NCBI RefSeq assembly: GCF_050003625.1
Contig: NC_134397.1
Span: 97,572,162 to 97,636,161, forward strand
Reading direction: 5' to 3'
DNA from: Haematobia irritans
Taxonomy: Eukaryota; Arthropoda; Insecta; Diptera; Muscidae
DNA: 64,000 bases
Shown here: in pieces, positions 1-64,000 of the stretch
Position numbering within the stretch: position 1 is the stretch's first letter
How the letters are laid out: each line of letters starts with the position of its first letter
Made by a program: the position numbers and the translations under genes
Notes under the pieces: generated by a model
Told to the model about the DNA's origin: nothing
The model's database searches: none
What the model saw: only the letters and a program-made list of their open reading frames with translations

Positions 1-527
1 AAAGGGCCAACATGCATATATCACCACAGCCTGCTCCAAGATCAACATGGGACATTTCAGTGGACCCATCTTAACTAAAACCTACCTACGTAACCGGAAT
101 TAGCTTATGCAAGCCTTATGCAATTTTGGTTTTTTATTATTTCACATAGGTTTGGCAAAATATCACTAAATATTTTATTTCACATCCAAAACACTAATTT
201 TGGATCACACCTTAAGAAGTGATGCAAATTTAGTTCAACGGCTGTATTTTCGATTAGCAATTTTTTTTTTCTACTGTCAAAAAGTTGAAAAAGTCGAAAA
301 CGTCATATATTTGTCAAAAACGTAAAAACGTAGTAAATGTCAAAAACACTTAAACAATATTCAAACTAAGTTTTTAATATTCCTTAGTACGAAATCGGCA
401 TATTGAAGATTTTTATAATTATATTTTGAAAATTTTATTTAAAATTTGCAATTTTTTGCCAATGAACCAGGCACGTCTGAATCCAAGCTATTCAAATCGG
501 AATTAGCTACAATGTGTGGGCATACAT
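1..527. other. AT-rich stretch without recognised genes
   Basis: I see no convincing coding sequence or named repeat here. The stretch is AT-rich with short homopolymers. Two short similar phrases containing GGAATTAGCT occur near 98-110 and 499-509, hinting at decayed repeat sequence. Confidence 0.5.
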
Positions 528-630
528 CACTGATGTCAGTGTTGCACATTTTAGACATGTCCTGGATAAACGAGTACTTCGTTTCCTTTTAGTCCGTCAC
601 GACTTGGGTATCCAGTAATAAAAGAAAACA
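528..630 (+). repeat. Partial copy of the AGGGCTGTTTTC MITE
   Basis: This piece matches the right part of the MITE seen complete at 16816-17229 and, inverted, at 29646-30062. Shared landmarks are GTCCTGGATAAACGAGTAC, CCTTTTAGTCC and GGTATCCAGT followed by AAAAGAAAACA. The left end and the terminal CAGCCCT are missing, so it is a truncated relic of a non-autonomous terminal-inverted-repeat element. Confidence 0.7.
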
Positions 631-1460
631 AACCTATTATATTCTGGATTGAAAACATTTTAAACACCGAAAAAATTTCCGTATTAGAATTAACGTTAAA
701 TATAACTTATTTATACATATTGCAAAAAAAATTATTTGTTTATAGTTATGTTCTTTATTTATTTTTTTCGAAATTTTCCACAGCCCAATGAAATTTTCCT
801 TTTTTTAAGTATGTCACAAACATTTTATGAACTAAACGTGGGTATAAAGTTCAATGACCGTACACATAAGTTCAATATGAACTTAGGCAGAAAAAAATTT
901 CGTTCGATTCCCAAAATTAGTAAAAATGAACTACTGTGTGGTTAAAATGGTCATGATTTGACACCAAAGATTTTCTTCTTTACTTTTACTTAATTTTAGT
1001 GGTTCACTTTGGGTTTAGTGAACTACCCGAATTTATTCTGATAATTGGTTGATAGTTTTGCTGCAAGTAGAGGATGCTGATGAAGAATGTGCTAATTCCC
1101 ACACGTGCAGTCCAACCATCTTACAGTCTATAGGCTTCGGCCAAATAAATTTGACAAACATTCTTTTTCTCTGTTGGTTAAGCTACTCTTGTAGTTTAGT
1201 CGATGGTTATAAACTGAGATCAAAACAACAAATATTTAATTTTTAATTTTTCTTCTATGAAAAGATGTAAATTCGTAAGTTGTAGTTAAAAAGTGCAACA
1301 AGGCATTAAATATTCCTGGTTTTAACAACGCTTTGTGGAAATCTCAAAATGTAGAGTATAATTTAGTTCAATTTTCGCACGATGTAGTTCATTCTTACTA
1401 CAATACAGTTTACTTTTTTCTGTGAACAAAAATGATTGAACCAACATTTGTTAAGTGTGC
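631..1460. other. AT-rich intergenic stretch
   Basis: Short open frames at 736-945 and 1049-1246 show no recognisable domain, no splice context and ordinary AT-rich composition. I do not call a gene here and see no clear repeat. Confidence 0.5.
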
Positions 1461-1893
1461 AGAGCTCGACCGAAGGATCGGCTTTGACGTTCGGCCAAAA
1501 ATCTATAATCGGTTTTCGGCGTTAAGAAGCTTTTTGAATTATGTACTTTATATTGTACTGTCCCAGAGTTGAATTTATCTCAAACAAGACGCCCAGTACA
1601 AATAAAACGTCAAAAATTATAAAAAAATCCTTTTTTGTGATTATAATATAAAACTACTGAATTTTGAATTCTAAAAAGACAGTTAGCTCTAAAAGAATAG
1701 TATAAGACATGGACTGAATTAGATTTCATTCTTGTTTTTTATGCCTTTGTTGAATAAAATATGCTAATATTGAACTAAAACACACAAAATTTTTTTAATT
1801 ACAAATTTCAGGAAAATAATCGGTTTCAGCCGATTAATGCTGTTTGTGCCGAACATCGGCTTCGGCCAAAAAATCCTGCTTCGGTCGAGCTCT
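1461..1893. mobile_element. hAT-like non-autonomous DNA element (433 bp)
   Basis: The left end AGAGCTCGACCGAAG and the right end CTTCGGTCGAGCTCT are inverted copies of each other. The adjoining sub-terminal repeats around GGATCGGC/TTCGGCCAAAAA also mirror. There is no coding capacity. The flanks carry similar AGTGTG (1454-1459) and AGTGTA (1894-1899) words, a plausible imperfect target duplication. CAGAG-type ends and a longer duplication suggest the hAT superfamily; the superfamily is inferred. Confidence 0.65.
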
Positions 1894-1997
1894 AGTGTAG
1901 AGCTTTTAGGAAATTATGAAGCGAAGGATTTGAAGGAAAAAAATTGAACAACTTGAGGATCTCTATATGGCAGGAATGCGAAGTAGAGTGGAGTGTA

Positions 1998-2551
1998 CAG
2001 TAATCCCTCGATTTACGTCGTGACTCGTTCCAGAATTTGACGACGTTAATCGAAACGACGAAAACCGAATTGAAGATTGCTCATACCTACACCTAAGTCC
2101 ATTTAATTATGTATGTGTGTGTACATAATAAAAAACTTAAAAAAAATAAATATAATTTTCATAAAATGTAAGTAAATAAATATATATATACATATATACA
2201 AAAATATAATATAAACAAAAAAACTAACAATTCATTATTCAAAAATATCAGGGTTTAAAAATTAAGTGCATAAACAAATGAAAAACCGTTACGTTGTATA
2301 CATATAAAAAAACATCGCCTGATCGACAATTGCGTTATATATGCAATATCAATCAGAATTTGACGAATTTTCGGTAAGAATTTCAGAAATAAATGCTTCG
2401 ATGTCATCATCGTTGGTACCTATTTCACTTATGGAAGGCGTTTCTGACAAAGCTGGCAAAAAAACTCGACGACGCAAACCGAAGTTGACGAAAAAATTTG
2501 ACGACGTAAATCGAAACAACGTAAACCGAGACGAAGTAAATCGATGGATTT
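1998..2551. mobile_element. pogo/Tigger-like non-autonomous element
   Basis: The element begins TA|CAGTAATCCCTCGATTTACG at 1996 and ends with a degraded inverted copy around 2528-2551 (ACGAAGTAAATCGATGGATT). CAG-starting ends next to a TA dinucleotide and the CCCTCGATTTACG word are typical of pogo/Tigger elements of the Tc1/mariner superfamily. A 70-codon frame at 2341-2553 may be the last part of a transposase reading into the right terminal repeat, but it lacks any catalytic motif. At about 550 bp this is an internally deleted derivative. Confidence 0.65.
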
Positions 2552-2673
2552 AAAAGAAAAATACACATTTTAAGCAAAAATGTAACTTTTTTCAGGTCTG
2601 AGGCAAACTATAGTATTATTGTAAACATGGCGACGATATTTCCTTTTTATTGCGTTTGTTATATTTAAACAAT

Positions 2674-2800
2674 TCACCCCTACTGAGTTACAGGGCATAA
2701 TATGTTTATGCATTTGTATGTAACGTCAAGAAGGACAAGTCTGAGACTCATCGTTTATTATACTGATCTTATAATTGAATTTTGATTTAGCGATGTACGT
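2674..2800 (-). repeat. End fragment of interspersed repeat family R
   Basis: The words CAGGGCATAATATG, GCATTTGTATGTAACGTCAAG and CTCATCGTTTATTATACTG match the terminal part of a repeat widespread in higher flies, here called family R. Other pieces in this window lie at 3525-4850, 7283-7475, 10917-14797 and 28213-29287. It is non-coding and unclassified. Confidence 0.6.
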
Positions 2801-2883
2801 CTATCTGCAGTCTCACAGTGGTTCCAAAACGCTTTTTTGGAAAGAATTCTGAAACTGTTGAACTGATAAAGATATCAAATTTC

Positions 2884-2885
<2 letters not shown>

Positions 2886-2915
<30 letters not shown>
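2886..2915 (+). repeat. Poly-T tract of 30 bases
   Basis: An uninterrupted run of 30 T. It could be the A-tail of a minus-strand retroposed sequence, but no clear body or target duplication is visible beside it. Confidence 0.9.
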
Positions 2916-2916
<1 letters not shown>

Positions 2917-2975
2917 AAATTCCAAATTGTGGAGTCCAGAACTTTTAATCTAAGCAAACAGATACATAATTTGTA

Positions 2976-3004
2976 TACCATAAACCACATAGTGGTCAGG
3001 GTAT
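2976..3004. repeat. Hairpin ATACCATAAACCAC...GTGGTCAGGGTAT
   Basis: A short imperfect inverted repeat nearly identical, in opposite orientation, to 35085-35114. The same hairpin shape (GGGTAT/ATACCC flanking CCAC/GTGG) marks the end of family R at 28216-28245. It probably marks a terminus of a related repeat. Confidence 0.55.
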
Positions 3005-3416
3005 AACTTTGATCTGCCAAAAATTGTGCCTACCAGAAATATTGGTTTCAGATATAAAATAACACCCCCTGAGGCGATCTATCGCTTGGTGTCCGGCGGC
3101 ACAGAGTCATCGTAAAACACGATTTTTTTGAAAATTCGCCTTATTTTCATCGATATATTTTGAAACACGTTTGGTCGTAATCTCAATACCTTGCATTCAA
3201 GTACCAACAACGATATAATCGGACATTTCTAGTTAGAGATATGATTCGTTTAGTGAAAAATGCCGAAAAACTAAAAATAACGGGATATCTCAAAAACTGT
3301 TCCATAAAAAAATTTAAACTTCATTTTCGAATTCAGCAGATCAATAAATGTCACCTCTCTATACATGGACATTTTCAGTGTGAACTAGTGTAATCGATGA
3401 TGATGATTTCCGCAAT

Positions 3417-3450
3417 AACCGCCCTAAAGGAAAAGTCCTTTAGGGCGGTT
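3417..3450. repeat. Perfect 15-bp-arm hairpin with 4-nt loop
   Basis: AACCGCCCTAAAGGA (3417-3431) is followed by loop AAAG and the exact reverse complement (3436-3450). It is much more GC-rich than its surroundings. The sequence just after it (TTTTACACAT, CACAGAGATATAAAAT at 3460-3505) resembles the tandem repeat at 14798-15245. Function unknown. Confidence 0.85.
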
Positions 3451-3524
3451 TGTGAAATAGTTTTACACATATAAAGACCTCTTTTCACAGAGATATAAAA
3501 TTAAAAAGGTTTATATTCCAACAA

Positions 3525-4850
<1,326 letters not shown>

Positions 4851-5239
4851 GGTAAAGAATCGTATGATTCGACTTGTTCAAAACATCTACCTAGCTCCCC
4901 TAATATTTTCTTCTTTAGTAGCATTATTTTGTATTTTTGACCTGAAATAGTTATAAGGACCTAAAAAAGGATGGATTAAACGTACCGAATCAACTGCGTC
5001 TCGAGTTATAAACAGTGAAGTAGAAGAAAACCTCGGACTGCACCAAAAGATCACAGAAAAAATGTTCACCAAAATATATCCATAATATTTTGATAGTATT
5101 AAATAACCTTCTTTGTGGCCAGCAAATGTACGAATTAGACTATTTAATTTTTTTTTTTTTCAAAGTATTCCAAGAGTAAATCTAGTGAAGCAAACACATA
5201 CTTTCACTCAATTAGCATTTATTTTCAAAATGTATCTGG
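4851..5239. other. AT-rich spacer, nothing recognised
   Basis: No supported gene or repeat family. A short minus-strand frame at 4887-5072 has no recognisable domain. A T-run lies at about 5149-5160. Confidence 0.4.
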
Positions 5240-5802
5240 AATGCGAATCGCACAAGAGGTGTTTAATGAATTCCTATTCCTCCGCATCATGACAGCCCAT
5301 ACAGTAGTCATTATACTTCGCTCCAATAGTTTTTGCAATCATAACAGCCTTCTCACGCAGTATTAGCTTCCAGGTAGCCAGAGGCATGCCAACAAATTCT
5401 AGTTCCCCTCCAATATGTAAGGTAGCTTTGGTAACTCATCCGCTTCGCAGTTCACCGGTATGTTCCTAGGGCCAAGCACCCATAGTATTAGTAGTTGAAT
5501 AATGTACTGCGCAGCCATCTCGTTGAGATTTGCGGCAGTCGAAGGCTGTTTTCGAGTTAAGTAACACAGAGTCCAAGGATTTTATTGCAGATTGACTGTC
5601 TGAGTATATATTAATGCCAACATTTGTTGGAACATTACTTCTCAACCAATTCGCCAACTCTCTTATTGCCAATATTCAGGCCTGAAAAACACTACATTGG
5701 TTAGGTAGTCTTTTCGCTATTCGGTGTTCCCCGTCTTTAGAATTACTCCGAAACGTACTTGTCCATCCAATTTGGAGACATCGGTGTAGAAATCTTTATA
5801 AC
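5240..5802 (-). pseudogene. LINE family L fragment: RNase H and C-terminal part
   Basis: Reading leftward, the strand encodes remnants of the ribonuclease H domain of family L ORF2: NIYSDSQSAIKSLDS (the active-site Asp region), then the C-terminal stretch that normally ends in a CxxCH...H...C zinc-binding motif (CHDAEE region near 5280). Compared with the long copy at 48772-52376 it lacks several hundred bases near 5338 and carries frameshifts near 5510 and 5680. It is a dead fragment of a non-LTR retrotransposon with no 5' part. Confidence 0.85.
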
Positions 5803-5919
5803 GTTTATTTAGTTTACTTATTTATCCAACATATATAATACAAAAAGTCTTATGAGCAATAAAACTGTATTACGTAGCATATAAATCCTGAGTATCAATA
5901 TGTAACATTCAATGATAAT

Positions 5920-6510
5920 AATATCTATCCTAATTAATAATAAAAACTTGTATAATAAAAAATAATTCCATATAATGATTATAATACCTTAAAATTATTA
6001 TAATAATAAGATGTAACCATCGGAAATCGCGAATTAGTATATAGCAAACATAAGGATGGGAATAATTACAAAAATGATGCAAGATTTTACGACGAAACAC
6101 ATTATTACTATGGGAGAAAATACGCAAGTCAAATGGCAGAAAATTCCAACACCTGGCAATCCTAACAACAAAGGATCTCATAAACATCGAATTTCGATTG
6201 AGTGGCACACAAATCTTTGGAGTACGTGTCGACCTACTAACCACGAAGTTCCAGCACAGTTCGTGAGGTTTACCATCCCTGACTACTTTATAAAAGGTGT
6301 ATAGCATACCATACCTTACAAAGTCTTCAAGACTACATACCACATAATCACATGACAAGAGATGTGATTACGCATTCGAACCCTATACACAAAACGGACA
6401 ATTGAATTCACAAGTCTCTTCATAGAGAGCATATATCTTTCAATCGTACCAGAGTGCACTTCGAGACCATACATCACTTGAGACATCAGCATATTCCCAG
6501 AGGTTTGTGT
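5920..6510 (-). pseudogene. CR1-like LINE fragment, ORF2 C-terminus
   Basis: Two overlapping frames read leftward: first the stretch YGLEVHSGTIERY...LVNSIVRFVY, then EDFVRYGMLYTFYKVVRDGK...RSTRTPKICVPLN...RIARCWNFLPFDLR. This is the typical region after the reverse transcriptase in CR1/Jockey-type ORF2 (compare YGVEIFGN and RLWNNLPTHIQ in the CR1-like element at 57277-58731), but it is a different family. A frameshift near 6340 separates the frames. The 3' end runs into an ATAATAATA-type tail near 5985-6010. It joins family L sequence abruptly at about 6510. Confidence 0.75.
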
Positions 6511-7282
6511 GCTCCACGTCGCACTGTTGGGAATTAGAGTTTCAAACTTTTCGTCAAAAAGCTGTTTCGCCAGAGAGTAACCCAACACGTTTGGCACATT
6601 TGGCTGAACCGAACTGTGATCGTGCGTTTTTGTTCCTTCCGTAATCTGGAAGCCTCGGACGTATTCTCAATACTGCTACAGTAATCATTCCATGAGTTGT
6701 GCTGAGCCCTTCTCAGTTCTTGCTTATACCCTCTCAGATGCATATTGTAAGCTCTGATGGACTTTGCTTTGTTAAAGAGCTTCTTGCAGGATTTCCTCAT
6801 ATTAACTTACCACCATGGCGGTCGATTTTCCCCCTTGGCTTTCCTCTAGGGCATTCAACTTTCCTCACATTTGGCGGAAATATGGTCTTTGAAGTACGAT
6901 CTGCTAATTTAAAACTGACGTAGCGAAGATCTGAGAAGCTACATTCCCTCAAAACTTGCCACTCAGATATCTGTTGTTCAGTTCCGGATTGGCCAAGGTG
7001 ACGTCCAAGACCTCTTGCGGTTTGGGTGACGAAGGTTGGTGCATCTTCCTTATTGCAAACTACCAGCTTAGTACGCAAGATAAAGTCTACTACTCTCCTC
7101 TTTCATTAGTATCACTAATGAGTTTTGTCTTTGTTTTCAGTGACTCCTCAACCAAGGCCCTAACGGCACATGGAGGCATCTCCCTGTCATGTCCCATGTA
7201 GACTGAAGATACCCAATATTTTTATTTGGCTATTTCTAACCTGGCATTGCACATTGAAGGAAGCAGAAACATGTTAACTCCT
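6511..7282 (-). pseudogene. LINE family L fragment: endonuclease end, RT deleted
   Basis: Reading leftward the piece carries part of the ORF2 endonuclease (RTKLVVCNKEDAPTFV; SDLRYVSFKL, corresponding to the SDHRYISF catalytic segment of the intact copy, with His changed to Leu). It continues through the linker (KLFNKAKS, SSIENTSEASRLRK) and then jumps straight to the sequence after the reverse transcriptase (VLGYSLAKQLFDEKFETLIPNS). The whole polymerase is deleted. Several frameshifts. Defunct. Confidence 0.85.
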
Positions 7283-7475
7283 CGAACTTTACCTGCCTGC
7301 AAACAAAAGACGAATCTATGCCAACTTTCAGAACAATATGTTAGCTCCATTATTGAAGACGGCAGCGTGATTACAACAGACAGACGGATGGTTATAACGT
7401 CTTAGAATTTCTCCATGATCAAGAATATATAGACTTTATATAGTCGGAAATCGGTATTTAATAATAATTAATAAT
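7283..7475 (+). repeat. Family R / fly interspersed repeat fragment
   Basis: The words ACAACAGACAGACGGATGG, CGTCTTAGAATTTCTCC and GATCAAGAATATATAGACTT are characteristic of fly family-R-type repeats. Non-coding. It fills the space between two LINE fragments. Confidence 0.6.
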
Positions 7476-7489
7476 AATAATACTAAGCT

Positions 7490-7640
7490 AACAGGTTAGG
7501 TTAGGTTAGATGGCAGCCCAATGTATCAGGCTCACTTAGACCATTCAGTCCATTGTGATACCACAGTGGTAAACTTCTCTTTTATCACTGGGTGCTGCCC
7601 GATTTCATGTTAAGCTAAATGGCAAGGGACCTCGTTTTTA
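7490..7640 (-). repeat. 3' end of a LINE with GGTTAGGTTA tail
   Basis: Starts (plus view) GGTTAGGTTAGGTTAGATGG, followed by the conserved CTCACTTAGACCATTCAGTCC and TTGTGATACCACA also found at the 3' ends at 34890-34959, 36711-36781 and 48629-48710. Beyond about 7570 it differs from family L (TGGGTGCTGCCCGATTTCATG), so this 3' UTR seems to belong to a sister LINE family sharing the same tail. Confidence 0.7.
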
Positions 7641-7680
7641 TAGCCGGTGAACCGTCTCCGAAGCGTGGAAAGACTCAAAA
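7641..7680 (+). mobile_element. 40-bp scrap of the Himar-like mariner
   Basis: The segment GTGAACCGTCTCCGAAGCG and the following GGAAAGACTCAAAA match, with about one difference, positions 10364-10397 of the mariner transposase at 9648-10914. No other part of a mariner is present. It sits exactly between a LINE 3' UTR and a family L ORF2 fragment, like filler DNA at a repair junction. Confidence 0.7.
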
Positions 7681-9645
7681 AATTGCAATTCTCCCATCGA
7701 ACATTTGCCATCATAACAGCCTTCTCACGCAGCATGAGCTCTCAGGTAGCCAGGGGCATACCAACAGATTCTAGAGTCCAAGAATTTTATTGCAGGTTGA
7801 CTGTCTGAGTATATATTAATGCCCACATTTTTTGGAACATTACTTCTCAGCCAATTCGCCACCTCAGCCTGAAAAACACTACAGTGATTAGGTAATCTTT
7901 TCGCTATTCGAAGTTCCAGATCATTAGAATATACTATGAAACCCAATTATCCATCCAATTTGGAGCCATCAGTGTAGAAATCTATATATTCTTTATTCCC
8001 CCGGGTGTGCACCACGCTTCACTGTTGGGGATTAGAGTCTCAAACTTTTCGTCGAAAAGTGGACTCGCCAAAGTGTAATCCACTACGTTAGACATCTGGC
8101 ATTATTTTGAGGACCGAACTGTGACCGTAACTTTTTTCCGACCAAAGCGATAGCTCGCGCAACCGTACAGCCGTTGTTGCAGCTGACTGTTTGGCCAAAA
8201 TGTCTAAAGGCAATAGATGCAGCATGACATTAAGGGAATTTGTTCCTGTCTTGCTGAATGCGCCTGAGATACACAAGCACGCCATACGCTGAACTTTGTC
8301 TAAACTTGTCGGCTGGTGAAGTGCCGGCCACCAGACTACAACACCATGTAGCATTATAGGTCTAACCACTGCCGTGTATAGCCAATGCACAATTTTTGGT
8401 TTTAGTCCCCACTTTTTTCCTATTGCCTTTTTGCACGAGTACAAAGCTACCGTTGCTTTTCTCGCCCTTTCTTCAATATTAAGCTTAAAATTCAGCTTCC
8501 TGTCCAAAATAACGCCAAGGTATTTTGCACACTCACCAAAGGGAATTTCAATACCCCCTAAGAAAATGGCCTAACAGTGGGAGTTTTGCGATCTTTGCAG
8601 TACATGACTAGTTCTGTCTTTGCAGGATTTATCCCAAGACCATTCTCTTTCGCCCATTTCTCAGTCATCCGGAGGGACCTCTGAATAATATCTCTAATTG
8701 TGGATGGGAATTTTCCCCTGACTGCCAGAGCCACATCATCTGCGTATGCCACCACTTTTATCCTTTCTTTTTCTAGAGTAACCAGAAGGTTATTTATAGC
8801 AACATTCCAAAGAAGAGGTGATAGAACTCCTCCTTGGGGAGTGCCTCTGCTCACATACCTTTGTATGTTTGCTTGTCCTAGTGTGGCTGAAATACGTTCG
8901 TCTAACAGCCTAAGTATACATGGATCAACATTCAGAGTTGTCAGTCCATTTAATATCGAGCTCGGATGGACATTATTGAACGCCCCTTCGATGTCTAGAA
9001 ACGCCACAATTGAGTATTCTTTGACAGATAGTGAGCTTTCAATAAAGCTGACTAGTTCATGTAATGCGGTCTCAGTAGACCTGCCCTTCAAGTATGCATG
9101 CTGTCGTTTCGAGAACAAACTAGAATCGATGCTAGTTCTAAGATAAATATCTATCATCCTCTCCAGAGTCTTAAGTAAGAATGAGGATAAGCTGATTGGT
9201 CGGAAATCCTTCGCCCTCGAGTGAGAGGCTTTTCCCGCTTTAGGTATGAAAACGACTTTTGTTTCCCTCCACTTTCCTGGGATATATGATAAGTTTATAC
9301 ATCCTTTATATATCGCCGACAACCAGGGGATAATTTTGTCTGTCACTGCTTGTAACTCCGCCGGAGTAATTCCATCAGGTCCGGGGGATTTGAATGGTCC
9401 AAAGCTATTTAAAGCCCATCTTATTCTAGATTCCGATACAATTTCCTCGATAGGAAACGACCGCTGAGCCACTGTGGCACCGCCAGAACCTGGTTCAACC
9501 GTCTGATTTCCAGGAAAATGTGTGTCCAATAGTACCTCCAGCGTATCCTCACTGGACGTTGTCCAATTGCCCTCCAATGTTTTAATGAAACCTGGAGCGG
9601 TGTTGGTGGATGCTAGAACCTTCCGTAGTCTGGAAGCCTCGGACG
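7681..9645 (-). pseudogene. LINE family L ORF2 fragment (RT to RNase H), broken
   Basis: Non-LTR retrotransposon polyprotein, reading leftward. The segment 9640-8558 is one long frame (about 360 codons) holding the reverse transcriptase: KSPGPDGITPAELQ, DFRPISLSSFLLKTLERM, FLDIEGAFNNVHPSS, GTPQGGVLSPLLW and the catalytic YADDVAL box. The next frames (8507-8088, 7946-7725) cover the thumb region and the RNase H stretch (NIYSDSQPAIK). It is broken by frameshifts near 8560 and 8090 and by a deletion around 7770. A few codons are lost near 8905 (DER in place of DELLMKRR). The 5' end stops exactly at the TA target of the mariner at 9648. No endonuclease or ORF1 remains. Confidence 0.9.
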
Positions 9646-9647
9646 TA

Positions 9648-10914
9648 ACAGGTTTGCTGATAAGTCCCCGGTCTGACACATAGATGGCGTCGCTAGTATT
9701 AAATACATATTATTTTTATATAGTACCAACCTTCAAAAGATTCGAGTCAAAATTTGACGTCTGTAAGTCAATTAGTTTGTGAGATAGAGCGTCTTTTGTG
9801 AAGCAACTTTTGTTATTGTGAAAAAAATGGAAAAAAAGGAATTTCGTGTTTTGATAAAAAACTGTTTTCTGAAGGGGAAAAAATACGTTGGAAGCAAAAA
9901 CTTGGCTTGATAATGAGTTTCCGGGCTCTGCCCCAGGGAAATCAACAATAATTGATTGGTATGCAAAATTCAAGCATGGTGAAATGACCACGGAGGACGG
10001 CGAACGCAGTGGACGCACGAAAGAGATGATTACCGACGAAAACATCAAAAAAATCCACAAAATGATTTTGAATGACCGTAAAATGAAGTTGATCGAGATA
10101 GCAGAGGCCTTAAAGATATCAAAGGAACGTGTTGGTCATATCATTCATCAATATTTGGATATGCGGAAGCTCTGTGCAAAATGGGTGCCGCGCGAGCTCA
10201 CATTTGACCAAAAACAACAACGTGTTGATACTGAGCGGTGTTTGCAGCTGATAACTCGTAATACACCCGAGTTTTTCCGTCGATATGTTACAAAGGATGA
10301 AACATGGCTCCATCACTACACTCCTGAGTCCAATCGACAGTCGGCTGAGTGGACAGCGACCGGTGAACCGCCTCCGAAGCGTAGAAAGACTCAAAAGTCC
10401 GCTGGCAAAGTAATGGCCTCTGTTTTTGGGATGCGCATGGAATAATTTTTATCGATTATCTTGAGAAGGGAAAAACCATCAACAGTGACTATTATAAGGC
10501 GTTATTGGAGCGTTTGAAGGTCGAAATCGCGGCAAAACGGCCCCATATGAAGAAGAAAAAAGTGTTGTTCCACCAGGACAACGCACCGTGCCTCAAGTCA
10601 TTGAGATCGATGACAAAAATTCATGAATTGGGCCTCGAATTGCTTCCCCACCCATCGTATTCGCCAGATCTGGCCCCCAGCGACTTTTTCTTGTTCTCAG
10701 ACCTCAAAAGGATGCTCGCAGGGAAAAAATTTGGCTGCAATGAAGAGGTGATCGATGAAACTGAGGCCTATTTTGAGGCAAAACCGAAGGAGTACTACCA
10801 AAATAGTATCAAAAAATTGGAAGGTCGTTATAATCGTTGTATCGCTCTTGAAGGTAAGTATGTTGAATAATAAAATTTTTCTTTGTTAGACCGGGGACTT
10901 ATCAGCCAACCTGT
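9648..10914 (+). mobile_element. Himar-like mariner element (irritans subfamily), 1267 bp
   Basis: Terminal inverted repeats ACAGGTTTGCTGATAAGTCC (left) and GGACTTATCAGCCAACCTGT (right) differ by a single base in the last 20 positions. TA dinucleotides flank both sides (9646-9647, 10915-10916), the mariner target duplication. Length and ends match the irritans subfamily, typified by Himar1 of the horn fly. The two flanks belong to unrelated repeats (LINE family L at left, family R at right), so the TA flanks need not come from one insertion. Confidence 0.95.
9827..10870 (+). pseudogene. mariner transposase, two frameshifts
   Basis: A cut-and-paste transposase with N-terminal helix-turn-helix DNA binding and a D,D34D catalytic core. 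Translation starts at the ATG at 9827 (MEKKEFRVLIK). An extra A in the run at 9880-9885 shifts the frame after GKK. The body continues in the frame 9888-10445 (WLDNEFPGSAPGKST; WVPREL; TKDETWLHHYTPE, containing catalytic Asp 1). A missing T near 10427 shifts it again, and the last part is 10440-10870 with FHQDNAPC (Asp 2) and YSPDLAPSDFFLF (Asp 3). WVPREL and YSPDLAPSDFF are signature mariner motifs. Catalytic residues are all kept, and the only obvious lesions are the two one-base indels, so this is a fairly young dead copy. Confidence 0.93.
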
Positions 10915-11054
10915 TATGGGAGCTATATCTAAATCTGAACCGATTTCTTCCAAAATCAATAGGGTTCTATTCTAATCCAAAACAGAAACTTGTGCCAAAT
11001 TTTAAGTCGATTGACAAGCAAATCTTAGCAAAACTCTGGCTTCTGGGGCTATAT

Positions 11055-12128
11055 ACAGTGCTGTTCAAAACATTTGGTTTTTCCAAACTGCCTGTTGAAA
11101 ATAAACCGAAATTATTATGAAAATATAAATACTAAAACTAAGACATTAATGCAATGTATTTGCCTATCCTATGGTTCAGGTTCAAATAGATATCATAAGC
11201 CTTTTGCAAAAATTTAATGCCAATTTTTCGTTTCACAATTTTCCATATTTTGTGACGTTTATATTAGGCGATTGAGCAGACCAGTCAAGCACACGAAACT
11301 TTTCATCGAAAATCCATTGTTTTATCACCTTAGACATTTGATAGAGTTCTTAGTCGCGCTGAATAGTTCATTCGGACGGCATTTCTCGGGATGCTTATGT
11401 CAATATCACTTGGGACAAAATGTTTTTGTAGACTTCCGACAGCATAATGCCCTATGAATCGGGCCAATAACTTGTCCAGAAAAATGTCCCAGACAATAAA
11501 AACTCCTCCACCTTGATTGACGGATCTTTTTGTATTTCTTGGATTAAGACTTTCCTTTGGGCATTCGTACTAAACTTCTACCATACGATCCATGCAAGTT
11601 AAACATTGATTTCCACTACTCTTCAGTCTATTTGAAGTATTTTTGTGAAAATTGAAGGCGAGCTAACCTATTTTTTCTTGGAAATATGTAGTTTTTTACA
11701 TTTTTGTATTATCGCACTTCTAAAGCTCTACATCTATCTGATCGATATGGTTGATATACCCTTTGAATTTAATTTTTGATTTCTTTAGATGATATTTGAG
11801 TGACTTGTTGCATAATCTTTTGATTATACGATCTTTTTTGGCGTAGTTTTAGGTTTTTTCTACTTCCGTCCATATTTTTGGTGCCTCCATTTTATCAATT
11901 TTTTCCAAAGAGCATAAAAGCCTATGACGATAAGTTTATGACAAAATTATGCAATGAACTTGTGGCACCTTGTTCTTACAATTATTGGCATGAGAGTAAA
12001 AGTATGCAAATCCTCATATCCTCTTTTGTGGCTACGTTTGTTACTGCATTAAATGCAATGGCAGTGACTTTTTCTTCTTCTACAAATAGCCAAACAGTTT
12101 ACATCGTTATCATCTTTACATAAATCAA
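11055..12128 (-). pseudogene. Tc1-like transposon remnant
   Basis: Minus-strand translation gives recognisable but scrambled Tc1/Tc3-type transposase words: EAPKIWTEVEK near the start (about 11890-11860), ISKKK(R)LARLQFSQKY about 11690-11640, GGGVFIVWDIFLDKLLARF about 11510-11450 and VLDWSAQSPNIN about 11290-11255. The last corresponds to the usual VLDWPAQSPDLNPIENLW segment, in which the catalytic D survives as N and the E is lost. The left end starts CAGTGCTGTTCAAAACATTT, a typical Tc1 terminal repeat; the right boundary near 12128 is less certain. Multiple stops and frameshifts: an old dead copy inside family R. Confidence 0.7.
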
Positions 12129-12689
12129 AGGCTATATTTCAATGAGTACAATTGACGATGCTAATGAGTGTACTCCTTGCGCAAAATTTCAAGCTTGCCA
12201 GGATTAAACTCTGCCTTCTAGGGCTATATGAGTAGATATCGGGCAAAAGATCTATATGGGAGCTATATCTAAATCTGAATCGATTTCTTCAAACAATCTG
12301 AGCAATATTGCCAAAGACACCATGTTTTCTATCTCGTCTCCTTCTGGGTTTTGCAAACATATGCACTGACTTATATAGTCGACTCTCGATAATTTGACAC
12401 TCGTTAATTTGAATCTCATGATTATTTTATGTCTTTTACCGGTCCCTTGAGAAAACGCGATAAATTGAAAAAAACGAGTACGAGTTTGACACTTTGATAA
12501 TTTAAAGCCGTAGTAATGGCATCTTTCTCGCCAACATTCTATAATTTAAATTTCTGTTATTTTACTCTCTCTATTTTGAAGTCGATGATTCCTCGCTTAA
12601 CGATGACATGAAAAAGAAAAAACGCAAAATCTTATATAACTGCACCGTGCATAATAACCCACCCCCTTGAAATTGATATTTCTTCCACC

Positions 12690-12822
12690 CAGCACGACAT
12701 CAAAGATACATCCATTGGACCAAGGCATTATTCAGAACTTTGGAAACTCTCTACCACGGAAAAGTTGTTTCTTTTTTGCTGGATAGCATTAAAAGAATGA
12801 AAAGGTGAATATAGCTGTTTTA
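12690..12822 (+). pseudogene. Tigger transposase fragment with DQGIIQNF motif
   Basis: A short stretch reads LDQGIIQNFGNSLPRK, matching the region around the third catalytic Asp of Tigger/pogo DDE transposases (consensus PLDQGIIQNFK..YR). The start of the protein is missing, replaced by a deletion, and the frame is cut at 12821 by the mariner inserted downstream of this motif. Confidence 0.7.
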
Positions 12823-13904
12823 CGAGGGCAGTTCGGAAACTCCTTAGCCTAGCACAAAAAGCGCGGTATAAACAGAAAAAAGTTAAGTGTTTTGGAAACT
12901 TCCATCTCTGTTATGAACACATGTTAAATTTTGTTTCGATCTGGCAACTCCTTGATATTGAAACGGGTGTTCAAAAAAGACGCATCCGCAATTTTTTTAC
13001 CATGAAAAAATTAGAAATGCGTGCTGTCATTAAATATTTACATAAAAAAGGTTTATCGGGACAAGAAATTCATAATGATATGGTGAATGTGTTAGATGAA
13101 AGTGCTCCTCCATATGCAACAGTAAAAACATGAGTTGCTGAATTTAAAGGTGGTCGTACAAGCTTTGAAGATGAAGCACGTAGTGGCCGTCCAAAAACAG
13201 CAACAACAATAGAAATTGTAGCCGAATTGCATGATATGGTATTAAATGATCGACGAATAAAAGTGCGTGAAATTGCTAATACCAGTATAATGGGCATCTC
13301 AAATAATCGAGTCCATTTAATTTCGCATGAAGAAATACAGATGAAAAAGCTTTCTGCGAGATGGGTGCCGCATTTGTTAACAGTCGATCAAAAACACATG
13401 AGAATGAAAATTTCTCAAGCTTGTTTTGATCGTTTTAAGGGAAATAAAATGAATTTTAAGCGTCGTTTCACAACTGTTGATGAGACATGGATCCACCACT
13501 ATACTCCAGAGACAACAACACAAAAAAATAATTTTTCATCAAGACAACGCACGAGCACACAAGAGTGTTTTAACAATGGCTAAAATCAACGAATTAAAGT
13601 ACGAGTTGCTTGACCATCAGCCTTATTCTCCTGATTTAGCTCCCAGTGACTTTCACTTGTTCCCAAATCTAAAAAAATTCTTGCTGGCAAACGTTTTACC
13701 TCCAATGAAGATGCAATTACAGTTGTAAGCCACTATTTTAAAGACCTTGAGGAAAACTATTTTAATCAAGGGATAGAATTGCTAGAAAAGCGTTGGACTA
13801 AGTGTATTGAAGTTTCAGGAGATTATATTGAAAAATAAAAATATTTTTGAAAAACTAACTATTCTCTTTCATTGATAGGCTAAGAAGATTCCAAACCGCC
13901 CTCG
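12823..13904 (+). mobile_element. Second mariner, 1082 bp, inserted in Tigger
   Basis: Inverted ends CGAGGGCAGTTCGGAAACTC and, inverted, CGAGGGCGGTTTGGAATCTT, flanked by TA at 12821-12822 and 13905-13906. The terminal repeats differ from the Himar-like element, so this is another mariner lineage. It is shorter than the usual 1.3 kb because of an internal deletion in the transposase. Confidence 0.9.
13002..13838 (+). pseudogene. Second mariner transposase, defective
   Basis: A D,D34D transposase reading from the ATG at 13002 (MKKLEMRAVIKYLHKKGL). A TGA at about 13132-13134 stands where Trp is expected before VAEFKGGRTSFEDEARSGRP. It goes on with WVPHLLTVDQK and TVDETWIHHYTPE (Asp 1). About 180 bp between that motif and KKIIFHQDNA (Asp 2) is deleted with a frame change near 13520. 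YSPDLAPSDFHLF (Asp 3) follows, then another frameshift near 13720, and the tail ends at 13838 (DYIEK, stop). Non-functional. Confidence 0.9.
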
Positions 13905-13906
13905 TA

Positions 13907-14513
13907 GCCGCTGTAATGATGCCTGGAAAAATATCAACCCTAAGACTCTTAAAAACTGTTTCAAAAAGTGCGGGTTTAGACAAACAGATAATGAGCCATA
14001 GTTATCAGAACTATCAATATTTTCGAGTACGGACCCTGGGTGGGGACTTCTACCTAAAGGTGAGTATTAAGTTCGAGTTTAGCAGCTAAAATCGTCATTT
14101 TTTCACTAAAGTGAAAAGTAAATCAGTAAAATAAGGCATACAAATATGCTTATTTGTTGCAAATTTTATAAAAATTTGACGGGGAATAGCTTAACGCAAA
14201 TTTTCACAAAGTTTGTATTACTTAAAATTGATTATTAAAGAAAAGTAATCGTGAAAAAATTACGATTTTAGCGGCTAAACTCAAACTAAATGCCCACCTT
14301 AACTTTGGAGATTTATCTTTTAAGGACTTTGTTGAAGTTGATACTGACATCTGTGTTTATGGAGTTCTTACTGATGCTAAACTTTTAGACTTGGACAAAA
14401 ACAAGGAGGAAAATGAAGAAGACCAATCGCTGAATACAGTCACATTGAGCGATGAAAATAAATCTATTAATAACATACGCTCCTACGCCCTTAGAACTGA
14501 CACAAGTGACTAA
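13907..14513 (+). pseudogene. Tigger transposase C-terminal end, split by a MITE
   Basis: The reading resumes right after the mariner with DAWKNINPKTLKNCFKKCGF, the highly conserved end of the Tigger DDE domain (DAW...TI.NCFRKAGF). It has a stop near 14002 and is interrupted by the MITE at 14058-14299. Beyond it comes an acidic tail (DFVEVDTDICVYGVLTD ... NKEENEEDQS) ending at a stop at 14511-14513, as in family members. Together with 12690-12822 it shows the host element was once autonomous. Confidence 0.85.
14058..14299. mobile_element. 242-bp MITE with TAA target duplication
   Basis: Ends AGGTGAGTATTAAGTTCGAG and, inverted, AGGTGGGCATTTAGTTTGAG continue into long sub-terminal inverted repeats (GTTTAGC.GCTAAAATCGT.ATTTTTTCAC). 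TAA occurs on both sides (14055-14057, 14300-14302). A 3-bp TAA duplication suggests PIF/Harbinger; this classification is an inference. It is nested in the Tigger transposase tail. Confidence 0.85.
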
Positions 14514-14797
14514 TTCTATTCAGCACTCATAACAATAGAAAATGTATTAGAAAATGTATTAGATAATGATAGATCGCTGACTAGAAGAAAATAACACATT
14601 TTATAAATAAAATGAATTAAAAATAATTTTATTAATACTCTTGTTTATTTGAACTTTTTCTCTGTTCTCTACGATAATTTGAACTCTTATTATTTTGAAG
14701 CTCTTGGTAATTTGAACTTTTTCTCTTGTCCCTTGAGTTTTAAATTATCGAGAGTCGACTGTAAAACCTTTACCACAGTATGACGCAGGGTATAAAA

Positions 14798-15245
14798 AGC
14801 GTTCTTATTACTTGGTAAGTTACCATACAATTTTGATTGAGCAATCATAAACGCTTTACTAGTTGCTTTACTAGTTTATTTTTGTCTCGATTTTTTCAAA
14901 TCGTTTTACACATGTAAGGACCATGTACATGGTTGTACTAATCAAAATTATTTCACGGGTAAATAACTATTTTCATAGAGATAAAATAAAAAAAGTGTTC
15001 TTATTACTTGGTAAGTTACAATCATGAATGAGCAAACAAAAAAGGCTTTACTAGTCGCTTCACTCATTTAATTTCGACGCGATTTTGCGTCAATTTTGTG
15101 AAATAGTTTTACACATTAAATACCAGGTAAATGGTCATTTCACCGATAAGTAACTCTTTTCATAGAGATAAAATATGAAGTGTTATTATTTCGTTAGTTA
15201 CCATACAATTGTGAATGAGCAATCAAAAAAAGCTTTACTAGCCGC
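14798..15245 (+). repeat. Tandem repeat, about 2.4 units of 182-195 bp
   Basis: The phrase TTCTTATTACTTGGTAAGTTA occurs near 14804 and 14999, and a diverged TTATTATTTCGTTAGTTACC near 15181. Each is followed by GAGCAA(T/A)CA...GCTTTACTAG, GTTTTACACAT and TTTTCATAGAGATAAAATA. Units differ by substitutions and small indels. A related partial unit lies at about 3460-3510. Confidence 0.8.
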
Positions 15246-15804
15246 AAATTGCTAACAAGGGAATGGTTGCAGGGAAAATGTAGATTTATATTCACCACCT
15301 CGAAATCTGAAATATTTTCAAAACAAACATGTTTTCTGCAACTAACATTATTTCTGTATGCTGTATGATTTATGTTCAACAATACTTTTCACTGTTTGAA
15401 TGCTTCCTGCATGTACACATTTCATATACGATTACAAGTTACCATACAAATTGTAAGGTACGAGGTATAATTGGTAAGACCATTTGTGTAAGTTCTTTCA
15501 ATTGCCCTTCCTACGTTCAATCAACGTCCTTCTATATTGTCTTTCTGCCCTTAAATCTCGTATATAAGACCCATTTGCAAACATCACAATTTACACTCCA
15601 TCAAACATATACAAATAAATAATTTTTACGTTATTGTTTTTCATATTCAAACACTGTTCAGAAATAAATTTGAAAGATTTAAGACATGGTATCGATATGA
15701 CAGAATTATACATAAAGTCTTCAGTGTGAATATAATTTCGAATTACAGTCACTGTAATACTACATTTGCACTCGTTTTTCATTCGTTCAGTGTTGTACAC
15801 CTAC
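15246..15804. other. AT-rich stretch, nothing recognised
   Basis: No supported repeat or gene. Frames at 15194-15382, 15329-15622 and 15591-15800 show no domain. If the minus-strand exon at 15805-15948 is real, this would be its 3' UTR side; no canonical AATAAA was noticed on the minus strand near it. Confidence 0.4.
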
Positions 15805-15948
15805 CTATCTATTCGCTGTCTTCCATTCCACATATAAGAATACAATTATAACAACAATGGCAGCTATATACACCTTGATAATATGAGGCCACGAAAGAGT
15901 TTCGACTATCTTCTGAAATGCTATTGTGTCCACAAATCCATATCCAAT
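15805..15948 (-). CDS. Possible 3'-terminal exon of a host membrane protein
   Basis: On the minus strand, a pyrimidine-poor but AG-ending acceptor (ATTTTTAG) precedes 47 codons and a stop. The peptide contains FQKIVETLSWPHIIKVYI followed by a strongly hydrophobic run (AAIVVIIVFLYV) and a polar tail EWKTANR. This looks like a single C-terminal membrane anchor with a short tail. I do not recognise the family. It lies among MITEs, and no upstream exon is evident within a few kilobases. It may be a genuine last exon or a captured exon, as seen elsewhere in the window. Coding status is inferred from composition only. Confidence 0.35.
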   Translation of the reverse strand: MGYGFVDTIAFQKIVETLSWPHIIKVYIAAIVVIIVFLYVEWKTANR

Positions 15949-16204
15949 CTAAAAATTAGACGATAATTACAATATTTCACGCAAAGGCCAATATTCTTCA
16001 AATATTGCAATCACTTATTCGGGATCAAAAATTTTCACTTAACAAAATTGAGAATTACGACAATAGTGTTGGTAAAATACCGAATAGTTCACAAAGTCGT
16101 AGTCGATAATTGATTTTTCATTAAGACGACTACATAATGCACCCTAAATCATCCGCAACTTAAGACGAACATTAGGTCTGTTCGCCTACTTACTTACTTA
16201 CTCA
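15949..16204. other. Spacer without recognised content
   Basis: AT-rich sequence. If the exon at 15805-15948 is real this would be intron. No feature supported. Confidence 0.35.
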
Positions 16205-16740
16205 TACTACGTTCGCACTAGACACGAAATCCTCGTAAAGGCCGGTACTCTGTTCGGTTTTCGCGTTGAAACTCCATACAAAACCAAAAAATGCGAAAAA
16301 TTTGCGAAATTTTTTCCATTTGTGATACTATGTTTTTTCGTGTTGAAAAACTGACGTTTATAGCACGGCGCCATTTGCAATGTGAATTAAGAAATAATTT
16401 ATTTATTAAAAACTATTTGTGCGGGTTTATAAATCAAACACGGACCATATTTTTGTTCCGAAACTATACAAAGGATCAAAGGAATAGCAGATCAATTGCC
16501 CAAGGAAAAATAAAATGTTATTTTCTAAAAACACGCAACAACCACCAACTTAATCCAATATCGCTCCCTGTAAAACAGCGCTCCAAGCTATCTAAAAAAA
16601 CGCCGCTTTCTATGTGCGAAATAATGGTTTCCATAAAAATTTTTCGCAAGAATGAACATAGTACCGGCCTTAAAAGAGGATTTTGGCCGAAACCCTCCTA
16701 GATATCAGTAGATTTGCAATAGTCAAATATCAGCAGGCTT
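16205..16740 (+). mobile_element. TACTACGTTCG MITE, left part, hosting another MITE
   Basis: Begins TACTACGTTCGCACTAGACA, the left end of the element complete at 17444-17832. After the nested element (16239-16670) it resumes with GAGGATTTTGGCCGAAACCC and TCAGTAGATTTGCAATAG, as in the other copy (17489-17545). It is cut at about 16740, where the CCCTGCC family begins. Confidence 0.8.
16239..16670. mobile_element. AGGCCGGTACT MITE (432 bp)
   Basis: Ends AGGCCGGTACT and AGTACCGGCCT, flanked by TAA (16236-16238 and 16671-16673). The uninterrupted target seen at 17470-17490 (CTCGTAAACGAGG) confirms both borders. A second copy lies at 22352-22767. An internal frame of 136 codons is shared by the two copies but has no known domain and is shortened in one, so it is not called coding. 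TAA duplication suggests PIF/Harbinger. Confidence 0.8.
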
Positions 16741-16815
16741 TTTGTGTAATACCAAGTGCAACTTGCTTGCTATAATTTATTTAAATAAAAATGAAAAAGA
16801 AGTGCTAAAAACATA

Positions 16816-17229
16816 AGGGCTGTTTTCTTTTTGCACTGGATACAAAATTTTTATGGGCTATCCAGAACATCGTTGCACTGGTGTTCTATCCAGAACATCT
16901 CATCAGTGCAAGTCGCGCCGATGTTGCCAGATTGTGTTTTGATAAAGTGACGCTTTATCGATTCACAATAGCACTTTATTGTGACTAATTTATTGAAAAA
17001 TATGGAATTCAAAGTGGTATAGTGTCATAAACAATCGCAGCAGTAAATATTTATTACTAATTGGAGCATTTCATACATTAAAAATGCAAGATTTAACTTC
17101 TTTTCTGTGATTGTTTTTGAACAGCTGATGACAGTGTTGCATATTTTTGATGTCCTGGATAAACGAATACTCTGTTTTCTTTTAGTCCTTCACGGCTTAG
17201 GGTATCCAGTGCTAAAAGAAAACAGCCCT
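16816..17229. mobile_element. AGGGCTGTTTTC MITE, complete (414 bp)
   Basis: Left end AGGGCTGTTTTCTTTTTGCA and right end TGCTAAAAGAAAACAGCCCT are inverted copies about 28 bp long. ATA on both sides is a likely target duplication. A full second copy in opposite orientation is at 29646-30062 and a fragment at 528-630. No transposase. Confidence 0.88.
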
Positions 17230-17443
17230 ATAGTTATTTCGCTTAAAATTGGGAAAGGTATATTGGTGAATAATTTCCGAATTTCCAAATGGAATTAAGT
17301 GATATAAAATTATTCATAAATAATTTACTGACAGTTTATCGAAGGAATTTATATGGAAGGTTTAAAATTTACGTTAACTTTTATTAATATGGCGGATAGT
17401 TTTTCAAGTATTTTTCCAGACACGCTACATCAATCGAGAATAA

Positions 17444-17832
17444 TATTACGTTCGCACTAGACACGAAATACTCGTAAACGAGGATTTTGGCCGAAATCCT
17501 CCTCGATCTCAGTAGATTTTCAATAGGCAAATATCAGCTGGCTCGTAAAGGATTTCAACAAAATCTCTTTCAAAATCCCATATACTGCATTGTACAACTA
17601 TGGTTTTAGTACTGAAAATGCGCTTTTTGCAACCCTGCCCCAATTTTCCTTGTAGATGAATGTGCGTGTGCGTGTACACATACGGGTTTGTGTTTGTATT
17701 GATATATTTACAAACAGCTGTTATATCCTAAAATCTACCAAATCTCGTTATTTTTCCATTCCGAACACTTGAGATTTGTAAAGAGATTTTGATTCTAAAT
17801 AGCGATATTACGTGTCTAGTACGAACGTAGTA
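17444..17832. mobile_element. TACTACGTTCG MITE, complete (389 bp)
   Basis: Ends TATTACGTTCGCACTAGACA and TGTCTAGTACGAACGTAGTA are inverted repeats, flanked by TAA at 17441-17443 and 17833-17835. The interrupted CCCTGCC MITE reads continuously across the site (GAGAATAA...ACTGATAGA). Fragments of the family lie at 16205-16740 and 25513-25562. Confidence 0.85.
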
Positions 17833-18243
17833 TAAACAAACGACTGATAGATGCTGCAACATGCAACTTGCTACGTGTAAAGCAACATCGTTCTTTTATT
17901 AATGAAAAAAGTTATGTTCAATGTGATGAGATAAATTAATAAACATCTACACAATCGTGTTTTACTTGACCACAATAATACTTTTACCTCTACCTTGAAG
18001 TGCACTTTTTCTGATAGTTTAAAGGGGCTCTTATTGGCGTCGTTCTAAATTGATCTAAAAATGCACCTAATAATTGCTCTGATGAGAAACTTTTTTGTAG
18101 TAACTTGGCGTGGTACAACTTCTCAATAGTGACGGCGCTTTTCCGACGAGTTCTTGATGTCGTATACGATTGTTTTCCACGTGGTGGGGATTCTCAGTAG
18201 TGCCGTCAAATTCAAAAAATGTTGGCAGGGTTGAGATTTGTTA

Positions 18244-18430
18244 ATGCGCTTTACAGACTATCAGTTATTCCGGACGGAATGTCGGTGTTTGTGTCGGATC
18301 GATACGACTTGTCGGCGATGACTAAATAATCGGTAAATGTGTTATCGATCCCATAAACATGCAGCAGTATCGATAATGCCTTCAGACTTAAAGCGGACCT
18401 TAGACGGTCGGATAAACACTACGACAGAGG
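18244..18430 (+). mobile_element. GCGCTTTACAGACTATCAG MITE, left part
   Basis: Starts ATGCGCTTTACAGACTATCA, then TTATTCCGGACGGAATGTCG and GGATCGATACGACTTGTCGG. The same series appears at 25026-25267, and the right end at 25268-25512. The right part of this copy is missing. Confidence 0.75.
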
Positions 18431-18743
18431 TTCGCCTATTTGTTGTGTGTTCGTTCAAGTTTTACCCTCACACTACACGAACAATTATGATAAGAACATG
18501 AAGAAATAAGAAGAAGCATAAACACAAACAATGAAGATGGACGAAAAGTTAGGTGTAAAGCCATTTTTTTAGTAAAAATAAAAGAAACTGTTGCAGAGGT
18601 CCTATAGTAATAGTAAAAGAAAAGAAAAAAATCATCGCATAAAATTTTTTTAATCCACACTAGGGTGCATCATTGCATACGGAAACGAGCCAATTGCCAA
18701 TTATACTGTGGTACTATAAGCTGGTGTGTGGGCATGAAATGTC
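18431..18743. other. Spacer, nothing recognised
   Basis: AT-rich DNA; the minus-strand frame at 18436-18660 has a signal-peptide-like hydrophobic stretch but no family resemblance. Not called. Confidence 0.35.
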
Positions 18744-19253
18744 GTGAGGAAAATAGCCTCTATACCGAGTGTAATTAACTCAGAATCAAAGTCTGAGTTA
18801 ACTTATCCATGTCCGTCCGTTGCCCCGTATATTTTTGTCCGCGAAATTGTATATATATTTTTTTTTGCACCGGCATCCCTATTTTATTTTAGTTTTACAC
18901 ACATACATGTGAATGGCGGGCCTATTCGAATGAATAGACGGCTCAATTATCGACGGCGTTACCTAGTTATCGACCCATATATGTGCCGCAGGTCTTCAGC
19001 CTATGTTTGTGGAAAGACAATGGAGGCCCACGACACATCTTATGGGGGACAATATTATTTTGCTATTGGATGCATTTTTTGTCGTTCAGCGGGAGCTGGA
19101 GCATCGATAGGCAATGGTGGTGGTCGTATGGAGCCCCAGATTATGGCCAATGTGTGGTATTTTTTTTCGTACGTATGCGCCAATGTAGGTTATCAAGGCA
19201 TATTAATCCAGGTAAAGTCCATAGTCCAAGGAAGGTATAGACATCTCAAGTGA
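18744..19253 (+). other. Unassigned 169-codon open frame
   Basis: An open frame longer than chance neighbours (starts MRKIASIPSV) with a hydrophobic patch at about residues 32-50 and a Gly-rich patch (AGAGASIGNGGGR) at about residues 116-128. A second overlapping frame of 85 codons is also open, so openness is not diagnostic. The start region resembles family R text (TTATCCATGTCCGTCCGTTG). I recognise no protein family; coding function is doubtful. Confidence 0.2.
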
Positions 19254-19824
19254 ATTCACAGCGCTGTAGTTTGTCTGCACACCGTAGATGGCTCTTTCTC
19301 GTCTGCAATTGAGTGATTTTTTAATTTGGCTTTAATTTGTTTTCTTTCCTTTGTTCTCTCGTTGAAACACCAAATATTGTGAAAGTTTATAAAATACTGT
19401 TCATCCACACCTTTTTTGTAATGCAAATTGACTAATTTATACGGTTATTCTCGTTTTCCAAAAAGAAATTGAGTCACTTGACTGCGCAATTGAGTGGAAT
19501 GACTGCGCACTGCAAATAAACAAAACCATGGTGAATTATCAAGGTATGTCTCTATATTTTCTTGGTCTATGGTAAAGTCATGCAATCAGGTGACTAATAT
19601 CGACATTCATCTTGTCAAAGGCTTTGTTTACGTTAATAGATTTGTTTACATTCTTTGTTTACATATATATTGCTTTTATTTACATTGTATTATTAGTATG
19701 GGGTTAGTTTTACGAAACTTTTGCCTACTTGTTAGAAACTGGGGAGAAAATAAAATAATTTTCTTAAAAAACTCTTTTATTTGTATATATACTATGTTCA
19801 CAAAAACGTAAACCCGAATTCATA
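19254..19824. other. Spacer with a possible orphan first exon
   Basis: Mostly AT-rich. AACCATGGTGAATTATCAAG followed by GTATGTCTC (19525-19553) has a Kozak-like start and a donor-like GTATGT, so it could be a tiny first exon captured with the neighbouring gene fragments, but nothing identifies it. Confidence 0.3.
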
Positions 19825-19989
19825 GTGCGCAAAATTACAATTCGGGAACAGCTCAAAGAATCACAATATGACGGAGGCATAAGGCAAATAAATGTTGAAG
19901 AATGTATTGCTAAACTGAAACACTATGGTCCGAGTGTACGAATTGAGGCATTAAGGAATCTAAGAGATGCAATAGCAATAAATCATGGG
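19825..19989 (+). pseudogene. TEX10/Ipi1-like exon fragment
   Basis: After an acceptor-like ATTCATAG, about 55 codons read VRKITIREQLKES...[29 protein letters not shown]. This resembles the N-terminal segment of TEX10 homologues (human: IHLPEQLKE ... [29 protein letters not shown]), which act with the Rix1/PELP1-WDR18 complex in 60S ribosome maturation. Only this piece is present; the reading then passes without a gap into RTEL1 sequence. Identification is from remembered family pattern and is moderate; its fragmentary state is clear. Confidence 0.5.
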
Positions 19990-20740
19990 ATCCCTATGAA
20001 GTTCAAAGAGCTTATATGGAAAAGGTCATCATATGTCTACGAGATGGATCAAATGGTTTTCTGGAATCCCCAACGGGTATACAATAATATATAACAATGT
20101 AACCACCAATAAAACAAAAACTTTCTCATAGGAACCGGTAAAACCTTATGTTCATCTTTGGAATGGCTGCAATCCCGAAAAGAGGAAATGAAGATGCAAA
20201 TACAACAAACAGCACCGCCACCAATTATTTTAAAAACAATCCTATTTAGGCGGAGCACCTGTAAATGATTGCTCGTGCAAAGCCCAAGGGTGGTAGCTGG
20301 GGTCTTCCGAAAATAATATATATAATGGATACTTGAGGTACCCATTCACAACTAACGCAAGCTATGTAAGAATTAAAGCGGACATCTTACTCATTTACGA
20401 GAGCGGTGGTGTTGGGATCCAGAGATCAATTGTGTATATATCCCGAGGTATTGCGAGAACAGGGCAATTCAAATAAAACACAGATCGATTTGTCGATAGC
20501 GAGTCCAAAAAAGAACTTGTGCCTTTCATCATCGTGTGGAATCGCGCAAAGATGATCTGGATTTAATGGACATTGAAGACTTGGTTAGAGTAGGTAAAAA
20601 CTCAAAATGTTTCCATATTATGGAGCCAAAGAATTGATTGAAGATGCAAACAATGTATTTATGTCTTATAACTATTTATTGGGCACATCTGCGCGAAAAG
20701 CAAATAGAATTGCATTGAGCAATACCTCATATTATCGGAA
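19990..20740 (+). pseudogene. RTEL1: RTEL1 helicase N-terminal fragment, decayed
   Basis: RTEL1 is an iron-sulfur XPD-family DNA helicase acting on telomeres and recombination intermediates. The reading [19 protein letters not shown] and then [13 protein letters not shown] (Walker A) is split by a 55-base intron at 20077-20131 (donor GTATAC, acceptor CATAG) that joins in frame through the GTGKT loop. Further pieces in shifted frames: [59 protein letters not shown] and [10 protein letters not shown]. At least four frameshifts and several stops make it inactive. The retained intron means it was copied from genomic DNA, not mRNA. Confidence 0.8.
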
Positions 20741-21146
20741 AGATAAATAATAAATAATAAATAATTTTTATGATTTTTTATAATTTTTAATGGATTCTAA
20801 CGCTTGTCTGAAACGAATGACCTCAAATATTTTCAAAAATTCATAATTTTGTCAGATTGAATTTAGCATTTTTTCGACAAAATTTAAATAATTTGTACCA
20901 TTTTATGAATTCTTAAACAGTTTTTAACCAATTTGAAACAAAAAATTTAACATTACCAATTAAAAATATGAATAAAACATGTTATAAAAAATTGAATGAA
21001 AAGAACTTCCTGTGTAGTTAAAATGAAGAACATCATTGGGAGTACATCTTCTGGAAGTTCTTTTAAAGTTGTGCCTTTGTAAGAACTTCCAAATTTTTTG
21101 ATGGGTAACTCTGCACTTCTGCCACATAGGATCAGCAATAATTTTT
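20741..21146. other. Spacer with a short AAGAACTTCC repeat
   Basis: AT-rich. At about 20999-21092 AAGAACTTCCTG and CTGGAAGTTCTT form an inverted pair, followed by another GTAAGAACTTCCAAA. This resembles a common fly mini-element, but I cannot fix its ends. Confidence 0.35.
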
Positions 21147-21656
21147 TATAAAATAGCGCAATGCCTCATGCAAACGATCCATAAATTCTGTTCCTGGTGT
21201 AATACAATTGCTACCGAATCGTTCGTGTTCTCTCACTTCACCTAGGCTCTGTGCTAATCGTTCCAAAGTTCAGCTTCCTTGGCTGAACGAAAACGTCTAC
21301 TAAGCTGTTGATTCATTTTTGCACGAGGGGCCACGCCGTCAATGGCCATAAAGAATAATTTCTGTGGTTTAATTAGAAAAAACAACTTATCAATATAGTT
21401 GAATATGTCCTTCAACATATCCTCCTGTTATGTTGAGATGGATGTTTGTATCATCGGAATGGGAGCAATTGTGAATAATGTCATTCATATCCAAATAAAG
21501 ATTATCAAAATCGGGAACCCAAATAGAATACACAAGAAGCTCATAATTATTTCCTCCAACTTGTTACATGTCACTCCACACTTACGCATTGTTCCCAGGC
21601 CAATTCACTGAGACAAGGATACCGTTCGCTTATGTAGCGGAAAAATTTCGCCCCAT
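21147..21656 (-). pseudogene. pcm: XRN1 (Pacman) 5'-3' exoribonuclease N-terminal fragment
   Basis: XRN1 degrades decapped mRNA. Minus-strand sequence starts at an ATG (21656-21654) with a 4-nt loss just after it, then SERYPCLSELAWEQC, a GTAAGT donor at 21585 and an intron-like gap of about 67 bases. It goes on with FDNLYLDMN, DIIHNCSHSDDTNIHLNI (metal-binding Asp region), [29 protein letters not shown] and FGSNCITPGTEFMDRLHEAL. These are hallmark XRN N-terminal motifs. The acceptor AG appears changed to GG, and there are frameshifts in the middle and near [10 protein letters not shown]. Sequence upstream of the ATG may be 5' UTR and ends at the palindromic element at 21677. The retained intron indicates a DNA-level copy. 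Confidence 0.88.
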
Positions 21657-21676
21657 TTTTTGTTGTTGTTTTGTAT

Positions 21677-22090
21677 AGGGCCGGTATGCACCTCTAGCGT
21701 AAAATTTCATTCCCATAAGAAATGCATTGCTATTTATGCTAACGAAATTTTCGGTAGCGTTCAATTTCGTAAGCTGGTACGCACCTCTAATGAAAATAAC
21801 AGGGTTGTCAAAAGCATATTTTGGCAGCAAACATTTAATTTATTACAATCATTGTGTGCGTAAACGCTTTAAAAGGTCTGTAAATAATAAACAAATTATT
21901 TGAGAAATATTTGGAACATATATTAACAATTTTTAAAAGCGATTAGCTTGTTTAAAATTTGTGTACACAGCCCTGTTTTTTTAAACCAGCTAATCGCTTT
22001 TAAAAATTGTTAATATATGTTCCAAATATTCCTCAAATAAATTGTTTATTATTTACAGACCTTTTAAAACTTTTACGCACACAATGATTG
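21677..22090. mobile_element. Palindromic AGGCCGGTATGCACC element, copy 1
   Basis: The left arm begins AGGGCCGGTATGCACCTCTA and runs through GCATATTTTGGCAGCAAAC, GGTCTGTAAATAATAAAC and AAAGCGATTAGCTTG. The second arm (about 21985-22090) is the reverse complement but stops short at CACACAATGATT, so the right terminal repeat is missing. A longer copy with both ends is at 56096-57276. Non-coding. Confidence 0.8.
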
Positions 22091-22351
22091 GCACACAGGC
22101 CAAAAGAGCACGCGAAAGTGCTCTTTTTTCTGCATCACAACAAATATTAATCAAATGGTAAAAGTAAACTGAAAATATGTAAATGTCGCACTAAGAGATT
22201 TTCCTAGCCGTTATTTTCTAATTAAATAGTGTGTTATCAGAGTCGTAGAAGAGCATGCCGATGTTGCTTCTTCACTTTTTACTCTGTTCTAAATATAAAC
22301 AAACTTCTTCAATAACGTTTTTCACAAAAACACCAAAAAATGACTTAAGTC
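22091..22351. other. Probable DNA-element remnant
   Basis: Contains a 10-bp perfect hairpin AAAAGAGCAC/GTGCTCTTTT (22102-22127). The GTGCTCTTTTT word recurs at about 22925 and 22946, suggesting that 22091-22982 was one element now split by the MITE at 22352-22767. No coding sequence. Confidence 0.35.
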
Positions 22352-22767
22352 CGGTACTCTGTTCGGTTTTCGCGTTGAAACTCCATACAAAACCAAAAAA
22401 TGCGAAAAATTTGCGAAATTTTTTCCATTCGTGATACTTTGTTTTTTCGTGTTGAAAAACTGACGTTTATAGCACGGCGCCATTTGCAATGTGAATTAAG
22501 AAATAATTTATTTATTAAAAACTATTTGTGCGGGTTTATAAATCAAACGCGGACCATATTTTTGTTCCGAAACTATACAAAGGATCAAAGGAATAGCAGA
22601 TCAATTGCCCAAGGAAAAATAAAATGTTATTTTGTAAAAACAAGCAACAACCACCAACTTAATCCAATATCGCTCCCTGTAAAATAGCGCTCCAAGCTAC
22701 CTAAAAAAATGCCGCTTTCTATGTACGAATGGTTTCCATAAAAATTTTTCGCAAGAATGAAAGTATT
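22352..22767 (+). mobile_element. AGGCCGGTACT MITE, second copy, truncated right
   Basis: Nearly identical to 16242-16657: CCGGTACTCTGTTCGGTTTT, GACGTTTATAGCACGGCGCC and GGATCAAAGGAATAGCAGATC. The right terminal repeat (AGTACCGGCC) is absent after CGCAAGAATGAA. There is a small internal deletion near 22727 relative to the first copy. Confidence 0.85.
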
Positions 22768-25025
22768 GTATTTACAAAGTATTGTAAGAAAATTAGCATG
22801 AGTTGAAAGTGACTTATTTTATGTTTATGGTATGTACCTTTTTGCTTTGTTTAAATGAATTATATTTCAATTAAATTAAATGATTTTCTTTTATTTGAAA
22901 AAGTGTGCTCTATTCCTTTCGTATGTGCTCTTTTTATAAGCTGAATGTGCTCTTTTTGCCTCTTTAAAATCTGGCATCCCTAGCCTATGAGGAGTCGGCC
23001 AGTTAGTTATTTATGCAGATTGTGTGTCCGGGCAGCTTAGGAAAACAATTTGATGTTTTTATGCGGCAATTTGCGCTATTGTTGTTTGCGGCGTGGTCTA
23101 TGGTTCGTGGTGGAGTGTCAGCTGGTTAGATAGATGACAGGTTAACAAGTAGTAAGAGGGCGTTGTTACACCGTAGCACCGTAGGGTTGCTCGGAGACCA
23201 TAAATTCATTCATGAAATCCCACGAAGCATGGGGAATGAAGACTATAAAACACAAAAGCAAAAATAAGTAAAATTGTAATAAAACAGAATTTAAACTTGG
23301 TTTTAGGAGAAAGGGACAGATATTAGTCTAAAATATGGCGCAGAGGCGCTTGGCTTGATAAAACCAGGGGTATATATAGCGCAAAAGATGTCAAAAGTTG
23401 CCATTTTAGCAAATTGTATTTTTAAAGCGTTTGTGTGAAACGTTTGGCGGTTAATACAAATAGAAAGATAATTAAATAAAGTATGTGCTTATAATAGTGT
23501 CGTAGAGCAGTGAATTTGAAATATTTCGTTTTTTTTTAGAAACTATAGATTGAAATTTTCAAACCGGAAAGTTGAGAGGAATTTAATTCAATCTTGGGGT
23601 TGCAATTAGTGATATTGAAAGTAATAAAGTAAGTTACTCAAGTGATGGTAATCTAAAGGAATATGAATTTAATAAAATTTTTTATCAGGTCTGGAATAGC
23701 CTCCTGTATGATCAGGAGGCGCTAAACTTTTTATGCAAAAATCGTTTTTTTTCTACTGGAGAAACTTAACTGGTGAAGATTAGTTTCAAGAAACATCTAT
23801 TTATTTTTGGTTGCTACAATCCTGGAGAGAGTCACCTCATAGTGCTGGTTCCTGTAGGATCAACTACCTAAACAGAACCGGGGAATCGCCAGGAAGTAGA
23901 GCAATTTAATAATATCTACCAAGGTAGGAGTATCAATAAATACCAATGAAACAATCCGTCCAACGTCCGATATCAAAACTCACTTTGCTTTAAAAATCCC
24001 ATAATATCAGAAAATTTTATGGGCAATGCCCAAAGGAAAATCCAAGGGCATCCCAGTTTAACAGTTTAAAGAACACTATAAGGCGGAGGGAGAGTGCCCG
24101 GAAGTGAAACCGTTTTTTTTACAATCTATGAACATATGTATCTATTCTATTACACAAATTTGATCTAAACGACTATTATTGAATTTACATTTTTTTGATT
24201 AATATTTTAGTATAAGTATATTTTTGCCTTGTTGTCCATTCCAATATTTAGTTTTCATTGTCAAGGGCTATACAAAGTCACATAAGTAATTTCATTTGTT
24301 TTCTTTGGAGGGTTATTATTTTGATATCTAATCCCCAACATTTCCACTTAACTGAGCTCGATTAGGTAGGAAGTTAGAGTAAAAGTAAATCCCCATTGGA
24401 TTATGAACGTTTAAGGCTTTGTAGGTTCCATATTTATATTCATTAAAAAGGATAAAAAAGATGTTTAGTTATAGTAAATGGTAAACTTTCAGTGTTTTCA
24501 TGGTTTATTAAATGATAAGAAATTTAGTTTTATTTTGTTAATTTTAATTAGTGACAAGAAAATGAGAAATAAAAATGTATCTTGATTTGAATATTTGTAG
24601 CGAAATTATGTGCTAATTTTTGATTTGTTGAGGGGGGATATGTGATGATAAACGGAGTGAAGCAAGGTTTTGTGGGGTTCATAAAAATTGGCGAAAAGGT
24701 ATCTGTGAACCATGGTTGGGAGGGTAGAGTGGGAGGTTTGTCTATCAAAAAACCTCATTCAACCTATATGTCCCTTTGTGTTTGTAAGTGTGTTATCGAC
24801 AGTTGTAAGTTCCTTTTTTTCATGTTATACCTCGGGCTAGGTTTCGGCGGGTTGAGGACCGTCCTGAGAGAGATTGAGTGTGCCGGAGGGCCAAGCCTAG
24901 TACTATATGGGGTCATAACAAAACAATGAAAATTCCAAGCTGAATTAGCGATCCCTCATTAATTTCATTGCAGAAATGCTTGGTTTAATTATGAAAATAA
25001 TGGTAATGTTTGGCGAACAACCCCT
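22768..25025. other. About 2.3 kb without recognised genes
   Basis: I find no protein family or confident repeat. Noted: GTGCTCTTTTT repeats to about 22982; a perfect 8-bp hairpin GCCTCCTG/CAGGAGGC at 23699-23720; a TATATATAG core-promoter-like word near 23371; a 95-codon frame at 24642-24929 without a recognisable domain. The region between about 23150 and 24100 has more even composition and could be a decayed LTR element or old gene sequence, but nothing decisive is visible. Confidence 0.35.
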
Positions 25026-25267
25026 TATGCGCTTTACAGACTATCAGTTATTCCGGACGGAATGTCGGTGTTTGTAAAGAATCTTACAGTGTGTCGGATC
25101 GATACGACTTGCCGGCGATGACTAAATAATCGGTAAATGTGCTATCGATCCCATAAACATGCAGCAGTATCGTTTATGCCTTCGGACTTAACTTATAATA
25201 TGCACAATATATGGGATATGTTCAACATGAGCACTGTCGTCCGGAATAACTGATAGTCTGTATTGCG
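25026..25267. mobile_element. GCGCTTTACAGACTATCAG MITE, complete short copy
   Basis: Left end ATGCGCTTTACAGACTATCA, then GTTATTCCGGAC; right end GTCCGGAATAACTGATAGTC followed by TGTATTGCGCAT: inverted repeats of roughly 30 bp. Internal text GGATCGATACGACTTGCCGG is shared with 18244-18430, and AACTTATAATATGCACAATA with 36025-36151. Confidence 0.82.
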
Positions 25268-25512
25268 CATTACACGTGAAGATTTGTGCCTCCCAACCGG
25301 AAAAAAGTCAAAGTTGTTTTGATTTTATGCCAACACGTCCCCCAACACACGAACATGACCTTATACTAGCGTATTTGTCGCCGCAATGTGTTGGGTCGCA
25401 GGGTTTATCCGACCGTACAAGGTGCCCTTAACTTATAATGTGCACAATATATGGTATATGTTCGACACGAGCACTGTCGCTCGGAATAACTGATAGTCTG
25501 TAAAGCGCATAA
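25268..25512 (+). mobile_element. Same MITE family, right half of a longer variant
   Basis: Contains GTTTATCCGACCGTACAAGG (its complement is in 18395-18425), TTAACTTATAATGTGCACAA and the right end CGGAATAACTGATAGTCTGT, AAAGCGCAT. It lies directly after the previous copy with no left end, so the two were probably joined by recombination. Confidence 0.65.
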
Positions 25513-25562
25513 GAGATTTTGGTTCTAAATAGCGAGATTTCGTGCCTAGTGCGAACGTAGTA
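25513..25562 (+). mobile_element. TACTACGTTCG MITE, right-end fragment
   Basis: AGAGATTTTGGTTCTAAATAG and GTGCGAACGTAGTA correspond to the last 50 bases of 17444-17832. Confidence 0.7.
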
Positions 25563-26165
25563 TTATATTATCATATTTGTCGCCTCAATGTTTACGTCGT
25601 GTCGTGAAGGCCTGTGCACAGGTGTGTGGGGGATACCAATGATTAGTGAAATAATAATGGAATCCCTGAAGAGTATGAGAAGTGGACTGTATCTTTGTAC
25701 TCTGCCAGCATTTCAAAGTTCCATTTCATCCTCATCGCTACCACAGACTCGTAAGTGACACTGCAACAATCGCCAACTGTGATATTATTTTGCCATCACT
25801 ATTCGCATGAAAGTATTTTGCCATCACTATTGTTACAAGAGCCATTTAATATGTTGTGAAACACCAAGCACAACTAGCTTCATATGTCCATATTCATAAT
25901 ATTTTAGTGACAGTTTATCGAAGGAATTTGTATGGTAATAGTAGGTTTAAAGTTAACGTTAACTTTTATGAATATGGGGGTTATAATTAATTTAAATAAT
26001 ATTATTTTTATTTAAATAAATTATAAGGAGGTCTGAAAACATAGTTATTTCGCTTAAAATTGTGAAAGGTATATTGGTGAACAATTTTTGACTTTCCAAA
26101 TGGAATAAAGTGATAGTTTTTCAAACATTGGGAATAAAGGCACTGGCTGATAGACGCTACAACAT

Positions 26166-27238
26166 CCCTGCCAGCATTTCAAAGTTCCATTTCATCTTCA
26201 TCGCTACCACAGACTCGTAACTGTCACTACAACCATCGTACTGTGATGGGGGCAGCATATCATAAAGTACAAAATGTACTTCATACATGTATTTTGCCAT
26301 CACTACTTTTACAAAAGCCATTTTATTTTTTGTGAAACGCCAAGCGCAACCAGCTTGTTATATTTTATTTGAATAAAAACGAAAATAAAGTTCTGAAAAC
26401 ATAGATTTTACGCTTAAAATTGTGAAAGGTATATTGGTGAACAATTTTTGATTTTCCAAATGGAATAAAGTGATTATTTTTCAAATATTTTACAGACACG
26501 CTGCCTCCATCGAATAAAAACACTGGCTGATAGACGCTGCAACATGTAACTCGCTACTTGCAACTCTACATCATCATTAACCCTGGAAAGTCATCCTTAT
26601 TTTTTGTACACAAACGTCATCCTTCGTCATTTTGACTACGGCTTATTTCAAGACGCTATAATTTACATCGTAAGCAAAAATAACAACAAAAATTCACTTT
26701 ATTTTCTTATTCAATTTGTTTTTAATTAGTATAAAACAAAAATTTATACATTTGTTGAATTAGTATAACTTAAATTTATCATTTCCCAATCGACTAAAAT
26801 GCATTTTAAACCGAAAATGAAATTTCGCGTCGTCATTTTGACGAAGGATGACTGTCCAGGGTTAATGCAAAAAATTATGTTAAATGTGATGTGATAGTGG
26901 TATAAATGTTATATTTTTAAGAATTTGTAAATGATTAATCAAATTAATAAATATCTAAACAAACGTGTTTTACTCGACCACAATGATTCTTTTACCACTA
27001 TCTTAAAATGTGCTTTTTCTGATTGTTTGGAGGGTCTCTTATTGGCGTCGTTCTAAATTGATCTATAAAGGCACCTAATAATTGCACTCATGCGAAACCT
27101 TTTTGTAGTAACTTGGCGTGGTACAACTTCTCAATAGTGACGGCGCTTTTCCGACGAGTTTGTGATATCGTATATGATTGTTTTCGACGTACTGGGGATT
27201 CTCAGAAGCGCCCCCAAATTCAAAAAATGTTGGCAGGG
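26166..27238 (+). mobile_element. CCCTGCC MITE, copy C, nested in copy B
   Basis: Left end CCCTGCCAGCATTTCAAAGT, right end CAAAAAATGTTGGCAGGG. Without the piggyBac-type insert it is about 790 bp, the size of the copy at 62295-63069. This element inserted into its own family member, so it is the younger of the two. Confidence 0.85.
26581..26862. mobile_element. piggyBac-type MITE (282 bp) with TTAA duplication
   Basis: CCCTGGAAAGTCATCCTT and, inverted, CCCTGGACAGTCATCCTTCG form the ends, and TTAA is present on both sides (26577-26580, 26863-26866). piggyBac elements insert at TTAA and have CCC-starting ends. No transposase. Third level of nesting: inside copy C inside copy B. Confidence 0.9.
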
Positions 27239-27652
27239 ATGTAACTTGCAACTTGTAACTCAACATCAATCTTTTATTAATGCATAAAAATATGTTAAAT
27301 ATGATGTGATAGTCGTATAAATGTTATATTTATGAGAATTTATAAATGTTTAATAAAATTAATAAACATCTAAACAATCGTGTTTTACTTGACCACAATG
27401 ATTCTTTTACAACTATCTTAAAATGCACTTTGTCTGATTGTTTGAAGGGGCTCTTATTGGCGTCCTTCTAAATGTATCCAGAAGGGCACGTAATAATTGC
27501 ACTCATGCGATACTTTTTGTAGTAACATGGCGTGGTACAAATTCTCAATAGTGACGGCGCTTTTCCGATGAGTTTTGGATATCATATACGACTGTTTTCG
27601 ACGTAGTGGGGATTCTCAGAAGCGCTCCCAAATTCAAAAAATGTTGGCAGGG

Positions 27653-28212
27653 TATATGCACATTTATTATTTCTCAAGTTAATGAGAAATAATAAATTAA
27701 AATCCAAACGAAACCCAACCGGAAAGTGAAATAAGAAGATGAACAACGAATGAGTTTCAATTTATAACAACACATTTATTGAAGATAAAAAAGGGAAATA
27801 GACAGGAGAAAAGAAGAGAGGCTCACCTTTATGATGCGGCAGGAAAATTAGCAGTGAACGATAGAAAAGAAACTTAAAACCAGCTAACTTAATGTACTAA
27901 ATTTTTATATGCAATAATTCACAATAGATTTTAATTCAGCAATTTGACAATTCAAAATATTAATTTACTTATGATTTTAAAGGAAATTCATTAACAATAA
28001 TTCAGTTTATAATTCAATGTTTATTTACAATAATTCAATTTAGTTAATTTTTAGAAATTCAAAATTCAATTGACAAACGTGAAGTTTGTCCATGCCCCCG
28101 GCCTTGCACTTATGTAAAATTCGATTTGCAAAACACGGTAGCGATGGACTTGATTGTCTCGGCCAAAATATGCTGGTTACGCTTGGGACGTTGGTTGGAG
28201 CGTCTCTTTTTA
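27653..28212. other. Spacer with a perfect hairpin
   Basis: TTTATTATTTCTCA (27663-27676), loop AGTTAA, and its exact reverse complement (27683-27696). The remainder is AT-rich; a more balanced stretch at 28070-28205 (CATGCCCCCGGCCTTGC) is not recognised. Confidence 0.5.
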
Positions 28213-29287
28213 TACCCTGCGCCACACTGTGGAACAGGGTATTATAAGTTAGTGCATATGTTTGTAACACCCAGAGACGAGATAGACACACGGTGTCTTT
28301 GGCAATAATGCTCAGGGTGGGTCCCTGAGTCGATATAACAAATTTGGTTGAAGTCGATTCAGATTTAGATATAGCTCCCATATATATCTTTCACCCGATA
28401 TGGACTAATATGGTCCTAGAAGCCAGAGTTTTGGCCCAATTTGTTTGAAATTTTGCACTAGGAGTACAATTAGTAGTGCAGTTAAGTGTGCAAAATTTGA
28501 AATTGGTTCAGATTTAGATATAGCTCTCATATATATCTTTCGCCCGATATGGACTAATATGGTTCTAATAGCCAGAGTTTTGGCCCAATTTGGTTGAAAT
28601 TTTGCACAGGGAGTAGATTTAGCATTGTAGCTATGCGTGCTAAATTTGATTGAAATCGGTTTAGATTTATATATAGCTTCCATATATAGCTTTCGCACGA
28701 TTTACACTCATATGACCACAGAGGCTAATTTTTTAGTCCGATTTAGTTGAAATTTTGCACAGGGAGAAGAATTAGCATTGTAGCTATGCGTACCTAATTT
28801 GGTTGAAATCGGTTCAGATTTAGATATAGCTCCCATATATATCTTTTCTGATTTCGACAAAAGTGGTCAAAATACCAACATTTTCCCTTTTAAAATCGCC
28901 TCTGCTTAGTCGAAAACTTGTAAAAAGGACTGTAATTTTCCTTATCATCAAATACATATATATCGAACGATAAATCATAAATAAACATTTGCGAAGTTTC
29001 CTTAAAATTGCTTCAGATTGAAATGTTTCCCATATTTTAAAAATTAACATTGTGTTCCACCCTAGTGCATTAGCCAACTTAAATTTTGAGTCTATAGATT
29101 TTGTAAAAGTCTATTAAATTCTGTCAAAATCGAGTGATATTTAAATGCATGTATTTGGGACAAACCTTTATATATAGACCCCAACACATTTGACGGATGT
29201 GATATGGTATCGAAAATTTAGATCTACAAATTGGTGCAGGGTATAATATAGTCGGCCCCGCCCGACTTTAGACTTTCCTTACTTGTT
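28213..29287 (+). repeat. Family R copy, best preserved, with internal monomers
   Basis: The left end has the hairpin ATACCCTGCGCCACACTGTG/GAACAGGGTAT (28216-28245). The right end reads CGGCCCCGCCCGACTTTAGA, then CTTTCCTTACTTGTT. Between them are successive units starting AGATTTAGATATAGCTCCCA at 28361, 28510, 28663 and 28816 (period 149-153), each with GGCCCAATTTG-type and AAATTTTGCAC words. No coding sequence. It is an abundant fly repeat whose class I cannot assign; the terminal hairpin could point to rolling-circle ends but the expected CTRR end is not evident. Confidence 0.75.
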
Positions 29288-29645
29288 AATTTTATTGTTG
29301 GTATGAGTTAAAGGCCTGCACAAGACATCTTATAAGACATATCAAGACATTTTTGTCTATTGAGGGTCAGTGTTTACTCTCATTTCTTCCCGCAAATCAT
29401 TGTATTTTTCCCTACACATGAACTATTATCTTGTGTGTACAAACACAAAAACTCACGCCAAACACTATTTACATATTCAGCATTTGCAAACTTACACACA
29501 TCTCGCGTATTTGCAAGTTTTATATGATGTACCTATTGTATTTCTATCTCCACGCTAGTGAAATTTATAAAACCACCACCATTTATTTGGAGTTGCGAGT
29601 AAGTGAGAAAAGGAGAAACTGAGAAGCAGAAAAGAGCAATATAAT
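29288..29645. other. Spacer
   Basis: AGGCCTGCACAAGACATC near 29312 echoes TGTGCAGGCCTCTAG at 35515-35529 in reverse, and CTCTCATTTCTTCCCGC a second resemblance, so it may be a remnant of a small repeat. No gene. Confidence 0.35.
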
Positions 29646-30062
29646 AGGGCTGTTTTCTTTTAGCACTGGATACCCTAAGCCGTGAAGGACTAAAAGAAAA
29701 CAGAGTACTCGTTTATCCAGGACCAAATATCCAAAATATGCAACACTGTCATCAGCTGTTCAAAAACAATCACAAAAAAGAAGTGAAATCTTGCATTTTT
29801 AATGTATGAAATGCTCCAATTAGTAATAAATATATACTGCTGCGATTATTTATGACACTATACCACTTTGAATTTCTGTTTTTCGATAAATTAGTCACAA
29901 TAAAGTGCTATTGTAAATCGATGAAGCGTCACTTTATCAAAACACAATCTGCAAGATCGGCGCGACTTGCACTGATGAGATGTTCTGGATAGAACACCAG
30001 TGCAACGATGTTCTGGATAGCCCATACAAATGTTGTATCCAGTACAAAAAGAAAACAGCCCT
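29646..30062. mobile_element. AGGGCTGTTTTC MITE, complete, inverted copy
   Basis: Ends AGGGCTGTTTTCTTTTAGCA and TACAAAAAGAAAACAGCCCT. The body is the reverse complement of 16816-17229 (for example CACTGTCATCAGCTGTTC, GATGTTCTGGATAGAACACC). The flanks show no clear target duplication. Confidence 0.88.
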
Positions 30063-30349
30063 ACTGTCAAGTAGGGATGCCATATCACAATAAAAAAAAA
30101 TGTTTTTATAGATGAAAGCAGGGAGATTGATGGTAATTGCGGTGGTAATAATAATTGGAAATATATTTTTATATTCAAATTACTAAATATTTTTTGGTTT
30201 AAACTAGATAATATTTCATTGGACAAAAGGTTTAGCAGCAAAAACAGTTTTCAACCGTCGAACGGAACGGACGTGTTTTTAATAGTGGATAAACTCATCG
30301 TAATAGGTACCTACTAAGAATTTCATGTGTCATGGGATATTAAGCCACC

Positions 30350-31576
30350 ATGCAGCGAAATTCAAAGTCATCCACTGGGTTGCTAACTTCAGGGCCCAGT
30401 GGACGGGTATGGACTGGAGTTATAAATTTGGGCAATGACCACGAGTTAGGTCCAATTAGTCGACCCGTAGACGGGTCGACACGTGGCGACACTTTGACAA
30501 GTCGTACTTTTTCTAAGGTAACGACATCAAAAGGAGGTAATCCCTCACGAAAGAGATTCAAGGAACGCAGAAATGCTTTGTTTATCCTAAAGAAGTTAGG
30601 ATCAGTCGACCCAAGCACGCTTTCGGCTAAACAAAGCTATTCCTTAAAATGGGCTCAGGGAATTCTTGAGGCTGGAAAAAGGGAACGATCACCGGATGAG
30701 CTGCCATCCTCCAAAAGGGATCAAAGATCGTTTGCCTCAGTTGCTAAAGACAACCTTGTGATGGCTATCATTAATAAAGGAGCATTGGACGGCATGGTTC
30801 CAAAGCAAAAATGGGGGGAAATTGAGAATGCTCTGTCTGTCGTCTACTCACAGGTGCTGGAAAAGTTTCCCGGCCCAGATCCTCGACACCAAGAGGCTGG
30901 TTGGTATCAAGGACGATTTAAGCTAGTCGCATTTGAGGACCAGAGGTCTATAGAATGTTTTAAAGCTGCTCTGATACTAATTGGTGAAGTTTGGGAAGGA
31001 GCTGCTCTAGAGTTAGTCAAGAAGAAAGACATACCGGCTAGACCTAGAGCACATGCGTGGATAACAGCAAACCCTCCTGACCCTGAATCTATTTTAAATA
31101 GACTGAAACAATGCAATCCAGATCTTCCAACAGCTGATTGGAAGGTTGGCCGTTTGGATGAAGTGGATGGGCCAAGACGGCATGCAGTGTTTATATTGAA
31201 CACTCAGTCTTTGCCACATCTAGCAAAGTCTCAGGGCCGTGTATGTTATGGCTTTCATTATATCCAAATGAAGGTGTATAAAAACGATCAGCTAAAGGAT
31301 TCAGAAATGGACAAGCCTCTGTCTGAATCAGAAGTAAGCGGATCCTCTTGCGAAGTCGAGGGAGATGACAAAGTTGAAGACATGGATAGATACCGTATGC
31401 GTGAGGAGGCTTCTACTGTCTCAGAACTCACCAAAGTTGAACCTATGGTTATTGCGAGAGTCACCGAGATCTCTGAAGAGGACATTCTTGATGACTCGAT
31501 TGAAGCGGCTGATGTGACGGTTGTTGAAAATCTCGATGGTCATACGGATCCTCCAGATAAATCTTCATCATTGTAA
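30350..31576 (+). CDS. LINE-1 ORF1 (DUF4780-type gag-like protein)
   Basis: A 408-residue open frame, ATG at 30350 (MQRNSKSSTG). This is the nucleic-acid-binding ORF1 product that packages LINE RNA into particles. The basic N-terminal third (SRKRFKERRN; KRERSPDELPSSKRD) suits RNA binding. The central part (residues about 145-310, WYQGRFKLVAFEDQRS ... ADWKVGRLDEVDGPRRHAVF) resembles the DUF4780 domain found in fly and other insect LINE ORF1s. The tail is acidic and Ser-rich. It is about 95% like LINE-3 ORF1 (52321-53550). The last 56 nt overlap the start of ORF2 in another frame. Intact, although its ORF2 is dead. Confidence 0.85.
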   Translation: MQRNSKSSTGLLTSGPSGRVWTGVINLGNDHELGPISRPVDGSTRGDTLTSRTFSKVTTSKGGNPSRKRFKERRNALFILKKLGSVDPSTLSAKQSYSLKWAQGILEAGKRERSPDELPSSKRDQRSFASVAKDNLVMAIINKGALDGMVPKQKWGEIENALSVVYSQVLEKFPGPDPRHQEAGWYQGRFKLVAFEDQRSIECFKAALILIGEVWEGAALELVKKKDIPARPRAHAWITANPPDPESILNRLKQCNPDLPTADWKVGRLDEVDGPRRHAVFILNTQSLPHLAKSQGRVCYGFHYIQMKVYKNDQLKDSEMDKPLSESEVSGSSCEVEGDDKVEDMDRYRMREEASTVSELTKVEPMVIARVTEISEEDILDDSIEAADVTVVENLDGHTDPPDKSSSL

Positions 31577-34500
31577 GGCTGCATGTGCTGCCTTAAAAGT
31601 TCTCCTGATGAAAGGGGACATAGATATAGTTCTTATTCAAGAACCATATGTTTATAAAAACAAAATATGTGAATTAAGTACTCCGGGGTTCAAACTATTG
31701 CAGTATACTGGTAATGATGTTAATCGAGCCTGTATAATTGCTAAAAACGAGCTCAATTTGTTTCTGCTTCCTTCAATGTGCAATACAGACACTGTCGTTG
31801 CATGTTTAGAAATAGACAAATGCAAATATTGGGTATCTTCGGTCTACATGGGACATGACAGGGAGATGCCTCCATATGCCGTTAAGACCTTAGTGGAGGA
31901 GTCACTGAAAACAAAGACGAAACTCATTATGGGATGCGATGCGAATGCGCATCATAGTATATGGGGAAGTAGTGATACTAATGCAAGGGGAGAGTCGCTA
32001 ATAGAGTTTATTTTGCGTACTAATCTGGTAGTTTGCAACAAGGGAGATGCCCCAACCTTTGTCACTATAAACAGGCAAGAGGTTTTGGACATCACCTTGG
32101 ACTCGCAAGAACTGAATGAAATGATATCTGAGTGGTAGGTTTTAAGTGAACACAGCTTCTCAGATCATCGCTACATCAGTTTCAAATTTGATGTTCATAT
32201 CACCAAGACCATATTTCCGCCAAATGTTAGGAAATCTGACTGGAATAGGTATAGGGAATCTCTCAATATGATGGTACCGGAAATAACAGAGACAAATATG
32301 AGAAATGTGCAAGATATCGAACACGCAGTGGAGCGGATTACTAAGGCCCTCAACATTTCACTGAAAGCTGCATGCACTAGAGGAAAGCCAAAGAGGAAAA
32401 ATCGACCACCATGGTGGTCTACGGAATTAAGTAATAAACTCCGCTCCAGGTTTCATTAAAACATCGGAGGGCAATTGGACAACGTCCAGTGAGGAGACGC
32501 TTGAGGTACTATTGGACACACATTTTCCTGGAAATCAGACGGTTGAACCATGTACTGGCGGTGCCACAGTTGCTCAGCGTCCGTTTCCTGTCGAGGAAAT
32601 TGTATCGGAAACTAGAATAAGATGGGCGCTAAATAGCTTTGGACCATTCAAATCCCCCGGACCTGATGGAATTACTCCGGCGGAGTTACAAGCAGTAACT
32701 GACAAAATTATCCCCTGGTTGTCGGTGATATATAAAAGATGTATCAACTTATCATATATCCCAGGAAAGTGGAAGGAAACAAAAGTCGTTTTCATACCTA
32801 AAGCGGGAAAAGCCTCTCACTCGAGGGCGAAGGATTTCCGACCAATCAGCTTATCCTCATTCCTACTTAAGACTCTGGAGAGGATGATAGATATTTATCT
32901 TAGAACTAGCATCGATTCAAGTTTGTTCTCGAAACGACAGCATGCATACTCGAAGGGCAGGTCTACTGAGACCGCACTACATGAACTAGTCAGCTTTATT
33001 GAAAGCTCACTATCTGTCAAAGAATACACAATCGTGGTGTTTCTAGACATCGAAGGGGCGTTCAGTAATGTCCATCCGAGCTCGATATTAAATGGACTGA
33101 CAACTCTGAATGTTGATCCATGTATACTCAGGCTGTTAGACGAACTGCTAATGAAGAGACGTATTTCAGCCACACTAGGACAAGCAAACATACAAAGGTA
33201 TGTGAACAGAGACATTCCCCAAGGAGGAGTTCTAACACCTCTTCTTTGGAATGTTGCTATATATAACCTTCTGGTTACTCTAGAAAAAGAAAGGATAAAA
33301 GTGGTGGCATACGCAGATGATGTGGCTCTGGCAGTCAGGGGAAAATTCCCATGTTCTTGGGGTAAATCCTGCAAAGACAGAATTAGTCATGTACTGCAAA
33401 GATCTCAAAACTCCCACGGTTAGGCCTATTTCCTTAGGGGGTATTGAAATTCCCTTTGGTGAGTGAGCAAAATACCTTGGCGTTATTCTGGACAGGAAGC
33501 TGAACTTTAAGCTTAATATTGAAGAAAGGGCGAGAAAGGCAACTGTAGCTTTGTACTCGTGCAAAAAGGCAATAGGAAAAATGTGGGGACTAAAACCAAA
33601 AATTGTGCATTGGCTATACACGGCAGTGGTTAGAACTATAACGCTATATGGTGTTGTAGTCTGGTGGCCGGCACAGCAGAAACCGACTTGTTTAGATAAA
33701 GTTCAGCGTATGGCGTGTATATTTCAGGCGCATTCAGCAAGACAGGAACAAATTCCCTTAATGTCATATTGTATCTATTGCCTTTAGACATTTTGGCCAA
33801 ACAGTCAGCTACAACAACGGCTGTGCGGTTGCGCGAGCTATCGCTGTGGTCGGGAAAAAGTTACGGTCACAGTTCGGTCCTCAAAATAATGCCAGATGTC
33901 TAACGTAGTGGATTACACTTTGGCGAGTCCACTTTTCGACAAAAAGTTTGAGACTCTAATCCCCAACAGTGAGGCGTGGTGCACACAGACCCCGGGGAAT
34001 AAAGAATATATAGATTTCTACATTGATGGCTCCAAATTGGATGGACAAGTGGGGTTCGGAGTATATTCTAATGATCTGGAACTTCGAATAGCGAAAAGAT
34101 TACCTAATCACTGTAGTTTTTTCAGGCTGAAATATTAGCAATAAGAGAAATGGTGAATTGGCTGAGAAGTAATGCTCCAAGCAATATTGGCATTTATATA
34201 TACTCAGACAGTCAACCTGCAATAAAATCCTTGGACTCTGTGTTCCTCAACTCGAAAACGGCCATCGACTGCCGCAAATCTCTCAATGAGATGGCTGAGC
34301 AGCACAATATTCACCTAATATGGGTGCCTGACCATAGGAACGTACCGGGGAACTGCGAAGCAGATGAGCTAGCAAGGCTAGGAACTACCTTACATATTCC
34401 AGGGGAACTAGAATCTGTTGGTATGCCTCTGGCTACCTGCAAGCTCTTACTGCGTGAGAAGGCTGTCATGATGGCAAATGTTCGATGGGAGATTTGTAAG

Positions 34501-34833
34501 GGTTGTAACGACACCAAGCAAATATAGCCCCATTTAAACTTAAACCGCACACTAGATATGCTAATGTTCTCGAGACGTCAGGGTCGCTGCCTGATAGGCG
34601 ATTTTGCAAAAACTATTGGCGCGAAGTATAATGACTGTTGTATGAGCTGTCATGATGCGGAGGAAAAAGAATCAATTAAACACCTCTTGTGTGAGTGTCC
34701 TGCATTTTGTGTAAAGCGCAAGCAACTTTTAGGAGCATATAGCTTCAGATTACTGGCGGATCTGGAAAACGTTAACTTAAGCAGTCTGCTAAAGTTTTTG
34801 GAACAATCTGGTTGGTTCAGCGAAGAAAAATAA
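31521..34833 (+). pseudogene. LINE-1 ORF2, endonuclease/RT/RNase H, broken
   Basis: Starts at ATG 31521. Residues about 1-205 carry the apurinic-type endonuclease (LQINLHHCKAAC, IQEPYVY, MGCDANAHHSIWGSS). A TAG replaces a Gln codon at about 32136-32138 after NEMISEW. About 200 bp is deleted at 32437 (jump from STELSN to the APGFIKTSEG segment). Reverse transcriptase in 32512-33354: SPGPDGITPAELQ, FLDIEGAFSNVHPSS, IPQGGVLTPLLW, VAYADDVAL. A deletion after RGKFP at about 33350, a stop at about 33465, frameshifts near 33715 and 34130, RNase H (IDFYIDGSKLDGQVGF, YIYSDSQPAIKS), a TAG at 34525 for Trp, a deletion near 34573, then the CMSCHDAEEKES...CECPAF zinc-binding end. Six or more lesions. Confidence 0.93.
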
Positions 34834-34973
34834 TCGAGAAGGTTCAGCGGTTAAAACTAGAAGTGCCCATATGTAATAGGTACTTTTAGTTAATGTGGTA
34901 TCACAATGGACTGAATAGTCTAAGTGAGCCTGAATCTTAATCGGACTTTAACCTAACCTAGCAGCAAAAAAAG

Positions 34974-35540
34974 ATTTTCTAATAAGCAACAATGAATCTA
35001 TTTGCTTTTATAATAAAATATAATTATTCAAAAGTAATTATTACAAAGCAGTACTATGTTCATACTTACATATTATAATAAAAAATACCCTGACCACTAT
35101 GTGGTTTAGGGTATAAGAATGAACGTAATTAGTCGAAACTCAGTCAAAAAATACCACTCTGTTGCTATTTTTGCTTCCTACAAGTTGGCAACTCTGACTA
35201 ACAAATGCACCACAAAAGCATAGCAAAGCAAAGAGATGAATCTCTAGGAATACTCGGTCGCTATGTTTCGTGTCCCGAGTATTTGATGTTGTTTTGTGTA
35301 TTTATTCAATATCGATGAATGTGTTTATGCATTTTGCTTTTGCAAAGAGAGTATTTGAGTTTGCGGGATCAGGGCAAAGATTGCAAGTAAGAGTATTTGT
35401 TGAAATAAATACACACTATGTTTAATTTGCTCAGAGCTTCTTCGGTTACAAATACTATTTGTACTCTCATTTATACTCGCATGTCTTTACTTTGGCCGTA
35501 AACACCAAATACATTTGTGCAGGCCTCTAGTATGAGTATG
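34974..35540. other. Spacer with hairpin repeat
   Basis: Holds the hairpin ATACCCTGACCACTATGTGG/TTTAGGGTAT at 35085-35114, the inverted counterpart of 2976-3004. From about 35220 to 35530 there is a stretch with GAGTATTTG repeats and ATTTGTGCAGGCCTCTAG that partly mirrors 29310-29420. No gene supported. Confidence 0.45.
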
Positions 35541-35978
35541 TTATGATGTGGACTGTCGTGGCTGTCTTCTTGTTGTAGTTGGTGGTGGCGGTATAGGGTT
35601 CTTCGTGAACCATCTGATGGGCCTTCTTGTTTGTTGAGCTGTTGTATTGTTTTGTCTTCCCGTGATTATTACTCGTCTCGTAGTGGTATTGTTTCTTGAT
35701 GGTGTTTGGTGTGTCGTCGTGTTCCTTTCCCTAGGCGTGTAGTAGGCTGGTGATGTTGCGGATGGCGTCCTAGCAATCTGGGGATGCAGCATCGTGTGAT
35801 GCTGATAGCCGCACTTCCGACAGGTCGCTGGTGAACTGCACCGTGGCTTTTTGCAATAGTTATAAGTCCGAACCGTCACCCTTCTATCCGCCACAGGCAT
35901 CATTATAAAAAATAGGCAATCTCGCAAAGAATGCCTCTCCTTGCAGATGTCGCAGTCATAAACTGGATGGTGGGACAT
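35541..35978 (-). pseudogene. Retroelement gag-like zinc-knuckle fragment
   Basis: Minus-strand frame of 145 residues. The first 55 residues carry Cys/His spacing YDCDICKERHSLRDC ... YCKKPRCSSPATCRKCGYQH followed by HTMLHP. This C-x2-C...HH..LH layout is the nucleic-acid-binding end of insect gag-like proteins and resembles the BEL/Pao knuckle region at 45000-45190. The middle knuckle is damaged (KKPRC where NCL...H...C is expected), consistent with a short deletion. The rest is a Thr/Arg/Pro-rich low-complexity tail. It probably belongs to another retroelement than the adjacent BEL/Pao. Confidence 0.55.
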
Positions 35979-36024
35979 GCGAAAATGTAGGATTTAAGAG
36001 GTTGATTCAGGAGAGGCTTGGTCT

Positions 36025-36151
36025 AATGCACTTTACAGACTATCAGTTATTCCGGAGGACAGTGCTCGTGTCGAACATATACCATATATTGTGCACATTA
36101 TAAGTTAAGTCCGAAGGCATAATTGATACTGCTGCATGTTTATGGGATCGC
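36025..36151 (+). mobile_element. GCGCTTTACAG MITE fragment
   Basis: ATGCACTTTACAGACTATCA, then TTATTCCGGA, GTCGAACATATACCATATA and CATGTTTATGGGATCG match 25026-25512 (mixed orientation). It truncates the BEL/Pao integrase on its right side. Confidence 0.7.
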
Positions 36152-36707
36152 CTCCCGACGAATCGTGTAAATGCAGCCTCAAAGGCTAGAGACGATAACT
36201 CTGAACAGGGTTCTAAGTGGATAGCTTTCGTGGTGAAACAAACGAATATTGAAACGTAACTTTTTATTATTGGAGCTCTTTTTAACGTTGAACTTTTCAG
36301 TTCAAAAGGCCCTGCGAAATTCACATCGCACAGATGGAAGGGGAGCCATTATCTGGCTACAAGACTTTTATTTAAATATAACACTTATGCGGCATATATA
36401 AAATTCAGTCTGTACCATTCTGCATATAAGTGTACTATCGGCATGAGCTAACAATTGATGCAAATTTAATAAGTATAAGTGACTGAAACGTGAGTTCCCC
36501 GAGAGAATAATAGGAAATCGCTCGTTGTATGGTAGAGATGAATCGGCGAGTCTTCCATTCACTCGCATTATATTTTCATGAGAAAGAAATGGATTCAAAC
36601 ATTTTAATTGGCTTTTATCATCAATTGGTTTCGATTCAAGAAGATTAGAATATTCATCAGGGTAAAATTTCTTTTGCGACAATATAATTAAACGTGATTT
36701 AACAAAT
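36152..36707 (-). pseudogene. BEL/Pao integrase fragment (3' part of pol)
   Basis: Reads leftward in two frames. 36682-36370: KKFYPDEYSNLL, LNPFLSHENIMRVNGRLAD and LPYNERFPIIL are followed by the H...C zinc-binding segment (LLNLHQLLAHADSTLI). 36324-36152: NFAGPFELKSSTLKR, SYVSIFVCFTTKAIHLEP and LSSLAFEAAFTRFVGRRS are the integrase catalytic core, where NFAGPF holds a position usually occupied by the first catalytic Asp (DYAGPF). It is the continuation of the BEL/Pao pol at 42229-44952; between them LINE-2 is inserted, and removing it restores the reading through VTFVKS. It ends abruptly at a MITE. No 3' LTR found. Confidence 0.85.
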
Positions 36708-38094
36708 GTAGGTTAGGTTAAAGTGGCAGCCCGATTAAGATTCAGGCTCACTTAGACTATTGAGTCCATTGTGATACCACATTAACTAAAAGTACCTATT
36801 ACATATGGGCACTTCTAGTTTTAACCGTTGAACCTTCTCGATTATTTTCTTCTGTTGAACCAGATAGCTCCAAAAACATTAGATGACTGCTTAAGTTAAC
36901 GTTTTCCAAGTCCGCCAGTAATCTGAAGCTACATGCCCCTAAAATTTGCTTACGCCTTACACAAAATGCAGGACACTCACACAAGATGTGTTTTATTGAT
37001 TCCTTTTCCTACGCATCATGACAGCTCATACAATAGTCATTATACTTCGCACCAATAGTTTTTGCAAAATCGCCTATCAGGCAGCGACCCGTTATAGCAG
37101 ATATCAGGAGTGATATCTGGCGTCTCGAGAACACTAGCATATCTAGTGTGCGGCTTAAGTTTAAATGGGGCTATATTTGCTTGGTGTCGTTACAACCCTT
37201 ACAAATCTCCCATCGAACATTTGCCATCATGACAGCCTTCTCACGCAGTAAGAGCTTGCAGGTAGCCAGAGGCATACCAACAGATTCTAGTTCCCCTGGA
37301 ATATGTAAGGTAGTTCCTAGCCTTGCTAGCTCATCTGCTTCGCAGTTTCCCGGTACGTTCCTATGGTCAGGCACCCATATTAGGTGAATATTGTGCTGCT
37401 CAGCCATCTCATTGAGAGATTTGCGGCAGTCGATGGCCGTTTTCGAGTTGAGGAACACAGAGTCCAAGGATTTTATTGCAGGTTGACTGTCTGAGTATAT
37501 ATAAATGCCAATATTGCTTGGAGCATTACTTCTCAGCCAATTCACAATTTCTCTTATTGCTAATATTTCAGCCTGAAAAACACTACAGTGATCAGGTAAT
37601 CTTTTCGCTATTCCAAGTTCCAGATCTTTAGAATATACTCCGAAACCCACTTGGCCATCCAATTTGGAGCCATCAGTGTAGAAATCTATATATCTTTTAT
37701 TCCCCGGGGTCTCTGTACACCACACCTGACTGTATTTTTTTCCGGCCACAGCGATAGCTCACGCAACCGCACAGCCGTTGTTGCAGCTGATTGTTTGGCC
37801 AAAATGTCTAAAGGCAATAGATGCAGTATGACATTAAGGGAGTTTGTTCCTGTCTTGCTGAATGCACCTGAGATACACAAGCATGCTATACGCTGAACTT
37901 GTAGGCTAGTGAAGTGCCGGCCACCAGACTACAACACCATATAGCATTATAGGTCTAACCACTGCCGTGTATATCCAATGTACAATTTTTTGTTTTAGTC
38001 CCCACTTTTTCCCTATTGCCTTTTTGCACGAGTATAAAGCTACCGTTGCTTTCCTCGCCCTTTCTTCAATATTAAGCTTAAAGTTCAGCTTCCT

Positions 38095-38837
38095 AATTAT
38101 ACAATTATTTTTCGAGCTTTATGGACAGATATAGATTAAGGAACATGGTTAATAGAGCCATTGAAAAGAAAACTCCAGATACAAATCTATACACGCCTGG
38201 ACTGTACATGTTTCGGTTCGGGCTAACATGAAATATAATAAGCAACGATGAGCCCGTCGTAAAACTAGGAAAAACACGACTAATGTACGCGTTAGAATTG
38301 TTGTTGTATCCTGGAAACCAGTTTCTGTAAGTTGTCACATGTTGTTGTAGTTGACTGTAGAAACAATAAGCATTGTTCGACTGTTCACCACTTAGGTGAC
38401 TTCTAACAAATTAGCTTTCTAAAAATAAATTTCGTGTTGTTGCATTACTATTAAACAAAACGAAATAAAAATAAAATTAATGGACATGTAAGTTATATGA
38501 AAAGATGATGTACAGTGGGAGAAAAGATGATTCAATTTGTAAGAGGAAATTTCCCAAATGTTTTCTCCATAAGGAGTTAGCATAAAGGGCACAAAATTGA
38601 GTTATCTCTCCCAGCCAGATCTATACTAAAGGCTGTGGAAAGGTTCATTCGCCCGAACCGAAACATGTACAGTCCAGGCGTGTATAGGTTTGTATCTGGC
38701 GTTTTCTTTTCAATGGCTCTATTAACCATGTTCCTTAATCTATATCTGTCCATAAAGCTCGAAAAATAATTGTATAATTAGATATAATGCATTTGGGCGT
38801 CAATTGCCTGTTTCGTTATCAGGCTAACATGAAATAT
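38095..38837. mobile_element. 743-bp palindromic insertion carrying a host-like exon
   Basis: Flanked by a 13-bp duplication of LINE sequence, AGTTCAGCTTCCT (38082-38094) and AGTTCAGCCTCCT (38838-38850). Near-perfect inverted arms of about 127 bp: 38095-38221 (AATTATACAATTATTTTTCG...) and 38652-38779. A short direct repeat GGCTAACATGAAATATA occurs at 38221-38237 and 38821-38837, the second copy lying outside the arms at the right border. The right arm is part of an exon-like sequence (38581-38769), so the left arm is an inverted copy of its 3' end. The 13-bp duplication fits target-primed (LINE-type) integration; the palindrome fits template switching. Mechanism is inference. Confidence 0.8.
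38581..38769 (+). pseudogene. Captured 3'-terminal exon, membrane protein tail
   Basis: After a splice-acceptor-like TTTTCTCCATAAGGAGTTAG, 62 codons run to a TAA at 38767: basic start HKGHKIELSLPARS, then KAVERFIRPNRNMYSPGVYR, a hydrophobic helix VSGVFFSMALLTMFLNLYL and the tail SIKLEK. The Lys-rich end resembles an ER-retrieval tail of a membrane protein. I do not recognise the gene. The same last 40 or so codons are repeated in inverted form at 38105-38221, within the same insertion. Its presence inside a retrotransposon with a target duplication shows it is a transposed copy. Confidence 0.5.
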
Positions 38838-40976
38838 AGTTCAGCCTCCTGTCCAAAATAACGCCAAGGTATTTTCTGCACTCCCTAAAGGGAATTTCAA
38901 TACCCCCTAAGGAAATGGGCCTAACCGTGGGAGTTTTGCGATCTTTGCAGTACATGACTAGATCTGTCTTTGCAGGATTTACCCCAAGACCATTATCTTT
39001 CGCCCATTTCTCAGTCATCCGGAGGGCTCTCTTTATAATATCTCTAACTGTTGATGGGAATTTTCCCCTGACTGCTAGCGCCACATCATCTGCGTATGCC
39101 ACCACTTGTATCCTTTCTTTTTCTAGGGAAACCAGAAAGTCGTTTACAGCAACATTCCAAAGAAGAGGTGATAGAACTCCTCCTTGAGGTGTGCCTCTGT
39201 TCACATACCTTTGTATGTTTGCTTGTCCTAGTTTGGCTGAAATGCGTCTCTTCCTTACAAGTTCGTCTAACAGCCTAAATATACCTGGATCAACATTCAG
39301 AGTTGTCAGTCCATTTAATATCGAGCTCGGATGGACGTTATTGAACGCCCCTTCGATGTCTAGAAATGCCACGATTGTGTATTCTTTGACAGATAGTGAG
39401 CTTTCAATAAAACTAGTTCATGTAATGCGGTGTCAGTAGACCTCCCTTCGAGTATGCATGTTGTCGTTTCGAGAGCAAACTTGAATCGACGCTAGTTCTA
39501 AGATAAATACATATCATCCTCTCCAGAGTCTTAAGTAGGAATGATGATAAGCTGATTGGTCGGAAATCCTTCGCATTCGAGTGAGAGGCTTTTCCCGCTT
39601 TAGATATGAAAACGACTTTTGATTCCCTCCACTTTCGTGGAATATATGCTAAGTTGATACATCCTATATATATCGCCGACAACCAGGGGATAATTCTGTC
39701 AGCCACCTCTTGTAACTCCGCCGGAGTATTCCATCAGGTCCTATTTAACGCCCATTTTATTCTAGATTCTGATACAATTTCCTCGATAGGAAACGACCGC
39801 TGAGCCACTGTGGCACCGCCAGTGCATGGTTCAACCGTCTGGTTTCCGGGAAAATGTGTGTCCAATAGTACCTCCAGCGTCTCCTCACTGGACGTTGTCC
39901 AATTGCCCTCCGATGTTGTAATGAAACCTGGAGCGGTGTTGGTGGATGCTAGAACCTTCCGTAGTCTGGAAGCCTCGGACGTATTCTCAATGCTGCTGCA
40001 GTAATCATTCCAAGAGTTATGCTGAGCCTTTCTCAGTTCTCGCTTGTATCCTCTCAGATTCTTCTTGTAAGCGTCCCAATCCACAGGAGCTCTGGTGGAC
40101 TTTGCTTTGTTAAAGAGCTTCCTGCACGATTTCCTCATATTACCTAACTCCGTAGACCACCATGGTGGTCGAATTTTCCCCCTTGACTTTCCTCTAGGGC
40201 ATGCAGCTTTCAGTGAAATGTTGAAGGTCTTAGTAATCCTCTCCACTGCGTGTTCGATAACTTGCACAGTTCTCATATCTTGTATTTCCGGTATCATCAT
40301 ATTGAACCTCTATATACCTCTTCCAATCAGCTTTCCTAACATTTGGCGGAAATATGGTCTTGGTGGTATGAACATCAAATTTGAAACTGATGTAGCGATG
40401 ATCTGAGAAGCTATGTTCACTTAAAACCTGCCAATCAGATATCATTTCATTCAGTTCTTGCGAGGCCAAGGTGACGTCCAAAACCTCTTGCCTGTTTCTA
40501 GTGACAAAGGTTGGGGCATCTCCCCTATTGCAAATTAGTACGCAAAATAAACTCTATTAGCGACTCTCCCCTTGCATTAGTATCACTACTTCCCCATATA
40601 CTATGATGCGCATTCGCATCGCATCCCATAATGAGTTTCGTCTTTGTTTTCAGTGACTCCTCAACTAAGTTCTTAAAGGCACATGGAGGCATCTCCCTGT
40701 CATATCCCATGTAGACCGAAGAAACCCAATATTTGCATTTGGCTATTTCTAAATTGGCAACGACAGTGTCTGTATTGCACATTGAAGGAAGCAGAAACAA
40801 GCTCGTTTTTAGCAATTATACAGGCTCGATTTACATCATTACCAGTATACTGCAATAGTTTGAACCCCGGAGTACTTAATTCACATATTTTGTTTCCATA
40901 AACATATGGTTCTTGAATAAGAACTATGTCTATGCCCCCTTTCATCAGGAGAACTTTTAAGGCAGCACATGCAGCC

Positions 40977-42126
40977 TTACAATGATGAAGATTTATCTGG
41001 AGGATCCGTATGACCATCGAGATTTTCAACAACCGTCACATCAGCCGCTTCAATCGAGTCATCAAGAATGTCCTCTTCAGGGATCTCGGTGACTCTCGCA
41101 ATAACCATAGGTTCAACTTTGGTGAGTTCTGAGACAGTAGAAGCCTCCTCACGCATACGGTATCTATCCATGTCTTCAACTTTGTCATCTCCCTCGACTT
41201 CGCAAGAGGATCCGCTTACTTCTGATTCAGACAGAGGCTTGTCCATTTCTGAATCCTTTAGCTGATCGTTTTTATACACCTTCATTTGGATATAATGAAA
41301 GCCATAACATACACGGCCCTGAGACTTTGCTAGATGTGGCAAAGACTGAGTGTTCAATATAAACACTGCATGCCGTCTTGGCCCATCCACTTCATCCAAA
41401 CGGGTTTGCTGTTATCCACGCATGTGCTCTAGGTCTAGCCGGTATGTCTTTCTTCTTGACTAACTCTAGAGCAGCTCCTTCCCAAACTTCACCAATTAGT
41501 ATCAGAGCAGCTTTAAAACATTCTATAGACCTCTGGTCCTCAAATGCGACTAGCTTAAATCGTCCTTGATACCAACCAGCCTCTTGGTGTCGAGGATCTG
41601 GGCCGGGAAACTTTTCCAGCACCTGTGAGTAGACGCCAGACAAAGCATTCTCAATTTCCCCCCATTTTTGCTTTGGAACCATACCGTCCAATGCTACTTT
41701 ATTAATGATAGCCCTCACAAGGCTGTCTTTAGCAACTGAGGCAAACGATCTTTGATCCCTTTTGGAGGACGGCAGCTCATCCGGTGATCGTTCCCTTTTT
41801 CCAGTCTCAAGAATTCCTTGAGCCCATTTTAAGGAATCGCTTTGTTTAGCCGACAACGTGCTTGGGCCGACTGATCCTAATTTCTTTAGGATAAACAAAG
41901 CATTTCTGCCTTCCTTGAATCTCTTTCGTGAGGGATTACCTCCTTTTGATGCCGTTACCTTGGAAAAGGTTCGACTTGTCAAATTGTCGCCACCTGTCGA
42001 CCCGTCTACAGGTCGACTAATTGGGCCTAACTCCTGGTCATTACCCAAATTTATAACTCCAGTCGATACCCGTCCACTGGGCCCTGAAGTTAGCAACCCA
42101 GTGCATGTCTTTGAATTTCTCTGCAT
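40977..42126 (-). pseudogene. LINE-2 ORF1, internal deletion
   Basis: Same protein as LINE-1 ORF1: ATG at 42126 (MQRNSKTCTG), basic N-terminal region, WYQGRFKLVAFEDQRS, then HAWITANPFG and a stop at about 41392. About 100 bp covering PDPESILNRL...DWKVG is lost, and the remainder continues in another frame (LDEVDGPRRHAVF ... DPPDKSSSL) to the stop at 40977. The 56-nt overlap with ORF2 (ATG 41032) is kept. Confidence 0.9.
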
Positions 42127-42228
42127 GGTGGCCTAATATCCCACCACACTTGAAATTCGTAGTAGGTAGTTATTACGATGATTTTATCCGCTATTAAAAA
42201 ACACGTCCGTTCCGTTCGACGGTTGAAT

Positions 42229-44952
42229 AGAGTTTTTTCAAATGTAACTCCTTTATGAGTATGAAATGGATTCGAAATTTTTATTGTCGATCTCCGTTGA
42301 CTTAGGCAATTGTTATAAAAACGAAACATGTAGGATATAACCCGCAATGCGCGATTGTAAGACGAAAATCTGAGTAAAATATCAGTATCGTCATTTGTAC
42401 TATGATAAGTTTGCACATTTACTCGCTTTCCTAATTCTGGTGCAACCAATGGATTTCTTTTAGGCGTTGGGTGTGGTTAAGTTAGCCATTTTGGACCATT
42501 AAGCCATAAAGAATTGGGTCTTAAATCTTGAGGTCGGCAACCCCTAGTACCGAGATCTGCTGGATTATTATGAGTTGGGACATGTCGCCAATTGCTACCA
42601 GGAACTAACTCGTGAATTTGTGAGGTCCTATTCGCAATGTACGTCTTCCAGGACCAAGGTGGTTTCGAAAGCCAACCAAGGACAATTGAAGAGTCAGTCC
42701 ATAGAGTAATGGAGCTTATTTTGAAATCAAAAGTCGAAGTGACATAATTGACGAGTTTAGCTAAAAGAAATGCACCATTAAGTTCCAATCTTGGCAAACA
42801 TACAGGTTAGAGAGGGGCGACTTTGCTTTTAGCAACAGTAAATTAGAAAACACAACTGATTTATCAGTTTGGCATCGCAAATAAACACAGGCACAATATG
42901 CAGCTTGAGACGAATCTGAAAACCCGTGGATTTCTAAAGTATCAGTAGGACAACATTGAATCCATCTTGGTATAGAGATAGAATTAATGTGAGGGAAATC
43001 GAATACGAGCCTATTCCACGTCGATTGTGACTCTGGACCAAAATTGTCATCCCATCCAATTCCTTATAGCCACAATTGTTGCATTAATATTTTTGCCCGA
43101 ATAATAACCGGTGCTATCCATCCCGCGGGATCAAATAATTGGGCAATGGACGATTCTTTTCGTCATAGTCTGTTCAGATTGTATTGGATTTATTGAGTAA
43201 GTAAACGAATCTGACAACGCATTGCAATTTATATATATTTTTGTAGAACTTGATTCATGGAAGCGTAAAAATTCGGAATCGTATAAGTCTTGAGACGTAA
43301 TATGAGAGAGTAATTGTGGATCGTGTTTAAGTATTCGAGCTACTATGGGATGAGTTGCTTGGACATCAGATGCCAGTTGTAAAAGAGTACGTATAGCAAG
43401 GAATGGCACGCAATTAATGCCAGAAGTTACTGTTTTGAATTGATAATCTTTAATAGAGTTATTATCGGAGGGTTTGAATAAAATTCGTTGATACGGTCTA
43501 TCATGAGGGTGTACAAGAATCTGTCTGCACATTTTTTGAATATCCCCGCAGAAAACATACTGATATTTCCGCCAATTTAGAATAACAGAAGTAAGATCAG
43601 ATTGTAATGTGGGACCGGTGTGTAATATATCGTTAAGAGTATAGCCTGATTTCGTTTTTTCGGGACGCATTAAAAACAATTCGAACCTTTGTGGACTTAT
43701 GTTCCGGTCGTACCACAGCGTGATGTTGCAAGTAAAATGAATTAAATTTATCATCAAAAGAAATTTCGCGCGAATATGTTTCTTCCGCGTGATCAAGCGC
43801 TATATATTCGTTCAGAACATCTTAATTCATTCTGTGTTAATTCTGTGTTCTTAAAGGTAGAATTACATACCATGCGTTCAATGCGTACAATGCGTCCGAT
43901 GATTTAAGAGTTTAAATTTCTCTTTGAAATCAAAAGCTCGAATAGTCTGCCGCAAATAAAAAATCAACCCTTCCATCAACGCACGGATTGACGCATGGTA
44001 TGTAATTCAACCTTAATTCAGAATCTTTGGAAAGATTTCGTTCCATACGATTGTACTGAGCCAAACCCATATATCTAAAAGGACCCAAGTACAATGAATC
44101 AGGAAATTCTTCCTTAAAAGGAAGTCATACCATGTAACGACCATCGGGTAAACGAGTTGTAGTTTTTCTGTAATATTCTTCACAGAACGCATCAGCAGCT
44201 GAGACGAGATGGGATGTAGGAACTTCTTCTTGTTCCCAAAATTTTCTTAGCATTTCGTTAATAGAAGATTCTTCGAATTCATGAACATTTACGGAGAATG
44301 AATGTATTGTTTCAGTACCCATTGGACCACTGAGAACTCAACCAAATATCGTATTATAGGCTGAAGTTTCGCCACAAATATTTTTCTTGATTCCTTCAAA
44401 ATTAATAAAACGTTCGGAATCATTACCCAGAACCAAATCAATTTGTGAAGATTTGTTGAAATATGGATCTGCCAACTTTTAATTTTCCAATTCTGAATTA
44501 TTTGGTATTTCAAACGAAACGGCAGGAAGACGTTTTGTCACTTTCGGCAAAACAATGGCAGAAACTGAGAATCGTATTTCATGTTTCCATAGTGTCAAGG
44601 ACAATTGACATTGTTTGTCAGATGTTTGACGCAGGCCACCAATTCCAGATATTTCAAAATTTGACTTAGTAGTCGGAAGTTGTAAACGGGTTTGAATTCG
44701 TTTTGCAATAAATGTTCGTTGAGAACCCGGATCTATAAGAGCCCTAATCGTGAACAATTCTCCATTATGTTCAATCTGCACTAATGCAGTTCGGAGTAAA
44801 ATCATATCATTATTCGATGAAAAGTTGGCTTGGATTATTTTGCTTTGATGCAGGTGGTTGTTCCTTCTGTGAGGATAAATTGTGTGTATTTTTAATGGGC
44901 TTTTGATGATTCTGGCTTTCGCTTCTATTTTCTTGAGTATTTGAATTTTCAC
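42229..44952 (-). pseudogene. BEL/Pao pol: protease, RT, RNase H
   Basis: Minus strand, in order. The aspartic protease is ALIDPGSQRTFI (about 44745-44700, DPGS where DSGS is typical), with the following FEISGIGG. Then DLVLGNDSERF, GWVLSGPMGTE, and the linker SINEMLRKFWEQEEVP and DGRYMV (44322-44125). The reverse transcriptase part (43796-43131) has KSGYTLNDILHTGPTLQSDL, WRKYQYVFCGDIQKM and FKTVTSGINCVPFLAIRTL, but the YVDD catalytic region is deleted between RILKHD and PQLLSHIT (about 43320). RNase H (42797-42477): PRLELNGAFLLAKLV, WTDSSIVLGWLS, NPADLGTRG. The next segment (APELGKRVNVQTYHS, LLRFSSYNRALRV) runs to the LINE-2 insertion. Several stops. This LTR retrotransposon is dead. Confidence 0.9.
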
Positions 44953-44989
44953 TTGTATTTTCGTTGTATTTAGTTGATATATGAATCAA

Positions 44990-46308
44990 ACTGTGGTGCG
45001 GTTTGTGACAAATTATACAATTGTTTGTACTTTTACAATTAGGTTTGAGATGGGAACTTGATAAGCAGTTACTGCAAATCTTATTTTTATAGACAAAGTC
45101 TATAAGCTGTTGTGCAGTAAGTTAACGAATTTTCGGACACTTTCGTAAAGAATGGTTGGTTTCACAAAGTACACAAGTAGCTGTGAGTCTTTCTTGAGAG
45201 ATATGTTTGTATTTTGCCAGAGCCCTGAGATGAGATGGGATTGCGTTGACCATATTTATTTGAATTTTGATGTGTAATATTATTTTACTGCTTTGTGCAC
45301 TTTATGCTCGAGATGCGTTCTACAACTTCGAATCTACTTATAAAAAATTCGTCCAGTTGATTCCACGTAGGCAGATCTGTGATCTGAGGGATTGTTCCCA
45401 TAAAGAGAAAGTTTTATCTGGTAATTTTGTGGAAATAAAATAAATGAGAATGGGATCCCATCCGTCAATATCGACGTTAAGAGATCGAAGAGTACATAAA
45501 CAATCATTGACCGTGGACTGAATTTTTTGAATTGATTCGCTGTTTTCAACATTTGCGACAAGTATATTGAAAAGAATTTTTAATTGATTATCAACTAAAA
45601 CACGTTTATTTTCGTACCGAGCTTTAAGTGCGTTCCATGCCATATTATAATTTTCATCGCACATAGTGTAACGCTTGACTATAGACCAGGGGCCCAGGTC
45701 TTATTGCGTAAATGAAAAAGTTTGTGAGCGGGGGTTAATTTTGGATGATTTACATAAACTGCCGTGAACATATCACGGAACGAGCGCCACTCCTCGTAAC
45801 CACCTTTAAACAACTCGGTATCGCACGGAGGAACTATTATATACCTGTCGTTAGAGTTATGAGAAGAGACGGGAATAGAATTCTGATTCTGAGGAATATA
45901 TTCAGGAACTAGACTATGTCTGGTATTTTAACGTGACTGGCCTCCAGATATTCGGAGAATATCTAAAATTTGAGACCTTGCGGTGTAATATGCCTCCGAA
46001 CTAGCATTGACATTTAGCTTTAATATCCTTCGGATCGGTAGAACTCGGCGATAGCATTATATTTTGATATGAAGTCTGAAGTTGTTGCCATCTTTTCCCA
46101 AGTCTTCCAACTTAACTTCTAATACAGAGTCCGTTTGGTCTCTAATATCACATTGTTCGAATTACGTACAGAAAAGTATCAAATACTCGCAATCAAAAAT
46201 AAATCTATCATATGCAGGAGATGCGGCCACTGCCGCGTTAGCATTGGAAGAAGCATTTGATCCAGAAAGACCTGATGAAGGGTCGTTAGGATTGTTTGTA
46301 GGATTCAT
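44990..46308 (-). pseudogene. BEL/Pao gag remnant
   Basis: Starts at ATG 46308 (MNPTNNPNDPSSGLSG), with a stop in the first 60 codons. The capsid-like part (45664-45338) reads YNMAWNALKARYENKRVLV, LKILFNILVANVENS and DGWDPILIYFISTKLPDKTF, typical of BEL/Pao gag. The zinc-knuckle region is at about 45190-45000: CVLCETNHSLRKCPK, KICSNCLSSSHLKPNC, NNCIICHKPHHSLIHIS. It has one in-frame stop after KCPKIR and frameshifts near 45700 and 45330. Gag packages element RNA; knuckles bind it. Confidence 0.85.
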
Positions 46309-46955
46309 TGTTGTGAAAAAGTTTCAGAAATTTATAGATTGAAAACGAGAAATCTTTTATTGAATTTATCAACGTAATGAATTGGAATTGCAGAAGTATA
46401 GCGAGAAAAAATATATGCGTTTTTGGATTTGTAAATATGAAGTTTTGTGGGTGACCTCTAACCGTTTTAGTTGCGTTTTATGCGAAAATTTATCTCCAGA
46501 ACTAATAAACTAATAAGCGAGATTTCCAGATGTTGCGAGAATATAGTTGTTTATTGTTCAAGAGATCAATTGAAAAGATAAATATGCGAAAAGAATAATA
46601 ACCAATCAATTTTAATTGATTTCAGTTCATAAAAATATAATTCAGACAATTTTAATTGTGTTTAAACAAATTCCAAAGTGTTGCGTTCTTTATGTAATGT
46701 GATGCGATTGATAAATTCGATTTCAAAGCGACACTATGAAACGGAATTATTCAAATTCAATTAGTAAAATTTCTGTCTTAAAATTCCAAGAAACCAAAAT
46801 TTTCACAATATCAAAATCTTTGTTTTCAAAAAACGTTAACGAGACAAGATTTCGATCTTTCATTTATGAGACGAGATTAAATTTCATTAAGATTCTTTCC
46901 AAGCAGGTGAAATCTATTGAACACATTCACTGAACTATGATTTTCCAAACCTCTC
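46309..46955. other. BEL/Pao 5' leader or LTR side, AT-rich
   Basis: This lies upstream of BEL/Pao gag (minus strand), where leader and 5' LTR are expected. I could not identify LTR ends or a primer-binding site. A plus-strand frame at 46736-46933 has no recognisable domain. Confidence 0.35.
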
Positions 46956-47395
46956 GAATCGAAAAAATCATAAGTCCGCAATCAAAGTTCAAAAACTCGA
47001 CCAAGCTCTTTGTAGCAAAACAGATAAAACAATTGTAAACTTCACAGAATGAGAAATGTAATTTTCAAAGAGAAATATATTGAACTCACTGAAAACATAT
47101 GACTTTCAAGATTTTGTTTCAAAAAAATTATATATCTTCAATAAAAGTTCAAAAATTCCTCCAAATTTTAGTCAAGCCACAGGCCAAATAATTTTAAGCT
47201 TCACAGAGCGAGAAATGTAAATGTCACGAAGAAATATAATGAACTCATCCAAAAGAAATATGACTTTATTGAATTTTTCTTCGAAAAAATCATATAACTC
47301 AATAAAAGTTCAAAAATTTCCTCAAATCTTGATAAAGCACAACAGGGCAATTTAATAGCAATATTCAGAGAGAAATATCAGCCAATTCGGCCTTG
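46956..47395 (+). repeat. Diverged tandem repeat, period about 157-165 bp, ~2.7 units
   Basis: The phrase CAATAAAAGTTCAAAAATT (or CAATCAAAGTTCAAAAACT) occurs near 46980, 47139 and 47302. Each is followed within 60-80 bp by an AACTTCACAGAATGAGAAAT-like phrase (47040, 47199, 47358 region). Probably part of the BEL/Pao leader region. Confidence 0.65.
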
Positions 47396-47499
47396 AGATG
47401 TAATTTCACTTTGTAGATATATTGATGTTTATTTTAATGTTGTAATGAGTATTTTCGTTGATAGTTTGTTTTAATGTTGTAATGAGTGATTTCGTTGAT

Positions 47500-47762
47500 A
47501 TATTCGACGAACGGAAATTGCGATGTTCTGAATTACAATTTTCCTTATGAGCCGCTTATTGTCTTGTATATATTTTTTTCCAACAAATTTAAAATATTCG
47601 AGGAGTGAAAATTGCGATTTTATTTCTCACTATTTTTCTTATGAGCCGCTTGATTTCTTGTATATGTTTACCAATTTCAATAAATTTAATATATTCGAGG
47701 AGTGAATATTGCGATTTTATTTCTCACAATGTTTCTTAGGAGACGCTTGATATGTTGCAAAT
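47500..47762 (+). repeat. Tandem repeat, three units of about 100 bp
   Basis: Units begin ATATTCGACGAACGGAAATT (47501), ATATTCGAGGAGTGAAAATT (47593) and ATATTCGAGGAGTGAATATT (47691). Each is followed by GCGATTTTATTTCTCAC- and TTTCTTATGAGCCGCTTGAT-like text. The preceding 47420-47500 has a shorter direct repeat of TTTTAATGTTGTAATGAGT. Confidence 0.75.
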
Positions 47763-47879
47763 ATTCATAAATTTATCAATAATTTCAATAAATTACCTGT
47801 TGTTATGATGATTCGTTCATATATGTTGATATAATATTAATTTGAGTATATTCGCAGTCGTATGAGTTGATCTGAGAAT

Positions 47880-48619
47880 TTTGTTTGAGTGCGTATTTGG
47901 GAAACGAAAATTTTCGAGCGTAATTAATTTTCTGAGTGTAAGAATTTTTAGAGATTTTCATAAATGTATTTTATTTCAATTTTAGACAAATTTCCGAAAT
48001 CTTCACACTTTTTCCGAGTGTAATAATAGTTTTTGTTTAATTAAGATTCTTTTTTTCGAGTGTAATAACTTTCTGATTATAGAATTTTCCCGAGCGTAAT
48101 ACAATTTTCTGGAAAAAGTAATCGAAAATACGTTATGTCGCTAACTTTTTTGAGATTATTATTATTTATTTATTCATTTTTTTTTGCAAATTTTAGTATT
48201 GCAATATTTTTAAAGCAAAAAAATTTTTGAATGTAAAAATATATACCAAGATAAAAAATTTTGAGTGCAGCAAAAATTTCGAGAATTTAAATAATTTTTT
48301 CCCGAGTGTACAAATTTTTTAATGTACAAAAATATTCCAAGTTAAAATTTTTAAGTGTAGAAAAATTTTGTAGAATTTTTGCTGAGTGTACAAATTCGAG
48401 TTTATATTTTCCAAATTTTACATTTTCCAAATTTTAGCATAAATTTTTGAGAGTTGAAAACACGCATTTTTCAGTTGCGAAAAAATTTTCTTTTTGAATT
48501 TAAAGACAATTTTCTGTGAGTGTAATTTCCGTGAATTCAAGAAAAATTTTGTTAATACGAATTTTTGCAAGTGTAGTAATTTTTTGCGTTTTACCAAAGA
48601 GAATTAGCGCTTTACCAAA
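47880..48619 (+). repeat. AT-rich region with recurrent GAGTGTAA/CGAGTGTA words
   Basis: GAGTGTAA, GAGCGTAA, GAGTGTAC or close variants recur roughly every 25-80 bp (for example 47931, 48016, 48057, 48093, 48304, 48385). The same word continues at about 53692 and 53731 on the other side of LINE-3, so the region is one block split by LINE-3. Its role is unknown; it may be LTR or leader sequence of BEL/Pao. Confidence 0.55.
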
Positions 48620-48771
48620 ATTTACTTTAGGTTAGGTTAAGGTTAGGTTAAAGTGGCAGCCCGATTAAGATTCAGGCTCACTTAGACTATTCAGTCCATT
48701 GTGATACCACATTAACTAAAAGTACCTATTACATATGGGCACTTCTAGTTTTAACCGCTGAACCTTCTTGA

Positions 48772-51700
48772 TTATTTTTCTTTGTTGAACCAACCAGATT
48801 GTTCCAAAAATATTAGCAGACTGCTTAAGTTAACGTTTTCCAGATCCGCCAGTAATCTGAAGCTATATGCTCCTAAAAGTTGCTTGCGCTTTACACAAAA
48901 TGCAGGACACTCACACAAGAGGTGTTTAATTGATTCTTTTTCCTCCGCATCATGACAGCTCATACAATAGTCATTATACTTCGCGCCAATAGTTTTTGCA
49001 AATTCGCCTATCAGGCAGCGACCCGTTATAGCAGATATCAGGAGTGATATCTGACGTCTCGAGAACATTAGCATATCTAGTGTGCGGTTTAAGTTGAAAT
49101 GGGGCCATATTTGCTTGGTGTCGTTACAACCCTTGCAATTCTCCCATCGAACATTTGCCATCATAACAGCCTTCTCACGCAGCATGAGCTTGCAGGTAGC
49201 TAGGGGCATACCAACAAATTCTAGTTCCCCTGGAATATGTAAGGTAGTCCCTAGCCTTGCCAACTCATCCGCTTCGCAGTTCCCCGGTATGTTCCTATGG
49301 CCAGGCACCCATATTAGGTGAATATTGTACTGCTCAGCCATCTCATTGAGAGATTTGCGGCAATCGATGGCCGTTTTCGAGTTGAGGAACACAGAGTCCA
49401 AGGATTTTATTGCAGGTTGACTGTCTGAGTATATATTAATGCCCACATTTTTTGGAACATTACTTCTCAGCCAATTCGCCACCTCTCTTATTGCTAATAT
49501 TTCAGCCTGAAAAACACTACAGTGATTAGGTAATCTTTTCGCTATTTGAAGTTCCAGATCATTAGAATATACTCCGAAACCCACTTGTCCATCCAATTTG
49601 GAGCCATCAGTGTAGAAATCTATATATTCTTTATTCCCCGGGGTCTGTGTGCACCACGCCTCACTGTTGGGGATTAGAGTCTCAAACTTTTTGTCGAAAA
49701 GTGGACTCGCCAAAGTGTAATCCACTACGTTAGGCACATCTGACATTATTTTGAGGACAGAACTGTGACCGTAACCATTTTCCGACCACAGCGATAGTTC
49801 GCGCAACCGCACAGCCGTTGTTGCAGCTAACTGTTTGGCCAAAATGTCTAAAGGCAATAGATGCAGCATGACATTAAGGGAATTTGTTCCTGTCTTGCTG
49901 AATGCGCCTGAAATACACAAACACGCCATACGCTGAACTTTATCTAAACCAGTCGGTTTCTGAAGTGCCGGCCACCAGACTACAACACCATATAGCATTA
50001 TAGGTCTAACCACTGCCGTGTATAGCCAATGCACAATTTTTGGTTTTAGTCCCCACTTTTTTCCTATTGCCTTTTTGCACGAGTACAAAGCTATAGTTGC
50101 CTTCCTCGCCCTTTCTTCAATATTAAGCTTAAAGTTCAGCTTCCTGTCCAAAATAACGCCAAGGTATTTTGCACAATCACCAAAGGGAATTTCAATACCC
50201 CCTAAGGAAATAGGCCTAACCGTGGGAGTTTTGCGATCTTTGCAGTACATGACTAATTCTGTCTTTGCAGGATTTACCCCAAGACCATTGTCTTTCGCCC
50301 ATTGTTCAGTCATCCGGAGGGCCCTCTGAATAATATCTCTGATTGTGGATGGGAATTTTCCCCTGACTGCCAGAGCTACATCATCTGCGTATGCCACCAC
50401 TTTTATTCTTTCTTTTTCTAGAGTAACCAGAAGGCTATTTATAGCAACATTCCAAAGAAGAGGTGATAGAACTCCTCCTTGGGGAGTGCCTCTGTTCACA
50501 TACTTTTGTATGTTTGCTTGTCCTAGTGTGGCTGAAATACGTCTCTTCATTAGCAGTTCGTCTAACAGCCTGAGTATACATGGATCAACATTCAGAGTTG
50601 TCAGTCCATTTAATATCGAGCTCGGATGGACATTATTGAACGCCCCTTCGATGTCTAGAAACGCCACGATTGTGTATTCTTTGACAGATAGTGAGCTTTC
50701 AATAAAGCTGACTAGTTCATGTAGTGCGGTCTCAGTAGACCTCCCTTCGAGTATGCATGCTGTCGTTTCGAGAACAAACTTAAATCGATGCTAGTTCTAA
50801 GATAAATATCTATCATCCTCTCCAGGGTCTTAAGTAGGAATGAGGATAAGCTGATTGGTCGGAAATCCTTCGCCCTCGAGTGAGAGGCTTTTCCCGCTTT
50901 AGGTATGAAAACGACTTTTGTTTCCCTCCACTTTCCTGGGATATATGATAAGTTGATACATCCTTTATATATCACCGACAACCAGGGGATAATTTTGTCA
51001 GTTACAGCTTGTAACTCCGCCGGAGTAATTCCATCAGGTCCAGGGGATTTGAATGGTCCAAAGCTATTTAGCGCCCATCTTATTCTAGTTTCCGATACAA
51101 TTTCCTCGACAGGAAACGACCGCTGAGCAACTGTGGCACCGCCAGTACATGGTTCAACCGTCTGATTTCCAGGAAAATGTGTGTCCAATAGTACCTCCAG
51201 CGTCTCCTCACTGGACGTTGTCCAATTGCCCTCCGATGTTTTAATGAAACCTGGAGCGGAGTTGGTGGATGCTAGAACCTTCCGTAGTCTGGAAGCCTCG
51301 GACGTATTCTCAATACTGCTGCAGTAAGCATTCCAAGAGTTATGCTGAGCCTTTCTCAGTTCTCGCTTGTATCCTCTCAGATTCTTCTTGTAAGCGTCCC
51401 AGTCCTCAGGGGCTCTGGTGGACTTTGCCTTGTTAAAGAGCTTCCTGCAGGATTTCCTCATATTACTTAATTCCGTAGACCACCATGGTGGTCGATGTTT
51501 CCCCCTTGGCTTTCCTCTAGGGCATGCAGCTTTCAGTGAGATGTTGAAGGCCTTAGTAATCCGCTCCACTGCGTGTTCGATATCTTGTACATTTCTCATA
51601 TTTGTCTCTGTTATTTCCGGTATCATCATATTGAACGATTCCCTATACCTATTCCAGTCAGCTTTCCTAACATTTGGCGGAAATATGATCTTGGTGATAT

Positions 51701-52376
51701 GAACATCAAATTTGAAACTGATGTAGCGATGATCTGAGAAGCTGTGTTCACTTAAAACCTGCCAATCAGATATCATTTCATTCAGTTCTTGCGAGGCCAA
51801 GGTGATGTCCAAAACCTCTTGCCTGTTTTTAGTGACAAAGGTTGGGACATCTCCCTTGTTGCAAACTACCAGATTAGTACGCAAAATAAACTCTATTAGC
51901 GACTCTCCCCTTGCATTAGTATCACTACTTCCCCATATACTATGATGTGCATTCGCATCGCATCCCATAATGAGTTTCGTCTTTGTTTTCAGTGACTCCT
52001 CCACTAAGGTCTTAACGGCATATGGAGGCATCTCCCTGTCATGTCCCATGTAGACCGAAGATACCCAATATTTGCATTTGGCTATTTCTAAACTTGCAAC
52101 GACAGTGTCTGTATTGCACATTGAAGGAAGCAGAAACAAGTTGAGCTCGTTTTTAGCAATTATACAGGCTCGATTTACATCATTACCAGTATACTGCAAT
52201 AGTTTGAACCCCGGAGTACTTAATTCACATATTTTGTTTTTATAAACATATGGTTCTTGAATAAGAACTATATCTATGTCCCCTTTCATCTGGAGAACTT
52301 TTAAGGCAGCACATGCAGCCTTACAATGATGAAGATTTATCTGGAGGATCCGTAGGACCATCGAGATTTTCAACAA
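48772..52376 (-). pseudogene. LINE-3 ORF2, full length with one frameshift
   Basis: A polyprotein of about 1200 codons. ATG 52376 opens 554 codons ending at 50712, and the second frame runs from about 50740 to the stop at 48772. The break is one missing base near 50742 (AGACCTCCCTTCG where the other copies read AGACCTGCCCTTCG). Endonuclease, residues 1-230: LQINLHHCKAAC, MGCDANAHHSIWGSS, SEHSFSDHRYISF. Linker to about 440. RT, about 440-750: SPGPDGITPAELQ, DFRPISLSSFLLKTLE, FLDIEGAFNNVHPSS, GTPQGGVLSPLLW, VAYADDVAL (about residue 664). RNase H, about 920-1060: IDFYTDGSKLDGQVGF, IYSDSQPAIKS, WVPGHRNIPGNCEADE. A CMSCHDAEEKES..HLLCECPAF zinc-binding end follows. Every catalytic motif is intact; the frameshift could be real or a sequencing error. 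Confidence 0.94.
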
Positions 52377-53550
52377 CCGTCACATCAGCCGCTTCAATCG
52401 AGTCATCAAGAATGTCCTCTTCAGAGATATCGGCGACTCTCGCAATAACCATAGGTTCAACTTTGGTGAGTTCTGAGGCAGTAGAAGCCTCCTCACGCAT
52501 ACGGTATCTATCCATGTCTTCAAATGTCTTGGTATCCCCCTCGACTTCGCAAGAGGATCCGCTTACTTCTGATTCAGACAGAGGCTTGTCCATTTCTGAA
52601 TCCTTTAGCTGATCGTTTTTATACACCTTCATTTGGATATAATGAAAGCCATAACATACACGGCCCTGGGACTTTGCTAGATGTGGCAAAGACTGAGTGT
52701 TCAATATAAACACTGCATGCCGTCTTGGCCCATCCACTTCATCCAAACGGCCAACCTTCCAATCAGCTGTTGGAAGATCTGGATTGCATTGTTTCAGTCT
52801 ATTTAAAATAGATTCAGGGTCAGGAGGGTTTGCAGGTATCCACGCATGTGCTCTTGGTCTAGCCGGTATGTCTTTCTTCTCGACTAACTCTAGAGCAGCT
52901 CCTTCCCAAACTTCACCAATTAGTATCAGAGCAGCTTTAAAACATTCTATAGACCTCTGGTCCTCAAATGCGACTAGCTTAAATCGTCCTTGATACCAAC
53001 CAGCCTCTTGGTGTCGAGGATCTGGGCCGGGAAACTTTTCCAGCACCTGTGAGTAGACGCCAGACAAAGCATTCTCAATTTCCCCCCATTTTTGCTTTGG
53101 AACCATACCGTCCAATGCTCCTTTATTTATGATAGCCATCACAAGGCTGTCTTTAGCAACTGAGGCAAACGATCGTTGATCTCTTTTGGAGGATGGCAGC
53201 TCATCCGGTGATCGTTCCCTTTTTCCAGCCTCAAGAATTCCTTGAGCCCATTTTAAGGAATCGCTTTGTTTAGCCGACAACGTGCTTGGGTCGACTGATC
53301 CTAATTTCTTTAGGATAAACAAAGCATTTCTGCGTTCTTTGAATCTCTTTCGTGAGGGATTACCTCCTTTTGATGCCGTTACCTTGGAAAAGGTCCGACT
53401 TGTCAAATTGTCGCCACCTGTCGACCCGTCTACAGGTCGACTAATTGGGCCTAACTCTTGGTCATTGCCCAAATTTATAACTCCAGTCGATACCCGTCCA
53501 CTGGGCCCTGAAGTTAGCAACCCAGTGGATGTCTTTGAATTTCTCTGCAT
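52321..53550 (-). CDS. LINE-3 ORF1 (DUF4780-type)
   Basis: An intact 409-residue ORF1 starting at ATG 53550 (MQRNSKTSTG). Basic N-terminal region (SRKRFKERRN), KRERSPDELPSSKRDQ, central DUF4780-like fold (AGWYQGRFKLVAFEDQRS; LPTADWKVGRLDEVDGP; GRVCYGFHYIQMKVYKND), acidic Ser-rich tail ending DKSSSL. Its stop at 52321 lies 56 nt inside ORF2. ORF2 is in a different frame, so its translation probably depends on reinitiation or internal entry; this is inferred from the layout, which is the same in LINE-1 and LINE-2. Confidence 0.9.
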   Translation of the reverse strand: MQRNSKTSTGLLTSGPSGRVSTGVINLGNDQELGPISRPVDGSTGGDNLTSRTFSKVTASKGGNPSRKRFKERRNALFILKKLGSVDPSTLSAKQSDSLKWAQGILEAGKRERSPDELPSSKRDQRSFASVAKDSLVMAIINKGALDGMVPKQKWGEIENALSGVYSQVLEKFPGPDPRHQEAGWYQGRFKLVAFEDQRSIECFKAALILIGEVWEGAALELVEKKDIPARPRAHAWIPANPPDPESILNRLKQCNPDLPTADWKVGRLDEVDGPRRHAVFILNTQSLPHLAKSQGRVCYGFHYIQMKVYKNDQLKDSEMDKPLSESEVSGSSCEVEGDTKTFEDMDRYRMREEASTASELTKVEPMVIARVADISEEDILDDSIEAADVTVVENLDGPTDPPDKSSSL

Positions 53551-53799
53551 GGTGGCCTAATATTCCACCACACTTGAAATTCGTAGTAGGTACTTATTAC
53601 GATGATTTTATCCGCTATTAAAAAACACGTCCGTTCCGTTCGACGGTTGAAATATATGTATTTACTTTATGAATGTAAAGAAAATTCTACGATGACATAC
53701 CAATTTTCTTGAGTGTAATAGGTTTTTTTTCGAGTAAAGATAAATTTTTCCAAAATTCGTGGTTTTGTTTTTATACCCCGGTAAAACACAAATGGAAGT

Positions 53800-54616
53800 A
53801 TGTGTTTGCGTACTGAATTAATTTGCACTCAAATAAAATTTTCAGAACTGTATGTGTTGTTTAATATTGAAAACACTCCAATTTCATCCAAAAATAAATC
53901 ACCAAAACTTATACAACTAATTGAACAAAAATTTGCCCGACAAAATGAAATTATAGCGGCAAAAATTGAACAAGCCGTTACGAATGCTATGTCTGTTATT
54001 GAAAATAAGCTTCTTGATTTATCGAAAAACTTAAATGAGCTAGCAATGAGAGTGAATGAAATTGAAAAATCGAATAAATCAATGAATGAACTGAAACTAG
54101 AAATTGATGAATTGAAATCGAAAATAAGTCACCAAGAAAATGTTAATGTGTCCACAAACATAAGAATTTGTGGCATTCCCTCATATGAGGGTGAAAATCT
54201 GTTTAATATATTTAGGAACTTATGTGATTCTTTGAAGATTCCAGTTCCTAATATTAATAGCATTCAACGCATACGAAATTTTAAATCCAGAGTTAATGAT
54301 GGACCAATATTAGTAAAATTATGCTCCCCAGTCCACAAAAAACTTGTTTTTAAAATCTGTTGCAGCTTTTAAGCGTGAGAACAAGACACAACTTACTCTG
54401 GATATGTGCGGTTTTGATGGCAACAACATATTTTTTGTTAATGAGGACCTAACAAAAGATAATTTCAGAATTTTCCAGTCGGCGATTAAATATAAAAAAA
54501 TGAAAAAATTAACAGCTGTATTCACATTACGCGGGATCGTTCATGTGAAGCAAAATGGACAGGATAGAGGTGTGCGGATCGAATCTCTAGATGATCTTGA
54601 GCGGTTTGTTCGTTAA
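53800..54616 (+). pseudogene. CR1-like ORF1, coiled-coil RNA-binding, one frameshift
   Basis: 53800-54372 encodes a coiled-coil-rich region (about residues 30-125: heptad-like KFARQNEIIAAKIEQAV, ENKLLDLSKNLNELAMRVNE, KLEIDELKSKIS). It goes into NVSTNIRICGIPSYEGENLF, the usual RRM-like start in L1/CR1-type ORF1. A one-base shift in a T-run near 54350 moves the reading to 54344-54616 (SVAAFKRENKTQLTLD ... RGIVHVKQNGQDRGV). The coiled coil trimerises and the domain binds RNA. The start may be truncated. Confidence 0.75.
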
Positions 54617-56095
54617 AATTACACTTTTTCAAATTGAACTGCTACGACAAATCGATTTATACAAAATATATTTTAAATTTAAACTTGGAATTAAAATATC
54701 AATAACAATAATGGATTATCTAATAACACTTGTAATGCGTTGTTTCTCATATAACCTCAATGATAAATAATAATGGCCATTGTTCCAATGACGGCCTATA
54801 CAACATGGTTCGAATACTTTCCAAACACAAAACTGGTTTGTCAATTGTACATATTAATGCACAGAGCCTCAATAACAAAATGGACGAATTTAGAGAAATT
54901 TTCCAGTCCTCAAATATTGATATAATATGCGTCTCCGAGACTTGGTTCCATGTCAACATATCAAATGATATTTATGAATTAGAAGGATACAAACTATTTC
55001 GAGCGGATAGGGAATCCAATGCAGGTGGAGTATGCATGTATTTACGCAATGAAATGAGAGGAAATCTTAAACTTAAATCTGAATGCAGTAGTCCAATTGA
55101 ATATCTGTTTTTGGAAGTTTATCCAGAAAATGGTGACAAAATTCTTATTGGAACTGTTTATAGACCAAATCGCAATATTCCAACTTCTTATATTTTGGAC
55201 ACTCTTGAACTTTTAACAATGTACTATAATGATGTCATAATCTGTGGAGATTTCAACAGCAATCTTCTTGTGGATAAGATATTATCTACATCTATGAACA
55301 CTTTTGGTTTATATTCAATTAATACGACAATACCAACACATTATACACATACTGGAAACACTCTTATCGATGCTATTTTTGTTAACTGTCTGAATAAGAT
55401 ACTTTTATACGACCAACTGTCTGCACCAACATTCTCTAAACATGACTTGCTCTTCATGACTTACGACGCAAAATTCCGTCAGAAACGCATTGAATATGAG
55501 TTGAGAGACTTTCGTAGATTAAATTATAACCTACTGAATAAAATGGTTAATAATATTGCTTGGGATAATATTTATTACTTTGATGATGTGGAGGACCAAG
55601 TGAATTTCATGCAGCAAAATATATCAACACTGTTTAATGCATCCGTTCCGTTAAAAATCATTAAAAGTAAACCCAAACAACAGCCTTGGTTCAATCAAGA
55701 AATTAAGACATCAATCAGTAAACGTGATTTAATATACAAACGGTGGAAACGCTATAAAACTGTTGAGCTACACGAAGAATTCAAAAATGCAAGACGTGAA
55801 GTCAACGAAAAAATTAAAGTCGCAAAAACAGAATTCTATAGACAACAATTTGGTATGGCAGTTGATAGTGGATCAAAGTGGAAAGTAATCCGTGATATTG
55901 GTATTGGGAGAAAGCACTCAGCGCCAGCTGATATTGATGTTGATAATCTGAACGAAATCTTTGCGCGTCAATCCATTTCTACTAATGCGTCAAATGATTT
56001 AGCATACCCGATTATAACATCAAATTATGATGATTCTAATATCGAATTCAATTTTAACTGTGTTGAACAATGTGAAGTCCTGAAATGTTTCCTAT

Positions 56096-57276
56096 AGGCC
56101 GGTATGCACCTCTAGCGAAAAATTTCATTCCCATAAGAAATGCATTGCTATTTATGCTAACGAAATTTTCGGTAGCGTTCAATTTCGTAAGCTGGTACGC
56201 ACCTCTAATGAAAATAACAGGGTTGTCAAAAGCATATTTTGGCAGCAAACATTTAATTTATTACAATCATTGTGTGCGTAAAAGTTTTAAAAGGTCTGTA
56301 AATAATAAACAATTTATTTGAGGAATATTTGGAATATACACCAAAAAAAAAGTGAACCCACCATGGAAGAAAATGTAGGTTTATTTTAGAAAATTTTAAC
56401 TAAAATAGTTTTCTAATTGCAACATGTTACAAATAAGTTTATAATTTTTGTCAAATTGAAGAAAATTTATTAAAAATAATTAATTTTTTTCTGGTATGTA
56501 AGAAAATTTCATATGTTGAAGGAAAAAATTGGATTTAAAAATTGTTAAAATGTCTTTAGCGCTGTACGAAGTTCAAGACAGGTACAATTTTAGTAAAATT
56601 TACTCATTTGAGAGACTTATGAACTCAATTTAAGCAAACTTCTGCCATTTTAGGAAAATATGAACTAATTTATTTTTTAGTAAAATTGTGCACTATATTT
56701 GTATACAACTTTTTTTCTTATTTTTAGTTCACATCATTAAAGTTAGCAAAATATTATTCAAATAAGGAATATTTGCTCATATTGTGCAAAATCTAACTAA
56801 AATCAACTAATCTTCATGAACTAAAATAAAGTTCAGTTGGCATTAGAGCCCCTTTTTTCTGGGTGTATATTAACAATTTTTAAAAGCGATTAGCTGGTTT
56901 AAAATTTGTGTACACAGCCCTGTTTTTTTGTTGTAGACTTAAATAAATTTTTGCTACCGAAAATTTATTTAAGTCTACAACAAAAAAAAACAGATATGTG
57001 TACACAAATTTTAAACCAGTTAATCGCTTTTAAAAATTGTTAATATATGTTCCAAATATTCCTCAAATAAATTGTTTATTATTTACAGACCTTTTACGCA
57101 CACAATGATTGTAATAAATTAAATGTTTGCTGCCAAAATATGCTTTTGACAACCCTGTTATTTTCATTAGTGGTGCGTACCAGCTTACGAAATTGAACGC
57201 TACCGAAAATTTCGTTAGCAATAGCAATGCATTTCTTATGGGAATGAAATTTTTCGCTAGAGGTGCATACCGGCCT
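56096..57276. mobile_element. Palindromic AGGCCGGTATGCACC element, copy 2
   Basis: The left end AGGCCGGTATGCACCTCTAG mirrors the right end CTAGAGGTGCATACCGGCCT. Arms of about 330 bp run GCATATTTTGGCAGCAAAC, GGTCTGTAAATAATAAAC, AAAGCGATTAGC and meet in a hairpin (TTGTAGACTTAAATAAATTT / AAATTTATTTAAGTCTACAA, 56932-56983). TAT flanks both sides (56093-56095, 57278-57280). The left arm is interrupted by another element (56339-56866). Short copy at 21677-22090. No coding sequence. Confidence 0.9.
56339..56866. mobile_element. Nested TIR element, CACC(C)A ends
   Basis: Left end CACCAAAAAAAAAGTGAACC and, inverted, CACCCAGAAAAAAGGGGCTC, flanked by TATA on both sides (56335-56338 and, approximately, 56866-56869). 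Without it the palindromic arm reads GGAA..TATATTAACAA as in the copy at 22010. It is AT-rich with no transposase. Superfamily not assigned. Confidence 0.75.
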
Positions 57277-59118
57277 TTATCTATAAAATCAAATGCTGAA
57301 GGAACAGACGAACTAAGTCCAAAATTCATTAAATTATTGCTTCCAAAGTGCCTGCCCTATTTCACTTTCATTTTTAATACAATTCTCACAAAATCTGTTT
57401 TCCCCAAGTCATGGAAATTTACCAAAATTATTCCTTTACCTAAGCCTAAATCAAATGAATTTCGTCCCATAGCCATACTGCCATATCTGTCGAAAGTTCT
57501 GGAACGTATTATGTGCAATCAAATGAACACATATATTAAATCGCACAACCTTATAACAGAGAAACAATCAGGATTCAGACCTCAAAGAAGTTGTATCACC
57601 GTGTTTACGGATGTAATTGAGTATCTGAGATCAAAACTGGATGAAAACATGGTATCTGTACTTGTACTGCTTGATCATAGTAAGGCGTTCGACACTGTGA
57701 ACCATGGAATCTTAACACGAAAATTAAAACAAATGTTTTACTTTTCTGACTCTGCCTGCAGGCTTCTTTCTTCGTACTTAAGCGGCAGAACACAATCTGT
57801 TTATCACTGTAATAAACAATCTAGTGCGCTGAATATCAACAAAGGTGTTCCACAGGGATCATTGGTTGGTCCGCTATTATTTTGCTTGTATGTAAATGAT
57901 CTGCCTGCAGTTTTACGGTATTGCAAAGTCCACCTATATGCTGATGATGTTCAAGTTTATGCTAGTACATTTGTTAATAAACTGCCAGTATGCATCGAAG
58001 AAATTAATAAGGACTTGGAAAGAATAAATAATTGGGCACTAACGAATGAACTTATGATCAATCCCACCAAATCGAAATGCTTGTTTATTTACAAGAAAAA
58101 TGTCAAGATAAACAAGCAACTTCCGATATATATTAATAATGAGGTGATAAACACTGTTCAATCTGCAACAAATCTGGGAGTTACTTTTAATGAGCATCTA
58201 ACTTTGACTAACCATATTCAAAGCAATATTGCTAAAACCTACGGAATGTTGCGTAACTTGTGGACTGTGCAATCATCAACACCACATCATATTCGAATGC
58301 TTCTATCCAAAACGTATCTTATTCCTGTTCTTCTGTATGGAGTTGAAATATTTGGAAACTGTAGCAGCGCTGATAAGCAAAAGCTAAGAGTAGCTTATAA
58401 CAATATTGCAAGATATGTATTCAATAAAAAACGCTATAACCGAATTTCTACATTTGCCTACCAACTATTCAACATGACTTTCGACAGCTTTTTAAATTTC
58501 AAATGTCTTGTATTTTTCCAGAAAATTATTTATACTGGTGAACCAACATATCTGTATGATAGACTTCAATTTTCTCGATCAAATCGAGGGAAGAGGATCA
58601 CTCAACTTCGCTATAAATATGCTGCATCTGAGAATCAATTCCTGATCTGCGCAATACGTCTTTGGAACAATCTTCCTACCCATATTCAGTTAATAAGCAA
58701 CGCATTTCAATTTAAGAAAACACTTCAATAATTTTTTAATAACCAAGTTTAAGTAAACTTTTTTTTAATTTTCTTTCATTTTTTACTTATTATCCATATA
58801 TAAATTCATTATTAATTTTAACAATTGTAAGCATTTTTGTTTTGTACCATCTACTTATCTACCTTACTATTCTTAAATGCTTTCTTTTCTACTTTTTTTT
58901 TGTTTTTTCAATCATATTTTACAATTATTATTATATTTATACATCTTTTTTTTTTATTATATTTTTTATTTTTTTTTTCTTTCAATTGCAATGTTAATTA
59001 TCAGACTGTGATGCGAAAATAACATTATTTTTACCTAGTACTGTAACTTATAAGATATAAAATCTTGTTGTGCTAGGACAAATCAAATTTATAAATAAAA
59101 TAAATAAAATAAAAAAAA

Positions 59119-59630
59119 ATGGTAAATAATTCGATGGTTGATGGTTTTTTACACGTGTACATATAACTACTGCGTTCAATATCAAATGATAAAATGTGCA
59201 ATAGTATTACAGTGCAAATACGATTATGTGGGCTATTGTGTAAATACTTGTTGCTGTGTGTTGAATTATGTCGGTGTGAATGCAAAATGTATGATCAATT
59301 TGATGTCTTGGTTAAGTACGCTCGTAATTCAATATAAATTATTGTGCATTAATTTATTAATATTTTAGCAAAAGTTGTTGTTTTTGTAAACAAACTATAG
59401 TGAGACGGGCGTATATTTCAATATTAAATTTATTTGTTGTATTTATATTCACTTTTTCAATCAAAAAAAAAACAAATATTAATTGAGTTTAATTTAATCG
59501 AAATTATCATATGATCATACGCTGCGCATTAATTTAGGTGCATTAGGTGTAATTTGGTGTCTGACTACGCTAATTGAAACGGGGGTGATACGGTAACACT
59601 GACACAGCTGATTGATTGTCACTCATCATA
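59119..59630. other. Spacer
   Basis: No gene recognised. GGGTGATACGGTAACACTGAC at 59583 shares GGGTGATACGGT with the Tc1/mariner-type end at 59799 and may be a solo end of the same family. Confidence 0.35.
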
Positions 59631-59796
59631 CCCAATAAACACAAACGTTTGAAAAATGCTAAATTTCAACAATTTTTCAAATATTTTTTCAAAGGATTAG
59701 GGTAATATTCAAGTTAAGAAATTGTTGAGAAAATCGCGTTCTTAACAAAAAACAGACATTACCCTCAACAGTAAAATTCAACACATTAGCAATAAT

Positions 59797-60567
59797 AAAG
59801 GGTGATACGGTCAAAATCTGGTCGATATAAGCTTGACGTATTTCTTTCAATTTTGCATTTAAAAAACCTGAACACCCCTCATTTGGAAGGTGTATGTGTG
59901 TAGAATGTTGCTCCTATTTTGATTTTGGAATTCACTCTTCAGTTGTCAAAATGCCGTCCAAGCAAGAAGAGCAGCGTATCAAAATTTTGCTCGCGCATCG
60001 CGAAAATCCGAGCTACTCGCACGCAAAGCTGGCAAAACCGCTAAAAGTTGCCAAATCAACCGTTACAAAAGTAATTAAAGTGTTTGGTGAACGTTTGTCG
60101 ACAGTCAGGAAGTCTGGATCGGGGGGAAATCGAAAACCGGAAGCCGCTGAGACGACAAAGAGAGTTGCCGGTAGTTTCAAGCGAAACCCTAACCTCTCTC
60201 TCCGAGATGTCGCAAATAAGCTGGGTGTATCGTCTACAACCGTGCATCGAGCCAAAAAACGAGCCGGACTATCGACTTACAAGAAGGTAGTGACTCCAAA
60301 TCGCGATGGTAAACAAAATACGACGGCCAAAGCGCGATCCCGGAGGCTGTACACGACGATGCTGACGAAGTTTGACTGCGTGGTAATGGATGACGAAACC
60401 TACGTCAAAGCCGACTACAAGCAGCTTCCGGGACAGTAGTTTTATACGGCAAAAGGAAGGAGAAAGGTACCAGATATTTTCAAGCACATAAAACTGTCAA
60501 AGTTCGCAAAGAAATATCTGGTTTGGCAAGCCATCTGTACCTGTGGCTTGAAAAGCAGCATTTTCAT
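59797..60567 (+). mobile_element. Truncated Tc1/mariner-type element (maT-like)
   Basis: The left end AGGGTGATACGGTCAAAATC and the untranslated leader are followed by a transposase. The right half is missing, ending at the hairpin starting 60568. No right terminal repeat. Inserted in the left arm of the foldback element. Confidence 0.8.
59951..60567 (+). pseudogene. Tc1/mariner-type transposase, truncated
   Basis: ATG 59951 (MPSKQEEQRIKILLAHREN). Two DNA-binding helix-turn-helix segments: SHAKLAKPLKVAKSTVTKVI (about residues 24-43) and LSLRDVANKLGVSSTTVHRA (about 80-99). Then the start of the DDE core with CVVMDDETYVKAD, holding the first catalytic Asp. After LPGQ a TAG (60437-60439) replaces a Glu codon. 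The frame goes on (FYTAKGRRKVPDIFK, LSKFAKKYLVWQAICTCGLK) until about 60567. The second and third catalytic residues are lost. Resembles maT/DD37D-type elements; family from memory. Confidence 0.85.
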
Positions 60568-60623
60568 GCATTTGAAAAACGCTCATCCTCCCAATAAACA
60601 CAGGATGAGCGTTTTTCAAATGC
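60568..60623. repeat. Perfect 22-bp-arm hairpin with CCCAATAAACAC loop
   Basis: GCATTTGAAAAACGCTCATCCT (60568-60589), loop CCCAATAAACAC (60590-60601), exact reverse complement (60602-60623). The loop equals the terminal repeat of the surrounding foldback element. Confidence 0.9.
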
Positions 60624-60955
60624 AACAACTTTTCAGTTTGAGGGTAAATATAATTTTCAACATAAATTCAACTTGACTTGAAATAGCTCATCTTCAATAC
60701 ATCTTCAAATTGTTTGCGAATTACTTACAATTTGCCAAAATGTTGACGAAATCTTTGAAAAGGTGTTGAAGATAATATGAGAAAGCTTTGACAAAATAGT
60801 ACACTAAAATGCAACGAAAAAACCATGTGGTTTTCAATACTTATTTGTGCAACGATGTTCGTGGTCAATTGCAAGAAATAAAAAAAATGTAAAATTTTAG
60901 ACAAATAACCAAATAGTTTATAAAAATAGGTAAGTGAAAATAAAAATGAAATAAA

Positions 60956-61260
60956 ACTTTTAGGAAGTCACTAAATGTATATCTCTTTGCAGAAAACTAA
61001 AATGATGGATTCTACGTTCTTGAAAACATTAAAAAGCTGACCAATGAAAAAATGGTGGACAATTAACTGGAACTGCTTCAAATAGATTATAATAATTGGT
61101 ACGTCAATATGAAAAATTAAATCAACACTTTAAAGAAGTCACTAAAATTAAATCTCTTTGCAGAAAACTAAAATCTTTGGATGCTACATTCTTGCAAACA
61201 ATAGGAAGCTGACCAATGAAAAATGAGTGGCTTATTGACAAGAAAAAATTTCCAGAAACA
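60956..61260 (+). repeat. Diverged tandem duplication, period about 171 bp
   Basis: GAAGTCACTAAATGTATATC and GAAGTCACTAAAATTAAATC (60964, 61135) each begin a unit. TCTCTTTGCAGAAAACTAAA and AAGCTGACCAATGAAAAA follow in both. TTTGCAG|AAAAC looks like a splice acceptor, but no open frame supports an exon. Confidence 0.75.
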
Positions 61261-61835
61261 TTACAAGTGCAACCAAATAAAATTGTTAAAAACAACAAAT
61301 TGTGGAAATCGACAACTTCTGGATGAAAATGTGCATCACATCGTCAGTTTAATTCATATGCTATTATCACTTTAAAATGGATATTTTGTGAATTCCTTCT
61401 GCTGGAAATCAATTCTAACACGCGGTCCAGTACGTTCCTAATTTCAAATTGCCCGCATGTTAATAAAAGGAAAGAACCAAAAGGAAGGAAATCGAATTAT
61501 CAATGCAAAAGTGTTTACTAGTAATGTTTAAGATATTTAAAGTTTTGTTGTTTGTGTTTTTTTGTTCTTATTTGTTGATATGTTTAATAAGATTATTATT
61601 TATCAATTGGTATTGTAGTGTATTATGTAGTGTAGTGTATTATTATATATTTTATTTTGATGAAAATGAATAAATTATACAAAATTCATAGAATTTTGGC
61701 TTTGACTTTCAATTTCATACAAATTTAGGTTGAAAAGTATTTGCAACGATGTTAATTTTGAATTTGACTCGCATCGAAAATTGTTTGACAAATTATTGAT
61801 TAGCGATGCATTTCAAATTGAGGATAACACTTGAG
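61261..61835. other. AT-rich interior, nothing recognised
   Basis: Interior of the foldback-like element. No coding sequence. A short direct repeat of TAGTGTATTATGTAGTGTAG lies near 61616. Confidence 0.4.
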
Positions 61836-62053
61836 ATATTATTGCTAATGTGTTGAATTTCACTGTTGAGGGTAATGTCTGTTTTTTGTTGAGAAAGCGA
61901 TTTTCTCAACAATTTCTCAACTTGAATATTACCCTAATCCTTTGAAAAAATGTTTGGAAAATTGTTGAAATTTAGCATTTTTCAAACGTTTGTGTTTATT
62001 GGACTGTGTTTATTGGGATGTGTAATATTCTTTGTGGAATTTATTCACATATG

Positions 62054-62444
62054 ATCACAAATACATATTTGATGAAATGAAGAATATGAAAAATTTATTT
62101 TTACCGATAAATTTAAATGATTTAGCACAAACGCGTTTATTCCGTATAGAAAAAATCTGGGAATTTTAACGTTATCACTAATTTTGTCCAAACCGTTTAA
62201 AAAAAGAAAATTATTTGTTGGCATTAAATCAAATGAAGTGCTTCTTCTTGTTTTTCATTTCTCACTTCATACTAGTTCGTTGAACCAATGCATACCCTGC
62301 CAGCATTTCAAAGTTCCATTTCATCCTCATCGCTACCACAGACTCGTAAATGTCACCACAACCATCGCGAACTGTGATGGGGGAAGCATATCAAAAAGTA
62401 CAAAATGTACATGAAAGTATTTTGCCATCACTACTGTTAGAAGA
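62054..62444 (+). repeat. Left arm of an inverted duplication (identical part)
   Basis: Base-for-base reverse complement of 63610-64000 with coordinate sum 126054 at every tested point, for example the 76-codon frames 62184-62414 and 63640-63870. It covers unique-looking flank (62054-62294) plus the first 150 bp of CCCTGCC MITE copy E. The first mismatch is at 62445. Confidence 0.95.
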
Positions 62445-63069
62445 GCCATTTTATTTTTTGTGAAACGCCAAGCGCAACCAGCTTGTTATATTTTATTTAA
62501 ATAAAAACGAAAATAAAGTTTTGAAAACATAGATATTACGCTTAAAATTGTGAAAGGTATATGGTTTTCGACTTTCCTAATAGAATAAAGTGATCGTTTT
62601 TCAAATATTTTTCCAGGCACGCTGTATCCATCGAAAATAAACAAACTGGCTGATAGACGCTGCAATATGTAACTTTCTACTTAAAACTCGACATCATTCT
62701 TTTATTAATGCAAAAAATTATGTTAAATGTGATGAGATAAACGGAAAAATGTTATACTTATAAGAAATTATAAATGTTTAATCAAATCAATAAACATCTA
62801 CACAATCGTGTTTTACTTGACCACAATGATTCTTCTACAATTACCTTAAAATGCACTTTTTCTGATAGTTTGCAGGGGTTCTTATTGGCGTCCTTCGAAA
62901 TTGATCTAAATAGGCACCTAATAATTGCACTGATGAAAAACTTTTTCGTAGTAACTTGGCGTGGTACAACTTCTCAATAGTGACGACTAGTTTTTGATGT
63001 CGTATATGATTGTTTTCGACGTAGTGGGGATTCTCAGAAGCGCCCCAAATTCAAAAAATGTTGGCAGGG
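62295..63069 (+). mobile_element. CCCTGCC MITE, copy E, complete (775 bp)
   Basis: Left end CCCTGCCAGCATTTCAAAGT, right end CAAAAAATGTTGGCAGGG, flanked by TA (62293-62294, 63070-63071). This is the uninterrupted reference form of the family seen at 16741-18230 and 25700-27652. No transposase. Confidence 0.9.
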
Positions 63070-63109
63070 TATATACATACTAGAGGTCTGCATCGAATAA
63101 CTTTTCACT

Positions 63110-63759
63110 ACATGTATGTTGTACCACGCCAAGTTACTACAAAAAAGTTTCTCGTTTATAACAACGCCAATTAGAGCCCCTTCAAACTATCACAAAAAGT
63201 ACATTTTAAGGTAGTTGTAAAAGAATCGTTGTAAAACACGATTCTGTAGATGTTTATTAATTTGATTAAACATTTATAAATTCTTATAAATATAACATTT
63301 ATACCACTATCACAACACATTTAACATAATTTTTTCATTAATAATAGAATGATGTTGATTTACAAGTGGGAAGTTTCATATTGCAGCGCCTATCAGCCAG
63401 TGTTTTTATTCTCGATGGAGGCAGCGTGTCTGGAAAAATATCTGAAAAACAATCACTTTATTTCATTTGGAAAGTCAAAAATTGTTCACCAATATACCTT
63501 TTACAATTTTAAGTGAAATAACTATGTTTTCAGCACTTCATTATCGATTTTATTTAAATAAGTTATAAGAAGCTAGTTGCTCTTGGTGTTTCACAAAAAA
63601 TAAAATGGATCTTCTAACAGTAGTGATGGCAAAATACTTTCATGTACATTTTGTACTTTTTGATATGCTTCCCCCATCACAGTTCGCGATGGTTGTGGTG
63701 ACATTTACGAGTCTGTGGTAGCGATGAGGATGAAATGGAACTTTGAAATGCTGGCAGGG
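63110..63759 (-). mobile_element. CCCTGCC MITE, copy F, inverted, right end missing
   Basis: Reads leftward from CCCTGCCAGCATTTC at 63759 to TAACTTGGCGTGGTACAAC at about 63118, then breaks into unrelated sequence (TAGAGGTCTGCATCGAATAA). The first 150 bp are identical to copy E; the remainder differs by roughly 10% with small indels. Confidence 0.85.
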
Positions 63760-64000
63760 TATGCATTGGTTCAACGAACTAGTATGAAGTGAGAAATGAA
63801 AAACAAGAAGAAGCACTTCATTTGATTTAATGCCAACAAATAATTTTCTTTTTTTAAACGGTTTGGACAAAATTAGTGATAACGTTAAAATTCCCAGATT
63901 TTTTCTATACGGAATAAACGCGTTTGTGCTAAATCATTTAAATTTATCGGTAAAAATAAATTTTTCATATTCTTCATTTCATCAAATATGTATTTGTGAT
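63610..64000 (-). repeat. Right arm of the inverted duplication, runs off the window
   Basis: Mirror of 62054-62444. Identity is still perfect at the last base of the window, so the arm may continue beyond it. Confidence 0.95.

Follow-up and report, generated by a model that had tools for sequence, protein, structure and literature searches.

A dispersed Pack-type element of the horn fly, Haematobia irritans, carries joined fragments of TEX10, RTEL1 and XRN1

Gene shuffling by transposons with terminal repeats is well known in plants, where Pack-MULEs combine Mutator-type ends and target-site duplications of about 9 bp with chimeras of several genes. The same process in animals is thinly documented, and the horn fly case described here is well preserved. 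The available part of PMC6446971 names the plant Pack-MULEs and describes the arthropod Mutator lineages Rehavkus and Phantom, with duplications of 9 bp or 8–10 bp and terminal repeats of at least 26 or 18 bp. Muta1 of Aedes aegypti belongs to the Mutator family, and about 20% of its non-autonomous derivatives contain host-gene sequence, some of them in multiple copies (PMC5225508, in part). In a survey of animal Pack-TIRs, the insect reference genomes yielded none and multi-copy cases numbered only four; for most animal Pack-TIRs it supports gap filling with template switching as the model (PMC8277862).

We analysed a window, the whole stretch of 64,000 nucleotides of repeat-rich fly DNA at C1:97572162-97636161 in the 1.17-Gb genome of H. 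irritans, in which the block at 19815-21676 consists of joined genomic pieces of TEX10 (plus strand), RTEL1 (plus strand) and XRN1/pacman (minus strand), introns included (Table 1). This block represents a damaged copy of an element of about 2.1–2.2 kb that is dispersed and lacks a transposase; very probably it is a non-autonomous cut-and-paste transposon, namely a Pack-TIR with Mutator-like 9-bp duplications. Compared with the plant Pack-MULEs, its host is a fly, and any kinship through the transposase is putative. Like the Muta1 derivatives, it resides in a dipteran and holds host-gene fragments, and the Muta1 duplications measure 8–9 bp; the Muta1 example given in the available text is a single 276-bp piece of a kinase gene, whereas three genes are fused in the horn fly chimera, which further differs in its 37 junction copies, its surviving TEX10-only relatives, its different ends and the lack of a known transposase (PMC5225508). 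With the animal Pack-TIRs it shares a terminal-repeat transposon containing captured host DNA, for which gap filling and template switching are proposed in PMC8277862; the fly case treated there, the population polymorphism Ssk-FB4, has four copies and a single parent gene, whereas the horn fly element has three parents. The 9-bp duplications and terminal repeats also resemble those of Rehavkus and Phantom, although the horn fly element is without a transposase to compare (PMC6446971, in part). A term search found no Haematobia in the main text of the arthropod Mutator survey PMC13359780, and the element was not named in our literature search, whose coverage stopped short of most subscription journals. 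As far as the cited papers show, a three-parent, probably stepwise-built Pack-type element with dozens of copies in a fly is a new form of such elements.

Sequence comparison confirmed that all three fragments are real, beyond chance. In protein searches, the RTEL1 piece matched at E 1e-28 with H. irritans on top, the XRN1 piece at E 1.5e-32 with Musca domestica on top (H. irritans, 7.1e-32), and the TEX10 piece at E 3.6e-24, with 90% identity to H. irritans versus 69% to Stomoxys over 78% of the query. Pfam placed XRN_N (3.5e-22) in the XRN1 piece and DEAD_2 (8.2e-8) in the RTEL1 piece, and matched no family in the TEX10 piece. Among solved structures, the XRN1 piece recovered Drosophila Pacman (2y35, E 9.9e-22); the best match of the TEX10 piece reached only E 0.18 and that of the RTEL1 piece was only FANCJ, at 0.002, so for these two the identification relies on protein matches and native loci. 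The native genes were located at C3:13886657-13888591 (TEX10), C3:106889213-106901509 (XRN1) and C3:115822415-115825953 (RTEL1). When one chimera copy, L009, was aligned with these parents, it matched TEX10 (C3:13.887 Mb) over 173 bp without gaps at 90.8%, RTEL1 (C3:115.82 Mb) at 83.4% over 765 columns and XRN1 (C3:106.889 Mb) at 86.9% over 647 columns, the XRN1 match extending past the start codon into the native upstream DNA.

Frameshift-aware alignment of the window pieces revealed unequal decay. The RTEL1 piece covers residues 15-247 and is identical at 186 of 222 aligned positions, with four stops and three frameshifts. The XRN1 piece covers residues 5-165 and is identical at 146 of 157, with three frameshifts and no stop; its start codon is present and is followed by a small deletion. 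The TEX10 piece is in frame, with 6 differences among 59 positions over residues 31-89 (an alternative figure of 56/69 includes sequence past the breakpoint). Against outgroup proteins (n=3 each), the window branch accumulated 26-28 changes versus 1-2 on the native branch for RTEL1, 9-10 versus 1 for XRN1 and 5 versus 0 for TEX10; nearly all changes thus belong to the window branch, the pattern expected of non-coding debris. The RTEL1 intron retains GT...AG, and the XRN1 intron, 67 nt long in the window, has kept its donor GT and lost its acceptor AG. Both align to their native counterparts, so the source was genomic DNA, and an origin as a processed pseudogene or retrocopy was rejected on the same two retained introns. 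The initial annotation had read three unrelated host-gene fragments in these orientations, including an XRN1 5' end with its start codon, and had taken a retained 55-nt intron (RTEL1) and a 67-nt intron-like gap (XRN1) as a sign of genomic origin. The native alignments and protein searches bear this out, except for its statement that all pieces are frameshifted: TEX10 has neither frameshift nor stop. Two outcomes that it had set against itself, no match to these protein families and native genes neighbouring in this order, are not what we found: the protein matches hold, and the parents share one contig, C3, at distances of about 9 and 93 Mb.

Table 1. Parts of the element copy in the window (positions counted from the first letter of the window)
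Feature	Position	Strand	Remarks
Carrier left terminal inverted repeat, CAAGGCATATTAATCCAGGTAAAGTC	19194..19219	+	Identical to the left end in intact copies
Later nested insertion, ~351 bp	19220..19570	.	Between 9-bp duplications GGTAAAGTC at 19211-19219 and 19571-19579; coordinates taken by eye from the alignment
Remainder of carrier left end	19571..19814	+	Partly common to cargo-free MITEs
TEX10 fragment, ~residues 33-89 of 656	19815..19987	+	Ungapped match to native TEX10
RTEL1 fragment, codons 15-247 and short tail	19989..20747	+	55-nt intron at 20077-20131; tail past 20727 taken by eye from the alignment
A+T-rich interior stretch	20748..21105	.	Weak matches only, elsewhere in the window
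XRN1/pacman fragment, residues 1 to ~165, spanning 5' flank, exon 1, intron and a portion of exon 2	21106..21676	-	Match to native XRN1

An own-genome DNA search with the block returned at least 54 matching places (40 of 5029 candidates scored), which reduced to 37 loci after joining pieces less than 3.5 kb apart. The TEX10/RTEL1 junction, searched as 25 bases with up to two mismatches, was likewise found at 37 places (29 exact, seven with one mismatch and one with two) and at none with the reversed control; against viral_contigs, the junction pattern gave no exact match. Chimera copies reside on contigs C1-C5 and C12. Within the retrieved loci, the boundary at 19571 is kept in 17/20 and that at 21676 in 18/20, and the true ends lie further out, as terminal inverted repeats at both ends of the carrier (CAAGGCATATTAAT...GGTAAAGTC); the left end reads CAAGGCATATTAATCCAGGTAAAGTC and the right end, in reverse complement, CAAGGCATATTAATTAAAGGTAAAGTC. 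Genome-wide, each strand has 174 exact occurrences of the terminal motif, and the control has none. With end pairs allowed up to two mismatches and a spacing within 6 kb, 15 of the 20 retrieved loci have both ends and 9-bp target-site duplications, 14 of them perfect and one with a single mismatch; no terminal pair with duplications was found in the remaining five (L014, L017, L026, L027 and L028). When the left 9-mer of one locus was compared with the right 9-mer of another, at most 7/9 positions matched (n=210). One of the 15, at L025:3125-7561, holds two inverted chimeras between one pair of 9-bp duplications and may, as a compound, have transposed as a whole, and in L021 and L016 an expanded simple-repeat array of about 350 bp lies between the left end and TEX10. 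L011 and L015 contain elements of 246 and 418 bp that share the carrier's ends and lie between perfect 9-bp duplications; comparison with the chimera and with native TEX10 and XRN1 found no gene cargo in them. L037, considered as a possible autonomous copy, was rejected, as it is only a 246-bp-type element interrupted by other transposons.

The window copy is damaged at both ends. Its nested insertion is missing in 18/18 other chimera copies listed for the left end, and its weak inverted ends (19219-19279/19511-19572) were equalled in 0/60 shuffles; with ends CATAGTCCAAGG.../...CTTGGTCTAT and a 9-bp duplication of its own, it is perhaps another family that makes such duplications. On the right, most other copies extend about 195 bp beyond the point where the window copy stops, to the right terminal repeat; this end is gone from the window copy, and a truncated palindromic element now starts there. 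The initial annotation saw no carrier because the left terminal region is split by the insertion and the right end is lost. The A+T-rich interior stretch, of about 355 bp, found no match in the native TEX10, RTEL1 and XRN1 stretches compared.

Several other repeats surround the block. The palindromic element, with terminal repeats GGCCGGTATGCACCTC, is truncated beside XRN1 (21677-22090) and complete within a LINE at 56094-57275; as a carrier end it was rejected, being a separate truncated element that is not at the junctions of retrieved copies, and in L024 and L025 its copies lie about 70-400 bp outside the element. A MITE with terminal repeats GCGCTTTACAG occurs at 18244-18391, 25027-25510 (with both ends) and 36024; the copy at 18244 was likewise dismissed as a carrier end, since it is not at the junctions of retrieved copies and no right end of this MITE was found near the block. 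Mariner transposase frames at 9873-10870 resemble Himar1, the mariner first described from the horn fly. Rfam gave no match in the window at the gathering cut-off. Six-frame Pfam scans covering window positions 1-3692, 4601-8062, 12901-27862 and 59001-63982 gave weak hits to two further host genes, both taken as chance: SF3A3, with an E of 0.04, and S26e, at 0.021, whose stretch matched chain 5xyi at E 0.00045 but the fly chain 4v6w only at 0.053.

A genome search with TEX10 gave 75 matches, including the native gene and chimera-type pieces, and about 18 loci in the match table hold TEX10 sequence past residue 112. In a sample of five such TEX10-only loci (L034 and L038-L041, stretches of 1.9-3.6 kb), the left terminal motif was present in four, L041 matching the inner part of the left end only; TEX10 starts at the chimera's native position in L038, L040 and L041 and further in for L034 and L039, and the examined stretches of all five gave no RTEL1 or XRN1 match. 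One TEX10-only element, C3:53999487-54002399, retains the two ends and is flanked by a perfect 9-bp duplication, AGTAGAATT; in its 1.9 kb from TEX10 to the right end, the Pfam hits (E 0.0072 and 0.0024) stayed below their cut-offs and were not convincing. The same TEX10 deletion, joining residues 73-112 to 153-272, recurs at C3:53999733, C3:36349944, C2:104773117 and C2:97043111, so this TEX10-only form was amplified too. Since the TEX10-only relatives hold TEX10 sequence missing from the chimera, they cannot derive from it. Judged from these sequence relationships, capture was probably stepwise, TEX10 preceding RTEL1 and XRN1. Two frameshifts of the XRN1 piece, near residues 57 and 109, are present in 13/13 copies tested, indicating that the cargo was broken before it spread. 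Among 18 aligned copies (L024 and L026-L028 left out), the mean distance is 2.9% (0.4-5.8%), whereas the distance to native XRN1, taken for five copies, is 9.8-10.6%. The likely course would begin when an element captured TEX10 starting with the second coding exon; one TEX10 copy would then have lost TEX10 past residue 89 and gained the RTEL1 and XRN1 pieces, and the resulting chimera would have decayed before spreading to at least 37 places. Gap repair inside the element, with switches of template, may have joined the pieces; as the TEX10/RTEL1 join has one extra G and no evident microhomology, the switching is putative.

Could such a block have arisen without a mobile carrier, as a one-off repair patchwork or a local duplication of three genes at the site? 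Its flanks look ragged, and the stretch 18392-21666 is without a second copy within the window; set against the 37 junction copies genome-wide, with their common ends and 9-bp duplications, and against parents on a contig other than the window's, this origin is highly improbable. Neighbour duplication is excluded by the spacing of the parents on C3 and the position of the window on C1, and a local segmental duplication was rejected because the parents, at 13.9, 106.9 and 115.8 Mb, are not adjacent. Capture by a rolling-circle Helitron deserves no more credence, even though Helitrons do build multi-gene chimeras with introns: Helitron ends are of the form TC...CTRR, with neither terminal inverted repeats nor target-site duplication, whereas the horn fly element has both and ends in CAAGG...CCTTG, and is therefore not a Helitron. 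Where the initial annotation had offered Helitron or Pack-type capture, the Pack-type half stands and the Helitron half falls. Its proposed search for recurrent copies with common ends returned the junction copies and shared termini described above, and the two repeats that it had named as flanks are mere neighbours outside the element; its overall reading of a gene-shuffling carrier is supported.

Another origin keeps the carrier and changes the assembly: the pieces would first have been joined elsewhere as one patchwork, for instance in repeat-rich DNA, then enclosed once by a terminal-repeat element and spread. All three parents lie on C3, and the copies cluster in parts of chromosomes, both of which favour this course. 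In intervals of 25 Mb that were picked after the fact, C1 holds 10/12 loci (0/5000 uniform simulations), C2 7/11 (10/5000) and C3 4/6 (273/5000); the signal is absent on C4 (2/4) and C5 (2/3), and the small contig C12 has one more locus. Low recombination in such regions might account for the clustering. Against a single enclosure, the TEX10-only elements share the join between left end and TEX10 and carry TEX10 past residue 89, which argues that TEX10 entered first, and we consider prior assembly unlikely. Within the stepwise capture that we prefer, RTEL1 and XRN1 may have entered together.

The features found are those of a Pack-TIR: terminal inverted repeats, duplications of fixed length, captured host DNA with known parents, and a carrier that also exists without cargo. 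The 9-bp duplication is Mutator-like, being typical within the 8-11 bp range; duplications of 9-10 bp also occur in Foldback FB4, so this length is not exclusive to Mutator (PMC8277862, in part). The six frames of copy L009 contain no transposase domain. The Mutator transposase domain PF10551 was detected at 22 genome places, short or with stops, which are a possible transposase source. Two of these loci, when inspected, showed only look-alikes of the carrier ends with at least three mismatches, and each of the six hits on C1 lies more than 200 kb from any listed C1 terminal motif (judged by eye); neither a transposase nor an autonomous partner was found among these 8/22 hits. Placement of the carrier in the Mutator superfamily, based on duplication length, is therefore tentative. 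The terminal ends and 9-bp duplications nonetheless point to a transposase acting in trans with a 9-bp staggered cut, which would be what moves the chimera.

The horn fly sex chromosomes correspond to elements A and F (PMC7144080, in part), and C3, which holds all three parents, may be the young sex-linked element A. It is a doubtful extension, and one that we would give little weight, that the family is a continuing gene-shuffling system that took up host genes in succession and whose dozens of copies, with sense and antisense pieces of TEX10, RTEL1 and XRN1 in repeat-rich regions, might feed small-RNA pathways modulating the parents. Because cargo-free, TEX10-only and three-gene forms coexist with the native parents in one genome, capture order, breakpoints and later spread can be read directly. 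These coexisting forms make the mechanism testable, as gap filling versus transposition-linked capture, and the dozens of insertions offer material for studies of populations and small RNAs in this pest of livestock.
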